Source: Methanocalculus taiwanensis (GTDB taxonomy: Archaea > Halobacteriota > Methanomicrobia > Methanomicrobiales > Methanocorpusculaceae). From it: a DNA stretch of 64,000 nucleotides. The translations under genes were made by a program, and so were the position numbers. Position 1 is the stretch's first letter. Every line of letters starts with the position of its first letter. Location of the stretch: the NCBI RefSeq assembly GCF_024372745.1, contig NZ_VOTZ01000001.1, positions 62,001 through 126,000 on the forward strand, read 5' to 3'. The notes beneath the pieces are model-generated. The model did not search any database. It worked only from the letters and a program-made list of their open reading frames with translations, and was not told the origin of the DNA. Below are positions 1-64,000 of this stretch, one piece after another.

Positions 1-986
1 TGAAAGAAGGATTTGCGCTCCACGAGATCATCAGGGATGATGACGGCAATGCCATTGATTACCGGATTCGTGAGGTTAACCCGGCATTTGAGGAGATCCT
101 TTCGATTCCCGCAGAAGGTGCGATCAATAAGACTGCCAGTGAACTTTATGGAGCTGAAGAGCCACCATTTTTGGATCGGTATGCGAAGGTTGCAGATGGA
201 GGGGAGCCGATCACCTTCGAGGAGTATTTTCCAGAGCGGAATAAGTACTTCAGTATCTCTGTCTTCTCTGAAAAGCCCGGAACATTTGCCACCATTTTTA
301 CAGACATTACCAGGACCATTCTGGATCAAAAGGCACTCCACCTCGCCAATAAAAAACTCAATCTGCTGACAAGCCTCACCCGACATGATATCTTCAACAA
401 TATAACAGCTGCCGAAGGGTTCCTGTACATGATAGATACTGCGGATATGCCACCAGATACAGTCCGGTACTTCAACGGCCTTCGCGAACAGATCAAAGCG
501 ATAGAGAGGAAGAATGAGTTTTCCCGTGATTACCAGAATATGGGAATTCAGGCGCCTTTATGGCAGTCTCCTGAAAAGATCCTCAAGGAGTATCTCGCCG
601 ACCATACTGATACCGTTGATATCACAATTGAGCAAAACCTTGCCGGATATGAGATCTTTGCGGACCCGATGCTCCCCCGTGTCGTTGAGAATCTCATTGG
701 AAATGCTCTTATCCATGGAAAAACGCTGACATCTATCAGATGGTACACAGAGGAGAGGGGTGGTTCTCTTCTGATCATCTGTGAAGATGATGGAGTGGGG
801 GTTGTGGACGAGAAGAAGCAGTCGATCTTCAAGCCTGCGTTTGGAAGAAACCATGGTTTTGGGCTCTACCTTGTATGCGAGATCCTCTCAATTACAGGAA
901 TAACCATCAGGGAGAACGGAGTCTATGGAGAGGGGGCCCGCTTTGAGATAGAGGTGCCAGCGGATGGATTCAGGAAGATCTCCTGA
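1..986 (+). CDS. PAS-domain sensor histidine kinase, 5'-truncated by window edge
   Basis: The reading frame is open from base 3, so the start lies before the window. The visible N-terminal part (about 100 residues) reads as a PAS fold (VNPAFEEIL). A dimerisation/H-box region follows with the motif LTRHDIFNNI, whose His would be phosphorylated. A HATPase_c domain comes next with N box (NLIGNALIHG), G1 box (EDDGVGV) and the G2-like segment GFGLYLVCEI. It ends with the family-typical YGEGARFEIEVP. It is a cytosolic kinase module as far as seen; any sensor or membrane part is outside the window. The C-terminal half is clearly paralogous to the kinase at 54242-56329, which shares the phrase LANKKL before the H box. 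It is convergent with the KaiC-like gene that ends 2 bases downstream on the other strand. The signal and partner regulator are unknown. Confidence 0.9.
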   Translation, partial: KEGFALHEIIRDDDGNAIDYRIREVNPAFEEILSIPAEGAINKTASELYGAEEPPFLDRYAKVADGGEPITFEEYFPERNKYFSISVFSEKPGTFATIFTDITRTILDQKALHLANKKLNLLTSLTRHDIFNNITAAEGFLYMIDTADMPPDTVRYFNGLREQIKAIERKNEFSRDYQNMGIQAPLWQSPEKILKEYLADHTDTVDITIEQNLAGYEIFADPMLPRVVENLIGNALIHGKTLTSIRWYTEERGGSLLIICEDDGVGVVDEKKQSIFKPAFGRNHGFGLYLVCEILSITGITIRENGVYGEGARFEIEVPADGFRKIS

Positions 987-988
987 CA

Positions 989-1537
989 CTATTCCTCAAT
1001 AACCGTATCGACAAAGGTGGAGAGCTGCATCAGGAGATCGGGATCAAGCCCTTTTTCTGCTGCGAGAAAGACCCCGGCAACCCCGGCAAGGCGGAGGCGG
1101 TTTGTCACGAAATGCATGAATTTTGAGATGTTCTGGGTGGGAAGGTAGATCAGCATCGTCGATACCGAGTCAAGGATGATACAGGCTTTTCTTCCTTCCA
1201 TCTTTTTTAAGATGCCTGTGACGGCTATTCCCATATCAGTCAGGTTTGAGGGGTGATTGATATAAGTCGTCATTGGATCTGAATCCGGCTCCTTTCCAAG
1301 CGAGTACCGGGTGATCGCATCGATATACCAGATTGACTGCGGATCGATTCCGGCTTTCTTATACAGCATTCTCAGGATCGGAGAGGGCTGGTTTGTAGTG
1401 ATCACAATCGCGTCATACCCGGCGCTGGTGATCTCACCTGCCAGCGCAACCGAGGCTTTCTTCATGGCATTTGGCTCTGCAAGCAGGAGATAGATCTCCC
1501 CCTCTTCGATAACATGGGGAACTGTTGCATCTGGCAT
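989..1537 (-). CDS. KaiC/RecA-fold signalling protein without a Walker A loop
   Basis: This 182-residue protein has the beta-alpha pattern of the RecA/KaiC superfamily. A Walker-B-like strand is present (ACIILDSVSTMLIY), but the N-terminal strand (EIYLLLAEPNAMKKAS) has no GxxxxGK[ST] loop, so ATP hydrolysis is unlikely. Proteins of this type often sit beside PAS sensors in methanogens and haloarchaea and are thought to be signalling adaptors; that role is inference. The start is two bases after the stop of the three-PAS protein upstream, so the two genes form one minus-strand operon. An ATG at 1537 is the only reasonable start. The substrate is unknown. Confidence 0.7.
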   Translation of the reverse strand: MPDATVPHVIEEGEIYLLLAEPNAMKKASVALAGEITSAGYDAIVITTNQPSPILRMLYKKAGIDPQSIWYIDAITRYSLGKEPDSDPMTTYINHPSNLTDMGIAVTGILKKMEGRKACIILDSVSTMLIYLPTQNISKFMHFVTNRLRLAGVAGVFLAAEKGLDPDLLMQLSTFVDTVIEE

Positions 1538-1539
1538 GG

Positions 1540-2886
1540 CTACTCCAGGAGGAACTTTTCGTATGCTTTTGGAATATCTGTGCCCTCACCGGTGAGAGCG
1601 GCATTGAGTTCCCGGATCGTCTCTGCGATCTGTGCCAGGTGGGTCATCTGCACCTTCAGCCGGAGGGCGGCGGCATCGCAATCGATGGTATCATCATAAA
1701 ACATCCCGAGAATATCCCCGATATTCTCACGGACAACCTCAACTGGCATCTTCAGACGGGCTGTCGCCTCCCTGATATACGCTATCATCGTCCGTTGCGC
1801 CTTCTTCACCTCTGTAATATCCCGAATCAGAAGGGAGAAGCCCTCACCACCGGAGAGCGGCGCAACAGAGATGATCACATCATGCTCCATTCCCCGCCGA
1901 TCCGGCAGGATAGCGGAGATCACTGCATGATTTGATTGTGAGATCGCCTCAGCAATCCGTTCTTCGCCATCTTTCAGCTTGATTAGATCCAAAATCGGCG
2001 CATCAAGGGCGCTCTCCTCGGGAATGCCGGTCATCTCTTCTGCGGCTTTGTTCCACGAGAGGATGGTGCCGGATCCGGAGATGCTGACGATCGCCTCCTG
2101 TGAGGTCTGCACAATCGTCGAGAGGAGCCGCATCTGCGATTCTGATCGCTTCTGTTCGGTCATGTCACGGATGATAACGATGGTGTGGGGACGGTTTTTT
2201 ATCATGACCCATGAGATGTTGAGTTCGGCTGAAATCAAACTACCATCCTTTCTTCTGGCATCAAGTTCATGGGATCCGGTCTTTGTAAGCACCGACTGCC
2301 ACTGTGTACGGGCAGTTTCCGGTGCAAGGAGATCGATGACATTGATACCCTTTGCCTCCTGCTTATGATAGAAGAAGATCCGCTCTGCCGCGGGATTCCA
2401 GTACGTAATTATGGAGTGTTCATCAAGGAGGATGATGCCGTTATAGGCAGCTGATGTGATCCCGTGAAAGAGTTCCTCTCGTTCACGGAGCTGCCGTTTG
2501 TTTTGAACCTTATCGGTGATATCCACCCCGACTGCCACATACCCGGTGATGGAACCGCCGGGGGAGCGGACTTCGCTTGTATTCCATGAGATATATTTCT
2601 CACTTCCAAGCCCGGTGATGATCCTTGTCTCAAAGTTCCGGAGATATGCCTGCTCCTCGATCACATTGGTGATCATCTTTGTGATCTCTTTCCTGTACAC
2701 TGGATCCGGGTACAACTTCTTCCAGATCCAGCTCCCTCCGATCACCTCCCCGGCAGGATAGCCGGTGATCTGTCCGGCAGCAACATTCCAGAAGAGTATC
2801 GTTCCATCCGGAGCGAGGAACGCCACCAGTGCATTCATCCGCTCGATGATCGTCTGGTGAAAGAGGCTTAGATCGGCAGTCATCAT
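1540..2886 (-). CDS. Three-PAS-domain sensor protein without a kinase domain
   Basis: This 448-residue soluble protein has three successive PAS domains at roughly residues 10-125, 130-245 and 250-365. Typical phrases are ILFWNVAAGQITGYPAGEV, IITYWNPAAERIF and ILSWNKAAEEMTG, with PAC-like ends. After the last PAS there is only a helical tail of about 80 residues (TARLKMPVEVVRENIGDIL), with no H box and no HATPase domain. It cannot phosphorylate by itself and probably signals by protein contact. The P-loop-less KaiC-like protein co-transcribed 2 bases downstream is the obvious candidate partner. There are two adjacent ATG codons (2886 and 2883). It is divergent from aspS, with a short shared promoter region. 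The ligand or cofactor (haem, flavin or none) cannot be told. Confidence 0.85.
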   Translation of the reverse strand: MMTADLSLFHQTIIERMNALVAFLAPDGTILFWNVAAGQITGYPAGEVIGGSWIWKKLYPDPVYRKEITKMITNVIEEQAYLRNFETRIITGLGSEKYISWNTSEVRSPGGSITGYVAVGVDITDKVQNKRQLREREELFHGITSAAYNGIILLDEHSIITYWNPAAERIFFYHKQEAKGINVIDLLAPETARTQWQSVLTKTGSHELDARRKDGSLISAELNISWVMIKNRPHTIVIIRDMTEQKRSESQMRLLSTIVQTSQEAIVSISGSGTILSWNKAAEEMTGIPEESALDAPILDLIKLKDGEERIAEAISQSNHAVISAILPDRRGMEHDVIISVAPLSGGEGFSLLIRDITEVKKAQRTMIAYIREATARLKMPVEVVRENIGDILGMFYDDTIDCDAAALRLKVQMTHLAQIAETIRELNAALTGEGTDIPKAYEKFLLE

Positions 2887-2969
2887 ATACCAGACGATGA
2901 TTGAGGGCGAGAGAGAGATATAATTAACCGTGTATCAGCTGACCTGCCCCCGTGATGGCACAAACCTCT

Positions 2970-3001
2970 TCACCTTATACGAAGTAACAGTACTGGATTT
3001 T
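2970..3001 (+). promoter_or_regulatory. Probable aspS promoter, leaderless
   Basis: A TATA-like sequence (TTATAC, 2975-2980) lies about 25 bases before the ATG at 3002. This is the usual archaeal distance from TATA box to transcription start, so the mRNA probably begins at or next to the start codon. No Shine-Dalgarno sequence precedes that ATG. A second TATA-like stretch (GATATAATT) lies around 2917-2925. Confidence 0.45.
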
Positions 3002-4294
3002 ATGCGCATACCAATACGAGAAGTCACCCCACAACTTGAGCGTGCGACAATCGCCGGATGGGTGCATGAAGAGCGGGATCTCGGCGGCCTCGCCTTCTTC
3101 CTGATCCGGGATCGGACCGGGATCATGCAGGTGACTGTTCCAAAGAAGAAAGTCCCTGAGGATGTACTGATTGCAATCAAAGAGGTATCAAGAGAGTCTG
3201 TTGTTCGGGTATCCGGGATCATCAAGGCAACTGAAAAGGCGCCCGGCGGAAGGGAACTTGTCCCTGAAAGTTTTGAGATCCTGGCAAAGGCGGCATCCCC
3301 GCTACCCCTTGATGTCGCCGAGAAGGTGCCTGCCGAGATCGACACCCGGCTCGATGCCAGGTTCCTTGATGTCAGGCGGCCGAGGATTGCGGCAATCTTC
3401 TCGATCAGATCCCGCATGATGGAGGCGACGAACAGTTTCCTCTTCAGGGAGGGTTTTCTCCAGATCACCACTCCGAAGGTGGTGGCAGCCGCAACCGAAG
3501 GCGGCACCGAACTCTTCCCAATCGCCTATTTTGAGAAGGAGGCGTTTCTGAGCCAGAGCCCGCAGCTCTACAAGCAGATGATGATGGCAGCAGGCTGTGA
3601 GAAGGTTTTTGAGATCGGGCCGATCTTCCGTGCTGAAGAGCATAATACAATCAGGCACTTGAATGAGGCGACCTCGATCGATGTCGAGGTCTCGTTTGCC
3701 GACCATACCGATGTGATGGTGCTCCTCGAGAAGCTTATACATGAGATCTACTCCTCTGTTGCAGAGAACTGCACTGCCGAGCTTGAGCTTCTCGGGATAC
3801 CTGATCTCCAGGTGCCCGAGAAGACGCTCCCCCGCCTTCCCTATGAAGAAGCAATTCTGATTGCTGCAAAGAAGAGCGAGGAGCCGATTGCATATGGGGA
3901 TGATCTCGGGACAGCATCAGAACGTGCAATCGGCGAGGAGATGGGCACCCACTACTTCATCACCGAATGGCCGACCTCAATTAGGCCCTATTATGCGATG
4001 CCCTCTGCTGCCGATCCTTCGATCTGCAATGCATTTGATCTGATGCACCCAAAGATGGAGCTCTCATCCGGTGCACAGCGGTGCCATGTCTATGACCTGC
4101 TTGTGGAGCAGATCAGATCAAAGGGCCTCTCCCCCGAAGGCTTCGAATTCTACTTAAAGCCCTTCCAGTACGGGATGCCGCCGCATGCCGGCTGGGGGCT
4201 TGGCGCCGAGCGGCTCGTCATGACGATGTGCAATCTCCAGAATATCCGTGAAGCGGTCCTTTTCCCACGTGATCGCCACCGTGTGACACCATAA
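3002..4294 (+). CDS. aspS: Aspartyl-tRNA(Asp/Asn) synthetase, archaeal type
   Basis: This class II aminoacyl-tRNA synthetase charges tRNA with aspartate in the cytosol. The N-terminal OB-fold anticodon domain (residues about 1-110) contains [19 protein letters not shown]. The catalytic core has motif 2 ([14 protein letters not shown]) and motif 3 ([19 protein letters not shown]), with the C-terminal FPRDRHR. The frame is open upstream to a GTG at 2930. I chose the ATG at 3002 because it gives a 430-residue protein beginning MRIPIREV, the usual archaeal N-terminus and length, and because a TATA box sits at leaderless distance. In archaea lacking AsnRS this enzyme also mis-acylates tRNA(Asn) for GatCAB; whether that applies here cannot be judged from this window. 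It is followed after 3 bases by the methionine synthase gene, probably in the same operon. Confidence 0.95.
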
Positions 4295-4297
4295 GCC

Positions 4298-5209
4298 ATG
4301 TCCTCGCCTGTCTATACTCCCGGCATGATCCTCCCGACAACCGTTGTCGGGAGCTTCCCCGCAGTGAAAGGTACAGGACTCTCAGCAGTCCTTGATCCCT
4401 ACAAGCATGCGGTCCGGTTCGCAGTAGCTGAGCAGATCCGGGCCGGGATCGATATCATCTCGGACGGGCAGGTGAGGGAAGGGATGATCAGGGCATTCAC
4501 GGCAAAACTGCCCGGCATCCAGGATGACTGCGTGATCTCATCGGTGCAGTCCGCGGCAACAGGGATCACCGTTGCCGATACGCGGTATGCGCTCACACAG
4601 GCGAAGAAGGTAAAAGGGATCCTCACCGGCCCCTCATCAATTGCCCATGCACTCCGGATCCAGACGCCGGCATACCGGAACCGTGAGGAGCTTGTGATCG
4701 ATATTGCGCATGCCCTTGCAGCAGAAGGGCGGGCGCTTGCACGGGAAGGTGTATCTTTGATCCAGATTGATGAGCCGATCCTCTCGACAGGAGCCGCCGA
4801 TATCGGAACCGGGGCAGAGGCGATTGGGATCATCGCAGCAGCGGTGGATCTCCCTATCTGCCTGCATGTCTGCGGACCGCTTGCGGGGATCATCGACCGC
4901 CTCCTCAGGCTGCCGATTGCGATCCTGGATATCGAGGCAGCGACCCAGCCCGAGAACCTCGAGATCTTTTCGGATAGGGATCTGAGGGGGAAGATGGTCG
5001 GCTGCGGCTGCGTTGCTTCCTCTGACCACGAGGTTGAATCCGTTGACCTGATCAAAAAGCGGATCGAGCGATGCATCGATATATTCTCGCATGATACGAT
5101 CCTGATCGACCCGGACTGCGGACTGCGGATGCATACGCCGGAAGGGGCATTTGCGAAACTCTCCCGGATGTGTGAGGCGGTACAGCTGGTACGGGGAGAA
5201 TATCAGTAG
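4298..5209 (+). CDS. Core-MetE-like methionine synthase (MesA-type methyltransferase)
   Basis: This 303-residue protein corresponds to the C-terminal catalytic barrel of cobalamin-independent methionine synthase, without the N-terminal half. The zinc/homocysteine ligands are present: His190 and Cys192 (LHVCGP), Glu213 (DIEAA) and Cys274 (PDCGL). Their spacing matches MetE closely. The N-terminal TTVVGSFP is also a family signature. Short archaeal forms are known to transfer a methyl group from a methyl-corrinoid protein or methylcobalamin, not methyl-tetrahydrofolate, to homocysteine. That fits a methanogen, where such methyl donors are abundant. It lies 3 bases after aspS. Reaction class is confident; the physiological methyl donor is inferred from the family. 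Confidence 0.85.
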   Translation: MSSPVYTPGMILPTTVVGSFPAVKGTGLSAVLDPYKHAVRFAVAEQIRAGIDIISDGQVREGMIRAFTAKLPGIQDDCVISSVQSAATGITVADTRYALTQAKKVKGILTGPSSIAHALRIQTPAYRNREELVIDIAHALAAEGRALAREGVSLIQIDEPILSTGAADIGTGAEAIGIIAAAVDLPICLHVCGPLAGIIDRLLRLPIAILDIEAATQPENLEIFSDRDLRGKMVGCGCVASSDHEVESVDLIKKRIERCIDIFSHDTILIDPDCGLRMHTPEGAFAKLSRMCEAVQLVRGEYQ

Positions 5210-5263
5210 GGTGCGGGATTAGAGATTCCGGTACCAGAACAGGTCTACAAGGAGCTTGCAGAG

Positions 5264-5407
5264 ATGAAAACAACGGGTCAGACAGATACAGGTATTCAGG
5301 GAGAGATGATCGAGGATCAGAAGAGACGCAGGCTTGAAGAAGATGCTAGGATCTGGAGCAGCCGCAGAAAAGATAGCTATCTCCCATTATCTGAGATTAG
5401 CGATTAA
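5264..5407 (+). CDS. Possible 47-residue small protein or relic
   Basis: A short charged reading frame starts with ATG 5264 (MKTTGQTDTG) and ends with TAA 5405. The same frame is open back to the stop of the methionine synthase, and the upstream residues (EIPVPEQVYKEL) also look protein-like. It may therefore be the tail of an older, larger small protein of the antitoxin kind that lost its start. The sequence is rich in Arg and Glu (DQKRRRLEEDARIW). I do not recognise a family and see no clear ribosome site. Confidence 0.3.
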   Translation: MKTTGQTDTGIQGEMIEDQKRRRLEEDARIWSSRRKDSYLPLSEISD

Positions 5408-5484
5408 TACCCTCCCTTATCCTCTGGTGTGAGCTGGCTGATTGAGATCAATCATCTCCCCAAAGAGAGATCCCGCATCTTTGC

Positions 5485-5685
5485 CTATCTCATCTCACGG
5501 GATTCATTCTCAATTGAATCTGCAAGCTCCGGGTTTGGGCCATTATCCCTGAGGACCTCCGAGAGCATCTTTTTCTGGGGAGTGTATCTCAGGATCACTT
5601 CCGAGTAACTCATCTTCGTCCCTTTCTTCAGGGATAGGAGTCGATCATAGGCTTCGTCACTGATCCGGATTGTTCTGTAGCCCAT
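5485..5685 (-). CDS. VapB-family antitoxin, without a VapC partner
   Basis: This 66-residue protein begins [20 protein letters not shown], the pattern of archaeal VapB-type antitoxins (a short DNA-binding N-terminus followed by a toxin-binding tail). It normally precedes a PIN-domain VapC ribonuclease. Downstream on the same strand (below 5485) the frames are closed by stops and no PIN motif can be read before the end of the convergent region, so it looks like an orphan. Upstream it is separated from the KaiC-like gene by about 50 bases. Family assignment is by motif only. Confidence 0.65.
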
Positions 5686-5737
5686 GGTAGATCACCAAAT
5701 TCTGCATGACTCTCAGTGATCAGGGAGCTCCCTCTCT

Positions 5738-6301
5738 TCACACCACCCTTGACGTCGTCGAGAGTTCAAGCCCCTCCCCGGTGATCACAAAGGGGATTGT
5801 CCGGTCAGGGAGCCGCATGCCCCGGTACTTCATGATCTGGAGCCTGCGTTCGATCTGCGACTGGTGGAGATCAGCCGTCAGCCTGATCACGATATCAGCC
5901 TGCCTGAAGACGAGCGCCTCTTCATAGGGGGTGTGAAGCCCTTCGTACAGCGTACAGAGGAGGCAGCCGGCATCATTCCTGAAGGCTGCGGTTGTCGTTG
6001 TAAGAAAACGCAGTGCCTGGGCAATGCCCCGATCAAGGATGATTGTGGAGAGTGAATCGACAACGGCGGCATCCCCCCGGATATCGTGGGCAAGATCCTC
6101 AATCGAGAGCCCGCCGGCCGGGAACATCCCGTCCCGTGCCTCTTCATCGAGGAGGAGATAGACGCCCCTGTTTGCTTTTGCAAACTGGGCTGCGAGGCTC
6201 TCCATGCCAGATAAGGGGGATCCGTACATGACAATCCGGCTTCCTGCCCGGTATCCCCCGCCAATGACCGGATCGAGGCCAGGTACTCCGCTCGTTCTCA
6301 T
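5738..6301 (-). CDS. Short KaiC-like RecA-superfamily protein
   Basis: This 187-residue single-domain protein of the KaiC family begins with the typical GVPGLDPVIGGGYRAGSRI. The expected Walker A reads GSPLSGMES, so the catalytic Lys is replaced by Met and ATP binding is doubtful. A Walker-B-like strand (AAVVDSLSTII) is present. It is the last gene of the minus-strand operon ligase - S component - EcfA - EcfT, 13 bases after ecfT. It may therefore modulate the transporter or simply ride along; there is no direct evidence. The ATG at 6301 is the natural start. Confidence 0.7.
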   Translation of the reverse strand: MRTSGVPGLDPVIGGGYRAGSRIVMYGSPLSGMESLAAQFAKANRGVYLLLDEEARDGMFPAGGLSIEDLAHDIRGDAAVVDSLSTIILDRGIAQALRFLTTTTAAFRNDAGCLLCTLYEGLHTPYEEALVFRQADIVIRLTADLHQSQIERRLQIMKYRGMRLPDRTIPFVITGEGLELSTTSRVV

Positions 6302-6314
6302 TATTGCATCTATC

Positions 6315-7103
6315 CTACACCAGAATGATATTGGTTGCGGCTACAATTGCTGCGAGTGCAAGTGCAGCCAGGATGACGACTCCGTCCAGGGCACCAAACG
6401 AGAGCGTGCCCGTATCTGCCCTTCCACGGCGGTATCCACGCATATCGATCGTCAGTCCAAGCGTATCAGCCTTTCCAAGAGCATTTAAGATAAGCGGGAG
6501 GATCACCGGCTTCAGCCCCCTCACTTTTCCCATCATCCCGTCGCCGGGGGCATATCCCCGTGCAAGCTGTGCCTCGCTGATCCTGATCCCTTCTCTCTGG
6601 AGGGTCGGGATGAACCGGAGCGCAATTAAAAACATCAGGGTGTAGTCAATGGGCATCTTCAGCTGCCTGAGGGTGGTGACAAGCTCTCCCGGTTTTGTCG
6701 AGACGACGAGGAGCTGGAAGGCAAAAAGCATCACCGCAAACCGGAGCGAGAGGATGGTTCCAAAGAGCAGGGCACCAGTTGTTACCGGGAGCCCGCCGCC
6801 GATCAAGGGGATGCCTGCAGGGATAAGCGTAAAGAGCACCTCGCCGCCATGCATCGTCAGCACTGTGAAGAGGACGAGCATTACACCGAGGACGAGGAGG
6901 AGCGGAATCTGTTCGGTGAGACCACGCCCAAGTCCTCCGGCCCATGCTGCAAGGAAGACTGCAACAAGGAGGAATGCAAGCAGCAGGAGATCGCTTGTCA
7001 GTACCGCGAGGATGACGATGATCACCGTGAAGAGGAGCTTTGTGAGCGGATGCACCCTGTGGAAGATGCCGTTGCCCGGGATATACTGCATAATCTCCTG
7101 CAT
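6315..7103 (-). CDS. ecfT: ECF transporter transmembrane protein EcfT
   Basis: This 262-residue integral membrane protein begins YIPGNGIFHRVHPLTKLL, the hallmark N-terminus of the CbiQ/EcfT family. Five or more hydrophobic segments follow. Two Arg-Gly coupling motifs are visible near the C-terminal side, ARG (QLARGYAPGD) and MRG (DMRGYRRG), which contact the ATPases in known ECF transporters. It couples ATP hydrolysis by the fused ATPase encoded just upstream (5-base gap) to movement of the S component. The ATG at 7103 fits the family start. Confidence 0.9.
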   Translation of the reverse strand: MQEIMQYIPGNGIFHRVHPLTKLLFTVIIVILAVLTSDLLLLAFLLVAVFLAAWAGGLGRGLTEQIPLLLVLGVMLVLFTVLTMHGGEVLFTLIPAGIPLIGGGLPVTTGALLFGTILSLRFAVMLFAFQLLVVSTKPGELVTTLRQLKMPIDYTLMFLIALRFIPTLQREGIRISEAQLARGYAPGDGMMGKVRGLKPVILPLILNALGKADTLGLTIDMRGYRRGRADTGTLSFGALDGVVILAALALAAIVAATNIILV

Positions 7104-7108
7104 GGGAT

Positions 7109-8506
7109 TTAAGCCTCCTGACTGCAGACGATCTTTCCGTTGCTCATCTTCATGACCCGATCCGCAAAAGTCGTTGCCAGATTCGGATTATGCGTGATCA
7201 TCACAATCCCATGCCCCTCATCTGAAAGCCGCATCAGAATCTCCATGATCTGGAGGGATTCTGCAAGATCGAGTCCTGTTGTCGGCTCGTCAAGGACGAA
7301 GACCTCCTGGCCCATCGCGACGACGCAGGCAAGGGCAAGCCGCTGCCGCTCGCCACGTGAGAGGTGGCGGGGATTGGTATCCTCCTTTCCTGCAAGCCCG
7401 ACCTCATTGAGGACATCAGCGATACAGCTCTGATCCCGTCCGATATTCTTCAGCCCAAACGCGATCTCTTTCCTGACGGTATCTTCAAAGAGCATCGTAT
7501 CAGGATTCTGGAATACAAGGCCGGTATGCCGGGAGAGGACCGAGATGGAGTGACCATTGCAGGTGCTCCCGGCAATCCTAAGCGTCCCCGCAGTCGGCTT
7601 TAACAGGCCGTTGAAATGCTTCACGAGCGTCGTCTTCCCCGATCCGTTCTCCCCTACAATCGCGATGATCTCACCTTTCCGGAGTGTAATATCCACCCCG
7701 TCAACGGCACAGAAATCGCCGTAGCAGTGGACAAGCCCGGTCGCCTCGATGAGGAGATCCCCCTGCTCTTTGCCGGGACGCTTGGTGATCGGAGGAAGGG
7801 ACTTCTGGATGATACGTGAGACCTCCTCCGGGGTTTTGGATGCTGCGATCGTCCCGTCCTTCACCAGGACGCAGGAGTCTGCATATTTTGCGGCCTCATC
7901 GATCATATGCTCAACAAGGACGATGGTTCTTCCCCCGTCCGCAAGCGATCTCAGGATGGAGAATACCAGGTTCCGTGCCTCTTCATCAAGTTCTGATGTT
8001 GCTTCGTCAAGGATGAGCACATTCGTTCCAAGTGCAAGGGTTGCAGCAAGCGCCGCCTTCTGCTTCTGTCCTCCGGAGAGGGTATAGGGGGCACGATCTG
8101 CAAGATGGGAGATCTGCAGAAGGTCAAGGATCCTTACAAGTTCCGCCTCTGCTTCTTTCTTTGAGAGACCACGGTTCTCCAGGCTCGTCATCACCTCTTC
8201 CCCGACGGTGGTGAAGATCAGCTGTGCATCGGCATCGTCAAAGACCATCGAGACATCATGGGAGAGCTCTTCTATACCCTTGTACTCCATGATATCCCGC
8301 CCCGCAATCGCAATCGATCCCGTAGCGGTGCCGGTATAGACATGCGAGAGGATCCCCGCCATCGCCCGGCAGAGGGTTGTCTTGCCTGCACCTGAAGGGC
8401 CGGTGACGATCATCATCGATCCCTTTGGAATCGAAAGGGAGATATCCCGGAGTACCGGGTGCTCCCTGTTCCTGTACGTATAGCTGAAGTGGTCTATTGT
8501 GATCAT
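7109..8506 (-). CDS. ecfA: ECF transporter ATP-binding protein, two fused ATPase domains
   Basis: This 465-residue protein has two ABC ATPase domains in one chain, equivalent to EcfA1-EcfA2. Domain 1 (about 1-230) has Walker A GPSGAGKTT, signature LSGGQKQK and Walker B NVLILDEATSELD. Domain 2 (about 245-465) has Walker A GENGSGKTT, a variant signature LSRGERQRLAL, Walker B EVFVLDEPTTGLD and switch His (MITHNPNL). It hydrolyses ATP on the cytosolic side to drive vitamin or amino-acid uptake with EcfT and the S component. It lies 3 bases after the S-component gene and 5 bases before ecfT. Confidence 0.92.
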   Translation of the reverse strand: MITIDHFSYTYRNREHPVLRDISLSIPKGSMMIVTGPSGAGKTTLCRAMAGILSHVYTGTATGSIAIAGRDIMEYKGIEELSHDVSMVFDDADAQLIFTTVGEEVMTSLENRGLSKKEAEAELVRILDLLQISHLADRAPYTLSGGQKQKAALAATLALGTNVLILDEATSELDEEARNLVFSILRSLADGGRTIVLVEHMIDEAAKYADSCVLVKDGTIAASKTPEEVSRIIQKSLPPITKRPGKEQGDLLIEATGLVHCYGDFCAVDGVDITLRKGEIIAIVGENGSGKTTLVKHFNGLLKPTAGTLRIAGSTCNGHSISVLSRHTGLVFQNPDTMLFEDTVRKEIAFGLKNIGRDQSCIADVLNEVGLAGKEDTNPRHLSRGERQRLALACVVAMGQEVFVLDEPTTGLDLAESLQIMEILMRLSDEGHGIVMITHNPNLATTFADRVMKMSNGKIVCSQEA

Positions 8507-8509
8507 CAG

Positions 8510-9034
8510 TTACCTCTCAAGGACCCGGGAGGCGGCGGGGTAGAGCATCGAGACGATGATCCCGTTCACCACTGCCGTGATAACAACGATCGGAACAACG
8601 GCCATCACAAAGCCGGTGAGGGTCACTGCCTGTGCGAGCATCCCCGGTGCTGCGAGGAGCAGGATCACGACGACGCCGACAAATGAGAAGCCTGAAGCGA
8701 GTGTGGTGATGAAGGTAGTAATACCGGGTGCTGCCAGCTTCATCCTGTCTTTGAGCGCCATAAAGATGAGTATACAGACAATAGCGCCGATAGGCTCGGA
8801 TATGAGGTTTGCTGGCGGAAAGATCGAATGGCTGATCAATGCCGATATCAGTCCCGCGATGATACCAATTCCGAGTGCTTCGCTGATCTTTGGAACAACC
8901 AAAATGATCGCGAGCGAGTAGAAGGCGATCACAAGGTTTGCAACGATCGGGCCCGGTATAACGAGCGACATGTACCGTACAATGGCTCCTGCTGCAAGCA
9001 GAATGCCGACAAGTGCTATATCTCTTGATTTCAT
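8510..9034 (-). CDS. ECF S component, possibly tryptophan-type (TrpP-like)
   Basis: This 174-residue protein has five or six hydrophobic helices and the short cytosolic N-terminus typical of ECF substrate-binding subunits. The segments GIGIIAGLISALISHSIFPP and ISEPIGAIVCILIF resemble, in spacing, my memory of the TrpP tryptophan-transporter family. I could not compare sequences, so this is tentative. The start ATG overlaps the stop of the upstream ligase gene (ATGA), showing tight coupling. The operon promoter carries a TGTACA-ending triple box shared with a tryptophan synthase operon, which supports tryptophan, indole or an aryl acid as substrate. Other S-component substrates remain possible. 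Confidence 0.75.
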   Translation of the reverse strand: MKSRDIALVGILLAAGAIVRYMSLVIPGPIVANLVIAFYSLAIILVVPKISEALGIGIIAGLISALISHSIFPPANLISEPIGAIVCILIFMALKDRMKLAAPGITTFITTLASGFSFVGVVVILLLAAPGMLAQAVTLTGFVMAVVPIVVITAVVNGIIVSMLYPAASRVLER

Positions 9035-10560
9035 GATGATCTCTCTTGTGTATATATTTCTCTGAGTGTTTTCCGCATCAGTTTCCAGCCGTTCTTCCTG
9101 GGAAGCGAATCGGTGATGATCACTTCCCGTGGCACCTTGTATCCTGCCAGATGGGAGCGGCAGTATTCGGTGATCCCGTCGCGTGAGATCGTCTGGTTCT
9201 CCTGTAAAACGATGGCTGCGATCGGAATCTCGCCCCTCCTTGCGTCAGGTATGCCGAAGATGGCGGCATCTGCAACAGCGGGGTGGCGGAGGAGGACATC
9301 CTCCACCTCAGTCGGGTAAATCTTCCAGCCCGACATGATGATCATATCCTTTTTACGATCCGTAATGGAGAGCCTCCCGGCCGGATCGATAAACCCGATA
9401 TCGCCGGTTAAGAACCAGCCTGATGGAAGGAAGGCTTCTTCGGTCTCCTCCTTCATCCCATAGTACCCGAGGGCGACTGCAGGGCCCCGGAGGGCAACTT
9501 CCCCTTCCTCTCCAACCTGGAGGATCTTTTCCGGATCTTCGCAATCGACGATGTTGACCTCGGAGTACCCGATCGGATGGCCGACCGAGAGGAACCGATC
9601 TGCAAACGGATAGTCTGCGGCCCGGATCGCGGTCCCTGTTCCAAGAACAATCGTCTCCGAGAGGCCGTATGCATTGATGATCGGTATGTTGAACCGCTCA
9701 TGGAACGGCTTCCAGATCTCGGGATGGAGGGGGCCGCCGCCGGAGATGATCTCCCGCACCGTTGCAAGGCAGCCTTCTGTGCCGGCTGGCGAAGTGAGGA
9801 GGGAGTGGATAACCGGCGGCATCCCTGCAAGGACGGTGACTCCGTATTCTTCGGTGAGTGAGAGGTAGGCTTCAAGCTCAAACCGCTCCATAACAACGAA
9901 GGCGGCACCCGCCTTCAGTGCTGCTATACCCCATGATAAGCCGACATGGCCCATCGGGTAGATGCCGAGGTACACGTCATCCGGTGTGAGGGTGAGCGCC
10001 TCTGCCTCGGCATCAAGAGCTGCCATCCATCCGCCATGGGTGAGCATCGCTCCCTTCGGCTTTCCGGTGGTCCCGGAGGTATACTGGATCTGGCAGAGGT
10101 CGGTGGGCGAGCAGTTCACAGGGGGGATTACCGGTACTGCCTCCCGCAGCGAGGGCCAGGGAACCGTGCCTTTGGGTGCATCTCCAGTTGAGATGATGGT
10201 GGTGCCGGGGATCGTTTTCGCCGCAGCCACCCCTTGTGGATCGGTGATGATAATACGTGCGCCGGAGTTTGAAACCGCATAGGCAAGCTCCTCCCTGGTA
10301 TAGACCCGTCCGGTCGGGACAGCGACTGCCCCGATCCGCCATGCCGCGAAGTACCCGATCAGGTATTCAGCGGAGCTCTCCAGGTAGATCACTATCCGAT
10401 CACCCTTCACAACGCCAAGCGAGGTGAAGAGGGATGCAACAGAACAGGTGGCATTCAGGAGATCCCGCATTGAACAGGACTCGCCCCGCGTTGGGACGAT
10501 CAGGGCGGGTTTGTCTGATCGGGCCGCCCCGATATCAAGAAATGCGGTAATATTCGGCAC
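9031..10560 (-). CDS. Acyl/aryl-CoA ligase (AMP-forming)
   Basis: This ANL-superfamily adenylating enzyme has about 509 residues. The P-loop-like motif A3 reads YTSGTTGKPKGAMLTHGG. Later motifs YGLSET, GDIG and TDRKKDMIIMSGWKIYP are present, as is the C-terminal lysine region PRKNGWKLMRKT. It activates a carboxylic acid with ATP, then forms a CoA thioester; the acid is unknown. The frame is open to 10677, but I chose GTG 10560 (VPNITAFLD). A GGAG ribosome site lies just upstream, and the longer form would overlap the NAD-kinase-like gene and include the promoter. In methanogens such ligases can activate indoleacetate or phenylacetate for aromatic amino-acid synthesis. The co-transcribed S component and shared TGTACA promoter make that an attractive inference. 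Confidence 0.85.
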   Translation of the reverse strand: MPNITAFLDIGAARSDKPALIVPTRGESCSMRDLLNATCSVASLFTSLGVVKGDRIVIYLESSAEYLIGYFAAWRIGAVAVPTGRVYTREELAYAVSNSGARIIITDPQGVAAAKTIPGTTIISTGDAPKGTVPWPSLREAVPVIPPVNCSPTDLCQIQYTSGTTGKPKGAMLTHGGWMAALDAEAEALTLTPDDVYLGIYPMGHVGLSWGIAALKAGAAFVVMERFELEAYLSLTEEYGVTVLAGMPPVIHSLLTSPAGTEGCLATVREIISGGGPLHPEIWKPFHERFNIPIINAYGLSETIVLGTGTAIRAADYPFADRFLSVGHPIGYSEVNIVDCEDPEKILQVGEEGEVALRGPAVALGYYGMKEETEEAFLPSGWFLTGDIGFIDPAGRLSITDRKKDMIIMSGWKIYPTEVEDVLLRHPAVADAAIFGIPDARRGEIPIAAIVLQENQTISRDGITEYCRSHLAGYKVPREVIITDSLPRKNGWKLMRKTLREIYTQERSS

Positions 10561-10574
10561 TCGTAATTCTCCAT

Positions 10575-10617
10575 TATTGTAGTGTAGTGTATATATTTGT
10601 ACAATTTGGGTATAAAA
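10575..10617 (-). promoter_or_regulatory. Promoter and triple TGTA operator of the ligase-ECF operon (TRP-box-like)
   Basis: On the plus strand the boxes read TGTAGT (10578), TGTATA (10588) and TGTACA (10598), each exactly 10 bases apart. The minus-strand TATA box (TTTTATA) lies at about 10611-10617. Transcription would start near 10587, so the boxes cover the space between TATA and start, a repression geometry. The same three boxes with the same spacings, including the distance to the TATA box, occur upstream of trpB at 13122-13162. TGTACA is the known core of TRP boxes bound by the archaeal repressor TrpY. Confidence 0.7.
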
Positions 10618-10630
10618 GGAGCGGTCTGGG

Positions 10631-11737
10631 TCAGAGAGAACGATGGAGTTTTCTCCGCTCCGCAAGCCCGAAACCACAGATCACGCGGATCGAATCGGGA
10701 AATGATCGATCAAGATGTTGATCCCCCGAATCGATATGGAGCTCTGGCGTCGCCCTCAGCTTGCCGGGAGTTGCGACGACGATTGTGTTTGTATCTCCGA
10801 TACTTCTGAGGATCTCTGGCGTGATCACCTGGGTGCCCCTCCCGATGATGAAGCCCTGGGATCCGATCGGGCTGATGATGAGGCGTGTATCCTGGTGATC
10901 GCGGAGAAAACCGAGGAGGGATTGTGCATCACCGTCCCGGATGGCGAGGGTGCCATCTGCGTATGCATCGAACCCAAGGAGGGTGCATTCCAGATCCATT
11001 GCATCTGCAATCGCCTCTGTCGTCGAGCCGGGGCCAAGGATGAAAGGCCGGGGAGAGGAGAGGACCCCTGCCATGAAGTTTGCAATCTCCTGCCGATCCT
11101 CCTCTTCGGTCCCGGTTCTGAAGACGGTCTCCTTTGCATGCTGGACATAGCCTGCGCGGTACGGTGTCGTTGCGATGCCATAGAGCCGGGTGCTGAGGCG
11201 GCCGTCCCTGTATGCCTCCTCATCGACATCCAGCACCTCGGCATCACGGATCGGGAGGGATCCGGCTTCCCGGATCAGTGCGGCGGCTGCGATCGGATCG
11301 GTTGCAAAGACGGCTGAGTACATCTTCACCCCCGCCGGTATCCCAAGAATGGGAACCGTTGTTCCGACCGCAGAGAGGATGTCCCGGGCAGTGCCGTCAC
11401 CGCCAGCAAAGACGATCAGGTCTGCCCCTGCCTCTTTGAATGCAGCGGCGGCACGGATGCTATCCTCTGCTGTGGTCGGTTCGCCTGATTCGTGGAGGAC
11501 GCTGATCGCTGTGATCCCGCATTCCCTGACTGCATCCTCGCCCATTGCGCCCGATGCGGTGAGGAAGGTGAGGCTGTCATTTTTGAGCAGGGAGAGGGTC
11601 TCCTTTGTCCGGATGGCGGATTTGGGGGTTGCCCCCCGTGCCAGTGCCTCTCCTGCGAGACCATCGGTTCCTTTCAGCCCGACGGTGCCGCCCATCCCGG
11701 CGATCGGGTTGATCAGAAGTCCTATTACCGGTGTCAT
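10631..11737 (-). CDS. ATP-NAD kinase-like protein
   Basis: This 368-residue member of the NAD kinase/diacylglycerol-kinase fold family (the archaeal COG3199-like group) has the N-terminal [11 protein letters not shown]. The diagnostic GGDGT motif ([12 protein letters not shown]) is present, followed by [14 protein letters not shown] and a C-terminal beta-rich half ([13 protein letters not shown]). It probably phosphorylates NAD to NADP or a related substrate in the cytosol; the exact substrate for this branch is not certain. Its ATG overlaps the stop of trpB (ATGA), so the two genes are translated together. The reason for pairing with tryptophan synthase is not evident. Confidence 0.8.
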
Positions 11738-13098
11738 CCTCTCTGCTTCGGGAGGTTTGCGAGGGATTCTTTGATCAGATCGTCGGGACAGTCGTAATCG
11801 ATGATCCCTCCTGTATGGTAGGCATCATATGCGGTCATATCAAAATGGCCGTGGCCTGAGTTGCAGAAGAGGATCGTCTTTTCTTCGCCGGTCTTCCTGC
11901 ATTCGAGGGCAACATCGATTGCGCCTTTCACCGCATGTGCTGCCTCGGGTGCGATGATCATCCCTTCTGTCCGGGCGAAGGTGATTGCAGCTTCAAAGAC
12001 CTCGTTCTGGAGGTAACTTCGCGGCGTGATGATCCCGTCATGGACAAGCCGGGAGACGATCGGGGAGTCGCCATGGTACCGGAGCCCTCCGGCATGGAGT
12101 GCCGGGGGAATGAAGTCATGGCCGAGGGTGTACATCTTCAGCATCGGGGTAAGTCCTGCGACATCGCCGTAGTCGTACTCATAGAGCCCCCGTGTCAATG
12201 TCGGGCATGCAGCCGGTTCGACACCGATGATCTCGGTATCTTTCTTCTTCCCGGTGAGGATATCGCCTGCGAAGGGGAAGCTGATCCCGGCAAAGTTCGA
12301 TCCGCCGCCGACACTCCCGATGACGTAATCGGGGTAGAGCTCTTCCATCGCGAGCTGTTCGCGTGCCTCAAGCCCCATGATCGTCTGGTGGAGGCAGACA
12401 TGGTTTAGGACTGATCCGAGTGAGTAGTGGGTGTTTGCATGGGTGGCTGCATCTTCGACCGCTTCGGAGATGGCGATCCCAAGCGATCCCGAGGTATTTG
12501 GATCTTTCTCCAGGATGGCCCGGCCTGACGCAGTTCTTGGGCTTGGGCTTGGGATACATTCTGCTCCCCAGACCTGCATCATCGATTTCCGGTACGGCTT
12601 ATGGTAATAGCTCGAACTGACCATGTATACCGTGCATTCCAGATCAAAGAGGTTCGTTGCAAAGGCAAGGGCGGAACCCCACTGGCCGGCGCCGGTCTCA
12701 GTTGAAATCCGCTCGATCCCTTCTTTCATATTGTAGTATGCCTGGGGAACAGCGGTATTGGGCTTGTGGCTGCCTGCCGGGCTCACACCTTCCCATTTGT
12801 AGTAGATCTTTGCCGGGGTCTTTAGGAATTTTTCGAGCCGGTGGGCACGGATCAGGGGGGACGGCCTCCAGATCCGAAGGATATCCCTGACTTCTTCGGG
12901 GATTGGGATAGTTCTCTGCTGGCTCATCTCCTGACCGATCAGCTCCATCGGGAAGATGGGGGCAAAGTCTTCAGGGCCTGCCGGCTTTCCGGTTCCCGGA
13001 TGGAGCGGCGGGTCAAGGGGGGAGGGGAGATCCGCCTGGATATTGTACCAGGTCTTTGGGAGGCTCTCCTCATCGAGGTAGATCTTGGTCTGCATCAT
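11734..13098 (-). CDS. trpB2: Tryptophan synthase beta chain, TrpB2 type
   Basis: This 454-residue PLP enzyme of the TrpB2 (stand-alone, archaeal-type) subfamily condenses indole with serine to give tryptophan. The PLP lysine is Lys112 in AGSHKPNTA, and the phosphate-binding loop is [11 protein letters not shown]. The long N-terminal extension ([14 protein letters not shown]) and total length distinguish it from the TrpA-partnered TrpB1. No trpA or other trp genes are adjacent, which fits indole salvage rather than the complete pathway. GGAGG lies 4 bases before the first ATG. The promoter upstream carries the TGTACA triple box. An NAD-kinase-like gene follows with an ATGA overlap. Confidence 0.9.
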
Positions 13099-13118
13099 AT
13101 TCCTCCAATTACTTACAT

Positions 13119-13162
13119 CATTGTAGTATAATGTATAGATATGTACATCAGAGCAATAAAAG
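13119..13162 (-). promoter_or_regulatory. Promoter and triple TGTA operator of trpB2 (TRP-box-like)
   Basis: The plus strand shows TGTAGT (13122), TGTATA (13132) and TGTACA (13142) at exact 10-base steps. ATAAAAG begins 14 bases after the start of the third box (13156), giving the minus-strand TATA box CTTTTAT. The arrangement is identical to that upstream of the ligase-ECF operon, although the surrounding bases differ. Binding would block polymerase or start-site access. Confidence 0.7.
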
Positions 13163-13171
13163 TATCCTCGA

Positions 13172-14644
13172 TCAGCCCCGCCTTTTTGTCTTCGGCGCCG
13201 CCTTCACCCGCATGTTTCCGGAGAGCAGGAGTTTTTTATCCCGGATGAGAGCGTGAATTGATTGTTTCACCTCATCTTCGGACCATTGTGATGCAAGACC
13301 ATATGCCGGGAGGAGGGTATGGGCATCTGGTTGTGACGATCCGGTGAGAATCGCTGCGGCGGTATCAATTCCAAACCGTCCCGATATGGATGCGATGCCT
13401 GAAATGATCCGGTCATGGAGCAGTTTCGGTGCAGATGCGCAGATATCGCAGTTCCCGCAGAAAGATTCTGCATTTTTCTCCCCGAAGACCTTCAGAATTT
13501 TCTGGCGGCGGCAGGTGGTGCTCTCGCACCATGACTGCATGGTGTTGAGCTTGTTGATTCGAATCGAGAGATCAATCTGGCTTTGGTACTCCTTCTCGAT
13601 CAGCTTTTTTGAGATGGCAAAGTCCTGGGATGAATAGAAGAGAAGTGATTCTGCGGGCTTTCCATCTCTCCCCGCCCGCCCGCTCTCCTGGTAGAAGGAC
13701 TCGATATCCTTTGGGGGATGGAAGTGGACGACGAACCTGACATCGGGCTTGTCGATCCCCATTCCAAAGGCTATCGTGGCCGCGATCACCGGCACCTGGT
13801 TCTTCAGGAATGCATCCTGCACCCTGGAGCGTTCATTGCCAGGGAGCCCGGCATGGTAGGGCTGTGCAAGGATATGCCGTTTCCTGAGTTTTGCTGCGAT
13901 ATCATCTGCCGCTTTCCTGGACCGGCAGTAGATGATCCCCGACTGCCTCGGATGGTTAGCGATGAAGAGGGCAAGGCGGCGGAAACGCTCATCTTCGCTC
14001 TTCTCCATAATCACGGTATACCGGATGTTCTCACGGTCAAAGCCGCCGACATACTGGTTGGGTTTTCTCAGTTGGAGCTGGCCAATAATATCCTCCCGCA
14101 CCTCTTTGGTTGCGGTTGCGGTGAGGGCGATGATCGGGGTCTCCGGGAAGAGATCGCGGATGATCGAAAGGGTCCGGTAGTCTTTCCTGAACTGGTGGCC
14201 CCACTGTGAGATGCAGTGAGCCTCGTCGATTGCAAAGAGTTTCGGGTTGATTGTTCGGAGGAGTCCCTGGAATGCAGGCAGGCCCAGCCGCTCAGGCGAG
14301 ACATAGAGGATAGTGATCGATTGTTTTTGCAGCTCTGCCTCGATTGCCTTTCGTGCGTCATAGGTCTGGTTCGAGGTGAGGAGGGCAGCGGCGATCCCCT
14401 GTGCCTGAAGATCATCGACCTGATCTTTCATCAGGGCGATCAAGGGCGAGATGACGATCGTGGTGCCGCCGAGGAGGACGGCGGGGAGCTGGTAGCAGAG
14501 GGATTTGCCGCCGCCGGTTGCCATCACGGCGAGGACATCGCGGCCTTCCAGGAGATCTTTTACTATCGCCTCCTGGTTCGGCCGGAAACTGGTATGGCCA
14601 AAGAATGCTTCAAGGGTCTTCTGGCAGGTGGCGTCTGCCTTCAT
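13172..14644 (-). CDS. recQ: RecQ-family ATP-dependent DNA helicase
   Basis: This SF2 3'-5' DNA helicase acts in recombination and fork repair. Visible motifs are motif 0 (FRPNQEAIV), Walker A ([15 protein letters not shown]), DEAH box ([11 protein letters not shown]), motif III (ALTATA), and motif VI ([10 protein letters not shown]). The RecQ zinc-binding Cys set is present ([10 protein letters not shown]...CGNCDIC). A short winged-helix region follows and there is no HRDC domain, so at 490 residues it is a short archaeal form. The frame extends to 14695, but ATG 14644 overlaps the upstream stop as ATGA and gives the normal N-terminus ([16 protein letters not shown]). It is the last gene of a three-gene minus-strand operon. 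Confidence 0.93.
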
Positions 14645-15279
14645 TGCATCTCCCAGAGGTTTTTGAACTCGAGATAGCTGATGATGACAAGCCATACCAT
14701 GGCAAGAATGGCAGGAATGATGATGAAGAGGAAGAGGTGATCGGGATAGAATATCCCAAAGAGGGTGAGGCCGCTTGCCACCTGTAGAACGCGGGCGCTC
14801 CGCTGGTGTGTCCGCACCCAGACCTCCTCGCTCTTCATTGTCCAGGGGGTCCGGATTCCCATCATCGTATTCCTCTTTGTGACCCGGGGAAGGAGGAACG
14901 AGAGTCCGAGATAAAAAAGGGCGAAGAGGATCGGGAAGAAGAGGGCCGGATCGACCGGGTAGCCGAGGATGCTGATTGCCTGGAAGATCTGGATGCCAAA
15001 GAGGAGGGCAATGATGAGGACGATGAACCAGCCGGTTGCTCTTCTGGTCTTCGTATCGCCGGAGCCGATGTACTTCAGCATCGCTCCGAAGAGGAGAGCG
15101 GTTATAACGAGGATTGCCGGGATGATTGCGAGCCCGAATGCCGTATCAGACCATGCGTCAGGCTCGCCTCCGAGATTCCAGTGGGTCGGGATCTGCTCCG
15201 GGGCTGCCGGATAGATGAGGGCTGCCAGGATGAGGGATGCGGCGATGATGATCAGTGTGGCGATCCGGTGCGTTTCCAT
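14641..15279 (-). CDS. SdpI/DUF1648-family membrane protein
   Basis: This 212-residue integral membrane protein has six predicted helices. It carries the DUF1648 motif near the N-terminus (PTHWNLGGEPDAW) and the SdpI motif later (KRNTMMGIRTPWTMKSEEVW). Bacterial SdpI gives immunity to a secreted toxin and controls an ArsR repressor; the archaeal role is unknown. The stop overlaps the start of recQ (ATGA). The upstream LCMT-like gene ends 62 bases before. Confidence 0.88.
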   Translation of the reverse strand: METHRIATLIIIAASLILAALIYPAAPEQIPTHWNLGGEPDAWSDTAFGLAIIPAILVITALLFGAMLKYIGSGDTKTRRATGWFIVLIIALLFGIQIFQAISILGYPVDPALFFPILFALFYLGLSFLLPRVTKRNTMMGIRTPWTMKSEEVWVRTHQRSARVLQVASGLTLFGIFYPDHLFLFIIIPAILAMVWLVIISYLEFKNLWEMQ

Positions 15280-15341
15280 TGTTTAATGATCCCTGTTGAT
15301 CGCACACCCTGAAAAGGTCACCTGATCACAATCTTCGGGAC

Positions 15342-16196
15342 TCATCTCTGTTTTATAACAGCTACCGAGAGCCAGCCATCTTCGGGGGTTGGGAAGTACT
15401 TCTGAGTGCCCGTTCTCCTGCGTTCCATCTGATCCATATCCGTGTAGGAGAGAGAGAAGCCGTGGCCGAAGATGGTACGAATCTGCTCTTCTGTATAGGT
15501 GGTCATCTCCCGGCACCCTGTATAGTCCCGGACATGCGAGAAGATATCATAGGGGATATGCCTCCGGGTGTCACTGATGAGATGGCATGGCTTCAGGTGC
15601 TCGAAGACGACTGCAAGGCCAGGGAACGAGGCGGTGAGAGCGGCTGCCATCTGCTCCATCTGCTGCCGCCCGATATAGTATGTGAGCCCTTCCATAACGA
15701 TGATCAGGCGGGTTTTACGGCTGGTTCCGCATCCCTTCTTCAGTATGGAGATGAGTTGCCGGGTGTCTGTGATATCGGCCTGTATACAGCGGATAAACCC
15801 GGAGCAGCCGGGGATGATCTCCCGGTACAGCTGCTCTTTGACACCGGTATTCTCGAGATCGAGCTCCATAAAGTTGAGATCTGAAGAGAGTTGATCCGAA
15901 AGCTCAAGGGCAAGGGGGGAGAAGCCAGCCCCGAGGTTTGCGATGACAGCAGGGCTGTTGCCTGCCTGAAGAAGGGAGAGGACGGCGTTTTTAATGAAAT
16001 GTTTCCTGTTTACGATCACCTCAGAATACCAGGGGCATGTACGGTTGTATAGTTCAAGGAGCGGGATTCCGGGCACAAGGTCAAGCCGATCCATGTAGTG
16101 ACGGATTGTCCGGGTATCCTCAAAGTAGCTGCGTGCCCAGAGCATCACAAGGGCTGCGGTATCTGATACCGGGTAAGGGCTCTTCTGATCTTCCAT
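15342..16196 (-). CDS. LCMT-like class I SAM-dependent methyltransferase
   Basis: This 284-residue protein is of the leucine carboxyl methyltransferase (PPM1/LCMT) fold. Motif I is VIANLGAGFSPLALEL, followed by the acidic strand FMELDLEN, then LIIVMEGLTYYIG, which is characteristic of this family. It transfers a methyl group from SAM to an unknown carboxylate, often in small-molecule biosynthesis in prokaryotes. It is the first gene of the operon with the SdpI-like and recQ genes and is divergent from the hydrolase at 16314. The start ATG at 16196 fits. Confidence 0.8.
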   Translation of the reverse strand: MEDQKSPYPVSDTAALVMLWARSYFEDTRTIRHYMDRLDLVPGIPLLELYNRTCPWYSEVIVNRKHFIKNAVLSLLQAGNSPAVIANLGAGFSPLALELSDQLSSDLNFMELDLENTGVKEQLYREIIPGCSGFIRCIQADITDTRQLISILKKGCGTSRKTRLIIVMEGLTYYIGRQQMEQMAAALTASFPGLAVVFEHLKPCHLISDTRRHIPYDIFSHVRDYTGCREMTTYTEEQIRTIFGHGFSLSYTDMDQMERRRTGTQKYFPTPEDGWLSVAVIKQR

Positions 16197-16313
16197 TAGT
16201 GGTGTTCCTGCTGATCATCTTCTCAGCTCCTTCGTATTCTCTCTTTCTCTATCTGACCCGGAGGCTGATTTTTGGTTCAGAAGAATTTTATCCTCCCACC
16301 CCCGATACTGGCT

Positions 16314-17192
16314 ATGAATACTCATATGCATGGTATAGTTCTCGTCCCCGGAGGTGAGGTCGGGTACTGTATTGCTGGCAGTGAGAAGGGCGGCATCCCG
16401 CTGATCCTGGTTCACGGGGGGCCCGGCGGGAGCTCTGATGCATTTGAGCCGTTTCTGTCGCTTGCAGAGTCCCGGCCGGTGATCTGCTATGATCAGCTGG
16501 GATCGTACCGATCACCCGCGGCTGTGGACGATTCGCTGCTGACGCCTGGGCGGTATGCAGATGAGCTGCATGCGGTTATTTCGGCGCTAGCTCCGGATAG
16601 GGTGCATCTCCTCGGCCATTCATTCGGGGCGATGGTGGTAGCTGCCTATCTCGAAAAATACGGGCAGGATGGTGTTGCTTCAATCATTCTTGCCGGGCCC
16701 CTGATCTCGTCGCCACGCTGGGAAACAGACCAGCGGCGGCTGTTATCTGAGATGCCGCCGGATCCGCGGGCGGTGATCGAGATGCATGAGTCATGCGAGG
16801 TGTATGATTCGCCCGCATACCAGGAGGCGATGATGGCGTATTACCGCCGCCATGTCTGCCGGATGGATCCCTGGCCGGACTGCCTGATGCGGATGTTCGA
16901 GCGGCTGGCAGTTCCGATCTACATGGCGATGTGGGGGCCGTCTGAGTTCACGGTCCGGGGGAGCCTCCGGTATGTTGATAAGACGGATGTGCTGCCGTCG
17001 CTTTTACTGCCGGTCCTCTATACCTGCGGGGAGTTTGATGAAGCAACGCCGCGTACCGTCCGGGGTTTTGCCGAAATGACGCCGGGTGCTGTGATGAAGG
17101 TCTTTGCCGGAGCCTCGCATATGCATTTCATGGAGGCGGAAGAGGAGTATATGGCGGTCCTGGCTGCGTTTCTAGCAGGGGCGGAACGGTAG
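16314..17192 (+). CDS. Proline iminopeptidase-like alpha/beta hydrolase (S33 family)
   Basis: This cytosolic alpha/beta hydrolase has about 292 residues. The oxyanion motif is HGGPGG and the nucleophile elbow GHSFGA (Ser in the centre). The acid is in CGEFDEATP and the catalytic His in GASHMHFMEA. These match prolyl aminopeptidase or tricorn-interacting aminopeptidase F1, which release N-terminal residues from peptides. The usual GSGRS loop reads GSYRSP here, so substrate choice may differ. The frame is open to 16272. I prefer ATG 16314 because a TATA-like TTTTATC (16286-16292) lies about 25 bases upstream, implying a leaderless message. It stands alone between divergent and convergent neighbours. 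Confidence 0.85.
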   Translation: MNTHMHGIVLVPGGEVGYCIAGSEKGGIPLILVHGGPGGSSDAFEPFLSLAESRPVICYDQLGSYRSPAAVDDSLLTPGRYADELHAVISALAPDRVHLLGHSFGAMVVAAYLEKYGQDGVASIILAGPLISSPRWETDQRRLLSEMPPDPRAVIEMHESCEVYDSPAYQEAMMAYYRRHVCRMDPWPDCLMRMFERLAVPIYMAMWGPSEFTVRGSLRYVDKTDVLPSLLLPVLYTCGEFDEATPRTVRGFAEMTPGAVMKVFAGASHMHFMEAEEEYMAVLAAFLAGAER

Positions 17193-17239
17193 GGGGATGA
17201 AGAAGCGAAGGAGCGGGCAGAAAGAAAAGAGAGAGAAAA

Positions 17240-17488
17240 TCACGCCTTCTTCACGAGCAGGTAGACACCACCAAGTGCAGAGAGGGATGCGATGATATTG
17301 ATTATTGAGAGCATATCAGATCCATATCCCATCATCGAGGTGATATCGTAGACTGCAAAGAGCAGGAACGTTAGTGCAAAGAGGAATCCTGCCTCAATTT
17401 TAAGTTTGAATCCAGCATAGCATCCAATGATTGCAATAATCAACTGGATGACGATAGAAACCGGGGTAAGCATCTCAGCGAGTGCCAT
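17240..17488 (-). CDS. 82-residue membrane protein, copy 1
   Basis: A small protein with three hydrophobic segments (about 8-25, 33-50 and 60-78) and short basic loops (GFKLKIEAG). It is nearly identical to the protein at 28232-28480, including the first eleven residues MALAEMLTPVS. The two copies bracket the two giant NHL/PKD genes on the same strand. I do not recognise a family; a membrane role beside the surface proteins is inference only. The ATG at 17488 is shared by both copies. Confidence 0.75.
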   Translation of the reverse strand: MALAEMLTPVSIVIQLIIAIIGCYAGFKLKIEAGFLFALTFLLFAVYDITSMMGYGSDMLSIINIIASLSALGGVYLLVKKA

Positions 17489-17660
17489 ATGTTCGGATAC
17501 ATCTGTTAGATAATAAAGATGTTGATCTCATTTGGCGCTTAGAGTGGGAGGTGCTGGAGAGCGTCAGCAGATTTCATGATTACGTTATCATTGATCAAGA
17601 CACAATTCATATAAATATAGGGGATGATTTTTGTCCCCAGACCTTATCATTACTGAATCT

Positions 17661-20600
17661 TCAGAGAGCCTGGATCTTCCCCACATAGAAGTAGGCAATC
17701 CTTGCCGCATCTGCGCCGTCAACGGTCCCTTTTCCATCGAAGTCTGCCTCGGGATCCTGGGGAATCAGACCTGCTGCCATCCATGCTACCTTTGCAACAT
17801 CACCGATATCGATCCGGTTGTTTCTGTTGAAGTCGCAACGGAGGTGAACCATAATATAGTTCTCCTTCACCGTCGTGTTGGTCCCTCCGACATTGCCTGC
17901 GGTGAGTGATACGGTGTAGGTACCATTTGTCATGAATGTCTTTACAGGGTGCTGCTCACCTGAGGTCGTCCCATCCCCAAATTGCCAGAGCCAGGATGTT
18001 GGATCGCCTGTGGATGTATCATTGAACCTGACCGTGAGCGGGGCATATCCGGTTGTGACATTCGCTGTGAAACCTGCAAAAGGCGCAGGAACCGGGCTGA
18101 ATGATGAAAAAGCCTGGATACGGTTGTTGAATGCATCCGTGACGAAGACTGTTCCGTTCCCGTCGACCGCAATACCACCAGGGACATTCAATTCACCATC
18201 CCCATCTCCAAATGCTCCCCATCCGGTGATGAATACCCCGTTGGGAGTGAACTTTTTGATCTGGTCATTGGCTGTATCGGTTGCGTATACATTCCCCTCA
18301 CCATCTGTGGCAATTCCCCGGCAACCAATGGAGACCCATTGTCTGATGAATGTGCCTAGTGTATCGAAGGTGCGTATACTGCCGCTACCTGCAACACAGA
18401 CAACACCAAACTGATCAACAGTGACACCTGTCGGGTTGGGTGAATTCCATTTGCTGATGAAGGTGCCGTTTGCATCAAACTTCTGGATGCGGTTATTGCC
18501 TGTATCTGCGACATACACAAATCCATTGGCATCTACTGAAATATCCTCCGGATGAACAAAGTGCCCGTCATCCGGGCCGACCGGCCAGCCTCCCCATTTT
18601 GTGATGAAGGTGCCGTTTGCATCAAATTTCTGGATGCGGCTGTTGCCGGTATCAGCGACATAGATAAATCCATCACTATCGACCGCAACACCCTTAGGCC
18701 ATTTGAATTTACCGTCTGCTTCATCAACAGGAAGCTCTCCGGGAAGTGTCGGGGACCCCTCTTCACCGAATCTTCTGATGAAGGTGCCGGTATTGTCGAA
18801 TATCTGGATCTGATGGTTGTTGGTATCTGCGATGTACAGGTAGTTGTTCCGATCGACTGACATGCCTCCCGGATGGTAGAATGAACCATCACCGGGCGGC
18901 TCTGAACCCCATGTGGTGATAAATGTGGTAGTACTGTCAAATTTCTGGATACGGTTGTTGTAATAGTCGGTTACATAGATGTTGCCACTGTTGTCGATCG
19001 CAATATCCTGCGGAACGTCAAACTGGCCATCTCCATCTCCTCTGCTCCCCCAGCTCCGGATAAATGCCCCATTCTTGGCAAACGTCTGGATGCGGTTGTT
19101 CCAGGAGTCAACAACGTTCACATCCCCTGCTCCATCGATCCGGATGCCAGTAGGATTCCTGAATTGTCCAGTCCCGTAACCATAGGATCCCCAGGTTGCC
19201 AGGAATGTACCGTTCTGATCAAATTTCTGGACACGGTTATTGATGTAGTCAGTTATATACATCGAACCGTCTGTATCGATGGATATCCCAACAGGTCCAA
19301 GGCCAAACTCCCCATCTCCTGATCCCTGTGAGAATTGATAGTGCCGTATAAAGGTGCCATCAGAGGTGAACGTCTGGATCCGGTTTACAGAGTAGTCTGC
19401 CACATAGAGAGTGCCATTGGCGTCAATGGCGATACCACGGGCATCCTGGAACTGGCCTTCTCCGGAGCCGTATGAACCCCATTGTGAAATGAAGGTCCCG
19501 TCTGCGTCATATTTTTTGATACTGCTGCCCTGGGAGAGGTAGACATAGCCGTCTGCATCTATTGCAATGTATGCACCTCCCATCAGCAGGTCACCATCCC
19601 ACCAGCCACCACCTCCCCTCCATTGGAGGAGGAAGGTGCCGTTCTGATCGAATTTCTGGACACGGTCATTGCCAGCATCGACAACATATAGGTTGCCGGC
19701 TGGATCGACAGCTGTCCCTTTCGGATACAGGAATCGCCCATCCCCGTAGGATCCCCACTGGGTGACGTATCTATAGTACTCCGGGGGCGGGGTTGCATTG
19801 ATATAATTGGTTATCTCTTTTGTGTCACTGCCGATGGCATTTGATACTGTGAGAGAGACCGTGTAGACACCCGGCGTTGTGTATATCTTTATTGGATTCT
19901 GTTCGGTTGATGTCGTTCCGTCGCCGAATATCCATTGCCATGTCGTGATATCCCCGGATGATTCATCTGTGAATTGGACGGTGAGCGGTGTTTGTCCGGA
20001 TGTTGGCGTTCCGGTGAAGGCTGCTTTCGGCATTCCTTCAATCTTCGGAGAGAAGACCTGTATCCTGTGGTTTCGTGCATCTGAAACGATCAGATTCCCT
20101 AATCTGTCTACCAGAACATCAAAGGGCTCATTGAACTGGCCTTCACCGGTACCATAGGATCCGATCTGCGTCAGATACGTTCCATTTGAGTTAAAGACCT
20201 GGATGCGGTGGTTCTGTGTGTCTGCTACATAGATATAGCCGGCAGTATCAGCGGCGATCCCCTTTGGCATGGCAAATTGTCCTTCACCGGATCCAGGAGA
20301 GCCCCAGGTGGCAATGAAACTGCCATCTGATCCAAACTTCTGAACCCGGTTGTTGCCCCAATCGATGACATAGATAGTGCCATCCGGATCTGCAACGATG
20401 CCCATTGCCGAGTTGAACTGGCCCTCTCCACTGCCGGTTGTTCCCCATTGCAGGAGGAATGTTCCATTTGAATCAAATTTCTGGACACGATCGCGATCGG
20501 TGACATAGATATTCCCGGCAGAATCTGCTGCTATACCATAGAGGGAACTAAACTGACCCTCACCAAAGCCGTATGAACCCCATGCACTGATGAATGAGCC

Positions 20601-23600
20601 GGTTTCATCAAATTTCTGGACGCGGGCATTCCAGGTATCTATCACATAGAAATGACCGTCTGCATCGACGCAGATATCCCGTGGTACATCGAACTCGCCA
20701 TCCCCGGATCCGGAACTCCCCCATGTGCTGATGAAAGAGCCGTTTACATCGAAGGTCTGTATCCGGTTATTCCCCTGATCAACAACCGATAGTGCTCCAT
20801 TGCGATCCATTGCCAGCCCTTCGGGATAGACAAACTGCCCGTCTGCTGCACCCCTTGACCCCCACTCAGTGGTAAATGTGTAGTTGCCGGGTGTGGGGAC
20901 TGCTATCACGTTGATGTAGGCCTGTTTTGTATGAGTATTGCTTCCTTCTGCATTCGATGCACGTAATGAGACTGTGTATGATCCGATTGTTCCGTATGTC
21001 TTCTCCGGGTGCTGTTCTGTTGCGTTTGTTCCATCACCAAACTCCCAGAGCCAGGATGTGGGACTCCCGGTTGAGAGATCGGTGAATTGGACAGTGAGCT
21101 GGCCAATGCCAACTGTCGGAGTCCCGGTGAAGTTTGCAACAGGTGGAACCGGGATTTCGGTGACGGTGATATACCGGTCTTTGACAATCGAACTGCTGCC
21201 CTCGCTATTTGACACATTCAGGATGACCGTATAGGTTCCTGTATGGTTGTAGATCTTTAGTGGGTGCTGTTCTGTTGAGTTCGTTCCATCACCAAACTCC
21301 CAGAGCCAGGATGTTGGGAAGCCTGTTGAGAGATCAGTGAACCGGACAGTAAGAGGGGCGGTTCCGTTGGTCGGTGTTCCGGTGAAGTTCGCTTGAGGTT
21401 GTACAGGGTCTGAAACCCTTATGTAATCAATCCGTGTTTTAAGACTGCTGCCGGCATCGTTTGTTACATTCAGCGAAACAGTGTAGGTACCGGCAGTTGT
21501 ATAGACCTTCTCCGGGTGCTGTTCTGTTGCGTTTGTTCCATCTCCAAACTCCCAGAACCATGATGTCGGGAAACCTGTTGATTCATCCTGGAACCGGACG
21601 GTGAGAGGTGCAAATCCGGCTTCTGGTGTTCCGGTGAACTGAGCAACAGGCGGGACAGGATCAGACGCAATGATATAGTCAGTCTTTGATTCAGTATCAC
21701 TTCCTGCGGCATTTCTCGCGGTAAGGGAGACGGTATAGGTTCCGGCAGTACTATAGATCTTTTCAGGATGCTGATGGGTAGAATTCGTTCCATCCCCAAA
21801 ATCCCAGAACCATTGTGTCGGCCCTCGTGTTGAGAGATCATTGAACTGGACGGTCAGCGGAACCAGTCCGGTTGCAGGCGATCCCGAGAAGTTGGCGATC
21901 GGGGGTGTGGGAGTTCCGGTGACTGTAATATAATCGGTCTTTGTTTCATTACTACTCCCACCCTCGTTGGTTACATTCAGCGATACAGTATAGACGCCAG
22001 GCACTCCATAGGTTTTAAGGGGATGCTGTTCCTGTGAGGTGACGCCATCCCCAAAGTCCCAGCTCCATTCTGAAATATTACCCGTCGAGGTGTCGGTGAA
22101 CTGAACCGTCAGTGGGGCCTCGCCTGAGGTTACATTTGCGGTAAAACCGGCAACAGGTGGTGCCCAAGCCACGTGTATGCCACTTCCCAGCACCGCAACA
22201 GCTGATAGATTATCTCGTTCTACATAGAGGGAAATAATATAATCATCCGGTATCGTGAAGGTGTATGCAGGATTCTGTTCATTTGTCTTATATTCAAACG
22301 TGAAATCCCAGTTGGTAAAGGTCCATTCCCAATAGTCTGGCGGTGCAGTGCCCCCGGTTGAATTGTCAGTAAAGTGGACCGTCAGCGGGGCGACACCTTC
22401 TGTGATATCAACATGAAAATCAGCCTGCACCCAGTCTCTCGCAATTATATACTCGTTTTTCAGTTCGGTGCTGTTTCCACCTGCATTGGAGACAGTGAGT
22501 GAGACGCTGTAATTGCCGGGTGCAGTATACTCATGTGACGGGTGCTGTTCTGTTGATGTTGCAGTATCACCAAAATCCCACTCCCACGAATCCGGTGTTC
22601 CGGTTGATGTATCGGTAAAGTTCACAACCAGTGGGAAGTCTCCCTCTCTGGGATCTCCGGTAAAGTTGGCGATTAATGGATTGACAGTAATATAGCCATT
22701 CTTTGTGATGGTGTGTGTGGTATCTGCATTGCTCGCTGTCAGGGAGACATTGTAGGTTCCGGGATATGTATAGGTATTAAATGGATTCTGGCTATCAGAG
22801 GTATTTCCATCCCCAAATGTCCATTGCCAGGATGTCGGGTTTCCACTTGATAGATCCGTGAAATTCACCAGAAGCGGGGGGTCGCCGCTCCGGGGATCCC
22901 CGGTGAAGTTAGCTATAATCTCATCTTTGTGAAGAGCAAACTTCTGGATCCGGTGATGGTGGCTTTTCTCCCATCCGTCTGAAACAAAGACGTTGCCATT
23001 CTGGTCGACCGCAACACCCCGTGGATATTGGAACTCCCCTTCTCCTATACCCCGGTACCCCCATTTGGTGATGAAGGTGCCGTTTGCATCAAACTTCTGG
23101 ATCCGGTACAGCAGCCTGTTGCCGGTATAGAACTGCCCCTCGGCAACGAAGAGATTACCCTCTCCGTCCACGGCAGCACCGCTTGGGGGATAGGTAAATC
23201 CGCCATCACCCATCCCCTCAAAACCCCATTTGGTGATGAAGGTGCCGTTTGCATCGAACTTCTGGATACGATAGTTCTCATCACCCACATAGATGTGATT
23301 CTCACTATCTGTTGCGATGACGAGAGGGAAGTTAAACTGGCCATCGCCTGATCCCTGGGATCCCCATTCCATCTCGAAGCTTCCGAGATTGTTAAACTTC
23401 TGGATCCGGTGATTTCGAGTGTCTGCCACATAGATCCAACCGTCACTATCTGCTGCGATCGCCTCGGGTTTATTGAACTGGCCCGGACCTGATCCCTCTG
23501 CACCCCACCATGTAGAGAAAACACCGTCTGTGGTAAACTTCTGAACCCGATTGCCGTTCTTTTCAACGATATAGACCATATCGTTCTGATCGATTGCAAT

Positions 23601-23939
23601 ACCTTTTGGGTAGAGGAACTGGCCCAGATCGGTGCCGTTTGATCCCCATTTGGTGATGAAGGTACCGTCATTATCGAACTTCTGGATCCGGTTATTCACC
23701 TCCTGTACAGCTCCACTGCTTGTTGAAACATAATAGGTATCGACGACATAGACATTCCCCAGACTGTCAACGGCAACCCCCTCGGGTCTGACAAATTCTC
23801 CATCTCCGGTTCCAACTCCATTAAATGAGCCCCATTGCAATACAAAATCGTATTCCTCAGTGGCCTGTACAGTACCAACAATGCACATACAGATACCACA
23901 AAGGATCAGAATCTGAATACTTTTTTTTCTATCCAACAT
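17661..23939 (-). CDS. Giant secreted NHL-repeat / PKD-domain protein with C-terminal dockerin
   Basis: This is an exported protein of about 2092 residues. I chose ATG 23939 because it gives a signal peptide (MLDRKKSIQILILCGICM, cleavage probably after VQA); the frame itself is open to 24029. Order: an NHL beta-propeller block (about 40-345), eight PKD domains in tandem, a second NHL block, a ninth PKD, a third long NHL block, a tenth PKD. PKD domains show the W-x-F/W-DFGDG and ANFTG signatures. NHL units show WGSxGxGDGQF and NRIQKF. The end is a dockerin-like pair of calcium loops (DFNRNNRIDIGD and DFDGKGTVDGAD). It is likely a surface or extracellular adhesion/scaffold protein. Its last 155 coding bases are identical to those of the next gene upstream. 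A TATA-like region precedes it at about 24040-24060. Confidence 0.9.
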   Translation of the reverse strand: MLDRKKSIQILILCGICMCIVGTVQATEEYDFVLQWGSFNGVGTGDGEFVRPEGVAVDSLGNVYVVDTYYVSTSSGAVQEVNNRIQKFDNDGTFITKWGSNGTDLGQFLYPKGIAIDQNDMVYIVEKNGNRVQKFTTDGVFSTWWGAEGSGPGQFNKPEAIAADSDGWIYVADTRNHRIQKFNNLGSFEMEWGSQGSGDGQFNFPLVIATDSENHIYVGDENYRIQKFDANGTFITKWGFEGMGDGGFTYPPSGAAVDGEGNLFVAEGQFYTGNRLLYRIQKFDANGTFITKWGYRGIGEGEFQYPRGVAVDQNGNVFVSDGWEKSHHHRIQKFALHKDEIIANFTGDPRSGDPPLLVNFTDLSSGNPTSWQWTFGDGNTSDSQNPFNTYTYPGTYNVSLTASNADTTHTITKNGYITVNPLIANFTGDPREGDFPLVVNFTDTSTGTPDSWEWDFGDTATSTEQHPSHEYTAPGNYSVSLTVSNAGGNSTELKNEYIIARDWVQADFHVDITEGVAPLTVHFTDNSTGGTAPPDYWEWTFTNWDFTFEYKTNEQNPAYTFTIPDDYIISLYVERDNLSAVAVLGSGIHVAWAPPVAGFTANVTSGEAPLTVQFTDTSTGNISEWSWDFGDGVTSQEQHPLKTYGVPGVYTVSLNVTNEGGSSNETKTDYITVTGTPTPPIANFSGSPATGLVPLTVQFNDLSTRGPTQWFWDFGDGTNSTHQHPEKIYSTAGTYTVSLTARNAAGSDTESKTDYIIASDPVPPVAQFTGTPEAGFAPLTVRFQDESTGFPTSWFWEFGDGTNATEQHPEKVYTTAGTYTVSLNVTNDAGSSLKTRIDYIRVSDPVQPQANFTGTPTNGTAPLTVRFTDLSTGFPTSWLWEFGDGTNSTEQHPLKIYNHTGTYTVILNVSNSEGSSSIVKDRYITVTEIPVPPVANFTGTPTVGIGQLTVQFTDLSTGSPTSWLWEFGDGTNATEQHPEKTYGTIGSYTVSLRASNAEGSNTHTKQAYINVIAVPTPGNYTFTTEWGSRGAADGQFVYPEGLAMDRNGALSVVDQGNNRIQTFDVNGSFISTWGSSGSGDGEFDVPRDICVDADGHFYVIDTWNARVQKFDETGSFISAWGSYGFGEGQFSSLYGIAADSAGNIYVTDRDRVQKFDSNGTFLLQWGTTGSGEGQFNSAMGIVADPDGTIYVIDWGNNRVQKFGSDGSFIATWGSPGSGEGQFAMPKGIAADTAGYIYVADTQNHRIQVFNSNGTYLTQIGSYGTGEGQFNEPFDVLVDRLGNLIVSDARNHRIQVFSPKIEGMPKAAFTGTPTSGQTPLTVQFTDESSGDITTWQWIFGDGTTSTEQNPIKIYTTPGVYTVSLTVSNAIGSDTKEITNYINATPPPEYYRYVTQWGSYGDGRFLYPKGTAVDPAGNLYVVDAGNDRVQKFDQNGTFLLQWRGGGGWWDGDLLMGGAYIAIDADGYVYLSQGSSIKKYDADGTFISQWGSYGSGEGQFQDARGIAIDANGTLYVADYSVNRIQTFTSDGTFIRHYQFSQGSGDGEFGLGPVGISIDTDGSMYITDYINNRVQKFDQNGTFLATWGSYGYGTGQFRNPTGIRIDGAGDVNVVDSWNNRIQTFAKNGAFIRSWGSRGDGDGQFDVPQDIAIDNSGNIYVTDYYNNRIQKFDSTTTFITTWGSEPPGDGSFYHPGGMSVDRNNYLYIADTNNHQIQIFDNTGTFIRRFGEEGSPTLPGELPVDEADGKFKWPKGVAVDSDGFIYVADTGNSRIQKFDANGTFITKWGGWPVGPDDGHFVHPEDISVDANGFVYVADTGNNRIQKFDANGTFISKWNSPNPTGVTVDQFGVVCVAGSGSIRTFDTLGTFIRQWVSIGCRGIATDGEGNVYATDTANDQIKKFTPNGVFITGWGAFGDGDGELNVPGGIAVDGNGTVFVTDAFNNRIQAFSSFSPVPAPFAGFTANVTTGYAPLTVRFNDTSTGDPTSWLWQFGDGTTSGEQHPVKTFMTNGTYTVSLTAGNVGGTNTTVKENYIMVHLRCDFNRNNRIDIGDVAKVAWMAAGLIPQDPEADFDGKGTVDGADAARIAYFYVGKIQAL
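17674..17828. repeat. 155-bp perfect repeat, copy 1 (dockerin coding end)
   Basis: These 155 bases, covering most of the dockerin domain, are identical to 24093-24247, while the flanking coding sequences differ at once. This indicates recent duplication or gene conversion between the two giant genes. Confidence 0.85.
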
Positions 23940-24079
23940 AGTGCATCCCACCAGCAGACCATTGAGAAGAATCGTATGACATTCTAATACATGTATACTG
24001 AAATAAAACCTTTGAATAACCTCAGCCATTCTAAAAACTAAATAATAAAAAATTATAGTATATTACACAGGGGAAATCT

Positions 24080-27000
24080 TTAAATGGTTGGTATCTTCCC
24101 CACATAGAAGTAGGCAATCCTTGCCGCATCTGCGCCGTCAACGGTCCCTTTTCCATCGAAGTCTGCCTCGGGATCCTGGGGAATCAGACCTGCTGCCATC
24201 CATGCTACCTTTGCAACATCACCGATATCGATCCGGTTGTTTCTGTTCAAATCACTCCTGAGATGGACTGTTAGTGTACCGTTCTGCACCCTGGCAAATG
24301 GATAGGTCATTGTATTAAGAGAGAAGGTTGCATCTGCAATCCCGATCGATCCATTCCCCGGTTGCATGTGTGCATTGAAGAGCAGATCAAGCACCTGCTG
24401 TGGTGCTGTATCTGCGAAAAAGGTCTCAGGCGACCTTTTCAAAGAGAACGAAGCTGTGCCGGTTGCATTATCGATTGTGCAGTTAAGTGTCGTATTTGTC
24501 GAGATAGAGGCGTTTACTGTGACATTAATGATACTGGCAAGCACCGGGTTGAAGGTGAGATAGAGAGAGATTCCATCTGCATGGGTGATATTCACAATCG
24601 AGATCGGCACTGTACCATTCATCCTGGTGGCGAGATGTCGCTGTCCTGCACAAACCATCGACCCCCCTTCAACAACGGTAATATAATTCTCCCTGGAGAG
24701 GGTATTTGTCATATTGTCATTCTGAACTGTCAGGTTCACCGTATACACCCCGGGTTGCGTATATATATGAGATGGATTTCTCTGTGTGGAGTGTGTACCA
24801 TCACCAAAATCCCATGACCATATCCCGGGATTTCCTGCCGAGGTATCAGTGAACCAGACAAGCAGCGGGGCTGGTCCGCCATGAGTGTCAGCGCTGAAAT
24901 CTGCCCTGAGGAGATCAGGTGACCACCCGGCAAGCCCTGACCAGAGCCACCATGCTGCATATGCCTTCAGGTTGGCATTCAGGGGTTGGCTATGTTCGGC
25001 ATTGCAGTTGTACCAGCTCACACCTTCGTTATGGCTGTTCTGCCAATCGATCGCCCAGTTCCGGGTAGTTCCTCCATCTTCATAATCACAGCCATCGTTT
25101 GCATACCTGGCGAGGTATCCGTTCCCGTCAGGATCATAGCTCTCTATATCAGCAAAATCATAGAGAACCTTGTTATTTTCCCGGCAGAATGTCCGTATCT
25201 GTTCATTTCGCTGGTTCAGGTTGCCTTCAACACCGGTGCCGTCAAGGTGACCTGTCATATAGACGAAGAGTACATCCGGGTATTTCGATTCAATTGTGTT
25301 CATCAGCGAGAGGTACAACTCAATATCGTCCTCAGTCGAGGTGGAGACCTGGCCGCACCATGACCAGACGATGACATTTGTTTCTGGATGAGCGGCCAGG
25401 TATTCCCTGGTACGGTTTGCCCAGGATATGCGATCCGGGTTACCGAGATCGCCTTCCATTGCATAGTCATGGAGATCCAGTGCTCCGTCTGTTCCACCAT
25501 GATTCCACCGGTATACTGATCCCCCGTATGGTGCATTTGGAAATCCTATCAGCCCGGTCATACCATCGGTGATCTGGCTCCCATGTGATGTATGCGAATA
25601 GGCAATATGGAGGGATCGCGTTGCCCGTTTAATTACAGAGAGTGGCACTTTCGAAAGATTGGTATGTGTGTGGTTCACAATGAGAGGAGAACTCCGATCT
25701 CCGAAGACGACCACATATCCTTCCTTTGTTTCGGTATCATTTCCCTTCTCATTTGTTATGGTGAGGCGTACCGTATAAATCCCTTCTGACCTATAGGTAT
25801 GAACCGGATTCTGGAGATCTGATCGTTCACTATCTCCAAAATCCCAGCTCCAGGCATCAGGTGATCCGCTCGATAGATCGGTGAAGCGTACCGACAGAGG
25901 TGCTCTGCCGAAGGTGCGGTTTGCGGAAAAATTGGCTACCAGCGGTTTTTCAACAGAAACAAATTTCTGGATCCGATGGTTGTGTGTATCTGCAACATAG
26001 AGAGAGCCTTCGCTATCAACGGCAATGTCATGGAGATTGAAGAAAGAGCCGTTTTGCGAGCCATATGAGCCAAACGTTTCCAGGAATGCCCCTTCACCTG
26101 AGAAGATACAGATCCGATCATTATAGGTATCAGCGACAAAGACCTCTCCTGCCTGCGATACCGCAACTCCATGCGGATTGTTGAGTTCTCCCTCACCCTG
26201 ATTTCCCCACACACCCCACATGCTGATGAATGTCCCGTTTGTATAATATCTTTTGATCCGGCTGTTTCCGGTATCTGCGATATAGAGAATTCCATTCGGA
26301 CCAATGGCTGCTCCGATCGGGGAGGAGAACTGAAGATCTCCGGAGCCATAGGATCCGAATTCTCCAAGATACTCGCTATATTGAGAGAATCTCTGGATCC
26401 GGTGGTTTGCAGAATCAACGACAATTAGTTCTCCTTTCGATGATACCACCACCCCACGCGGCGTATTGAACTCACCAGGGCCATTCCCATATGAGCCAAT
26501 GATTGAATTGAATGTTCCCTCTGCACTGAATTTCTGTACACGGAAATTATCTGTTTCAGTGACAAAAACACTCCCGTTCGCATCGGTTGCAATTCCAAAC
26601 GGATTGGTAAACTCACCGTCTCCACTCCCGTGACTACCCCACCTGAAGAGAAACGCTCCATCGGAAGAGAATTTCTGGATTCTCTGGTTGCCATTATCGC
26701 AGACGAGTATCCCGCCATCCGGGGAAACGGCAATACCTGTCGGACGGCAGAATTCACCATCACCACCATGCGAATATATTCCAAAACCGTTCAGGAGGAG
26801 TCCGTTCTCAGTATAGATCCCGATTCTATGATTTTCTGAGTCACAGATACCAATGACATCTCCCGGACCAGCCGCAATTGCACCCGGATGAGAAAATTCA
26901 CTGCTGTTTTCTTCTGAATAATAATTCCAGGTGGAGAGGTGGACGCCTTCCGGAGTAAATGTCTGTATACGGCTGTTTCCTGAATCGGCGACATACACGG

Positions 27001-27769
27001 TTCCGTTATCAGTCACAGTGAGAGCCTGCGGCCAGTTGAACATGCCAGAGGCATCACCGGTGCCTCCCCACCTCCGAAGGAACGTCCCGTTTTCAAAAAA
27101 AACCTGTACGCGGTTGTTGCCAAGATCGATGACATATATGTTCCCGGCACCGTCAATTGCAACATCATTTGGGTACATGAACTGGCCATCTGCTGTTCCT
27201 TCTGACCCAATTGATGAGAGGAAGCTTCCGGATGGAGAGAAGATCTGGATCCTGTGGTTGTTTGTATCTGCAACAAGAATGGATCCGTCCGGCCTTGTCG
27301 TGATACCGAGCGGCCAGTCAAACTCTCCCACACCATGTCCGTATGAGCCGATACTTTGTACATATTCCAATGACGGTGAAAAAATCTGGATACGGTTATT
27401 GCCAGAGTCTGTCACAAGCAGGTACCCGGTATCATTGATAGTAATACCATGCGGCTCACCAAACGCTCCCGGCTCCCATCCATATGATCCGCATCCGGCA
27501 ATGAATACCCCGTCTGGCGAAAACTTCTGTATGCGGGCATTTTGTGTATCGGAGATATAGATGTTGCCATTATCGTCAAATGCGATTCCACGCGGGTTGA
27601 AGAACTCTCCGGGCAGAGCTGTTGTACCCCATGCCCTATCAAAGATATAATCCTGATCGAGTGCCTCAATCCGTCCCCCGCCATCGAAGAGCGCAGCAGT
27701 TGTGATGATTGAGAGCAGACAGAGTGCAATAAACAGTAGTAGAAACCGTACCTTCCAATATGATAGCAT
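24080..27769 (-). CDS. Secreted NHL/PKD protein with SGNH-like, cohesin-like and dockerin domains
   Basis: This is an exported protein of about 1229 residues. ATG 27769 begins a signal peptide (MLSYWKVRFLLLFIALCLLS). A TTG at 27778 is possible, but a TATA box (27791-27800) places the transcript start near 27770, so the message is probably leaderless. Order: a long NHL propeller region (about 35-610), PKD 1, and an SGNH/DUF4886-like segment (IAYSHTSHGSQITDGMTG, VIVWSWCGQVS). PKD 2 follows, then a cohesin-like beta sandwich of about 140 residues (ISLYLTFNPVLASIINVTV), then the same dockerin as the neighbour. Having cohesin and dockerin in one chain, and dockerin in the next, suggests an assembled surface complex. 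Enzyme activity of the SGNH-like part is not proven. Confidence 0.88.
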   Translation of the reverse strand: MLSYWKVRFLLLFIALCLLSIITTAALFDGGGRIEALDQDYIFDRAWGTTALPGEFFNPRGIAFDDNGNIYISDTQNARIQKFSPDGVFIAGCGSYGWEPGAFGEPHGITINDTGYLLVTDSGNNRIQIFSPSLEYVQSIGSYGHGVGEFDWPLGITTRPDGSILVADTNNHRIQIFSPSGSFLSSIGSEGTADGQFMYPNDVAIDGAGNIYVIDLGNNRVQVFFENGTFLRRWGGTGDASGMFNWPQALTVTDNGTVYVADSGNSRIQTFTPEGVHLSTWNYYSEENSSEFSHPGAIAAGPGDVIGICDSENHRIGIYTENGLLLNGFGIYSHGGDGEFCRPTGIAVSPDGGILVCDNGNQRIQKFSSDGAFLFRWGSHGSGDGEFTNPFGIATDANGSVFVTETDNFRVQKFSAEGTFNSIIGSYGNGPGEFNTPRGVVVSSKGELIVVDSANHRIQRFSQYSEYLGEFGSYGSGDLQFSSPIGAAIGPNGILYIADTGNSRIKRYYTNGTFISMWGVWGNQGEGELNNPHGVAVSQAGEVFVADTYNDRICIFSGEGAFLETFGSYGSQNGSFFNLHDIAVDSEGSLYVADTHNHRIQKFVSVEKPLVANFSANRTFGRAPLSVRFTDLSSGSPDAWSWDFGDSERSDLQNPVHTYRSEGIYTVRLTITNEKGNDTETKEGYVVVFGDRSSPLIVNHTHTNLSKVPLSVIKRATRSLHIAYSHTSHGSQITDGMTGLIGFPNAPYGGSVYRWNHGGTDGALDLHDYAMEGDLGNPDRISWANRTREYLAAHPETNVIVWSWCGQVSTSTEDDIELYLSLMNTIESKYPDVLFVYMTGHLDGTGVEGNLNQRNEQIRTFCRENNKVLYDFADIESYDPDGNGYLARYANDGCDYEDGGTTRNWAIDWQNSHNEGVSWYNCNAEHSQPLNANLKAYAAWWLWSGLAGWSPDLLRADFSADTHGGPAPLLVWFTDTSAGNPGIWSWDFGDGTHSTQRNPSHIYTQPGVYTVNLTVQNDNMTNTLSRENYITVVEGGSMVCAGQRHLATRMNGTVPISIVNITHADGISLYLTFNPVLASIINVTVNASISTNTTLNCTIDNATGTASFSLKRSPETFFADTAPQQVLDLLFNAHMQPGNGSIGIADATFSLNTMTYPFARVQNGTLTVHLRSDLNRNNRIDIGDVAKVAWMAAGLIPQDPEADFDGKGTVDGADAARIAYFYVGKIPTI
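24093..24247. repeat. 155-bp perfect repeat, copy 2 (dockerin coding end)
   Basis: The second copy of the identical block, offset by 6419 bases from the first, in the same orientation within the upstream giant gene. Confidence 0.85.
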
Positions 27770-27842
27770 GCATAGCAATATCTTAAGTTGTATATAATAC
27801 TATCTCAAATATTGAGAAATCAAAAATAATGCCTTTTTTTCA
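27770..27842 (-). promoter_or_regulatory. Promoter of the cohesin/dockerin gene
   Basis: An AT-rich stretch. On the minus strand GTATTATATA (27800-27791) is a good TATA box, about 26 bases before the ATG at 27769. Confidence 0.5.
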
Positions 27843-28017
27843 GTGAAATATCACCCACGTGGTATGACCATCACCGTTGATCCATACATTCCCAAGGTGC
27901 GGGTGCAGATGCGGATCTGGCACTGGCGGGATAGACGGAACCAAAGAGCAGGACGGCAAGAGGGCCAGGCACCGGGTGTGCAGCAGGTACAAGCAGTGCA
28001 GGTGTATTTGTACGTGT

Positions 28018-28166
28018 TGGTGCGCGTGGGGCCGAGATCGGGGAGACGTTGTACCGGCACCTGCCGGGGATCGAGGAAGCGAGGGGAGAGGGGAGGAGAG
28101 TTGTCAGCGAGGAGCTGGCTCCTCAGACCTTTTTTGTATTTGAGACCAACGCTGCCATTAACACGA
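28018..28166 (+). pseudogene. Relic of the C-terminus of the 249-residue hypothetical protein family
   Basis: One plus-strand frame reads AEIGETLYRHLPGIEEA. This matches the C-terminal end AEVREALYRHLPGIEE of the protein at 29520-30269, with about 43 of 49 bases conserved. Upstream the similarity fades and no start codon with a matching N-terminus is present. The frame ends near 28166 (NAAINTK, stop). The remaining sequence of this 460-base gap (27770-28231) shows no other gene I can support. Confidence 0.5.
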
Positions 28167-28231
28167 AATAGTACAGTGTGTTCTGAGTGATGTTTGAATT
28201 GAACCAAATTGGGGAGGGGGATTTAGGAAAA

Positions 28232-28480
28232 TTATGCCGGCTTCACGAGCAGGTAGATACCTCCGAGGGCAGAGAGGGATGCGATGATATTGATGATTGC
28301 AAGCGTGTCATCTCCATATCCCATCATCGAGGTCATATCGTAGACTGCAAAGAGCAGGAATGTGAGTGCGAAGAGGAATCCTGCCTGTATTTTCATTTTG
28401 AAGCCAGCATAGCATCCGAGGATTACAATAATCAGCTGGATGGCGATAGAAACCGGGGTAAGCATCTCAGCGAGTGCCAT
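28232..28480 (-). CDS. 82-residue membrane protein, copy 2
   Basis: A three-helix membrane protein, nearly identical to the one at 17240-17488 (shared cores GCYAGFK and AGFLFALTFLLFAVYD). Differences are conservative (for example Ile/Met and Val/Ile), so both copies seem to be under selection. It lies upstream of the two giant surface-protein genes on the same strand. No family or function is recognised. Confidence 0.75.
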   Translation of the reverse strand: MALAEMLTPVSIAIQLIIVILGCYAGFKMKIQAGFLFALTFLLFAVYDMTSMMGYGDDTLAIINIIASLSALGGIYLLVKPA

Positions 28481-28579
28481 AGTCTTGGATGAATTGTTTT
28501 AGCATATATACTTATGTTGGTAGAGGCTAGGGGCGAGGTAATATGGAGTCTCGATGATATTTCACATTAATATCTATAA

Positions 28580-28675
28580 TCAGTCATAGACATGCTGGCG
28601 GTGATCAATATTATTATCCCTACATTTCCTGAGGCTCTCGATAAAGGTGTCTGTCCTCTGAATAGTCCATTCCAT
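28580..28675 (-). pseudogene. Truncated RelE/ParE-type toxin remnant
   Basis: This starts with ATG 28675, overlapping the antitoxin stop (TGATG). It reads MEWTIQRTDTFIESLRKCRD, the usual first strand and helix of RelE/ParE toxins, then meets a stop after 31 residues. Intact toxins have about 85-95 residues, so the catalytic C-terminal part is missing. Confidence 0.55.
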
Positions 28676-28833
28676 CAGGACAACTCGCCAAGCAGATCGT
28701 CAATTGAGGAGATTTCTCTGAATCTCCCAGCAGCAATGTCAGATTCACTCTTTTGTATCATTGCCATCGTTTCAGGATTGCTTAGTATCTCAATGGTATC
28801 AAGAAGGGCATCAAGATCTTCCCGTCTAACCAT
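28675..28833 (-). CDS. RelB-like antitoxin (52 residues)
   Basis: A small acidic protein beginning MVRREDLDALLDTIEILSNP and ending ISSIDDLLGELS, the pattern of short archaeal RelB-type antitoxins (alpha helix, then a toxin-wrapping tail). It overlaps the remnant of a RelE-like toxin by one base in the normal antitoxin-toxin order, which supports the call despite its small size. A TATA-like AGTATATCTT lies upstream on the minus strand near 28868. With the toxin truncated it is now an orphan, though it may still bind DNA or foreign toxins. Confidence 0.55.
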   Translation of the reverse strand: MVRREDLDALLDTIEILSNPETMAMIQKSESDIAAGRFREISSIDDLLGELS

Positions 28834-29103
28834 GGTATTCTGAATTTTTTTTTAATTTCAAGATATACTTCATCAATGGTGACAGACGGAGTCATACGTA
28901 GTAATCCCTGTCTCATCTCATAAAAATATATCACTGAAGATTCACGTTGCATACTGAATTCTACATAACTGTTTTAGCTACGAGGAGGATGACTGCTGAT
29001 TGCAGAAAGGTGACAGGGGGGGGTAACTATCTCTTGTACTAGTACTGCTCACAACAATACCACGATCTTTTTCCTTTGCTTTTTTCTGCCCGGGAAGCCG
29101 CAC

Positions 29104-29140
29104 AAACACTCACACCATGCACGGTGAGGCTCTATATACC
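29104..29140 (+). promoter_or_regulatory. Upstream element plus TATA box, copy 1
   Basis: The sequence AAACACTCACACC (29104) is followed by GCACGG and, 28 bases after its start, by the TATA box CTATATAC (29132-29139). No gene follows at a suitable distance. The same module is repeated at 29308. The 531-base gap 28834-29364 otherwise holds only a 17-codon frame with a strong ribosome site near 28990 and no larger gene. Confidence 0.45.
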
Positions 29141-29307
29141 GGGGAGGGTGACCCTGAAGGGAGCAGAAACAGACTGAGCAGAAGAGAGTTTTCCATCAGA
29201 AGGAGTGTACGCCCTGAAAACGAAAGAATAGCCAACACGAATAACACGATAGCAGTTGTTGTCCGGGGAATGCCCACCCCCCTTGCCCTTTTTTTTGATT
29301 GTGGAAA

Positions 29308-29345
29308 AAACACTCACACCCCGCACGGCTAACCCCTTTTATCTA
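29308..29345 (+). promoter_or_regulatory. Upstream element plus TATA box, copy 2 (promoter of small acidic gene)
   Basis: AAACACTCACACC (29308), GCACGG, then CTTTTATCTA (29336) with the same 28-base spacing as copy 1. The ATG at 29365 is about 27 bases after the TATA box, so the message is probably leaderless. Confidence 0.5.
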
Positions 29346-29364
29346 TCTCTGCAAACGAGATTGT

Positions 29365-29520
29365 ATGCACAGAACAGATGCGAAAGACGAGTGCCCAGGG
29401 TTTCAAAATGATATTCCGGGCACAGATGCCATCATTCAGGAAGAACGCTCTCCGGAAGAAAAACCAGGTGCGGAAGATGAGCCAGCTGCGAAAGAGATCG
29501 TTATCGGGGAGATCTGCTGA
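29365..29520 (+). CDS. Small acidic protein (51 residues)
   Basis: The frame begins MHRTDAKDECPGF and is strongly acidic (EERSPEEKPGAEDEP). Three points support it as a real gene: a TATA box about 27 bases upstream with no 5' leader, a conserved upstream element, and a stop overlapping the next start (TGATG) as in coupled pairs. The frame is open upstream to 29299, but the longer form would include the promoter. I do not recognise a family; an antitoxin-like role is conceivable but unsupported. Confidence 0.5.
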   Translation: MHRTDAKDECPGFQNDIPGTDAIIQEERSPEEKPGAEDEPAAKEIVIGEIC

Positions 29521-30269
29521 TGGCGTTCACGAAATCCCTCTCCCTTGCCGATCATCTCCATCCCTATCTCGAATCCTACCATAAAGAAGGCCGATCCATA
29601 TCGGCACTCGCCTCCCGGCTCTTCACCGAGTACTTCACCGGAGCATCGGGGATATGCGGAACTGCGCTAACAGCCGGAACAGCCGGTACCGGCATGACAA
29701 ACGGGGCAAACGGGGCATATGGAGCTGCCGGAGAGGAAGAGAAAGCTATGGCCGGGAGGATGGCCGGTATCAGGTATAGCCTGATACAGCAGGATCTTGA
29801 CCGCGTCAGGGCTGAACTTGATGCCATCGAGCAGGAGCTGAACCAGGCGACCACCACCTTCAGGGCGGCGGCAGAGCAAAGGAACGCCCGAAGGCACGAG
29901 CAGGATGCCCTCCTCCGGGAAGAGATCGGCCGCGAATTTGCGGACATCGCAGCCAACGGAACAACTCTGGCAGCCGGGGCAAATCCGGGTGCACGTGCGG
30001 GTGCAGCTGAGGGGGCTTCCGCAGATATGGGGGCTGGTGCTGGGGCTGGGTCAGGCACAGATATGGGTGCCAACCCGGATCCGGCCAGCCGAAAGAAGGC
30101 GGCCGCCCGCTACCGTGCCTGGGGCCGCGGCCTCCACCTTGAGGGAGCTGATCCGATCAGCATCATCAACCACAGAATCACCGCCATCGCCACCCGCACC
30201 GGCCGGCCGGCGGCCGAGGTCAGGGAGGCGCTGTACCGGCACCTGCCGGGGATCGAGGAGGTGGTGTGA
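29520..30269 (+). CDS. Ala/Gly-rich hypothetical protein
   Basis: A 249-residue protein. The N-terminal 40 residues (LADHLHPYLESYHKEGRSIS) look helical and folded. A glycine/alanine-rich low-complexity stretch follows, then a coiled-coil-like part (about 85-145, ELDAIEQELNQATTTFRAAA). A second low-complexity Gly/Ala linker leads to a compact C-terminal domain ending LYRHLPGIEE. A relic of the same C-terminus lies at 28018, so the family has been duplicated here. It is translationally coupled to the small acidic gene upstream. GC content is higher than in the following island genes. No known family is recognised and no function can be given. Confidence 0.6.
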   Translation: MAFTKSLSLADHLHPYLESYHKEGRSISALASRLFTEYFTGASGICGTALTAGTAGTGMTNGANGAYGAAGEEEKAMAGRMAGIRYSLIQQDLDRVRAELDAIEQELNQATTTFRAAAEQRNARRHEQDALLREEIGREFADIAANGTTLAAGANPGARAGAAEGASADMGAGAGAGSGTDMGANPDPASRKKAAARYRAWGRGLHLEGADPISIINHRITAIATRTGRPAAEVREALYRHLPGIEEVV

Positions 30270-30396
30270 AGGGGGGGGGAAGTAGCTTTGAATCACATTT
30301 CTTTTTGTTATTGGAGGGTAAGATGAGCAGGGCAAAACACAAAATTCATTCTTAATCGTAAGATAGAAATGACATCAGGACACCATCACTCATCAT

Positions 30397-31710
30397 ATGA
30401 ATGATATTCATGAGGTTTCAATAAAGAATTTTCGAGCCATCGATGAGATATCATTTACACCAAAACGTATCAATATCCTTGTCGGTCCAAACAACAGTGG
30501 TAAATCATCTGCTCTCGAGGCAATTGCATTATTAAAATCCAGTGAGAACAAGTGCGAGGATTCGCTGGGAGTCTATGTTTTAGGAGAGATTATTGATAAA
30601 TATTCAATGGATTACCTTTTTCACGATATTGAGAAACCTATTGACATTTCATATAATAACAGTTCTATTTCGATACGTTACTATTCAGAGGGATACCCAA
30701 CAGATGGGAGTGGAGCTTTAATTCGAGAGTATTTCAACGAAATAACACAGGATTATTTTAATCAACCCGACACTATCAATCGGATTCGGTCACGGTTCTT
30801 TCAGGAGAAAAGATCTCGATCAACGAATTCACAGAAGATGCAACAATTACGGCTTGACGGATCACTTCCATCAGATAGTCAGCGTCGATTACATTATGAG
30901 GATGTGGAAACTGAGGATGATGATGAGCGATTAGAGAATTATATCAAAAATGTGGAGAAGAAACTCGAATCACATCTATACCATAAGAAGAAGATTGTAA
31001 TATCCGGGTTTTTTGAGAAATCACCCATTTTTCTTTATTTAATTCTTGAAGACGAGAATATGAGACTAGTGCGGCAGCAGGAAGAGATATTCGATTTTAT
31101 GAGGTATCGGATTAAGAATTTTCATGCAATATATTCTCATACACATCAATCAACAGGCTTTGTAAGCGATTACGATACAGATTGTCAATCAGGCAGGGTC
31201 GAGGAACTCCATGATAAAGTGGTTCGAAAGAACCTGATCTCCGAATCTCATCATCGCATTATTTCTAAAATACCCTATATCGAGGACATACGAAAGACGG
31301 ATGACGGACTTTTTGTTTCATTACGCGGACAGAACCGGATCATTCCATTGTCATCAATGGGAGATGGATTCAAATCGATGCTTAAGATTTTTTATTTAAG
31401 TGTCCTTGCAAAGAACGGCGTGATCACTCTGGAAGAACCGGAGCTGTCACTCCATCCGGGATATATCGAAATGCTCGCCGATGCAATCTTCTTTTGCTCG
31501 AGTGATACACAATTCTTTATTTCAACCCATTCCAACGACCTCATTCAAAGCCTGCTTGAGGTTGCAGACCAGAACAACTGCCTCGATTCAGTCCAGATCA
31601 TCAAAATGCATCCACGGCTGGATACTCATACAATAGAGGCAGAAGAGATACCCGGAGCAGAAGCTCTCGAAGATATCGAGACTATCAATATTGATCTCCG
31701 GGGGATCTGA
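30397..31710 (+). CDS. OLD/AriA-like AAA ATPase
   Basis: This 437-residue SMC/ABC-type ATPase has the N-terminal VSIKNFRAIDEISF. Walker A is GPNNSGKSS (30-38), the signature-like segment PLSSMGDGFKSML, Walker B ITLEEPELSLHP, and the switch His FISTHSNDLI. Between them lies a divergent charged region of about 250 residues. The family includes the ATPase halves of anti-phage systems such as PARIS (AriA), Gabija and retron partners, which sense phage proteins or DNA and release an effector. Here the effector candidate is the TOPRIM-like protein that follows with overlapping or abutting frame. Codon use is AT-rich compared with the core genes, which suggests transfer. The exact system type is not settled. 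Confidence 0.8.
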   Translation: MNDIHEVSIKNFRAIDEISFTPKRINILVGPNNSGKSSALEAIALLKSSENKCEDSLGVYVLGEIIDKYSMDYLFHDIEKPIDISYNNSSISIRYYSEGYPTDGSGALIREYFNEITQDYFNQPDTINRIRSRFFQEKRSRSTNSQKMQQLRLDGSLPSDSQRRLHYEDVETEDDDERLENYIKNVEKKLESHLYHKKKIVISGFFEKSPIFLYLILEDENMRLVRQQEEIFDFMRYRIKNFHAIYSHTHQSTGFVSDYDTDCQSGRVEELHDKVVRKNLISESHHRIISKIPYIEDIRKTDDGLFVSLRGQNRIIPLSSMGDGFKSMLKIFYLSVLAKNGVITLEEPELSLHPGYIEMLADAIFFCSSDTQFFISTHSNDLIQSLLEVADQNNCLDSVQIIKMHPRLDTHTIEAEEIPGAEALEDIETINIDLRGI

Positions 31711-32389
31711 ATTGATTCGCCCTATTTTATGTGAAGGGAAACATGATTGCTGGTTTTTGGATGAAGTAGTTCAGCTGGAATGTTCCATAGATCCACTCTG
31801 TATCCATAAGGATCTGGGAGAGTTTCAGAAATGCTATCGTTCGGATTACCATTGTTCAAAGCATAGCTGCATCATTCTCTCTGACAATGGACATGAATTG
31901 ATGGACAAATATGTGCCGGCAATCATGGGTTTCTTCGGCACCAGGATAATGAATGTGCATTTTGTCATCATGAAGGATGCAGACTACTCCGATCCTGCAT
32001 ATTTACTCACAACATATTCAGAATCCATGAGCAGGCTCCTCCAAACAAAGAGAAGAAGAGACATTTCTATCGAGCATGATCCGGCAGATCGTATCATATC
32101 AATGGTTTCTGATAGAGATGATCGTTTTTCCTTCCATTTTCACTTCATATTCATCCCTCAGAGCCTCGAAAAGGCTATTGTCGAGAAGTCATTAGAGATG
32201 TATCGATCATTTAGCAGAAGCGGAACGGCGATAGTGAGTGAGGACCCTCACAAAGCACTGAATGATATTGCATGCCATCAGGGTTTCCATGACAAAGAGG
32301 CGCTGATTCGACATGCGGTGAGGGAGCGATGGTTTCGTGATGAAGACTGGTATACAGAGCTCATACGTAGGATGACAAGCAGGATATAA
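31691..32389 (+). CDS. TOPRIM-like effector partner (DUF4435/DUF3226-like)
   Basis: A protein of about 225-232 residues. The N-terminal RPILCEGKHDCWFLDEV has the Glu-Gly...Asp pattern of TOPRIM domains. VIMKDADYSD supplies an Asp-x-Asp pair, and FIPQSLEKAIVEK resembles the conserved LE element of DUF3226/DUF4435 proteins. In PARIS the AriB partner is a TOPRIM nuclease; a similar role is plausible here. The start is uncertain: TTG 31691 overlaps the ATPase gene, and TTG 31712 just follows its stop. Either way the genes are coupled. Family assignment is by motifs only. Confidence 0.6.
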   Translation: MISGGSELIRPILCEGKHDCWFLDEVVQLECSIDPLCIHKDLGEFQKCYRSDYHCSKHSCIILSDNGHELMDKYVPAIMGFFGTRIMNVHFVIMKDADYSDPAYLLTTYSESMSRLLQTKRRRDISIEHDPADRIISMVSDRDDRFSFHFHFIFIPQSLEKAIVEKSLEMYRSFSRSGTAIVSEDPHKALNDIACHQGFHDKEALIRHAVRERWFRDEDWYTELIRRMTSRI

Positions 32390-32435
32390 ACACCGGAGAG
32401 ACAATCCAGATTTAGAATCAAGAGGGGTTGAACGG

Positions 32436-32843
32436 ATGAGAGTTCTAATGTCAGTTAAACCCAAATATGCAGATAAAATTCTTGTTGGCTCTAAAAAATT
32501 CGAGTTCCGAAAGGTAATCTTCAGACATCCTGATGTCCATGAGATTGTCATCTATTCAAGCAGCCCGGTCAAAAAGATTGTCGGTACATGTACTATCCGA
32601 TCTGTGGTTGAAGATGATCCTCTCGCCCTCTGGGAACATTGCAAGGAGGCAGCCGGGATAGGTGAGGAGGATTTCTTCTCATATTTTGAAGGGAGGAAGA
32701 GAGGATATGCCATTGAGATTGGAAAGACAGACCCCCTTGAAAGACCGGTTGATCCGAAGGTCTGCGATCCGGAGTTTATGCCCCCCCAATCATTCCAATA
32801 TGTGGATGATGCCTTCTATTCAAAGATCAAGAACGCAGCATGA
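32436..32843 (+). CDS. ASCH-domain protein
   Basis: This 135-residue protein begins MRVLMSVKPKYADKILVGSK, with the pattern sV.P.ya..I..G.K.fEfRk. typical of ASCH domains (FEFRKVIFRHP). It continues with IVGTCTI and GYAIEIG. ASCH proteins bind RNA or modified nucleobases, and some are nucleases or regulators. It lies 46 bases after the TOPRIM-like gene and may be a third member of that unit or independent. No catalytic residue can be assigned. Confidence 0.7.
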   Translation: MRVLMSVKPKYADKILVGSKKFEFRKVIFRHPDVHEIVIYSSSPVKKIVGTCTIRSVVEDDPLALWEHCKEAAGIGEEDFFSYFEGRKRGYAIEIGKTDPLERPVDPKVCDPEFMPPQSFQYVDDAFYSKIKNAA

Positions 32844-32886
32844 CCAAGAGGGGTTTTAAATGGGCGTATAGATACACTCAGGTTTT

Positions 32887-33610
32887 GTTGCCGGGTAGTT
32901 GCAGGGTAGTTTCACTTCGAACACTTTTCAACCCTATTTGCCCCTTATTTCAAAATCAAACCGAACTCCTTGTTGCAGGGGCATTTCGGAGCAATATTTT
33001 CGCACCTCTGATCCCGGTTTTCACCCTCGCAATGGGCTCAATGTGATGTTGCCGGGTGGTTCCACATAAACCACTATTCCCCCTCATTTTAGCCGGTTTC
33101 AAATTTTAACGAGAATCCTTGTTGCATAGAATTCTCCAGGCGGCAATTCCACATTTCCATCCCGTTTTTCAACCACACAGTGCTGCCCGTTTTTCGTTGC
33201 TATTTAGTTGCTGGGTGGTTGCAGGGTAGTTTCACTTCGAAGACTTTTCAACCATATTTGCCCCTTATTTCAAAATCAAACCGAAATCCTTGTTGCAGGG
33301 GCATTTCGGAGCAATATTTTCGCACCTCTGATCCCGGTTTTCACCCTCGCAATGGGCTCAATGTGATGTTGCCGGATAGTTTCACATAAACCATTATTCC
33401 CTCTCAGTTTGCCCGGTTTCAAAATTTAACGAGAATCCTTGTTGCACAGAAAACTCCGGACGCCAATTCCACATTAACATCACGGTTTTCAAGCACAGAA
33501 TACAGCCCTTTTCGTTGCCATTTAGTTTCCGGGTAGTTGCAGATGAACCCTTAATTCGCCCATATTCCACTCTTTTTCAAAATTCATGGGAAATCCTTGT
33601 TGCAGGAAGA
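32887..33610. repeat. About 4.5 tandem units of a degenerate 160-bp repeat
   Basis: Units start with GTTGC(C/T)GGGT(A/G)GTT at 32887, 33048, 33207, 33368 and 33525 (steps 161, 159, 161, 157). Each also contains CCTTGTTGCA. Alternate units are more alike, giving a 320-bp higher-order period (GCAGGGTAGTTTCACTTCGA at 32901 and 33221). All frames are broken or unconserved, so it is non-coding. It fills the 1-kb gap between the ASCH gene and the restriction operon. Confidence 0.75.
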
Positions 33611-33726
33611 TATTCCGCCACATTGTTCCTCTCCATCATCACATTTGCCGTCTTTAAACCCTCCGGATTCAATCAATCCTGTTCATGGAATGAGAAATAA
33701 AAGTCTTTATCGTTGGTGGAGAGAGA

Positions 33727-33743
33727 GTAATCTTTCAGATTAC
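33727..33743. promoter_or_regulatory. Inverted repeat upstream of hsdM
   Basis: GTAATC-TTTCA-GATTAC, a perfect 6-bp inverted repeat with a 5-base centre, lies about 100 bases before the hsdM start and just after a TATA-like CTTTATC. It could be an operator for the restriction operon. Confidence 0.35.
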
Positions 33744-33839
33744 CCAGATAGGAGTGTCATTGCAGATCCATCCTGCCGATCCATCTGCCGATCTCTCCTC
33801 TACAATTCAATCGCACAAAGCAAACCAGGTAGCAACTCC

Positions 33840-35396
33840 ATGAACCATAACGGAAACCATATCGAATCCCGGCTCTGGGCAGCAGCCGATGAGCTGCGTG
33901 CCAACTCCAAGCTGAAATCGTCCGAATACTCTGTTCCTGTTCTCGGGCTCGTCTTCCTCCGGTATGCCGATCACCGGTTCCAGGAGGCAGCAGCGAGGAT
34001 CGAGGGCGAAGGGAGCGGAAGCAGGAGGAGAAAGATCGGTCCTGACGATTACAAGGCAGAGGGTGTCCTCTACCTGCCTGAGGAGGCACGATTCAGCACC
34101 CTGATGCGGATTACGGAGGGCTCCAATATCGGAGAAGCAATCAACGAGGCGATGCAGGCAATTGAGATTTGGAACCCGGATCTGAAGGGAGTGCTCCCCC
34201 GGAACTACAAGCGCTTTGAGAATGCCCTGCTGATGGAACTCCTCAAGACGATGAACTCGGTTCCGATGGATATAGAGGGTGATGCTTTTGGGAGGATCTA
34301 TGAGTACTTCCTCGGCAATTTTGCAAGGGCAGAAGGGCAGAAGGGAGGGGAATTCTTCACCCCGCTTGCACTTGTCCGGCTGATCGTTGCAATCATCGAG
34401 CCGTTCCATGGGAGAATCTATGATCCCGCCTGCGGATCCGGCGGCATGTTCGTCCAGAGTGCCCGGTTTGTCGAGGAGCACCGGAATAATCCGGGTACCG
34501 AGCTGAGTATCTTCGGGCAGGAGAAGGTCGAGGAGACCGTCCGGCTTGGGAAGATGAACCTCGCCGTCCACGGGCTTTCAGGGGATATCCGCGAGGGGAA
34601 CGCCTACTATGAGGATCTCCACAAATCACCCGGAAGATTTGATTTCGTGATGGCAAATCCCCCCTTCAATGTGGACCGGGTGGATAAGGAGCGGTTGAAG
34701 GATGATCCCCGGTTCCCCTTCGGGCTCCCCCGTGTTGATAACGGCAACTACCTCTGGATACAGATCTTCTATAGTGCACTCAACGAGAACGGGCGGGCGG
34801 GCTTTGTGATGGCGAACTCCGCATCCGACGCCCGCAGTTCCGAGTGCGATATCCGGCGGCAGATCATCGCCGACCGTGCCGTCGATGTGATGGTCGCCGT
34901 CGGCTCGAACTTCTTCTATACCGTCACCCTTCCCTGCACCCTCTGGTTCTTTGACAAGGCAAAACGGAAGACCGACCGGGCAGATCAGATCCTCTTCATC
35001 GATGCACGGCATATCTACACCCAGGTCGACCGTGCCCACCGTGACTGGACACCTACCCAGATCGAGTTCCTCGCCAACATCGCCCGCCTCTACCGGGGCG
35101 AGGCGGCAGAGAACCTCCATGAGAGTGCGGAGCTGATGGCTGAGCACTTCCCGGACGGAACCTACATCGATATCCCCGGCCTCTGCAAGGTGGCAACCAT
35201 CGGGGAGGTGGAGGCACAGGGCTTCAGCCTCAATCCCGGCCGGTATGTCGGTGTAAAGGCACGGGAAGAGGATGACTTCGACTTCAGGGAGCGGCTTGAG
35301 GAGCTGAACGAGGAGCTGGAACTGCTCAACCTAGAGGCGAGGGAACTGGAGCAGCGGATCGCGGAGAATGTGGGGAAGCTGCTGGAGGGGGAGTGA
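33840..35396 (+). CDS. hsdM: Type I restriction-modification methyltransferase subunit
   Basis: This N6-adenine methyltransferase of a type I system has 518 residues from ATG 33840 ([13 protein letters not shown]). The upstream 81 codons of open frame lack family character and reach into the repeats. An N-terminal helical domain (about 1-140) is followed by the SAM-binding motif [10 protein letters not shown] (195-204) and catalytic NPPF (273-276). With HsdS it methylates the recognition sequence; with HsdR the complex cuts unmodified DNA. The stop overlaps the hsdS start by one base. GC content and codon use match the organism's core genes, unlike the hsdS specificity regions. Confidence 0.93.
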
Positions 35397-36670
35397 TGGG
35401 GGAATGTCCAATTGGTTGGAAAAGGGTTCCAATTATTGATCTATGTGCAAAGCACACAGATTGCGTCAATCGCACAGCACCAATTGTAGATTATGAAACA
35501 CCATATAAAATGATCAGAACCTCAAATATAAAGAATGGTTTTATTGATTGCGAAAATGTTCGTTATGTAACCGAGGAAATTTTCAAGAAGTGGACACGTA
35601 GATTAATCCCAAAAATGGGTGATATTATCTTAACTCGTGAAGCACCTCTTGGAGATGTGGGGAAAATACGGACAGAAGATAGTATTTTTCTCGGACAAAG
35701 ACTTTACCACTTTCGCGTTAATCCAAATTATCTCAATGAAGATTTTTTACTATATTCCCTTTTAGCTGATGATTTGCAGGGACAAATCCAAGGTTTTGGC
35801 TCTGGTGCAACCGTTGAACATATGCGTTTAGCAGATATTCCTAATCTGACAATTAATATACCTCCTATAAAGGTACAGAACAAGATCGCCACCATCCTCT
35901 CCGCCTATGATGACCTCATCGAGAACAATACCCGGCGCATCAAAATCCTTGAGGAGATGGCGCAGAACCTCTACCGCGAGTGGTTCGTCAAATTCCGCTT
36001 CCCCGGCCACGAGCACGCCCGGTTTGTGGACTCGCCTCTGGGGCAGATTCCGGAGGGGTGGGAGGTGAAGAGCATGTTAGATATCGTTGAGGTTCGACCA
36101 CGAATTCCTGTTCCCAAATCGGAAGAAATTATTTTTGTTCCGATGGGAAGCCTTGCAGAAAATTCAATGTTAATTGAAGGTTTTGAGATTCGAGACAAAC
36201 CAAGTGGAGCCCGCTTCCAAAATGGCGACACCCTTTTTGCGAGAATAACTCCCTGTCTTGAAAATGGTAAGACCGGATTTGTTCAATTCTTGCCAACTGA
36301 TGATACTATAGCTTGTGGATCAACAGAATTCATCGTTCTCCGTTCTAAAACGGCCTGTCCTGAGTACGTATATCTAATGTCAAGAAGTGATACTTTCCGA
36401 GATCATGCAATCAAGAGTATGACTGGAGCAACAGGGCGTCAGAGAGTTACAGAAAAATGCTTTGAGCAGTATACATTGGCTCAGCCCCCTGAATCTGTTC
36501 TGAAGCAATTTCAGGACATTGTTCAACCACAATTCAACTTGATTTATTCATTAAATAGAGAGAATCAAAACCTCCGCACCACCCGTGACCTCCTTCTCCC
36601 AAAGCTTATCTCCGGTGAGGTGGATGTCTCAGATCTGAATATCAGAATCCCCGAGGCTGCCATGACATGA
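35396..36670 (+). CDS. hsdS: Type I restriction-modification specificity subunit
   Basis: About 424 residues with two target-recognition domains. TRD1 covers about residues 1-160 and TRD2 about 220-385. Each is followed by a conserved helical spacer (PPIKVQNKIATILSAYDDLI, and LRTTRDLLLPKLISGEVDV at the end). It decides the DNA sequence recognised by the HsdMS complex. The two TRDs are written in AT-rich sequence, while the central spacer (35880-36070) and the 3' end are GC-rich like hsdM, showing exchange of recognition domains. ATG 35396 overlaps the hsdM stop; a GTG three bases earlier is also possible. Confidence 0.9.
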   Translation: MGECPIGWKRVPIIDLCAKHTDCVNRTAPIVDYETPYKMIRTSNIKNGFIDCENVRYVTEEIFKKWTRRLIPKMGDIILTREAPLGDVGKIRTEDSIFLGQRLYHFRVNPNYLNEDFLLYSLLADDLQGQIQGFGSGATVEHMRLADIPNLTINIPPIKVQNKIATILSAYDDLIENNTRRIKILEEMAQNLYREWFVKFRFPGHEHARFVDSPLGQIPEGWEVKSMLDIVEVRPRIPVPKSEEIIFVPMGSLAENSMLIEGFEIRDKPSGARFQNGDTLFARITPCLENGKTGFVQFLPTDDTIACGSTEFIVLRSKTACPEYVYLMSRSDTFRDHAIKSMTGATGRQRVTEKCFEQYTLAQPPESVLKQFQDIVQPQFNLIYSLNRENQNLRTTRDLLLPKLISGEVDVSDLNIRIPEAAMT

Positions 36671-38436
36671 CCACCCCCGCCGATCTCACCATCCTCCTCC
36701 AGGAGGGCGAAGGCGTCACGCTCGAGTACAAGGAGCGAGTAAACGACTCCTTCGCCCGTGAGCTGGTCGCATTTGCCAATACCGCCGGGGGGCGTATCCT
36801 CCTCGGTGTGCGGGATGACGGGACCGTGAAGGGTTTTCCTGATACCAATGACCTCCGTGCCAGAATTCAGGATATCGCCCGGAAATGCGATCCCCCGGTG
36901 AAGATTGTGCTTGAGCGGATCGGCGAGGTGACGGTGGTGACGGTCCGGGAGAGTACTGAAAAGCCGGTCCAGTGCAGTGACGGCTTCTTCTGGCGGCTTG
37001 GGGCAGTCTCGCAGAAGCTCTCCAGAAATGAGATCCGGGATCTCTTCCAGCAGGAGGGGGCGATCCGGTTCGATCATGCGATAAACACCCGGTTCTCCTA
37101 TCCGGAAGATTTTGATACCGATAAATTCAGGAACTGGCTTGGAAAGAGCAGCATCTACCGGGACGGATCGGTCGAGGATATCCTCGTCAATATCGAGGCG
37201 GCAGAACGGTCCGGCGGGAGGTTGCTCTTCAGGAACGCCGGTGTCCTCTTCTTTGCAAAAGATCCCCGGCGGTTCTTCAACCAGGCATACATCACCTGCC
37301 TCCTCTTCAAAGGAACCGTGAAAGTCCATATCCTCGACCGGAAGGACTTCGACGGCGGCATCATCGCGGATATCGAGGATGCACTCCGGTTCATCGAACG
37401 AAACACACGGACCGCCTACCGGATCGAGAAACTCCAAAGGGAGGATATCCCCGAATACCCGATGGCAGCACTCCGGGAGGCGATCACAAACGCGGTCATG
37501 CACCGGGACTGGTTCATCGAAGGTGCAAATGTCTTTGTCGAGATCTTCAGTGACAGAATCGAAGTCTCAAGCCCCGGCGGGCTCCCAAAAGGGATGCAGG
37601 TTTCCGATCTCGGCAATAAGAGTGTCCGGAGAAACCCGCTCATCGCGGATCTCCTTCACCGGATTGCCTATATCGAAAAGGCCGGGACAGGAATCAAGCG
37701 GATGCGGGATGGTGCAACATCGCTTGGCTATCCTGCGCCTGAATTCACATCGGGGAGCTTTTTCTCTGCGATATTCTCTCCAATGCCGATTGGCGATAAG
37801 GAAAAGACCGGTGAGGAAACACGCAGGCACCCCGCAAGTACCGCGCAGGTACCCCGCAAGTCACCCCACAAGTACCCCACAAGTACCCCACAAGTTCTCA
37901 GCCTGTTACATTGTGCATTAGATGATTCTTCAGCTTCTGAACTACAAACAAAACTCAATTTGAATGATCGTGTTCATTTTCTCAAGGACTATCTCAAACC
38001 AGCTCTTGAGCAAGGTCTGATCGAACGAACAATTCCCGATAAACCACGCAGCCCCAAGCAACGGTACCACACTACAGCCACCGGACGGGCTCTTATCGGA
38101 GTGGACCATGAGGAGAAGAGCGGGGAGAAAACACACAACTACCCCGCAAGTTACCCCGCAAGCACCCCACAAGTACCCCACAAGTACCCCACAAGTACCC
38201 CACAAGTTCTCAGCCTGTTACAGTGTGCATTAGATGATGTTTCAGCATCTGAACTTCAAATCAAACTAAATTTGAATGACCGCGTCCATTTTCTCAAGGA
38301 ATTTCTAAAACCAGCTCTTGAAAACGGTCTGATCGAACGAACAATCCCAGATAAACCACGCAGCCCGAAACAACGGTACCGCACCACCGCTGCCGGACGT
38401 GCACTTATCGAAGCAGCTCAGGAGGAGGAAAGTTGA
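36667..38436 (+). CDS. AlbA_2/Schlafen-like ATP-binding protein inside the type I operon
   Basis: A 589-residue protein. The N-terminal AlbA_2 (Schlafen-type) domain (about 10-120) contains EGVTLEYKERVND and FANTAGGRILLGV. A GHKL ATPase-like domain follows (about 250-375) with LREAITNAVMHRDW and EKAGTGIKRM. Then come two tandem copies of a module: a Thr/Pro repeat linker (TPQVPHKYPTS, 11 residues) and a winged-helix-like domain (SASELQTKLNLNDRVHFLKD...). It is probably a nucleic-acid-binding regulator or accessory factor of the restriction system; this is inference from its place between hsdS (ATGA overlap) and hsdR. The linkers are built from an 11-nt DNA repeat that also occurs in the non-coding array at 51.8-52.7 kb. 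Confidence 0.8.
   Translation: MTTPADLTILLQEGEGVTLEYKERVNDSFARELVAFANTAGGRILLGVRDDGTVKGFPDTNDLRARIQDIARKCDPPVKIVLERIGEVTVVTVRESTEKPVQCSDGFFWRLGAVSQKLSRNEIRDLFQQEGAIRFDHAINTRFSYPEDFDTDKFRNWLGKSSIYRDGSVEDILVNIEAAERSGGRLLFRNAGVLFFAKDPRRFFNQAYITCLLFKGTVKVHILDRKDFDGGIIADIEDALRFIERNTRTAYRIEKLQREDIPEYPMAALREAITNAVMHRDWFIEGANVFVEIFSDRIEVSSPGGLPKGMQVSDLGNKSVRRNPLIADLLHRIAYIEKAGTGIKRMRDGATSLGYPAPEFTSGSFFSAIFSPMPIGDKEKTGEETRRHPASTAQVPRKSPHKYPTSTPQVLSLLHCALDDSSASELQTKLNLNDRVHFLKDYLKPALEQGLIERTIPDKPRSPKQRYHTTATGRALIGVDHEEKSGEKTHNYPASYPASTPQVPHKYPTSTPQVLSLLQCALDDVSASELQIKLNLNDRVHFLKEFLKPALENGLIERTIPDKPRSPKQRYRTTAAGRALIEAAQEEES
37827..37896. repeat. 11-nt iterations inside the AlbA_2 gene, set 1
   Basis: About six tandem copies of GTACCCC(A/G)CAA and variants. 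Because 11 is not a multiple of three, the translation cycles through all frames and gives an 11-residue repeat. Confidence 0.8.
38139..38207. repeat. 11-nt iterations inside the AlbA_2 gene, set 2
   Basis: A second tract of the same 11-nt unit, preceding the second copy of the winged-helix-like module. The linker plus domain was duplicated as one block. Confidence 0.8.
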
Positions 38437-41400
38437 CACCGGCAGGGTATACAGAGGATGCCCTCGTTGAGCAGCCCGCCATTGCAGTCTTCAGGGAGCT
38501 TGGCTGGGAGGCGATCAATGCCTATGATGAGTTTGATCATGGCGTGAGCACCCTCAGCCGGGAGACGAAATCTGAAGTCATTCTGAAGACATATCTCCAC
38601 AATTCCCTGCTCCGGATCAACCCTGATGCCCCACTTGAAGCGATCCATGAGGCAATTGCCATCCTCACCCAGGATCGCTCCCGGATGAGCATGGCTGCCG
38701 CAAACCGCGAGATCTATTACCTGCTGAAGAACGGTATCAGGGTGCCGGTGGCTGATCCGGAGAGTGGGGGAGAGACGATTGAGCTTGTCCGGGTCATCGA
38801 CTGGGAGACAGTTTCAAATAATCACTTCCTCCTCTGTTCCCAGTTCTGGGTCACCGGGGAGATGCATACCCGCCGGGCCGATCTGGTGGGATTCGTCAAC
38901 GGTCTTCCTTTCCTTCTGGTCGAGCTGAAAGCCGCCCACCGCAGACTTGAGACGGGGTTCACCAGCAATATCCGTGATTACAAAGACACCATCCCTCAGC
39001 TCTTCTGGCCAAATGCGATGATCATCGTCTCAAACGGAAGCCAGAGCAGGGTCGGCAGCGTCACCGCAGGGTGGGAGCACTTTGCCGAATGGAAGAAGGT
39101 GGGGAGCGAGAAAGAGCCGGGGCGGATCTCACTTGAGACGATGCTTCATGGGATCTGTGAACCCGCCCGGCTCCTTGATATTGTCGAGAACTTCATCCTC
39201 TTTCAGGAGATAACAGGCGGACTTATCAAGCTGGTTGCAAAGAACCACCAGTACCTGGGTGTCAACAATGCAATCGATGCCCTCACCGACATCCGGGAGC
39301 GGGATGGAAAGCTCGGTGTCTTCTGGCACACTCAGGGGAGCGGCAAGAGCGTCTCGATGATCTTCTTCTCACAGAAGGTGCTCCGCAAAGTCCCCGGTAA
39401 CTGGACATTTGTCATCATCACCGACCGGCAGGAGCTTGATAATCAGATCTATGGGAATTTCGTATCAGCAGGGGTTGTGACCGAAAGCAGAGCCCAGGCT
39501 GGTAGCAGCCGCCATCTCCGCCAGCTGCTCACCGAGGATCACCGGTACGTCTTCAGCCTCATTCACAAGTTCAGGACCGAAAAAGGTGAGAAACATCCGG
39601 TACTCTCTGAACGGGGTGATATCATCGTCATCACCGATGAAGCACACCGGAGCCAGTACGACACCCTTGCCATGAATATGCGGACTGCTCTTCCGAATGC
39701 AGGTTTCCTCGCCTTCACCGGCACCCCGTTAATCGTCACCGAAGAGAAGACCCGCCAGGTCTTTGGCGAGTATATCAGCGTCTATGACTTCAAACAGTCA
39801 GTGGCTGATGGTGCGACCGTTCCGCTCTATTATGAGAACCGTATCCCGCAGCTCCAGCTTACAAACGAGAACCTGAATGTGGATATGGCAGAGCTCCTCG
39901 AAGATGTCGAGCTTGATGAGGCACAGGAGAAGAAGCTTGAGCGTGAGTTTGCACGGGAATACCACCTGATCACCCGGGATGACAGGCTCGAGGCAATTGC
40001 ACGCGATCTCGTCGATCATTTCACCGGACGGGGATTCCGGGGCAAGGCGATGATGATCGCAATCGACAAGGCGACCGCCATCCGGATGCATGACAAGGTC
40101 AGGAGATACTGGGATACAAAGATCAGTGAACTTGTTGCAGAATGTAACAGAGCTGGGGGTGATGATCGAAAAGAGCTCCTTGAGACGATCGCCTGGATGA
40201 GAGAGACGGATATGGCGGTCGTCGTCTCGCAGGGTCAGAACGAGATCGCGGATATGGCAGAGAAAGGGCTTGATATCCGCCCCCACCGGAAACGGATGGT
40301 TGAGGAAGATCTTGAGAAACGCTTCAAGCGTTCAGACGATCCCTTCCGGCTGGTCTTTGTCTGTGCAATGTGGATTACCGGCTTTGATGTGCCGAGCTGC
40401 TCCACCCTGTACCTTGACAAGCCGATGCGGAACCACACCCTGATGCAGACGATTGCACGGGCAAACCGGGTCTATCCCGGAAAGGTAAGCGGGTTAATTG
40501 TCGATTATGTCGGGGTGTTTCGGAATCTTGAGAAGGCTCTTGCCATCTATGGTGCAGGTGGAGAGGGCGATACCCCGGTAGAAGATAAAGCTGCCCTCGT
40601 TGCCGCCCTTGAGCATGCTCTCTCTGAAACCCGGAGCCTCTGCGAGGATCATGGTGTCGATATTGATGCGATACAGGCTGCCGAAGGCTTTGGCAGAATC
40701 GCCCTGAAGGATCAGGCGGTGGAAGCCCTCCTTGTTTCAGAAGAGGTCAAACGCCGTTTCCTTGACTCTGCAAATACCGTTCAGCGGCTATATAAAGCGG
40801 TGCTCCCCGATCCGGATGCCAGACGATTCGCCGCCCAGGTCTCACCGATCCGTTTCATCGCAGACGCAATCCGCTCGCTCATCCCGCCTGTTGATATCTC
40901 GAATGTGATGGAGCAGGTGGAGGGGCTGCTTGACCGCTCCATAGCAACCGATGGCTACTTCATACGGGAGGCAGAGCAGCCATATCAGGATGATCACCTG
41001 ATAGACATTAGTAATGTTGACTTTGATCTGCTCACACAACAGTTTAAAAAAGGGAAGAAACGGACGATAAACGAGAAGCTGAAGGGACAGGTTGTTCAGA
41101 AGATGATGAAGATGGTCCGGCTCAATCGCACCCGGATGAATTATCTTGAGCAGTTCCAGAAGATGATCGAGGAATACAATTCCGGGAGATTAAGCGATGA
41201 TGAGCTCTTCCACCAGCTCGTTGCCTTCACGAAGAGCCTGAATGAAGAGGAACAGCGGACGGTCAGCGAGCAGCTGGATGAAGAAGAGCTTGCCATCTTT
41301 GACCTGCTGACAAAGCCGATGATCGAGCTCTCAGCTGCCGACCGAAAGAGGGTAAAGGCAACCGCCAGAAAACTGCTTGCCACCCTGAAGGAAGAGAAGC

Positions 41401-41588
41401 TGGTCCTTGACTGGCGTAAACGCCAACAGACGCTATCAGATGTCCGGCGGACCATCAGCAAGATGCTGGATGAGTGCCTGCCGGATGCCTATACCCCGGA
41501 ACTCTATGAAGAGAAGACGATCGCAGTCTTCCAGCATGTCTATGATGCGTATTATGGGGCCGGGCAGAGTGTTTATGCGGGGGGGTAG
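38433..41588 (+). CDS. hsdR: Type I restriction enzyme motor/nuclease subunit
   Basis: This 1051-residue translocase-nuclease of the type I system has an N-terminal PD-(D/E)xK nuclease core with Asp150 (RRADLVGF) and Glu164-x-Lys166 (LLVELKAAH). The SF2 helicase domain has Walker A HTQGSGKSVS (299-308), DEAH (ITDEAHRSQY), TGTPL, and late motifs WITGFDVPSC and QTIARANRVYPGK. A C-terminal helical region binds HsdM. It pulls DNA past the bound complex and cuts at a distance. The start is a TTG overlapping the previous stop (TTGA), with AGGAGG just upstream. It is full length with no visible defect, so the system looks functional. Confidence 0.93.
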   Translation: MTPAGYTEDALVEQPAIAVFRELGWEAINAYDEFDHGVSTLSRETKSEVILKTYLHNSLLRINPDAPLEAIHEAIAILTQDRSRMSMAAANREIYYLLKNGIRVPVADPESGGETIELVRVIDWETVSNNHFLLCSQFWVTGEMHTRRADLVGFVNGLPFLLVELKAAHRRLETGFTSNIRDYKDTIPQLFWPNAMIIVSNGSQSRVGSVTAGWEHFAEWKKVGSEKEPGRISLETMLHGICEPARLLDIVENFILFQEITGGLIKLVAKNHQYLGVNNAIDALTDIRERDGKLGVFWHTQGSGKSVSMIFFSQKVLRKVPGNWTFVIITDRQELDNQIYGNFVSAGVVTESRAQAGSSRHLRQLLTEDHRYVFSLIHKFRTEKGEKHPVLSERGDIIVITDEAHRSQYDTLAMNMRTALPNAGFLAFTGTPLIVTEEKTRQVFGEYISVYDFKQSVADGATVPLYYENRIPQLQLTNENLNVDMAELLEDVELDEAQEKKLEREFAREYHLITRDDRLEAIARDLVDHFTGRGFRGKAMMIAIDKATAIRMHDKVRRYWDTKISELVAECNRAGGDDRKELLETIAWMRETDMAVVVSQGQNEIADMAEKGLDIRPHRKRMVEEDLEKRFKRSDDPFRLVFVCAMWITGFDVPSCSTLYLDKPMRNHTLMQTIARANRVYPGKVSGLIVDYVGVFRNLEKALAIYGAGGEGDTPVEDKAALVAALEHALSETRSLCEDHGVDIDAIQAAEGFGRIALKDQAVEALLVSEEVKRRFLDSANTVQRLYKAVLPDPDARRFAAQVSPIRFIADAIRSLIPPVDISNVMEQVEGLLDRSIATDGYFIREAEQPYQDDHLIDISNVDFDLLTQQFKKGKKRTINEKLKGQVVQKMMKMVRLNRTRMNYLEQFQKMIEEYNSGRLSDDELFHQLVAFTKSLNEEEQRTVSEQLDEEELAIFDLLTKPMIELSAADRKRVKATARKLLATLKEEKLVLDWRKRQQTLSDVRRTISKMLDECLPDAYTPELYEEKTIAVFQHVYDAYYGAGQSVYAGG

Positions 41589-41679
41589 GGAAAAGATGAG
41601 AATCTTTGACAATCAAAAGGGAATTGGCGCCACAAGTGAGCATTTTTACACCGCCATTGACAATCTTACCGATCCAGAG

Positions 41680-41704
41680 ATTCGGGAGTCAACGACTCCC
41701 GAAT
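41680..41704. terminator. Bidirectional hairpin between convergent operons
   Basis: A perfect 11-bp inverted repeat, ATTCGGGAGTC-AAC-GACTCCCGAAT, lies between the ends of hsdR (+) and the sacsin-like gene (-). It could stop transcription from both sides. Confidence 0.5.
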
Positions 41705-41716
41705 TATATCCGCCAC

Positions 41717-44700
41717 TCATTTATCATCGCCCATTTCTTCTGAGTCGATTATTGCTCTTAGATCAGAAATATGCACTTCAGTAAAGTGGATACTCTTCTG
41801 TTTGCGTGCTAAAGTAACCTCCAATCTACATCCTTTCATATTAAGAAATAAATCCTTTAATTGCATCTTTGATTGATTTGCATGTCTAAACATCGCACTG
41901 TGGTTAGGACAAAGAGCGAGATAATTTTCTTTATGATGTTTCTTTAAATCTCCCAAAAATTGAACTGTTTCAAAATAATATTGGTTATCATCCAATTTGA
42001 ATGGAAGTTTACTTTTACAAATCTGGCAAATCATATCACCATCTATATTGGTATAATGATCAAGGAGGTAGGGTTTTGCTTCTTCCTTAACGGGAGGTAG
42101 GTTCACAGATACAGAGCGTTCTCGGGTTTCTTTTTCTTTTTCAGGAGCGTTTTTACTTTTATTTTTAACTAGTTCATATCGCCTTTCCGGATTGGGAGAA
42201 CTTTTCGTTGGCAATTCGACAATTTCTTCCCCTTCCTCATCTTCAAAGGACTGAGATGACCGTTCACTAATTGCTTCATCGACATTTTGCGACAAATCCT
42301 CGGTATAATCTTTAGAGTTAACCTGACTTGATAAAATTTTGTTGTCCGAACTCTCGATTATAGTCTCTTTCTCAAAATATTCAATTGGAATGAGAGTGGT
42401 TTCATGTTCTCCACTAATGAGATCTTTTTCTCTTAACCAATCTTTGACCTCGTCAGGACATCTCCAATTATTCGCAGATAATTTTTGTATGCAATAATTT
42501 TTGTCCTCATTAAGTACAAGTTCAATGAATTCAGTTAGATCTCCAGCGGTTTTATTTTCAATTTCACCTAAAATGATTAGCTCTCGTGCTATTGCTCTGG
42601 AAACGCCAGGTTTAATATGTTTATCAGGTTGATTTAAAATCAATAATGTTTTAGATTTTAGATCCCAGTATGCAGAATGCTGCTTAGTTATCTTATTGGA
42701 TTTCAGTTGATATTGTATCTCTAAGTCAGATATTTCGAATTCCTGTGTTTCAAGAAGTAATTCAACTGCCTTATTGTCGACCAATTTTTTATATATCTCA
42801 TCATAATATTTTTCAAAAAGCCAGGCGAGAATCAGAATTTTGGCAGATGGTGTAAGGTAGTGGGGCTTTGAACAGGGTCCAAGTACATTCTTCCTCACAA
42901 TTGATCGTTTTACCACTTCGGATATGTTCTTAACTTCAAGCGATTTATACAGCAAATCCCAATATGAGCGAGCTTTATCAGAAGGATACCAGACAAAATG
43001 AATCTCAGGACCCTCGAAAATTTCTTTGAGGTCACCATCATCAGGTATATATACCAAATCTGGTGTTTCAAAGGTAGAATTTGTAGTCCAAATCTTTACT
43101 TTTCTTTGAAAGTCATTCCACCAAGAGGGACGTATAGCAAGATTAGAGATTTTCTGTAATTCATTGTAGATCTTAGGTAATAACTCTGGATAATCTTGAC
43201 TTTGACTAATCATTTCTTCCTGAAGGCGCAACAATCTATTGGCAAAACATTCGGAATCAACATCGCTCTTTACTTCAAGTATGTTTACAAAAAAGTCTTT
43301 AAATTTCGGATAGTATTTTTGGAGATAATTGTAATCATCCTCAAAAACCTGGCTTCTATCCCTCCATATCACCTGATCCTTCGACACCCATTTCCCATTT
43401 GTATCATTCAATGGAATGAAAAATAGTTTTTCACTTTCGAAACGTTTTTTCAAATCAGGAGGGAAAGAGGGAATACTTGATAAACGCCTGTAAATCTTTT
43501 CGATTACTTCTATAGATATATCACTTCGAGTGGATAAAGAACTTAAATAGTCCACAAGATCTACAGATGTTATTTCTGTTCTTACCCCAAGAAGTTTAAA
43601 AACTTTTTGAAGATTATCACTAATTTGCCCCTCATAGTATGGAACAGAATACTCAAAAATCTCAATTATTCCTGCGGATTGAATAAAAACATCGTTTGGA
43701 CGATAAAATCCCTTTGTTGTTGGGAGCCAACTCTTCTTTTTGAGTTCTTGAAGCAATTCTGAATTAAAAGGCTTAGGAATACAAGAGTAATAAAAATAAT
43801 AAATTATTAATTCTTGCCAGGGATATTTTTGGACAAAGGAAGATGTTGTAGCTGGCTTTTGATTCTTAAGCCAAATTAATAAACTTTTTGTAAAAATTTC
43901 TTTTTGGTCATTATTTAAAAATGTGAAATATTTAAGCATTTCAAAAGGTTTCCAATTAATAATTTTTTTTCCACGTGTTGATCTCACTTTTTCCGCACAT
44001 TCAGCTTCATAATCATAACCTAATGGTACTAGTTGATCCTTTTCCAAGGAGAGCGTTACCATCAAAGGAAGGGGATAGAAGTTCACTCCAATATTCTGGA
44101 AAAAATGAGTGATTGAATCAGAAGTATCGTTCGTTTTCGCAAAAGTTACATAATAATCTGAAAGTATCTCCAGATTATCCCTTTCTTCATAAGTAGTAAA
44201 AATATTCTGCCATCCGGCCTCTGTATCTAATTTCATGGGTGGTACTATTGCCTGTAATCCAGGCTGTGATTTCACCATCGATAACAATTTTTTTTCGCCA
44301 TTAAAAATTATTATTGGGATATTCCGACTGATTAAAAGTGAACCAAGATTTTCAGAAAAATAAAGAGAAGCGTTGATTATTTCATCATCACTCATCCCTT
44401 CGAAATGATTATTTACCCAATTTAACGAAATTTCGTTTATCAATTCCTCATTAAGGGTTTGAATCCCCAATGTATCCTCTATCCAGCGGCAAGTTTCTGT
44501 CTCCTGTAGAATTTCATTAAAAAAATCAGCACTTAAAAATCTTAGATCTATATGAATAAAATCAGGGATATCATTAATAAACGACTTTAATTCTTCATTA
44601 CAGGGATAATAAATTGCTTCTTCCTCTTTACTAAACCATTGCAACCCATCATGGGTATCCACTGGAATAATCGGGCAATGAGATACATCGATCTTATGTG

Positions 44701-46138
44701 AAGCAAAATATTGATAGCATCTCAATAGCCAGTTAAAATCATGATTCTTTATCCAATCCACATCTCTGAAGAATTCTTGAATAAACTCATCTGGGTAAGA
44801 TTCTACCCCAAGTGCTTTTAGCTGTTTGTTATACACCTGGATACCTTCAATAACAACACGGTGTGTATACAATGACTTGGGCAAATCTGTTTCGAATAAA
44901 AGAGAACGTAAGTCCTTAGATATAAGAAAAGCTTCATTTGGCTTGACCCTTTTTCCACCAGGCTCAGTGAGGATAATTGCCATACCCTTGAGAGCGTCAA
45001 TGATTGACTCTATTGCAGGTTGAAAAAAGTCATCAGAAGTATTGAGGGGTATAAATTTGTACAAAGATTTGGAATATTCATCCATATCAAGAAACTTATC
45101 GAATGCCTTCACAAAGACCTTCGGGACGCAACTAATGAGCCATTTGTTCCATGGGTCGTCAACATGAACATCCTCTCTTGATGAGATGAGTAAAAAGTCA
45201 GCATTTAATAGGAATGGAACTTCAGGAATTTTTTTAACTGGGAGATAGGCAAAAAATTTCCCATCTCCAGTAGAGTCATCATCAAGAGGAAATGCAATAG
45301 ATATGCTACTCTCATGGCAATTGCTACGTTCTTCAGAAGTAATCTCAATAGGTTTATCAAAAGAATCTGTACAAAGAAGGAATCTCTTTATACTCGAATT
45401 TTTCTTCCCATCGTTACTAATCTCTTGAATTGTACTAATATAATAATCATCAATTACCTCTTTTGTTAAAGAAAAGATGGTTTCGCCGTCAAGCACAACC
45501 GATATATTTTTTAATTTATTTAAAAAAAGAATGCTATTTGGATCAAATTGAAGAAGGTTCTCTTTCATGTCATCATATGAAAGATCTGTTTTGTCGAGTG
45601 GCAGTATGATTGTTGTAAGAGATGGATCAATAGTTTCTGGAATACAATCAACCCAATATGGTAAAACCATACCTATCGTGCCATCATTTTTATTGGCGGG
45701 TAAACAAAAGTGATAGCCATTTGAAAAAATATGTGGATTGTCAGTAGCACGAAAAACAGATTTAAACCCTATTCCTTTCTCTCCAATAAAGGCACGGCTA
45801 TTTCTCTTTGGAGAGACACCCGCTCTGCATATAGACTTTACATCCTCCTTGGTAAATCCAGTTTCATTTTTTTCTATTATGAATGCACCCTTAGATCCAA
45901 GTGAAGATGTGGGATCATTTTTAACAAGTTTGAAGCAGAGTGAGGGATTATTGGATTGATAATTTGCATCATCAGCATTTTGAATGATTTCAAATAAAAA
46001 ATGAAAACCACTCTTAAAAATACGAGTAGATATTTCTTCTAACATATTATTTAAGTCCTCTATGGTATCTGGATCAGCCTTTCTTCTATTTCTTATCTCT
46101 TGAATATGCTCATATTGCTCTGAGAACACCAATATCAC
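41717..46138 (-). CDS. Sacsin-like HSP90-type ATPase, large
   Basis: A 1473-residue protein. The N-terminal GHKL/HSP90-type ATP-binding domain of the sacsin/Nov kind is clear: FHFLFEIIQNADDANY (about 45-60) and FIGEKGIGFKSVF (G box, about 115-127). A long region without recognised domains follows. The C-terminal part has a charged linker (about 1290-1370), then a possible zinc module with CxxC (MICQICKSKL) and CPNH (LALCPNHSAMF), like HNH or DUF3883-associated tails. Such proteins occur in defence islands next to helicases; the mechanism is unknown. It is co-transcribed after the HEPN-SNF2 gene (45-base gap). The start is non-ATG: GTG 46138, with GGAGG directly before it. Base composition is much richer in A+T than the surroundings, a sign of transfer. 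Confidence 0.75.
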   Translation of the reverse strand: MILVFSEQYEHIQEIRNRRKADPDTIEDLNNMLEEISTRIFKSGFHFLFEIIQNADDANYQSNNPSLCFKLVKNDPTSSLGSKGAFIIEKNETGFTKEDVKSICRAGVSPKRNSRAFIGEKGIGFKSVFRATDNPHIFSNGYHFCLPANKNDGTIGMVLPYWVDCIPETIDPSLTTIILPLDKTDLSYDDMKENLLQFDPNSILFLNKLKNISVVLDGETIFSLTKEVIDDYYISTIQEISNDGKKNSSIKRFLLCTDSFDKPIEITSEERSNCHESSISIAFPLDDDSTGDGKFFAYLPVKKIPEVPFLLNADFLLISSREDVHVDDPWNKWLISCVPKVFVKAFDKFLDMDEYSKSLYKFIPLNTSDDFFQPAIESIIDALKGMAIILTEPGGKRVKPNEAFLISKDLRSLLFETDLPKSLYTHRVVIEGIQVYNKQLKALGVESYPDEFIQEFFRDVDWIKNHDFNWLLRCYQYFASHKIDVSHCPIIPVDTHDGLQWFSKEEEAIYYPCNEELKSFINDIPDFIHIDLRFLSADFFNEILQETETCRWIEDTLGIQTLNEELINEISLNWVNNHFEGMSDDEIINASLYFSENLGSLLISRNIPIIIFNGEKKLLSMVKSQPGLQAIVPPMKLDTEAGWQNIFTTYEERDNLEILSDYYVTFAKTNDTSDSITHFFQNIGVNFYPLPLMVTLSLEKDQLVPLGYDYEAECAEKVRSTRGKKIINWKPFEMLKYFTFLNNDQKEIFTKSLLIWLKNQKPATTSSFVQKYPWQELIIYYFYYSCIPKPFNSELLQELKKKSWLPTTKGFYRPNDVFIQSAGIIEIFEYSVPYYEGQISDNLQKVFKLLGVRTEITSVDLVDYLSSLSTRSDISIEVIEKIYRRLSSIPSFPPDLKKRFESEKLFFIPLNDTNGKWVSKDQVIWRDRSQVFEDDYNYLQKYYPKFKDFFVNILEVKSDVDSECFANRLLRLQEEMISQSQDYPELLPKIYNELQKISNLAIRPSWWNDFQRKVKIWTTNSTFETPDLVYIPDDGDLKEIFEGPEIHFVWYPSDKARSYWDLLYKSLEVKNISEVVKRSIVRKNVLGPCSKPHYLTPSAKILILAWLFEKYYDEIYKKLVDNKAVELLLETQEFEISDLEIQYQLKSNKITKQHSAYWDLKSKTLLILNQPDKHIKPGVSRAIARELIILGEIENKTAGDLTEFIELVLNEDKNYCIQKLSANNWRCPDEVKDWLREKDLISGEHETTLIPIEYFEKETIIESSDNKILSSQVNSKDYTEDLSQNVDEAISERSSQSFEDEEGEEIVELPTKSSPNPERRYELVKNKSKNAPEKEKETRERSVSVNLPPVKEEAKPYLLDHYTNIDGDMICQICKSKLPFKLDDNQYYFETVQFLGDLKKHHKENYLALCPNHSAMFRHANQSKMQLKDLFLNMKGCRLEVTLARKQKSIHFTEVHISDLRAIIDSEEMGDDK

Positions 46139-46183
46139 ATCCTCCAGAAAAAATCAAGTGATTTCATTAGAGATACCACACAG

Positions 46184-49100
46184 CTACAAATTAATTAACA
46201 ATCCAAACACCACAGGCTCAGCGGTGATATCTCCACTATCCCTATCTTTTTCAAGATCCTTCATTCGCAGCTCAAAGTCCTGTTCAGCTCTGGCCAGCTC
46301 ACTCGTCTTCATGATCTGAATTTTATTATTCGCAGTTCCTTTCAACTGGTTTTCTATTACCTGACGGCGGGACTTGTGACTGGCTTTTAGACTTTGAATT
46401 CGATATTCAACCTGCTGCCGGTTTTCATCAATATGTTTGGCGCGAGCTGCAATCCATTTTGTATAATGTCGTTTTTCCAGCACATCGAAAACCGATGAAT
46501 CAATATGATCGTTAAAGTCTGAACCTTCGGCAGTTTGAAGAAGGGAGAGTATTTTTTCCTCAAGTATTGGATCTGTTGCAACCGGAACAATCACATCATC
46601 AGGTTTGACACCCTGTTTTTTCCAGTGATAGACACCAAATGGATATTGACCCGGAGACAATTCCGTGTCCTGAATTGTAAGAGCGGTATAAACAACCTGT
46701 TGATGTTCCTGATGAGATGCTGCTTGTTTGATCAGGGGATGAAGGACTGAGAGGTACGTGATTTTTTCATCCTCTGTTGCAGCCTCCTGATCAAATGTTA
46801 CTGGAAATACAGGATTGTCTCCCTTTAACCATTTCTCCCACATTCGAAAGATTGGATCAGATTTATGAGGTATTCGGATATAATCCTGGAGTAGGGCTGC
46901 TCTTCCATCTTTATTCACTCTTAACGTTTTTACTGCCTTTTCTCCGAGCAGATACTCACCTTCTCCACCAAGACGCTCCTTGAGATAGCATGTAACAGAT
47001 CGTTGAATTGCTTCAGCAGAGAGCCAATAACTCTCAGCAGACTCAATATCCTGAAGCCAGGTGCTTTTTGGAATATTAAGACCAATAAGCTCAGCCTCTT
47101 TGGATTCTAACTCCTGTTCCTCCTGAATACGACGAACCATATTGTCTGAAAGTTGACGAAGCCTCCTTTCCATTTCCTCATTAGTTAAAGTATATCTTTC
47201 AGCTATTTGGTGGATCTCTCTCGTAATATCTCCTAAAATCTCCTCACTTCCACCAATTGAATGTTCAAAAACACCTATTCGTAACAGACACCGATTGTAG
47301 ATTTCAGCCTCAATTGTTCCAGAAGTAATAAAGTTAACAATTGCCACCGATTCGCTCTTTTGTCCATATCGGTCAATCCTTCCGATTCTTTGTTCAATCC
47401 GCATTGGATTCCAGGGAAGATCGTAGTTTATCAAAAAGTCGCAGAATTGAAAGTCAAGACCTTCACAACCAACTTCAGAGGATAGCAAAATGTCAATTGC
47501 CAATGGATCTTCCTTTGGCAATCCAAATCTATGTCTGATTTCTGCACGCTCGTCATCGGGAACATCACCATGAATCAATCCATAGCGCAGAGTCGTGTTT
47601 TCGACATTTTTCGCAAGATATGCAAGAGTATGACGAAATGTGCTAAATAAAAGAATCTTATTGTTTGGCAACGTATTTTTATCTTCTATTACCTTTATGA
47701 AGGCCTCCAGTTTTGGATCATAGGGATCTAATTCTCGAGCTTGAACGATGAGATTCTGGATTTCAGAACGAAATTGAGATACAAGCTCAGGATCAGGATC
47801 AGAATCACCATCAATTGCTTCAGCATATTCAATCTTGTTGAGACGTCCATTGAGCATATCCTCAAAAAGTGGTACCAAACCGTAAAAGCAACTGGCAACC
47901 TGACGCCGAATCATCGTCATCATGAATGAAATATTTGAATTATCATGGCTATACGCTAACATTCTTTGAATAAGATCAAGTAGAGTATCATGCAACTCTT
48001 TCTGAGAAGGCGTACATTCAATTTCGATTGTTTCAGGTTTTCTTACAGTAAATTCGCCAATATCACGCCTGCGGGTTCGATTGATCAAAGAACTGAATGT
48101 ATACAATTCTTCAATAGAGCGTATTAATTGAACCCGATCAGCATCAGTGAGGTTTTCTTCGTGTAGATTATCATATATCTTCTGGAATTCAGATGATTCC
48201 CGGATAAACTGTGAACCCCAGGCGGTTTGAGCCACTTGATTTAAACAGGCAAGAGCATTTTTATTCCAATCATTCTCCCCTCTCCGACAGTGCTGAGCAG
48301 CTTCGTTAATATAACGATTTGGCTCTGCCATCATGTCAAAACTCGATGAATCGATGATCAAATCTGGACGCAGGACATTAAGAAGAGTGTTCAAATCCTT
48401 CCTCCCTAATTGAACGGGAGTCGCTGTGAGAAAAATTACCGCTTCTGCGTTATCACAAAAATACCGAATTCCCTGATGCAAGCATGTATCTGAATTTCGA
48501 ATATGGTGAGCTTCATCTACAATAACCAGATCAAATTTTGGTGGTTGTGAAAGAGAGAATAACCCTTCTCTGTTTCTCTTATTTTGATTAGAGTTGCCAA
48601 ATAATAATTTTTTATCAAAGAGAGAGAAGGGCATAATTACTTTAGAATACTGTTTTGGCCATTCATCATCCAGAGTCAATTCATGAAGACAATGTCTAAG
48701 TAAGTTGCTATCAAGAGAGGTAAAGGATTCATCAAATCTCTTCATCTCATAATACCATTTCTTTTCAGTAACAAGAGTCCGGGGGCAGATGATTAAAATT
48801 GATGAGATATCCATTCTTGCCTGTAGCTCTTTAATAATAAGCCCCGCCTCGATGGTCTTTCCCACGCCAACCTCATCTGCGATTAATAAACGAGGTCGAT
48901 CAGATCGAATCAACTTCAATACCGGGCGGTATTGATACGGGACAAACTGGATTCTACCCTGACGCAACGAAAAAAGGTTGTTAATTGAAGGAGAGAGTAT
49001 TTGAAGATTGGTCAAATAAGATTTTACTTTCTCTGCATCAAGAATTTCCTGAGTCGTTTCAGACTCAGAAACCCGTTGTAACTGGCTCTCATAATAGGTA

Positions 49101-49738
49101 ACCGTTCGAGAATCCTGAAATACCTTATATCTACATTCACCATAGCCCGGAATGACTTCTAGAATTGGACATTTAATTTCTGTATTTGAACGAAGGGAGA
49201 CAAGATCCCCTCGCTCAAACTTTGGCTTATTACTATCTACATCCGCTTTGAGAGCAGTAGCATTTGACACTAAATCAGTAGTATTATTCAGTTCTGAGCG
49301 TTTTTCGAAGGCTATAGAGATAATTGATTGTTTTTGTTCATTTATCTTTTCAAGAGAGTCTTCCGATGCACCAATTAATTTGAGGAGCCTCTCCAGTGTA
49401 TCGGCATCACGGAATAAATCCTCTTTTGGTATTTCTTCTGAGGAGAGATGGGCCCATTTATTTCGGACGGTTTGTAGTTCTTTTACCCAAGAGCGTCCTT
49501 CTGGGGGAAAGGAATACAAATTTGATATATCATACCAATTTCTATCTAAGATCCTTAGTAGTGCGGCAAAATCAAGTTGTTTAAGTGAATTATAACCCCT
49601 TTCTTCAACAAATCTCTGCTGTTGAAAGCTTAGATTGTCAAATACATTTTCATTCCACCAGTCAGTTGAAAACTCAGGGAAACTACTCTCTAAAAAAGAA
49701 GCTAATTCCACTGTTGCAATCTGAAAGAGAGCCTGCAA
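46184..49738 (-). CDS. HEPN (Swt1-type) - SNF2 helicase fusion
   Basis: An 1184-residue protein. The N-terminal 130 residues form a Swt1-type HEPN domain with the R-x4-H motif RNKWAH (Arg92, His97), the usual HEPN RNase active-site pattern. Next is a beta-rich insert (about 170-220). A SNF2/SF2 helicase follows: Walker A DEVGVGKTIEAG (291-295 core), DEAHH (408-412), LTATPVQLG, and the C-lobe motif NPMRIEQRIGRIDRYGQ. A long coiled C-terminal tail ends the protein. It is probably a DNA translocase coupled to an RNA-cutting HEPN domain. It is the first gene of the two-gene unit with the sacsin-like ATPase. The start is TTG 49738 after a GGGGG stretch; a TATA-like TTATAA lies near 49760. Confidence 0.85.
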   Translation of the reverse strand: MQALFQIATVELASFLESSFPEFSTDWWNENVFDNLSFQQQRFVEERGYNSLKQLDFAALLRILDRNWYDISNLYSFPPEGRSWVKELQTVRNKWAHLSSEEIPKEDLFRDADTLERLLKLIGASEDSLEKINEQKQSIISIAFEKRSELNNTTDLVSNATALKADVDSNKPKFERGDLVSLRSNTEIKCPILEVIPGYGECRYKVFQDSRTVTYYESQLQRVSESETTQEILDAEKVKSYLTNLQILSPSINNLFSLRQGRIQFVPYQYRPVLKLIRSDRPRLLIADEVGVGKTIEAGLIIKELQARMDISSILIICPRTLVTEKKWYYEMKRFDESFTSLDSNLLRHCLHELTLDDEWPKQYSKVIMPFSLFDKKLLFGNSNQNKRNREGLFSLSQPPKFDLVIVDEAHHIRNSDTCLHQGIRYFCDNAEAVIFLTATPVQLGRKDLNTLLNVLRPDLIIDSSSFDMMAEPNRYINEAAQHCRRGENDWNKNALACLNQVAQTAWGSQFIRESSEFQKIYDNLHEENLTDADRVQLIRSIEELYTFSSLINRTRRRDIGEFTVRKPETIEIECTPSQKELHDTLLDLIQRMLAYSHDNSNISFMMTMIRRQVASCFYGLVPLFEDMLNGRLNKIEYAEAIDGDSDPDPELVSQFRSEIQNLIVQARELDPYDPKLEAFIKVIEDKNTLPNNKILLFSTFRHTLAYLAKNVENTTLRYGLIHGDVPDDERAEIRHRFGLPKEDPLAIDILLSSEVGCEGLDFQFCDFLINYDLPWNPMRIEQRIGRIDRYGQKSESVAIVNFITSGTIEAEIYNRCLLRIGVFEHSIGGSEEILGDITREIHQIAERYTLTNEEMERRLRQLSDNMVRRIQEEQELESKEAELIGLNIPKSTWLQDIESAESYWLSAEAIQRSVTCYLKERLGGEGEYLLGEKAVKTLRVNKDGRAALLQDYIRIPHKSDPIFRMWEKWLKGDNPVFPVTFDQEAATEDEKITYLSVLHPLIKQAASHQEHQQVVYTALTIQDTELSPGQYPFGVYHWKKQGVKPDDVIVPVATDPILEEKILSLLQTAEGSDFNDHIDSSVFDVLEKRHYTKWIAARAKHIDENRQQVEYRIQSLKASHKSRRQVIENQLKGTANNKIQIMKTSELARAEQDFELRMKDLEKDRDSGDITAEPVVFGLLINL

Positions 49739-50131
49739 TTATTATCCCCCAAGCGACATTATAAGTTCAATTTTTTTTATAAAAAAACTAAACTGAATTT
49801 CTATTAACAGATGCAGAATCTACCCCTTCAAAGAAAAATCTTCCGTTATTACATTTGAACTCAATAACTCCTTAACCACGACATGGTAATTCAGGTGAGA
49901 ATTCTTTTTCATTCAATATCTGTGATAAATGGCCATATCCATCCACATCAACCTGCGTGCTACCTACCCCGCAAGTACTCTCTACCGCACACCTCTATCA
50001 CCCGAAGCGACCATACTCAGCCCAGGCAGGTTATATCAATTAACGGACAGCTATGAGCGGATAATCGCTCTTCGATACCGGGATTCAGAGCAGGGCGGTC
50101 CGCGAAGGGAGTTGATTTGAATTGTTGAGCT

Positions 50132-50320
50132 GTTTCTTAGTTGTCGGTTAGTTCACACCTATTGCCTTTCATACCCCAAATTGGTCAATATGCCTGCGAT
50201 TTCCAATTTTAAGCAGTTTCTTAGTTATCGGTTGGTTCACACCTAATGCCATTCATACCCAAAAATGGTCAATATGCCTGCGGATTCTAATTTCAAGCAG
50301 TTTCTTAGTTGTCGGTTCGT
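50132..50320. repeat. Three-unit 84-bp tandem repeat
   Basis: GTTTCTTAGTTGTCGGTT or close variants begin at 50132, 50216 and 50300, exactly 84 bases apart. Each of the first two is followed by GGTTCACACC-like sequence and GGTCAATATGCCTGCG. It is non-coding. The rest of the 783-base gap (49739-50521) is AT-rich promoter sequence near the helicase gene, one stray copy of the GTACCCCGCAA-like unit near 49965, and the small frame noted below. Confidence 0.7.
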
Positions 50321-50357
50321 TTCCAGGCAGTTGAACCGAAGTGAGAAGTTCCCGTAA

Positions 50358-50480
50358 ATGCACAATCAGAAAGAAGCAGAGGAAGAAGTAGAGCAAGAGA
50401 CAGATAAAGAGAAAGAGAAAGAGCCCTGCATACGGGATAGGGGATTTTGCCCTCTTGATGTCGCCATGAAGTATCTCTAA
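50358..50480 (+). CDS. Possible 40-residue acidic small protein
   Basis: ATG 50358 to TAA 50480, very rich in Glu/Lys at the N-terminus (KEAEEEVEQETDKEKEKE) and ending CPLDVAMKYL. There is no clear ribosome site, but the frame is intact and the C-terminus looks protein-like. It is convergent with the XRE-ImmA gene. This is a weak call. Confidence 0.22.
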   Translation: MHNQKEAEEEVEQETDKEKEKEPCIRDRGFCPLDVAMKYL

Positions 50481-50521
50481 TCCCGGAACGTGATCTCCTG
50501 TGAGAGCCTATAGAGTTGTCA

Positions 50522-51697
50522 TCACCAAACACCAATCTGCTCCGCGAGCGGCTGAATCCTGGATGGACTGATATTGAGCATCCGCCCGGCCTCACGCATC
50601 AGCAGGCTCTGATCAAAGGTGCTTCGGACGACCGCCTCGGTAAACCGCCTGCCATACCGTACCGGTAGCGTCTTAAAAAAATTGCCGCCACCCTGTTCTT
50701 CCCTTCTCCGCTGCCATCGCTCCTCCTGACTTCGATAATAATCGACAAACACTGGCCATTCGATCAGGCCAAGATCAAGTGCACGGCGGGCGATCACAAC
50801 GGTACTGACCCGGAAGAATGTTGCAGATGTGGAGATCGTATCTTCAGGAGAACTCTCTTTCTGCCATATCTCCTCCCACGTATGCAGGAAAGGCCCCTCA
50901 GGGACGAGTACTTCAGCGGCAACGGCATTACAGATCTTCTCAATATCTTTTCCTTCACCATTCACCGGTCGATCCAGCGACGTATTAGAGATACCACTCT
51001 TTCCAATCCAGAGATGGGTCATCTCATGTACGAGCGTAAAGATCTGTGCCGCTTTTGCATCGTTTCCATTGATGAAGACGAGCGGGGCGATCTCATCGCA
51101 GATGGCAAAACCACGGAACTCATGGATCTCAAGACTGCGATGTGTGTTATTGGCAACGATTCCACTCCGCATCACCCAGATACCGGCAGCCTCCGCCCTC
51201 CTGACAAGGAAATCATAGAACTGCTCCCAGCTTCGCACCTGTGTACGGTCTGCAAGCGTGAGGGAAAGGGTCGTTGTCATATCTGCGGCTATCTCCCTGG
51301 GATCAGCATCAGGATCAAAACGCCCTATGAAAGGCAGCTTCTCCTCACCCTGTTCGATGAGGTAATCCCTGTACCAGTCATGCTTATAGAGGGTGTCGGC
51401 AAGCAGATCGAAGAGATCTGCACTGACTTCACTGATCGGATGATCACCTATCCTGCGAAGATCAGGGATGGGAAGCTTCTCCTCGGGCGGGTGCGAAAGG
51501 AAAAGATATCCGAAAGGAATGTGAAGCTTTTTCGCAATCTCCTGTGCCTGTCTGAAGGTTGGCTTCTCCATCCCCTCTTCCCAGCGGAGAATCCTCTCTG
51601 GTGTGACACTGGCACTCTTTGCCAGCCTGTCTGGACCAATACGTGCACGTTCACGAGCCCAGCGGAGAACCCCGGGATTGATGAGGGCAACCGTCAT
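50522..51697 (-). CDS. XRE-type regulator with ImmA/IrrE metallopeptidase domain
   Basis: About 391 residues. The N-terminal helix-turn-helix of the Cro/CI kind (about 5-65) contains PDRLAKSASVTPERILRWEE. A central ImmA/IrrE zinc peptidase domain has HExxH in LVHEMTHLWIG. A C-terminal helical part (VSTVVIARRALDLG) follows. Such proteins repress mobile-element or toxin genes and cleave repressors on induction; in archaea they often sit upstream of a PIN toxin. No toxin gene follows here. I prefer ATG 51697 (MTVALINPGVL) over GTG 51715. The 177-bp repeat array begins about 70 bases upstream of its start and is a possible binding platform. Confidence 0.85.
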   Translation of the reverse strand: MTVALINPGVLRWARERARIGPDRLAKSASVTPERILRWEEGMEKPTFRQAQEIAKKLHIPFGYLFLSHPPEEKLPIPDLRRIGDHPISEVSADLFDLLADTLYKHDWYRDYLIEQGEEKLPFIGRFDPDADPREIAADMTTTLSLTLADRTQVRSWEQFYDFLVRRAEAAGIWVMRSGIVANNTHRSLEIHEFRGFAICDEIAPLVFINGNDAKAAQIFTLVHEMTHLWIGKSGISNTSLDRPVNGEGKDIEKICNAVAAEVLVPEGPFLHTWEEIWQKESSPEDTISTSATFFRVSTVVIARRALDLGLIEWPVFVDYYRSQEERWQRRREEQGGGNFFKTLPVRYGRRFTEAVVRSTFDQSLLMREAGRMLNISPSRIQPLAEQIGVW

Positions 51698-51782
51698 GGT
51701 AGTCTGCACTTCCACATCATCGTTCTATTCCAAGTCTTCTTGTTTGAGAGCTGATAAAGGTAGTTTCTTCACTTTTGGGTAC

Positions 51783-52735
51783 ACCCGCCCCGCAAGTTAC
51801 CCCGCAACCCAGCCCAACACCACCATGCATGCACCATGCAAGCACCGTGCAAGTACCGTGCAAGTACCGCGCAGGCTGAGCCGGTAAAAGAGTCCACCAT
51901 ATTCCAATTTTAAAGCCACTTAAAGCCAATTGAGCCAGGATAAACGCTCCTTTCATCACCACCTAACAGGAGGGAAAACCACAAATTACACGATAATTTT
52001 AGCGAAAGCACCATGCAAGTAGCATGCAAGCACCGTGCAAGTACCGCGCAGGCTGAGACGGTAAAAGAGTCCACCATATTCCAATTTTAAAGCCACTTAA
52101 AGCCAATTGAGCCAGGATAAACGCTCCTTTCATCACCACCTAACAGGAGGGAAAACCACAAACTACACTATAATTTTAGCGAAAGCACCATGCAAGTAGC
52201 ATGCAAGCACCGCGCAAGTACCGCGCAAGCTGAGACGGTAAAAGAAACCTCCATATTCCAATTTTAAAGCCCCCTAAAGCCAAATTAACCCATATTCACG
52301 CCACTTTCATCACCACCTAACAGGAGGGAAAACCACAAATTACACGATAATTTTAGCGAAAGCACCATGCAAGTAGCATGCAAGTACCGCGCAGGTACCG
52401 CGCAGGCTGAGCCGGTAAAAGAATCCCCCATATTCCAATTTTAAAGCTTCTTAAAGCCAATTGAACCCGGATTAACGCTCCTTTACCACCACCTAACAGG
52501 AGGGAAAAACCACAAATTACACGATAATTATAGCGCAAGCACCGTGCAGGTACCCCGCAAGTACCCCGCAAGCTGAGCCGGTAAGAGTATCCCCCCTTCT
52601 CCAATTATTGCGACAGTTTAGAGAGAATTGAGCTCACCTAAACCGCCATTTCATCACTACCAGACAGGATGAACACCCCACAAGTACCCCACAAGTACCC
52701 CGCAGGTACCCCGCAAGCTGATCCGCTAAATTCCC
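51783..52735. repeat. Six-unit tandem array of about 177 bp built on 11-nt iterations
   Basis: The marker GCTGAG/GCTGAT occurs at 51875, 52052, 52229, 52406, 52572 and 52717 (steps 177, 177, 177, 166, 145). Each unit has a tract of 11-nt copies (GCACCGTGCAA, GTACCGCGCAA, GTAGCATGCAA, GTACCCCGCAA). It then has a conserved spacer with TAAAGCCA and CACCACCTAACAGGAGGG. Nothing is coding. The rest of the 51698-52948 gap is ordinary AT-rich sequence leading to the AAA ATPase. Confidence 0.85.
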
Positions 52736-52948
52736 CTCTCTCTCCTATTCCCCTGACACCGTGGGACAATCAAAATCACATTCACTCCCCTCGCATCACC
52801 ACTTTACATACTCCATGCAATTATCATGCATATCCCTGAAAACCCCCCAAATCCCTCACTCGCCAAAAACCACTATCGTGAAAACCAGATACACCGACCG
52901 CCATCAGACACCCACTCAGACACACCCACCAAACCACCGGATCAGATC

Positions 52949-54124
52949 ATGGCTGAACAGATATTCATCGTCGGAGGCGAAGTCGAGCCCCCCTACTTCA
53001 TCGGCAGGGATGAGGAGGTGAGACGGATCAGGCTCGATCTCCTCTCCCGGGCACAGCATAACGTCATCATCGGCCCACGCCGGATCGGGAAGACCTCGCT
53101 TTTGAAAAATCTCAAAAGGAGCATCGGGGACGAGGTCCTCTTCGTCCAGGTGAACTGCCGGATGATCACCCACCCGTCCGACTTCTTCAGGATCACCACA
53201 CGGGCAATGGTCGAAACCTATGAGGAGAAGCACCGGGTAAAGGGGCTTGCACGGAAGTTCTCGGATATCTTCAAGGCTACAATCACCCGTGCCACCCGAT
53301 CGATTGCCGAGATTGGGGGGAGTATCGAGCATATCGGGCAGATCTACCTCCGGTTCCGGGAGAGCGAGGTGACCGAATCCGAGCTGATCGAAGAGACCTT
53401 CTGTTTTATCGGACACTTCGCGGGCGAGATCGACGAGCAGATCGTCATCGCCTTCGACGAGTTTCAGGAGCTGAGCAGATTCAATCCCGCGATCTTCAGC
53501 CTCTTCAAGACCCATATGGACAGCCGGCCGGATGTGCGGTACATCTTCTCGGGATCTTCAGTTGCACTCCTGAACAAGGTCTTCCTGAAGCCGGATTCCC
53601 CCCTCTACCTGATGGCAGCAAAAGTCCGGCTCGAGCCGATCGGAGAGGAGGAGGTGAGCAGGTACATCCGCTCCCGGCTCCAGATGCAGAAGATCACAAT
53701 CACTGGCGATGCCCTTGATACCATCTATAGATACACAGACGGGTTCCCGTTCTATTTCCAGAAGATGGGATTTCTGCTGTACCAGCAAACAATCCTCGAA
53801 GGAAGGGATTCGATCACCTCAGATGACACAGAACTCGCATTCTCCTCCATGCTTGACGAGTTCGACAGCGAATTTGAATCACGGTACGCATGCAAGTTCA
53901 GCAGGCAGCAGCAGGATATCCTGAAGTACCTCTCAGCCGAAAAGACCCGCCGTCTGAAGGATATAGCCGAAAGTATGGGCACGCAATCATCCTCGCTCAC
54001 CGCCTCGATGAGGGATCTCACCAATACAATGACCATCGACAAGCCCGCTGAGGGGAGGTATGGCATACTGGACTCGGTCTTTCGGATCTGGCTTGCCCGG
54101 AATATCCTCAGAAACAATGAGTAA
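52949..54124 (+). CDS. Archaeal AAA ATPase (ATPase_2/COG1672 type)
   Basis: This 391-residue STAND-like ATPase has the N-terminal YFIGRDEEVRRI. Walker A is GPRRIGKTSLL, Walker B VIAFDEFQEL, and sensor FSGSS. The C-terminal winged helix ends with the usual DSVFRIWLARNIL. This family is expanded in archaeal genomes, and members are thought to act in signalling, transport of DNA or defence; no exact role can be given. The frame is open from 52826, but ATG 52949 (MAEQIFIVGG) matches the family start and the preceding residues are low-complexity. It stands directly downstream of the 177-bp array. Codon use is like the core genome. Confidence 0.8.
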   Translation: MAEQIFIVGGEVEPPYFIGRDEEVRRIRLDLLSRAQHNVIIGPRRIGKTSLLKNLKRSIGDEVLFVQVNCRMITHPSDFFRITTRAMVETYEEKHRVKGLARKFSDIFKATITRATRSIAEIGGSIEHIGQIYLRFRESEVTESELIEETFCFIGHFAGEIDEQIVIAFDEFQELSRFNPAIFSLFKTHMDSRPDVRYIFSGSSVALLNKVFLKPDSPLYLMAAKVRLEPIGEEEVSRYIRSRLQMQKITITGDALDTIYRYTDGFPFYFQKMGFLLYQQTILEGRDSITSDDTELAFSSMLDEFDSEFESRYACKFSRQQQDILKYLSAEKTRRLKDIAESMGTQSSSLTASMRDLTNTMTIDKPAEGRYGILDSVFRIWLARNILRNNE

Positions 54125-54190
54125 TTTCATCCATAATCGCCAGCAGATGTGAGGGGAAGGGGCGGTTGCGCCATTTGAGCCATATAAGCA

Positions 54191-54200
54191 TTTATATACG
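54191..54200 (+). promoter_or_regulatory. TATA box of the 7TM histidine kinase gene
   Basis: TTTATATACG about 45 bases before the ATG at 54242. A short leader with GGGGATA would follow, so this gene probably has a ribosome site. Confidence 0.5.
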
Positions 54201-54241
54201 CCGATACCCCATAACCTACGTAGAAACGGGGATATCTGGCG

Positions 54242-56329
54242 ATGGACACCTATTTTCTTCTCATCTGGATGCTCATCTTCTCGGCAATGTGTACCGGAGC
54301 CCTGGCTCTCTATGGAAGCAGGCTCATTCCGGGAATGAAGATTGCACTCCCCTATACCCTCCTGATGATCGCCGCAACAGGTTTTGCCTGTGTACATCTG
54401 CTTGAGCTCCTCTCAGAGACACTCCAGTACAAAACCCTCTTTCATAACCTCCGTTTCCTCTTCCTCCCCTATATCGCAATCCTTGAACTCTGGCTCATCC
54501 TGGAGTATGTCAGGAAGCCGGAATGGATCACAAAGGAATGGGTACTTCCTGCCCTCGCAATTCCTGTGGCTGCCACGCTCCTTGCCCTGACGAGCCCCTG
54601 GCATACTCTCTTCAGGTACAACTTCTCTCTTGTCACCACCGGATCCGTCTCCTATCTCGACTATTCGGAGTCGCTATTCTTCCATATCTATTCCGGCTTC
54701 TCCCTCGCACTCCTGATCATCACCTACCTCATCCTCTTCAATGAAAGCAGCAAGACACAGACTCTTTTTGAGAAGCAGACGATCATCCTTTTTGCCGCAC
54801 TGCTCATTCCGACAGTCATTACATACCTCTTTGTCCTTGGGATCACACCGGTTCCGGGAATCAACATGGCAGCACCCCTCTTCTGGATCAGCGCAATACT
54901 GTTCACAATAGCACTCTTCCGGTACCGGTTCCTCGATATCATCCCGGCAGCACGGAGCCACCTCGTTGACAGGATGAGCCTGCTCATGCTCGTCCTTGAC
55001 CGGGAAGGATATATCATCGATGCAAATCCCGCTTCATATGCATTCTTCTCACGGGAGCCGGGAACAAAAGGCAGCTGGCAGATTGATGATGCTGCACAAA
55101 ACTGGCCAGAGCTTCTCTCTTTCTGCAGGGAAGAAGAGAGCAAAAAACGGGAGCTCAAAAAGGAAGATGATGGCACCATACACTACTTCAACGGAACAGT
55201 CGACCTCCTGACAAACGCTAACCGGGAGCTGGATGGCAGGCTCATCCTTTTGCAGGATATAACACGGGAGCGGGTGACCCAGAATTCCCTCAACGAGGTC
55301 GATGAACGCTATCGACTCACGATCAACGCGGTTAACGACGGGATCTGGGACTGGGATCTCCGCACCGGGAAGACATTCTTCAGTCCGATCTACTATACGA
55401 TGCTCGGATACGAGCCGGGGGAGTTCGAAGGATCATATGAGTCATTCCTCTCCCTTATCCACCCGGAAGAGAGAAAACTCATTGAAACTGAAATAGAGCG
55501 CCATATCAAAACGGGAGACACCTATACACTGGAGTTCCGGGCACGGAGGCGGGACGGTGGATATTCATGGATCCAGAGCCGCGGTACAGTGGTGGAGCGG
55601 GATGATGAGAAGAAGCCGGTCCGCGTTCTTGGAACCCACACAGATATTTCCACACGAAAACAGTCAGAAGAGGCATTGCGGCTCGCCAACAAAAAGCTCC
55701 AGCTCCTCTCCAGTGTTACCCGCCATGATATCCTGAACCAGATCATGGTGATCCAGGGATACCTGGATTTTGCCGGGGAAGAGAATGACAATCCAATCCA
55801 AACCCGCTATCTGGGAAAGGTGCATGATGCTGCCGAAGTGATCGAGAAGCAGATCGCCTTCACCCGCGAGTACGAGCAGCTCGGCGTAAAAGAGCCAATC
55901 TGGCTCCTGGTACAAAACCTGGTAGAGAAACTCAGGAGCGGGGATATCGCTGTTGCCTGTGACTGTGCGGGATACTCGATCTACTGCGATCCGATGATCG
56001 AGAAGGTCTTTTACAACTTAATGGACAATACCATCCGGCATGCAGAGGGGGCAGCCACCGTGACAATCGGCTGCACCCCCCTTGATACCGGACTTCTGAT
56101 CAGCTGGCAGGATGACGGCCCCGGGATCCCCGATGACGAGAAGGAGCAGATATTCATGCGGGGCTTTGGGAAAAATACCGGTTTCGGGCTCTTCATCATC
56201 CGGGAGATACTTGCGATCACCGGGATTACCATCACCGAGACGGGGGTATATGGAGAGGGGGCACGGTTTGAGATCAAGGTGCCACGGGATGGGTACCGGC
56301 GTGAGAGCCCATCTGAATCTCTGGATTAA
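54242..56329 (+). CDS. Seven-helix membrane PAS histidine kinase
   Basis: A 695-residue protein. The N-terminal seven hydrophobic helices (about 1-230) match the HisKA_7TM sensor region. Two PAS domains follow, about 235-350 (MLVLDREGYIIDANPASYAF) and 358-475 (GIWDWDLRTGKTFFSPIYYT, a PAS_3-like form). The H box VTRHDILNQI has its phospho-acceptor near residue 494. The HATPase domain has NLMDNTIRHAEG, QDDGPGIPDDEK and FGKNTGFGLFI. It senses an unknown signal at the membrane. The kinase module is paralogous to that at 1-986. No response regulator is adjacent, as is common for methanogen kinases. Confidence 0.92.
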   Translation: MDTYFLLIWMLIFSAMCTGALALYGSRLIPGMKIALPYTLLMIAATGFACVHLLELLSETLQYKTLFHNLRFLFLPYIAILELWLILEYVRKPEWITKEWVLPALAIPVAATLLALTSPWHTLFRYNFSLVTTGSVSYLDYSESLFFHIYSGFSLALLIITYLILFNESSKTQTLFEKQTIILFAALLIPTVITYLFVLGITPVPGINMAAPLFWISAILFTIALFRYRFLDIIPAARSHLVDRMSLLMLVLDREGYIIDANPASYAFFSREPGTKGSWQIDDAAQNWPELLSFCREEESKKRELKKEDDGTIHYFNGTVDLLTNANRELDGRLILLQDITRERVTQNSLNEVDERYRLTINAVNDGIWDWDLRTGKTFFSPIYYTMLGYEPGEFEGSYESFLSLIHPEERKLIETEIERHIKTGDTYTLEFRARRRDGGYSWIQSRGTVVERDDEKKPVRVLGTHTDISTRKQSEEALRLANKKLQLLSSVTRHDILNQIMVIQGYLDFAGEENDNPIQTRYLGKVHDAAEVIEKQIAFTREYEQLGVKEPIWLLVQNLVEKLRSGDIAVACDCAGYSIYCDPMIEKVFYNLMDNTIRHAEGAATVTIGCTPLDTGLLISWQDDGPGIPDDEKEQIFMRGFGKNTGFGLFIIREILAITGITITETGVYGEGARFEIKVPRDGYRRESPSESLD

Positions 56330-56384
56330 ATGATTTCGGATGGATTTCGAGTGAGCATAATAAATATCAGATGCAGCTCCAGAG

Positions 56385-56622
56385 TCATTCCATCCCCTCC
56401 CAGAACACGATCCGCTTCTCACACTCTTTCCTCGGAAGCCAGCGTTTTCTTCCAAGCATCCGCTTCAATACAGCTGCTCCCTCACCTGAGGATAGCAGTT
56501 TCCTTTCCACCATATGATCAAGAAGCCAGAGTTGTGCCCTGACAGGGAATTCGGTGAGCTTCAGCAAATTCTCTCAATGCCCCATCACCGGTTATCATAA
56601 TAAGAAGGTGATTGTCTGGCAT
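56385..56622 (-). pseudogene. Frameshifted and truncated PIN-like toxin (DUF3368 type)
   Basis: On the minus strand, frame 1 reads LLIMITGDGALREFAEAHRI then PCQGTT and soon a stop. After a one-base shift the homology continues as LWLLDHMVERKLLSSGEGAA, then LKRMLGRKRWLPRKECEKRI. Together they match the C-terminal half of DUF3368/VapC-like PIN nucleases. The N-terminal half with the first catalytic Asp is missing. It occupies the gap between the kinase and the HicB-like gene. Confidence 0.6.
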
Positions 56623-56669
56623 CAGAAATATTAAGGGTTCTAAGGAGAGTAGTATAGTAAGAGGATGGC

Positions 56670-57722
56670 ATGGAGAAGAATAAATCGCCTAAAACATGGA
56701 TAATCGTCCGTGAGGGCGCAATTCTAAAGAACAACTCTATAGATGGCATGGCATTTGCCAAAATAATAACAGATCTACAGCGTGCCATTGATACAATTGG
56801 CACGTCAAAATATGGAAAAGACTATAAAAAAGAGGATTTTCGCCTGTTTTTCAAAGAGATTCAGAAAGGCAGTGTTATTATCCCGATGTACCCGATGGCA
56901 TACACCACGTCGCTGAACCGCGATAATCTCTTCACAGATATAACTGGAACAATGGAGAGGCTTATTACTACATTGAATATAAAGCCAGACCTTTTTAAAG
57001 AACAATTTGAATCTGAAATAATATCTCCTGGTGCACGAATCGATCTTCTGAAGAGTTTTACATCATTGTCATCATTAAATTCTCAGATTGAAATAAAAAC
57101 ATCCTATGCCAGACCTGAGAGTGGATGTTTTATTCCAAAACATTTAACCAGTTATCTTAACGATCTCATGATAGATTATGGAGGAAATGGAGAGGTGTCT
57201 GTCAGCGGAGTTATCGTCAGGATAAACGGAGATCGGGAATATTACTTTACAATTGAAGCAAAAAACGGCCATAAAATCAACTGTTACTTTAATCCATCAG
57301 AAGATGAGACAGTGAAGTCACTGTATAAAAAATGGGTTCACCTTGCTGGTGAAATGACAAGAACCCAGAAGCACGCAAAGATACATTCAATCTCAGAACT
57401 ATCTGAAATAAAAACTGAAACCCTCCTCAATGCGGGTAATTATGTGTTCCGCAAACCTCTGACATTTGATATCCATTATGATAATGAAGAGAAACTCTGG
57501 TGTATTGAACAAGAAAGTCTCTCATTACACGCATATGGTGTGAATTACAATAAGGCTTTAGAATCATTAATTGATGAAATTGAAGGACATATTATAAGTT
57601 TTATTCACTATCCTGATGAAAGACACACTCCAGAATCAGTTGAGCTTAAAAAAAGACTCTCAGAATATATTGACTTTCAGGCCGCAGAAAAGATTGTTCA
57701 GGAAAAATATGGTGAGGTCTGA
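56670..57722 (+). CDS. Enlarged HicB-like antitoxin candidate with novel N-terminal domain
   Basis: A 350-residue protein. The C-terminal part (about 265-315) reads LTFDIHYDNEEKLWCIEQES followed by AYGVNYNKALESLIDEIEG, a HicB-like beta-alpha pattern. Ordinary HicB antitoxins have 70-140 residues. The first 260 residues, including RLFFKEIQKGSVIIPMYPMA and a beta-rich segment (VSVSGVIVRINGDREYYFTI), match no family I recognise. It is followed after 2 bases by a small HicA-like gene, which supports the antitoxin reading. The message is AT-rich, as in other island genes. The ATG at 56670 lies downstream of an AT-rich promoter-like stretch. Function is inferred from context only. Confidence 0.55.
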   Translation: MEKNKSPKTWIIVREGAILKNNSIDGMAFAKIITDLQRAIDTIGTSKYGKDYKKEDFRLFFKEIQKGSVIIPMYPMAYTTSLNRDNLFTDITGTMERLITTLNIKPDLFKEQFESEIISPGARIDLLKSFTSLSSLNSQIEIKTSYARPESGCFIPKHLTSYLNDLMIDYGGNGEVSVSGVIVRINGDREYYFTIEAKNGHKINCYFNPSEDETVKSLYKKWVHLAGEMTRTQKHAKIHSISELSEIKTETLLNAGNYVFRKPLTFDIHYDNEEKLWCIEQESLSLHAYGVNYNKALESLIDEIEGHIISFIHYPDERHTPESVELKKRLSEYIDFQAAEKIVQEKYGEV

Positions 57723-57724
57723 GC

Positions 57725-58018
57725 TTGTCATTAAAAAAGCGTGACTTCTCCAAAGCTGCCGTATCAAAAGGATTTATCGAAATTAAATCCGGAAACCATA
57801 TATTTTATAGATTCACCGACTCGGAAGGAAGAATTTGTGATCGGGTTCATACGAAAATCAGCCACGGTAGCGCATCAGATCTATCGAATGATCTTCTGGC
57901 AAAAATGTACAAACAGATGAAATTTAATAGTAAGTCCGATCTTGAATCATTTATTCAATGTCCATTTACTGAGGAGATGTATCGAAAACTTCTCCGAAGC
58001 AAAGACTATGATGTGTGA
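57725..58018 (+). CDS. HicA-like toxin candidate
   Basis: This 97-residue protein begins LKKRDFSKAAVSKGFIEIKS. The core GNHIFYRF and KISHGSASDLSND resemble the HicA double-stranded RNA-binding-like fold, where a glycine and catalytic His lie in (G/S)HH(I/Y)FR; here the position reads GNHIFY. HicA toxins cleave mRNA. The start is a TTG with GGTGAGGT upstream, 2 bases after the preceding stop, so the pair is translationally coupled. The order is antitoxin then toxin, the reverse of most hicAB loci. Confidence 0.55.
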   Translation: MSLKKRDFSKAAVSKGFIEIKSGNHIFYRFTDSEGRICDRVHTKISHGSASDLSNDLLAKMYKQMKFNSKSDLESFIQCPFTEEMYRKLLRSKDYDV

Positions 58019-58180
58019 GTTGTGGAAAATCTCATCTGTCAACGTCGGTCTAAAACACCCCACTACCCACAAGCAGAGCAGTCAAAAAAGAGGAGATGCT
58101 GCACATTCCAAAAAATACACACCAAAAAGAACGGAAAAATCATAGCCAAAGAGGAAAAGGAGAAGATACCCTCTCACTTC

Positions 58181-58687
58181 TCAGCTCAGTGACACCACCG
58201 TGTCTGCCCAGTCCTCGACGGCATCAAGGATCGCGTCATCCTCGTAGCTTGTCAGCCGCACAGCCTTTCTGCCAAACGTGAGCGTATAGGTCTCGCCGTT
58301 TGGGTCATGGCACTTCAGCTGGCACGAGTAGGAATCCTTATTCGCATCACGCTGCGGGGTGCCGCCGACGGCTGCGGTGAGTGCGGCATCTGCGAGGACG
58401 GCATCAGCTGCTGCATTCATCCCGGCGGTTGTCCCGGCGGTGACGGTGGCTGCACCGGCCTTTTTGCCGTCTCCGTCAAGGTACACGATCCGGGCGGTAT
58501 ACTGCTCGCGGCCCCGGACCACGCCCGGGATCGTCTCGCCACCGGACTCATAGGCGACACATCCGAAGGGGTTGTCTGCAAGGATCGATCCGACCACAGC
58601 CTCAAGGGCCGCGGTATCTGCAAGCGGTGCCGGGAGGTTCCGGACCGCTGTTTTGTTGTTTCGTATCTGTTCGAAATCTACTGCCAT
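58181..58687 (-). CDS. Hypothetical protein (168 residues)
   Basis: It begins MAVDFEQIRNNKTAVRNLPA. There is an alanine-rich middle part (TVTAGTTAGMNAAADAVLAD) and a conserved-looking C-terminal beta part (SYSCQLKCHDPNGETYTLTF). The frame is open to 58924, but the upstream 79 codons lack protein character, so ATG 58687 is preferred, with GGAG 12 bases upstream. It is convergent with the HicA-like gene. A sequence resembling the upstream elements at 29104 and 29308 occurs about 115 bases before the start. No family or function is recognised. Confidence 0.6.
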   Translation of the reverse strand: MAVDFEQIRNNKTAVRNLPAPLADTAALEAVVGSILADNPFGCVAYESGGETIPGVVRGREQYTARIVYLDGDGKKAGAATVTAGTTAGMNAAADAVLADAALTAAVGGTPQRDANKDSYSCQLKCHDPNGETYTLTFGRKAVRLTSYEDDAILDAVEDWADTVVSLS

Positions 58688-58794
58688 TATTGGTGGCTCC
58701 TGCCGGGCGGGGGGGCTTCTGCACACAGAGGCAGTCCCCCCTGCTCCGGCACATACTATGTCGGAGACAATGGCAATGGGGCTGAGCGGAGTCT

Positions 58795-58811
58795 GCGGGG
58801 CGTGAGTGTTT
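58795..58811 (-). promoter_or_regulatory. Possible third copy of the CACTCAC upstream element
   Basis: The minus strand reads AAACACTCACGCCCCGC, close to the elements at 29104 and 29308. No TATA box lies at the 28-base spacing seen there; a TATA-like CATAGTATG is about 54 bases on. Confidence 0.3.
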
Positions 58812-58976
58812 TTGTTCCTCCATAACCCTGGAACAACAGTTTCATGTTGGTTGGGAGCATCTCCCGGGAGCCAGCCATGCCAATCTCCAATGAGCCGTCC
58901 TATCATCAAAACCTTCACTTTCACATCGCGATCGGGATAATTATCATACCACGTGCATCAACTACTACTCAGGTAC

Positions 58977-60010
58977 ATGATCTCGCACGCCGCCCAATCC
59001 GGAGCACCCGAACACAATCTTCCAGAAAAGATACTCTATGCCAATCAATCCGATATAGGCAGGCAACTGGAATCATTTATTCATCCGGATATTGCGGCAG
59101 TTGCCGGGGAGAGGGGGCAACGTGCAATACCATTCATTGCCAAAGATCAAATCCTGATGAAGGAGATCGAAGCAGTCTCTGCAAGCATCCCGACAGCTCA
59201 CCGTTTCATCAATTCAGACTGCCGAAACCTTGGATACATACCTGACGAGAGCGTACATCTGGTCGTTACCTCACCGCCATACTGGATACTGAAACACTAC
59301 CCTGAAAAAGAATCGCAGCTCGGGCAGATCGGAGATTATGATACGTTCCTTGAAGAGCTCGATCACGTCTGGCAGCATATCCACCGGATCCTTGTTCCCG
59401 GAGGACGACTGGTTATTGTCGTCGGCGATGTCTGCCTCCCACGCAGAAGTACCGGGCGGCACAGTGTAATGCCCCTCCATGCTTCAATACAGGAGCACTG
59501 CCGGTTGATCGGGTTTGATAATCTTGCACCGATCATCTGGTATAAGATCGCCAATGCCTCCTTTGAGTCGCAATCTCCGGGATCGTTCCTCGGAAAACCC
59601 TATGAGCCTAACGCCATAGTCAAGAATGATATCGAGTACATACTCTTCCAGAGAAAGCCGGGGGGATACCGGAAGACTACCCACACCGCCCGGCTGCTCT
59701 CCATCATCTCTGAAGAGAACCAGAAGATATGGTTCAGGCAGATATGGGATCTGAAAGGAGCATCCACCCGCAACCATCCGGCACCATACCCATTGGAACT
59801 GGCAGAGCGGCTCATCAGAATGTTCTCCTTTGTCGGCGATACCATTCTCGATCCTTTTGAGGGACAGGCACAACTGCCATTGCAGCAGCACGGTGGGGAC
59901 GGAACAGTATCAGCATTGAGATCGAAGAGGAGTATCACTCGATGCAGATTGAACGTTTTAACCTAAAGTATCAACAACCGTACCGAAGAGCTGGTTGGAA
60001 GTGCAGTTGA
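58977..60010 (+). pseudogene. Type II DNA methyltransferase (beta class), frameshifted
   Basis: This N4-cytosine or N6-adenine DNA methyltransferase has catalytic motif IV (VVTSPPYW) near residue 95. The SAM motif lies at the C-terminal side, so the order is that of the beta class. The frame is intact to DTILDPF (59858). There the expected next residues GTGTT appear only after a one-base shift: bases 59859-59860 (GA) stand where three are needed. The shifted frame continues GTGTTAIAAARWGRNSISIE and ends at TGA 60010. Unshifted reading gives a nonsense tail ending at 59966. The start is ATG 58977 or GTG 58953. It is followed directly by a nuclease remnant, so this is a dead or decaying system unless the shift is an assembly error. 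Confidence 0.75.
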
Positions 60011-60350
60011 TCTCTGGACTGCCTATCGTGAGGGTGCGTTCAGGACCTCGCCACCCCCCTGGCTTGGATGCCTGATCCTGCTTGAAGATTGCAGAGACTC
60101 TCAAAGAGGCATACAAATTAGGGAGCCACATTTCGAGGTTTTTCCTGAATTCAAAGGCGCCTCGTACATTGAACGGTATCATCAGGCCTGCACAAAACTC
60201 CTGCGGGAGAGAATCTATTCCGGCGTCTGCTATATCACTGCCAGAAAAGATATGAAAGGACACTATACTGAACCTGACACGGAATTATCAGGAGAGCGGT
60301 TCCTGAGATCACTCACCTCCCATCTCCATTTGTTTTATCCTATAGACTGA
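59967..60350 (+). pseudogene. C-terminal remnant of a PaeR7I/XhoI-type restriction endonuclease
   Basis: After the stop at 59966 one frame stays open for about 127 codons without a usable early start. It reads NNRTEELVGSAVDLWTAYRE, then PPPWLGCLILLEDC and HFEVFPEFKGASYIERYHQ, ending at TGA 60350. This matches the C-terminal half of the PaeR7I/XhoI endonuclease family, from the NNR.EE segment onward. The preceding half, with the catalytic Glu-x-Lys region, is absent. The junction falls inside the end of the methyltransferase, so a deletion appears to have joined the two genes. It cannot cut DNA as it stands. Confidence 0.75.
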
Positions 60351-60362
60351 CAGGACAAAAGT

Positions 60363-60400
60363 AAAAAAACCCAGAGGGAAGGAGGAAGAACCCTCCCTGG
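60363..60400 (-). terminator. Intrinsic-type terminator after fdhB
   Basis: On the minus strand a stem CCAGGGAGGG / CTTCCCTCTGG with an 8-9 base loop (60400-60371) is followed by a run of seven T (60369-60363), 33 bases after the fdhB stop. Confidence 0.6.
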
Positions 60401-60432
60401 ATCGTGCCATCGTTTTTCCGCACAGAAAAATA

Positions 60433-61587
60433 TTAGTTTTTATAGGGGGCAGACCCGAGTTTCGGATTGTATGTCGCATCGCCTTCGGATCTGACCGCAT
60501 GGGAGAGGAGGGCGAGCGGGATATCCATCGGGCAGAGCTCCTCGCACTGGCCACAATTGATGCAGGAGTCCGAGATATGGGCAAACCTGCGCATATGGAA
60601 CATCGGGGATGGCGGAATCTGGCCGGTTGGGACCATCGTCGTTGCCTTCTTCAGTTCAGCTTCAATCGGGAGACAGACCGGGCAGTTCTCGATGCAGGAG
60701 TAGCATTTGATACACCGGGATGTCTCTTCCTTTATGGTATCCCAGAGCTTGTCGGAGAGTGCCGAGAAATCCTTCTTCCTCCACTTCTCACCGAGCTTCA
60801 GCATGGCACCTTCGACCTTGCCCCGGATTGCAATACCCTTCGGATCAGCCGGGGCAGTTGCCAGTGCGCCTGAGGCGGCCGCTTCTTCAACAAGATTTGC
60901 ACCTTTTTCGGAGCAGACCTCGATGAAGGTCGCCTTTCCGGCCTTGTCGCCGATGACACCCCAGTTTCCGCAGGCAAGATCTGCCTGGCGGGGGATCTTG
61001 TAGAGGCACCGGCGGCAGTTCGTTCTCCGGCCATAGCCCTCATCCTCGAGCTCGTCGATGGAGATTCCCTTGTGAGAGCCGTCTTTTTTGATGATAATGA
61101 ACTGGCCCTTGTCGATCTCCTCTTTCACAACGTCAGCTGGACTCGTCGCGAACTTCTCTGTGATCATCTTCGTTGCATCGACCGGGGAGACTGAGCCTCC
61201 GCAGTTGAGACCGATTAAGATCAGGTTGTCAAGATTGATCTTCTCCCTCTTTGCAAGTTCGAGAATGCCCATTGTATCGCACCCTTTCACCGGCAGGGCG
61301 AGTTTCATGCCGTTTGCACCCTCGAGATATTTTGTCAGGATCTTTGAGAGGAGGAGGGTACCGCAGTGCAATGACCCCGATGCTTTCTCGACATCGGCAG
61401 GATCGGTCACGATCTCAACCGTCGCATCATAGATATCAGATCCCTTCTTCACCACAAGGACGCCATCGACCATCCTGCTCTCAAGTGCGTACTTGAGCAG
61501 TGCTGTGACCGCACCGCCGCATTCGCCCTTCCTGACACCCTCTTCTGTTGATGCCCATGCATAGAGCATATCGCCTTTTGCTACCAT
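60433..61587 (-). CDS. fdhB: F420-dependent formate dehydrogenase beta subunit
   Basis: This 384-residue cytosolic protein of the FrhB/FdhB family carries FAD and iron-sulfur clusters and passes electrons from FdhA to coenzyme F420 (or to heterodisulfide reductase). The N-terminal part has the family's Cys cluster region (ECGGAVTALLKYAL, NCRRCLYKIPRQADLACGNW). The C-terminal part has two ferredoxin-type motifs, CIKCYSCIENCPVC and CINCGQCEELCPMD. It starts 2 bases after the fdhA stop, one operon. Its stop is followed by a clear terminator. Length and motifs are normal. Confidence 0.95.
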   Translation of the reverse strand: MVAKGDMLYAWASTEEGVRKGECGGAVTALLKYALESRMVDGVLVVKKGSDIYDATVEIVTDPADVEKASGSLHCGTLLLSKILTKYLEGANGMKLALPVKGCDTMGILELAKREKINLDNLILIGLNCGGSVSPVDATKMITEKFATSPADVVKEEIDKGQFIIIKKDGSHKGISIDELEDEGYGRRTNCRRCLYKIPRQADLACGNWGVIGDKAGKATFIEVCSEKGANLVEEAAASGALATAPADPKGIAIRGKVEGAMLKLGEKWRKKDFSALSDKLWDTIKEETSRCIKCYSCIENCPVCLPIEAELKKATTMVPTGQIPPSPMFHMRRFAHISDSCINCGQCEELCPMDIPLALLSHAVRSEGDATYNPKLGSAPYKN

Positions 61588-61589
61588 CT

Positions 61590-63656
61590 TCAGGCCTCCT
61601 GTATCTTCTCAATCTTTATAGCACAGGCCTTGAACTCCGGAATCTTTGCGATCGGGTCAAGTGCGTTATTGGTCAGGACGTTTGCCGCACATTCTGCAAA
61701 GTGGAACGGCATGAACATCACACCCTTCATGATCTCCTTTGTCACGCGGGCAGGCACCTTGATCTCGCCACGGCGGGTCTTTGCGAGCACCATCTCGCCA
61801 TCAGCAACACCGAGATCGTGTGCATCTTCAGTATTGATCTCGATCCAGCCGGTCGGAACCTCGCTCTCAAGCGATGCGGAACGACGGGTCATTGAACCGG
61901 TATGCCAGTGGAACAGGTTCCTGCCGGTTGTGAAGATATACGGGTATTCTGCATCCGGAACTTCGGCCGGGTACTTGAACTCGATCGGGAAGAAGACGCC
62001 AAGGCCATCTGGGTGCGAGAACTTGCCGATATGCAGGATCGGGGTACCGGCGTGGTCGGCGGCCGGGCAGGGCCAGTGCAGCGCTTCGGGCTTGCGGAGA
62101 CGCTCGTAGTTCATACCGCCATAGGACGGCGTGACTTTAGCGATCTCGGTGAAGACATCTTCAGCACTCTGCCATGGGAACTGGCCTGCATACCCCATCT
62201 TTGCCGAGAGTTCGGCGAGGATCTGCCAGTCGAGTTTGGCCTGGCCAGGCGGGTCCTGGGCTTTCCGCCACATCTGGACACGCCGCTCGGTCGAGGTCTG
62301 GGTACCGTCCTTCTCGGCATAGCAGGTTGCGGGAAGCACGACATCCGCAAGCTGGGCGGTCTCGGTCAGGAAGATATCCTGCACAACGAGGAACTCAAGG
62401 CTTTTTATTGCGTGTTCGACATGGGTCAGATCGGGGTCGGAGAGCATCGGGTTCTCGCCCATGATGTACATCGCTTTCAGCTCACCGGGTTTCTCGGTTA
62501 AGACATCCATCATGGTGGTGACTTCATACCCGTTCTGAGGTGCTGAGATGCCATCGGGGAAGCCCCAGGCGTCGGAGAACTTCTTGTGGGCGGCTTCATC
62601 GATCACCTTCTGGTATCCGGTGAAGACAACCGGCAGACAGCCCATGTCACAGGCGCCCTGCACGTTGTTCTGGCCACGGAGCGCGTTCACACCGGCACCG
62701 GCTTTCCCGAGGTTGCCGGTCAGCATCTGGATGTTGGCGATCGATTTGACGTTGTCGACACCAACGGTGTGCTGCGTGATACCCATCGAATACAGGATCG
62801 CGGTTGCACCGGATTTCGCAATCCACTCAGCGGCGGTCTTCAGCTGGTCAATGGGGATGCCTGAGATCTTTGAGACGTTCTCGAGGCTGTAGTCGGGCTT
62901 CATAACGACTGCTTTCAGCGCTTCAAAGTCTTTTGTCCGGTTGGCGATGAACTCCTTGTCTTCCCAGCCGTTTCTGATGATCTCCTGCATCAGGCCGTTG
63001 AGAATAGCAACATCACTGCCGGATCTAAACTGCATGTACAGGTCAGCCTGTTTGCCGGTCGGGGTGAGACGGGGGTCGGCGTAGATGATCTTCGCACCGT
63101 TCTTCTTTGCCTGCATGACTCGGCGCCCAATAAGCGGGTGCTGTTCGAAGGTGTTGCTCCCGATGATGAAGACGCATTTCGACTGGGCGATGTCGCCGAT
63201 CGAGTTGGTCATTGCACCGGAGCCGAATGTCGCAGCAAGGCCGGCAACGGTCGAGGCGTGGCAGAGACGGGCGCAGTGGTCGATGTGGCGGGTCTTTAAG
63301 ACACCGCGGGCGAACTTCATGATCGCGTAGTTGTCCTCGTTCGAGGTTCTTGCAGAGGCAAGCACCGCCATCTCATCTGCCTTGTACGATTTCAGTTTCC
63401 GGGCGATCAGGTCATATGCCTCGTCCCAGCTGGCTTCGACGAACGTTCCGTCTTTCTTGATGAGAGGGGTGGTCAGCCGGTCTTCGCGGTTCACGAACTC
63501 GTGGGCATACACGCCCTTTGGACAGAGTTTTCCCTCATTGACAGGGGAACGCTGGTAGGGGGCGACGCCCGTTACCTTGCCGTCAACGACGACGAGGTTG
63601 AATGTGCATCCTGTCCCGCAGTACGGGCAGGTCGTTGGTACATACTTCATTTCCAT
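61590..63656 (-). CDS. fdhA: Formate dehydrogenase alpha (catalytic) subunit
   Basis: This 688-residue molybdopterin oxidoreductase oxidises formate to CO2 with a Mo/W-bis-pterin cofactor. An N-terminal 4Fe-4S site is formed by Cys10, Cys13, Cys17 and Cys45 (TCPYCGTGC, KLCPKG). The active-site segment HCARLCHAS has Cys132 where some homologues carry selenocysteine, so this is a Cys enzyme. A molybdopterin-binding region with GENPMLSDPD and a C-terminal cofactor domain (FTTGRNLFHWHTGSMTRR) follow. AGGT lies upstream of ATG 63656. It makes formate usable as electron donor for methanogenesis, together with fdhB downstream. Confidence 0.96.
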   Translation of the reverse strand: MEMKYVPTTCPYCGTGCTFNLVVVDGKVTGVAPYQRSPVNEGKLCPKGVYAHEFVNREDRLTTPLIKKDGTFVEASWDEAYDLIARKLKSYKADEMAVLASARTSNEDNYAIMKFARGVLKTRHIDHCARLCHASTVAGLAATFGSGAMTNSIGDIAQSKCVFIIGSNTFEQHPLIGRRVMQAKKNGAKIIYADPRLTPTGKQADLYMQFRSGSDVAILNGLMQEIIRNGWEDKEFIANRTKDFEALKAVVMKPDYSLENVSKISGIPIDQLKTAAEWIAKSGATAILYSMGITQHTVGVDNVKSIANIQMLTGNLGKAGAGVNALRGQNNVQGACDMGCLPVVFTGYQKVIDEAAHKKFSDAWGFPDGISAPQNGYEVTTMMDVLTEKPGELKAMYIMGENPMLSDPDLTHVEHAIKSLEFLVVQDIFLTETAQLADVVLPATCYAEKDGTQTSTERRVQMWRKAQDPPGQAKLDWQILAELSAKMGYAGQFPWQSAEDVFTEIAKVTPSYGGMNYERLRKPEALHWPCPAADHAGTPILHIGKFSHPDGLGVFFPIEFKYPAEVPDAEYPYIFTTGRNLFHWHTGSMTRRSASLESEVPTGWIEINTEDAHDLGVADGEMVLAKTRRGEIKVPARVTKEIMKGVMFMPFHFAECAANVLTNNALDPIAKIPEFKACAIKIEKIQEA

Positions 63657-64000
63657 AGTTTTACCTCGGACAATTGAGAGATGCAGGATTCAAAGCTTAA
63701 AGCTGTTGATTTGCATTTTAAGTATTTTGCGGACGTATTTTTGAGTTTAGTAAACATAGTTAACCCAATTGACATCCGCCCCCTGCATCAGGCGAACCGG
63801 AGTGATCAGAAGCATTCCCATCAGGATTCTGAGATCACAGCAGGAAAAGAAAGGAAAATACCACAGAATTGCATGATTTTAAACCATATTTAAAGATTAT
63901 ACGAAGACTTATAAGCCATATTTTACCAGCATATAAACCATTCAGGTACTGCGCGGAAAATGGCGCCTCCATTAGACAAACACTGCTGATAATTACGGCA
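63657..64000 (-). promoter_or_regulatory. fdhA upstream region to window edge
   Basis: On the minus strand a TATA-like AAATACTTAAAATG (about 63728-63715) gives a leader of about 40 bases to fdhA. Further out, 63870-63950 is very AT-rich, with repeated ACCATAT/GCCATAT words and plus-strand TATA-like CTTATAAG. This may be the promoter of a divergent gene beyond the window. No gene is seen here. Confidence 0.4.

Follow-up and report, generated by a model that had tools for sequence, protein, structure and literature searches.

RapA and other SNF2 proteins translocate on duplex DNA, and RapA itself recycles RNA polymerase. Tiamat is a single-gene system, and animals carry sacsin and HEPN in one polypeptide. 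An architecture shared by RapA and BrxHII of BREX type 3 has been described (PMC12839542). GHKL ATPases were reported in 2008 beside SNF2 helicases in R-M-like mobile operons (MORC/paraMORC; Iyer 2008, PMC2292703), and a Swt1-type HEPN domain fused to SWI2/SNF2 was noted in 2013 in WQE_15321 (Anantharaman 2013, PMC3710099). In Hachiman HamAB, according to the abstract, a helicase sensor keeps an effector nuclease inactive (PMC12278908).

The window, by which we mean the whole stretch of 64,000 nucleotides that was analysed, carries two minus-strand genes annotated as 'helicase-related protein' and 'hypothetical protein', here called gene A (1184 aa) and gene B (1473 aa), with B beginning 45 nt downstream of A (Table 1). 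A sequence-only reading of this DNA had proposed them as an undescribed defence pair, and no name for the pair was found in the catalogues and papers searched; a defence pair of SNF2 and sacsin ATPase was likewise undescribed in the full-text literature and catalogues covered, a search that would miss names in subscription papers or DefenseFinder models. The pair is AT-rich, as that reading had stated, with a G+C content of 34-40% against 50-55% in most of the flanks. It had also been described as lying against a type I R-M operon, and the two are indeed adjacent. As the R-M operon, which encloses a Schlafen-HATPase gene, occupies 33597-41588 on the plus strand, it is convergent with the pair and forms a separate operon that is not co-transcribed with it.

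Table 1. Positions in the window of genes A and B and of their observed and predicted features
Feature	Position	Strand	Basis
Gene A, HEPN - Tudor-like - RapA-type SNF2 ATPase	46184..49738	-	ORF, Pfam, AF2, Foldseek, profile against PDB
HEPN_Swt1 domain, A residues 7-123	49370..49720	-	Pfam PF18731 3.7e-17, above cut-off
Predicted HEPN RNase motif RNKWAH, A residues 92-97 (R92, N93, H97)	49448..49465	-	Conservation in relatives
Putative Tudor-like small beta domain, A residues about 176-223	49070..49213	-	Five strands in AF2 model; RapA/BrxHII architecture (PMC12839542)
SNF2 ATPase lobe 1 with DEVGVGKT and DEAHH, A residues 265-473	48320..48946	-	Pfam SNF2-rel_dom, above cut-off
Helicase_C lobe 2 with QRIGRIDR, A residues 676-792	47363..47713	-	Pfam 2.3e-19, above cut-off
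RapA-like C-terminal region, A residues 870-1184	46187..47131	-	AF2 model; Foldseek match to RapA
Gene B, sacsin-type GHKL ATPase - divergent middle - zinc tail	41717..46138	-	ORF, Pfam SACS, profile
Sacsin/Hsp90-like ATP-binding domain, B residues 31-145	45704..46048	-	Pfam SACS 8.9e-16
Hypervariable middle, B residues 420-1300	42239..44881	-	Median pairwise identity 0.206
C-terminal zinc domain, McrA-type HNH fold, B residues 1350-1473	41720..42091	-	AF2, Foldseek, profile
Zn motif CQIC...CPNH (C1371, C1374, C1410, H1413)	41900..42028	-	Conservation in tails

The N-terminal domain of A scores 63.1 bits against PF18731, for which the cut-off is 27.5, and among 32 HEPN-bearing relatives the motif residues are conserved in 31 (R92), 32 (N93) and 31 (H97). 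With the family cut-off exceeded and the R-N-x3-H motif present, the domain is predicted to be an RNase of Swt1 type that cleaves RNA. Together with the two helicase lobes, whose Pfam domains also exceed their cut-offs, this bears out the earlier description of a Swt1-type HEPN fused to a complete SNF2 helicase. WQE_15321 has this same fused architecture, but the passage on it (PMC3710099) records an isolated fusion and describes neither a partner like B nor the pairing. The motifs of lobe 1 are kept in 52-54 of the 54 paired A relatives, with the exception of E289 (32/54) and H412 (47/54), as is the QRIGRIDR motif of lobe 2 (52-54/54). The Walker lysine of A is K294, and D408 and E409 belong to its DEAH motif. 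An AF2 model of A of moderate confidence (mean pLDDT 76.7) finds its best Foldseek match in RapA (6bog, E=1.8e-27, 1080 columns), and RapA also tops the search of the PDB with the A profile (1.2e-48). Judged from sequence and model, the SNF2 part of A is RapA-like, E. coli RapA being the nearest solved protein in both fold and sequence; the name Tudor-like for the small beta domain is one that we infer from the modelled strands and the architecture common to BrxHII and RapA. A differs from E. coli RapA in the added HEPN domain, in having B as a partner, in its sporadic distribution and in a score of 196.1 bits against a cut-off of 576 for NCBIfam RapA (NF003426).

A shares the RapA-type SNF2 core and C-terminal region with DISARM DrmD, BREX type 3 BrxHII and HmaA, in contrast to which it has an N-terminal HEPN domain and a sacsin ATPase as partner. 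Its best PADLOC match is DrmD (373 bits). Membership of DISARM was considered and rejected, with 319.8 bits against the cut-off of 610 for NCBIfam DrmD (NF038317) and no match to DrmA, DrmB or DrmC, expected with a methylase in the same operon, among the window proteins scanned. An Hma or DUF499 BREX-related system, which would have a DUF499 ATPase and a methyltransferase as partners, was also rejected: HmaA reached only 130 bits, and neither HmaB/C nor a DUF499 partner was matched among the window proteins scanned.

The ORF check and two family models agree with the earlier account of B as a 1473-residue protein with a sacsin-type ATPase domain 45 bases after A (58.9 bits for Pfam SACS, cut-off 32.8; 64.7 bits for NCBIfam P_loop_sacsin, cut-off 50), and the top match of the B profile among solved structures is the sacsin SRR (5v47, 3.9e-22). 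B has the N-box E..QNAxD and the GxxGxGFK motif of a GHKL ATPase, with E50, N54, D57, G119, G122, G124 and K126 each at least 90% conserved across 44 paired B proteins. The Cys/His tail that had been noted is borne out: it is conserved across 64 homologous tails, with the zinc ligands C1371, C1374 and C1410 present in 64, 63 and 63. In an AF2 model of residues 1310-1473 (pLDDT 94.1) the tail resembles EcoKMcrA (6ghc; Foldseek E=2.2e-4, probability 1.00; profile 3.2e-9), sharing its HNH fold and zinc motif, with matches that cover the HNH part of McrA only. The EVHH of McrA aligns with ETVQ in B of the window, where the first catalytic histidine is replaced while the zinc ligands are kept, and the tail is therefore probably a nuclease-inactive HNH domain. 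An EAHHI motif is clear in the tail of one B protein without an SNF2 neighbour (L019).

To examine pairing across genomes, we scanned with the B alignment 84,980 species, each represented by a single genome, together with relatives, plasmid contigs and virus contigs, and counted the 57 B proteins in which the C-terminal zinc domain was present and the sequence extended far enough upstream. An SNF2 gene of the A family lies directly upstream on the same strand in 49 of these 57, a count in which the seed alignment was built from paired members, although pairing was no selection criterion, and in which related loci are not fully independent. Four further tail-bearing B proteins are explained by an SNF2 gene 2.2 kb upstream (L010) or by their being second B copies behind a first (L009, L076, L077), leaving four unpaired (L008, L019, L032, L116), among which L008, on a Proteus plasmid, matches the B tail domain only and is without the ATPase. 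In 58 distinct paired loci the two genes overlap by 4 nt in 22 cases and are spaced by -100 to +50 nt in 52. A reverse search with A, covering 394 genomes of the phylum of the window and three other groups with 385, 395 and 369 genomes, found B downstream in 15 of 17 SNF2 matches with search seeds excluded, two of the 15 genomes (G050 and G013) being already known from the B search. One of the two exceptions is flanked by transposase genes (L163) and the other ends at a contig edge (L168). Co-occurrence of the two families, which the sequence-only reading had set as a check on its proposal, thus holds in both search directions: A and B form a nearly obligate unit, and two orphan annotations become one unit of bacteria and archaea, the organism names of paired loci spanning a dozen or more bacterial phyla as well as archaea. 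Among the carriers are Pseudomonas sp. A-RE-19 (L036) and Sphingopyxis bauzanensis (L034).

Among tail-less, TmtA-like relatives of B only 2 of 37 adjoin an SNF2 gene. The tail is thus a simple domain that marks off the SNF2-paired sacsin ATPases from the unpaired ones, and SNF2-dependent proteins from those of Tiamat type; the correlation between tail and pairing is partly a matter of shared ancestry. These counts bear on the possibility that the pair belongs to a named system as a variant with an extra gene, either DISARM with A as DrmD or Tiamat with B as TmtA. PADLOC places TmtA first for B (414 bits; PDLC03972, 5-1156 of 1302), a match over most of the profile that includes the sacsin-type ATPase and the middle region, and DrmD first for A, as noted above; software equipped with these profiles alone could call B a Tiamat protein. 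However, the DrmD shortfall and the lack of DrmA/B/C described above stand against the DISARM version, and B is nearly always paired, with 49 of 57 tail-bearing proteins directly so, which does not fit a single-gene system such as Tiamat. Further, the C-terminus of B of the window is a probably inactivated HNH domain, not the NOV_C/DUF3883 found in 23 of 34 solo TmtA-type relatives. The pair falls short of the full definitions of DISARM, Tiamat, RapA and McrA, and we regard a variant of a named system as quite unlikely.

The HEPN domain, presented in the earlier proposal as an integral part of a HEPN-SNF2 and HSP90-like defence pair, is optional. In the tree it is carried by 32 of 64 A proteins, about half of the motors, and changes state nine times; at least seven of these changes are forced by well-supported branches, in a tree that is a quick LG+G4 reconstruction with some long branches. 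Such repeated change in the tree indicates that HEPN is an exchangeable module, repeatedly gained or lost. As about half of the pairs do without it, the constant core consists of the SNF2 motor and the sacsin ATPase, which is the part of the proposal that stands. The first plasmid searches found the same A-B order without HEPN in Rhizobium, Ensifer and Methanomethylovorans, and a search of plasmids at the nucleotide level with the pair as query gave no match. A separate HEPN gene upstream of the rhizobial pairs was considered and rejected, the small ORF there being sigma-factor-like by eye.

The pair is present in about 1% of the genomes sampled. Its carriers include rhizobial and methanogen plasmids and virus-classified contigs, and some copies are broken by insertion sequences, whose families at A/B loci were named by eye; in one of the 15 reverse-search pairs (L158) a transposase gene interrupts B. 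The MORC/paraMORC-SWI2/SNF2 operons (PMC2292703) are alike in that a GHKL ATPase adjoins an SNF2 helicase in a mobile operon, but differ from the present pair, in which B is sacsin-type, HEPN is present and there is no constant methylase or nuclease gene. The window also has a gene for an AAA_15 ATPase (AriA/PDC-M38A-like) and one for an ASCH protein (PDC-M11B), and upstream of A lies an HTH-M78 peptidase gene with a weak RmrA likeness. PADLOC recorded 123 families with 143 pair-neighbour proteins and 35 with 143 proteins of random archaeal segments, counts of families rather than genes, with controls drawn from other taxa. A mobile, defence-like setting is therefore observed. Location in defence islands, another check named in the sequence-only reading, holds in part: in a stricter count by single-sequence phmmer searches, R-M or BREX-type genes turned up at 8 of 60 paired loci, against 9 of the 38 loci of solo TmtA-type genes and none of 19 shorter random segments, and as such the pair is not always within a defence island.

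The same neighbours raise the possibility that the pair is an accessory to modification-based systems such as R-M and BREX, serving as a backup when restriction is disabled. A directly abuts PglZ in two faecal contigs (L126, L128) and type III R-M genes, a methylase and a ResIII helicase, in two other loci (L127, L034), in each case upstream of A; the pair of the window is convergent with type I R-M, and BrxHII has the RapA architecture too (PMC12839542). Against this, 52 of the 60 paired loci show neither R-M nor BREX genes in the sequence covered, and the partner system is different each time, so that a dependence of this kind has in our judgement a low probability. It is somewhat improbable that the pair is instead a machine for DNA processing or repair, a RapA-like remodeller working with a MutL/MORC-like GHKL ATPase, with HEPN an occasional addition and no role in defence. 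This would suit RapA as the closest solved relative of A, and it also fits two HEPN-less copies whose neighbours are an SMC/SbcC-like AAA gene (L108) or UvrD/PDDEXK genes (L105), but low prevalence in scattered taxa is atypical of housekeeping repair, and carriage on plasmids and virus contigs, copies inactivated by insertion sequences, rapid divergence of B and strong conservation of the HEPN RNase motif all argue against it. HEPN-less copies were seen beside other DNA-processing genes as well, including an RNase_H_2-helicase.

From its context, the pair is likely a defence system. More specifically, we give a probability of roughly one half to the reading in which a horizontally moving system against invaders has A and B as its two obligate components, with B sensing and gating, and A the DNA motor, with or without a HEPN RNase. 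The sensing role had been given in the earlier proposal to the helicase. However, median identity is 0.561 in the SNF2 core of A, 0.344 in the ATPase domain of B and 0.350 in its tail, and reaches its lowest value in the middle of B; identity of B is below that of A in 99% of 780 pair comparisons, chiefly through this middle region, and in one pair of loci (L074 and L075) it is 17% for the B middle, 59% for the B tail and 71% for A. Such variability is what one would expect of a recognition region, and as the fastest-evolving part is the middle of B rather than the helicase, it points to B as the sensor.

In the two-component anti-invader system that we favour, B would act as an ATP-driven GHKL clamp or switch, with its variable middle recognising an invader product or a DNA-protein structure, and its dead-HNH zinc tail would dock it on A or on DNA. 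A would translocate on duplex DNA, possibly transcribed foreign DNA, keeping its own HEPN RNase inactive until a signal from B, whereupon the freed HEPN dimer would cleave RNA and the infected cell would be arrested; HEPN-less versions would rely on A and B alone or on a nearby nuclease. We infer the assignment of sensing and executing roles to B and A, and the coupling of B to A through the tail, and the order of events is hypothetical. Hachiman offers a works-like analogy to the proposed control of HEPN by A, although its helicase and effector are different ones and its abstract reports no GHKL ATPase (PMC12278908). A bolder formulation, which we hold to be doubtful, is that the pair is a two-gene immunity system of a new class: B would recognise invaders through its variable middle and, by way of its inactive McrA-type HNH tail, allow the RapA-type motor to act on foreign DNA or its transcription complexes, with the HEPN RNase as an exchangeable effector. 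Prokaryotes would then have a counterpart to the animal combination of sacsin and HEPN. The pair provides a prokaryotic system for testing the joint role of sacsin-type ATPases and HEPN domains, which is an old question.

Gene A starts with TTG and gene B with GTG. A putative ribosome site, GGAGG, precedes gene B, and the true start of B may therefore be two to three codons downstream of the called GTG. The same genome has a second, HEPN-less pair (L108); the second SNF2 gene of this genome was considered as partnerless and this was rejected, its divergent B having been missed by the single-sequence search and recovered by the profile.

The pair formed by the HEPN-SNF2 gene (A) and its sacsin-type ATPase partner (B) is joined to a BREX-like locus in two faecal 'Bacteriophage sp.' contigs (L126 and L128), where a PglZ gene lies 2-22 nt 5' of the HEPN-SNF2 gene, and in L126 a Schlafen-HATPase gene is close by. 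Immediately 5' of HEPN-less SNF2 genes of rhizobia and sphingomonads (L004, L005, L006, L048, L049 and L053) there is a small ORF of ~180 aa, which appears sigma-factor-like in L004-L006, the three loci where its sequence was read. The window's own genome carries another, HEPN-less A-B pair (L108), preceded in the same direction by genes for a 434-aa protein and a 1045-aa SMC/SbcC-like AAA protein, which may form one four-gene operon with A and B.

In the window, the HTH-M78 peptidase upstream of A is weakly RmrA-like (51.7 bits, PADLOC) and is a possible regulator. A candidate further defence module comprises an AriA/PDC-M38A-like ATPase, a 232-aa protein whose gene overlaps that of the ATPase, and an ASCH protein of PADLOC family PDC-M11B.

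Coordinates of genes and repeats
Feature	Locus	Coordinates	Remarks
PglZ gene	L126	6826-9336	
PglZ gene	L128	2138-4666	
HEPN-less A-B pair	L108 (G000:C7:69000-88900)	5375-16263	
1471-aa protein	L100	12493-16908	genome G050
HTH + M78 (IrrE-like) peptidase	window	50522-51715	minus strand
84-bp tandem repeat, 2.4 copies	window	50120-50321	within the 783 bp that lie 5' of A
177-bp tandem repeat, 4.2 copies, 11-bp subrepeats	window	51831-52572	beyond peptidase gene
SLFN_AlbA_2 (Schlafen) + HATPase_c_4 + Fic-like_C protein	window	36667-38436	between hsdS and hsdR, type I R-M operon
AAA_15/AAA_21 ATPase, 232-aa protein, ASCH protein	window	30397-32843	in that order

The 1471-aa protein adjoining the nearest relative pair had no Pfam match. 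A second B, diverged in sequence, follows the first in tandem in L009, L076 and L077. The copies in L158 and L163, where IS256-like transposase genes lie within B or flank A, are broken in nature.
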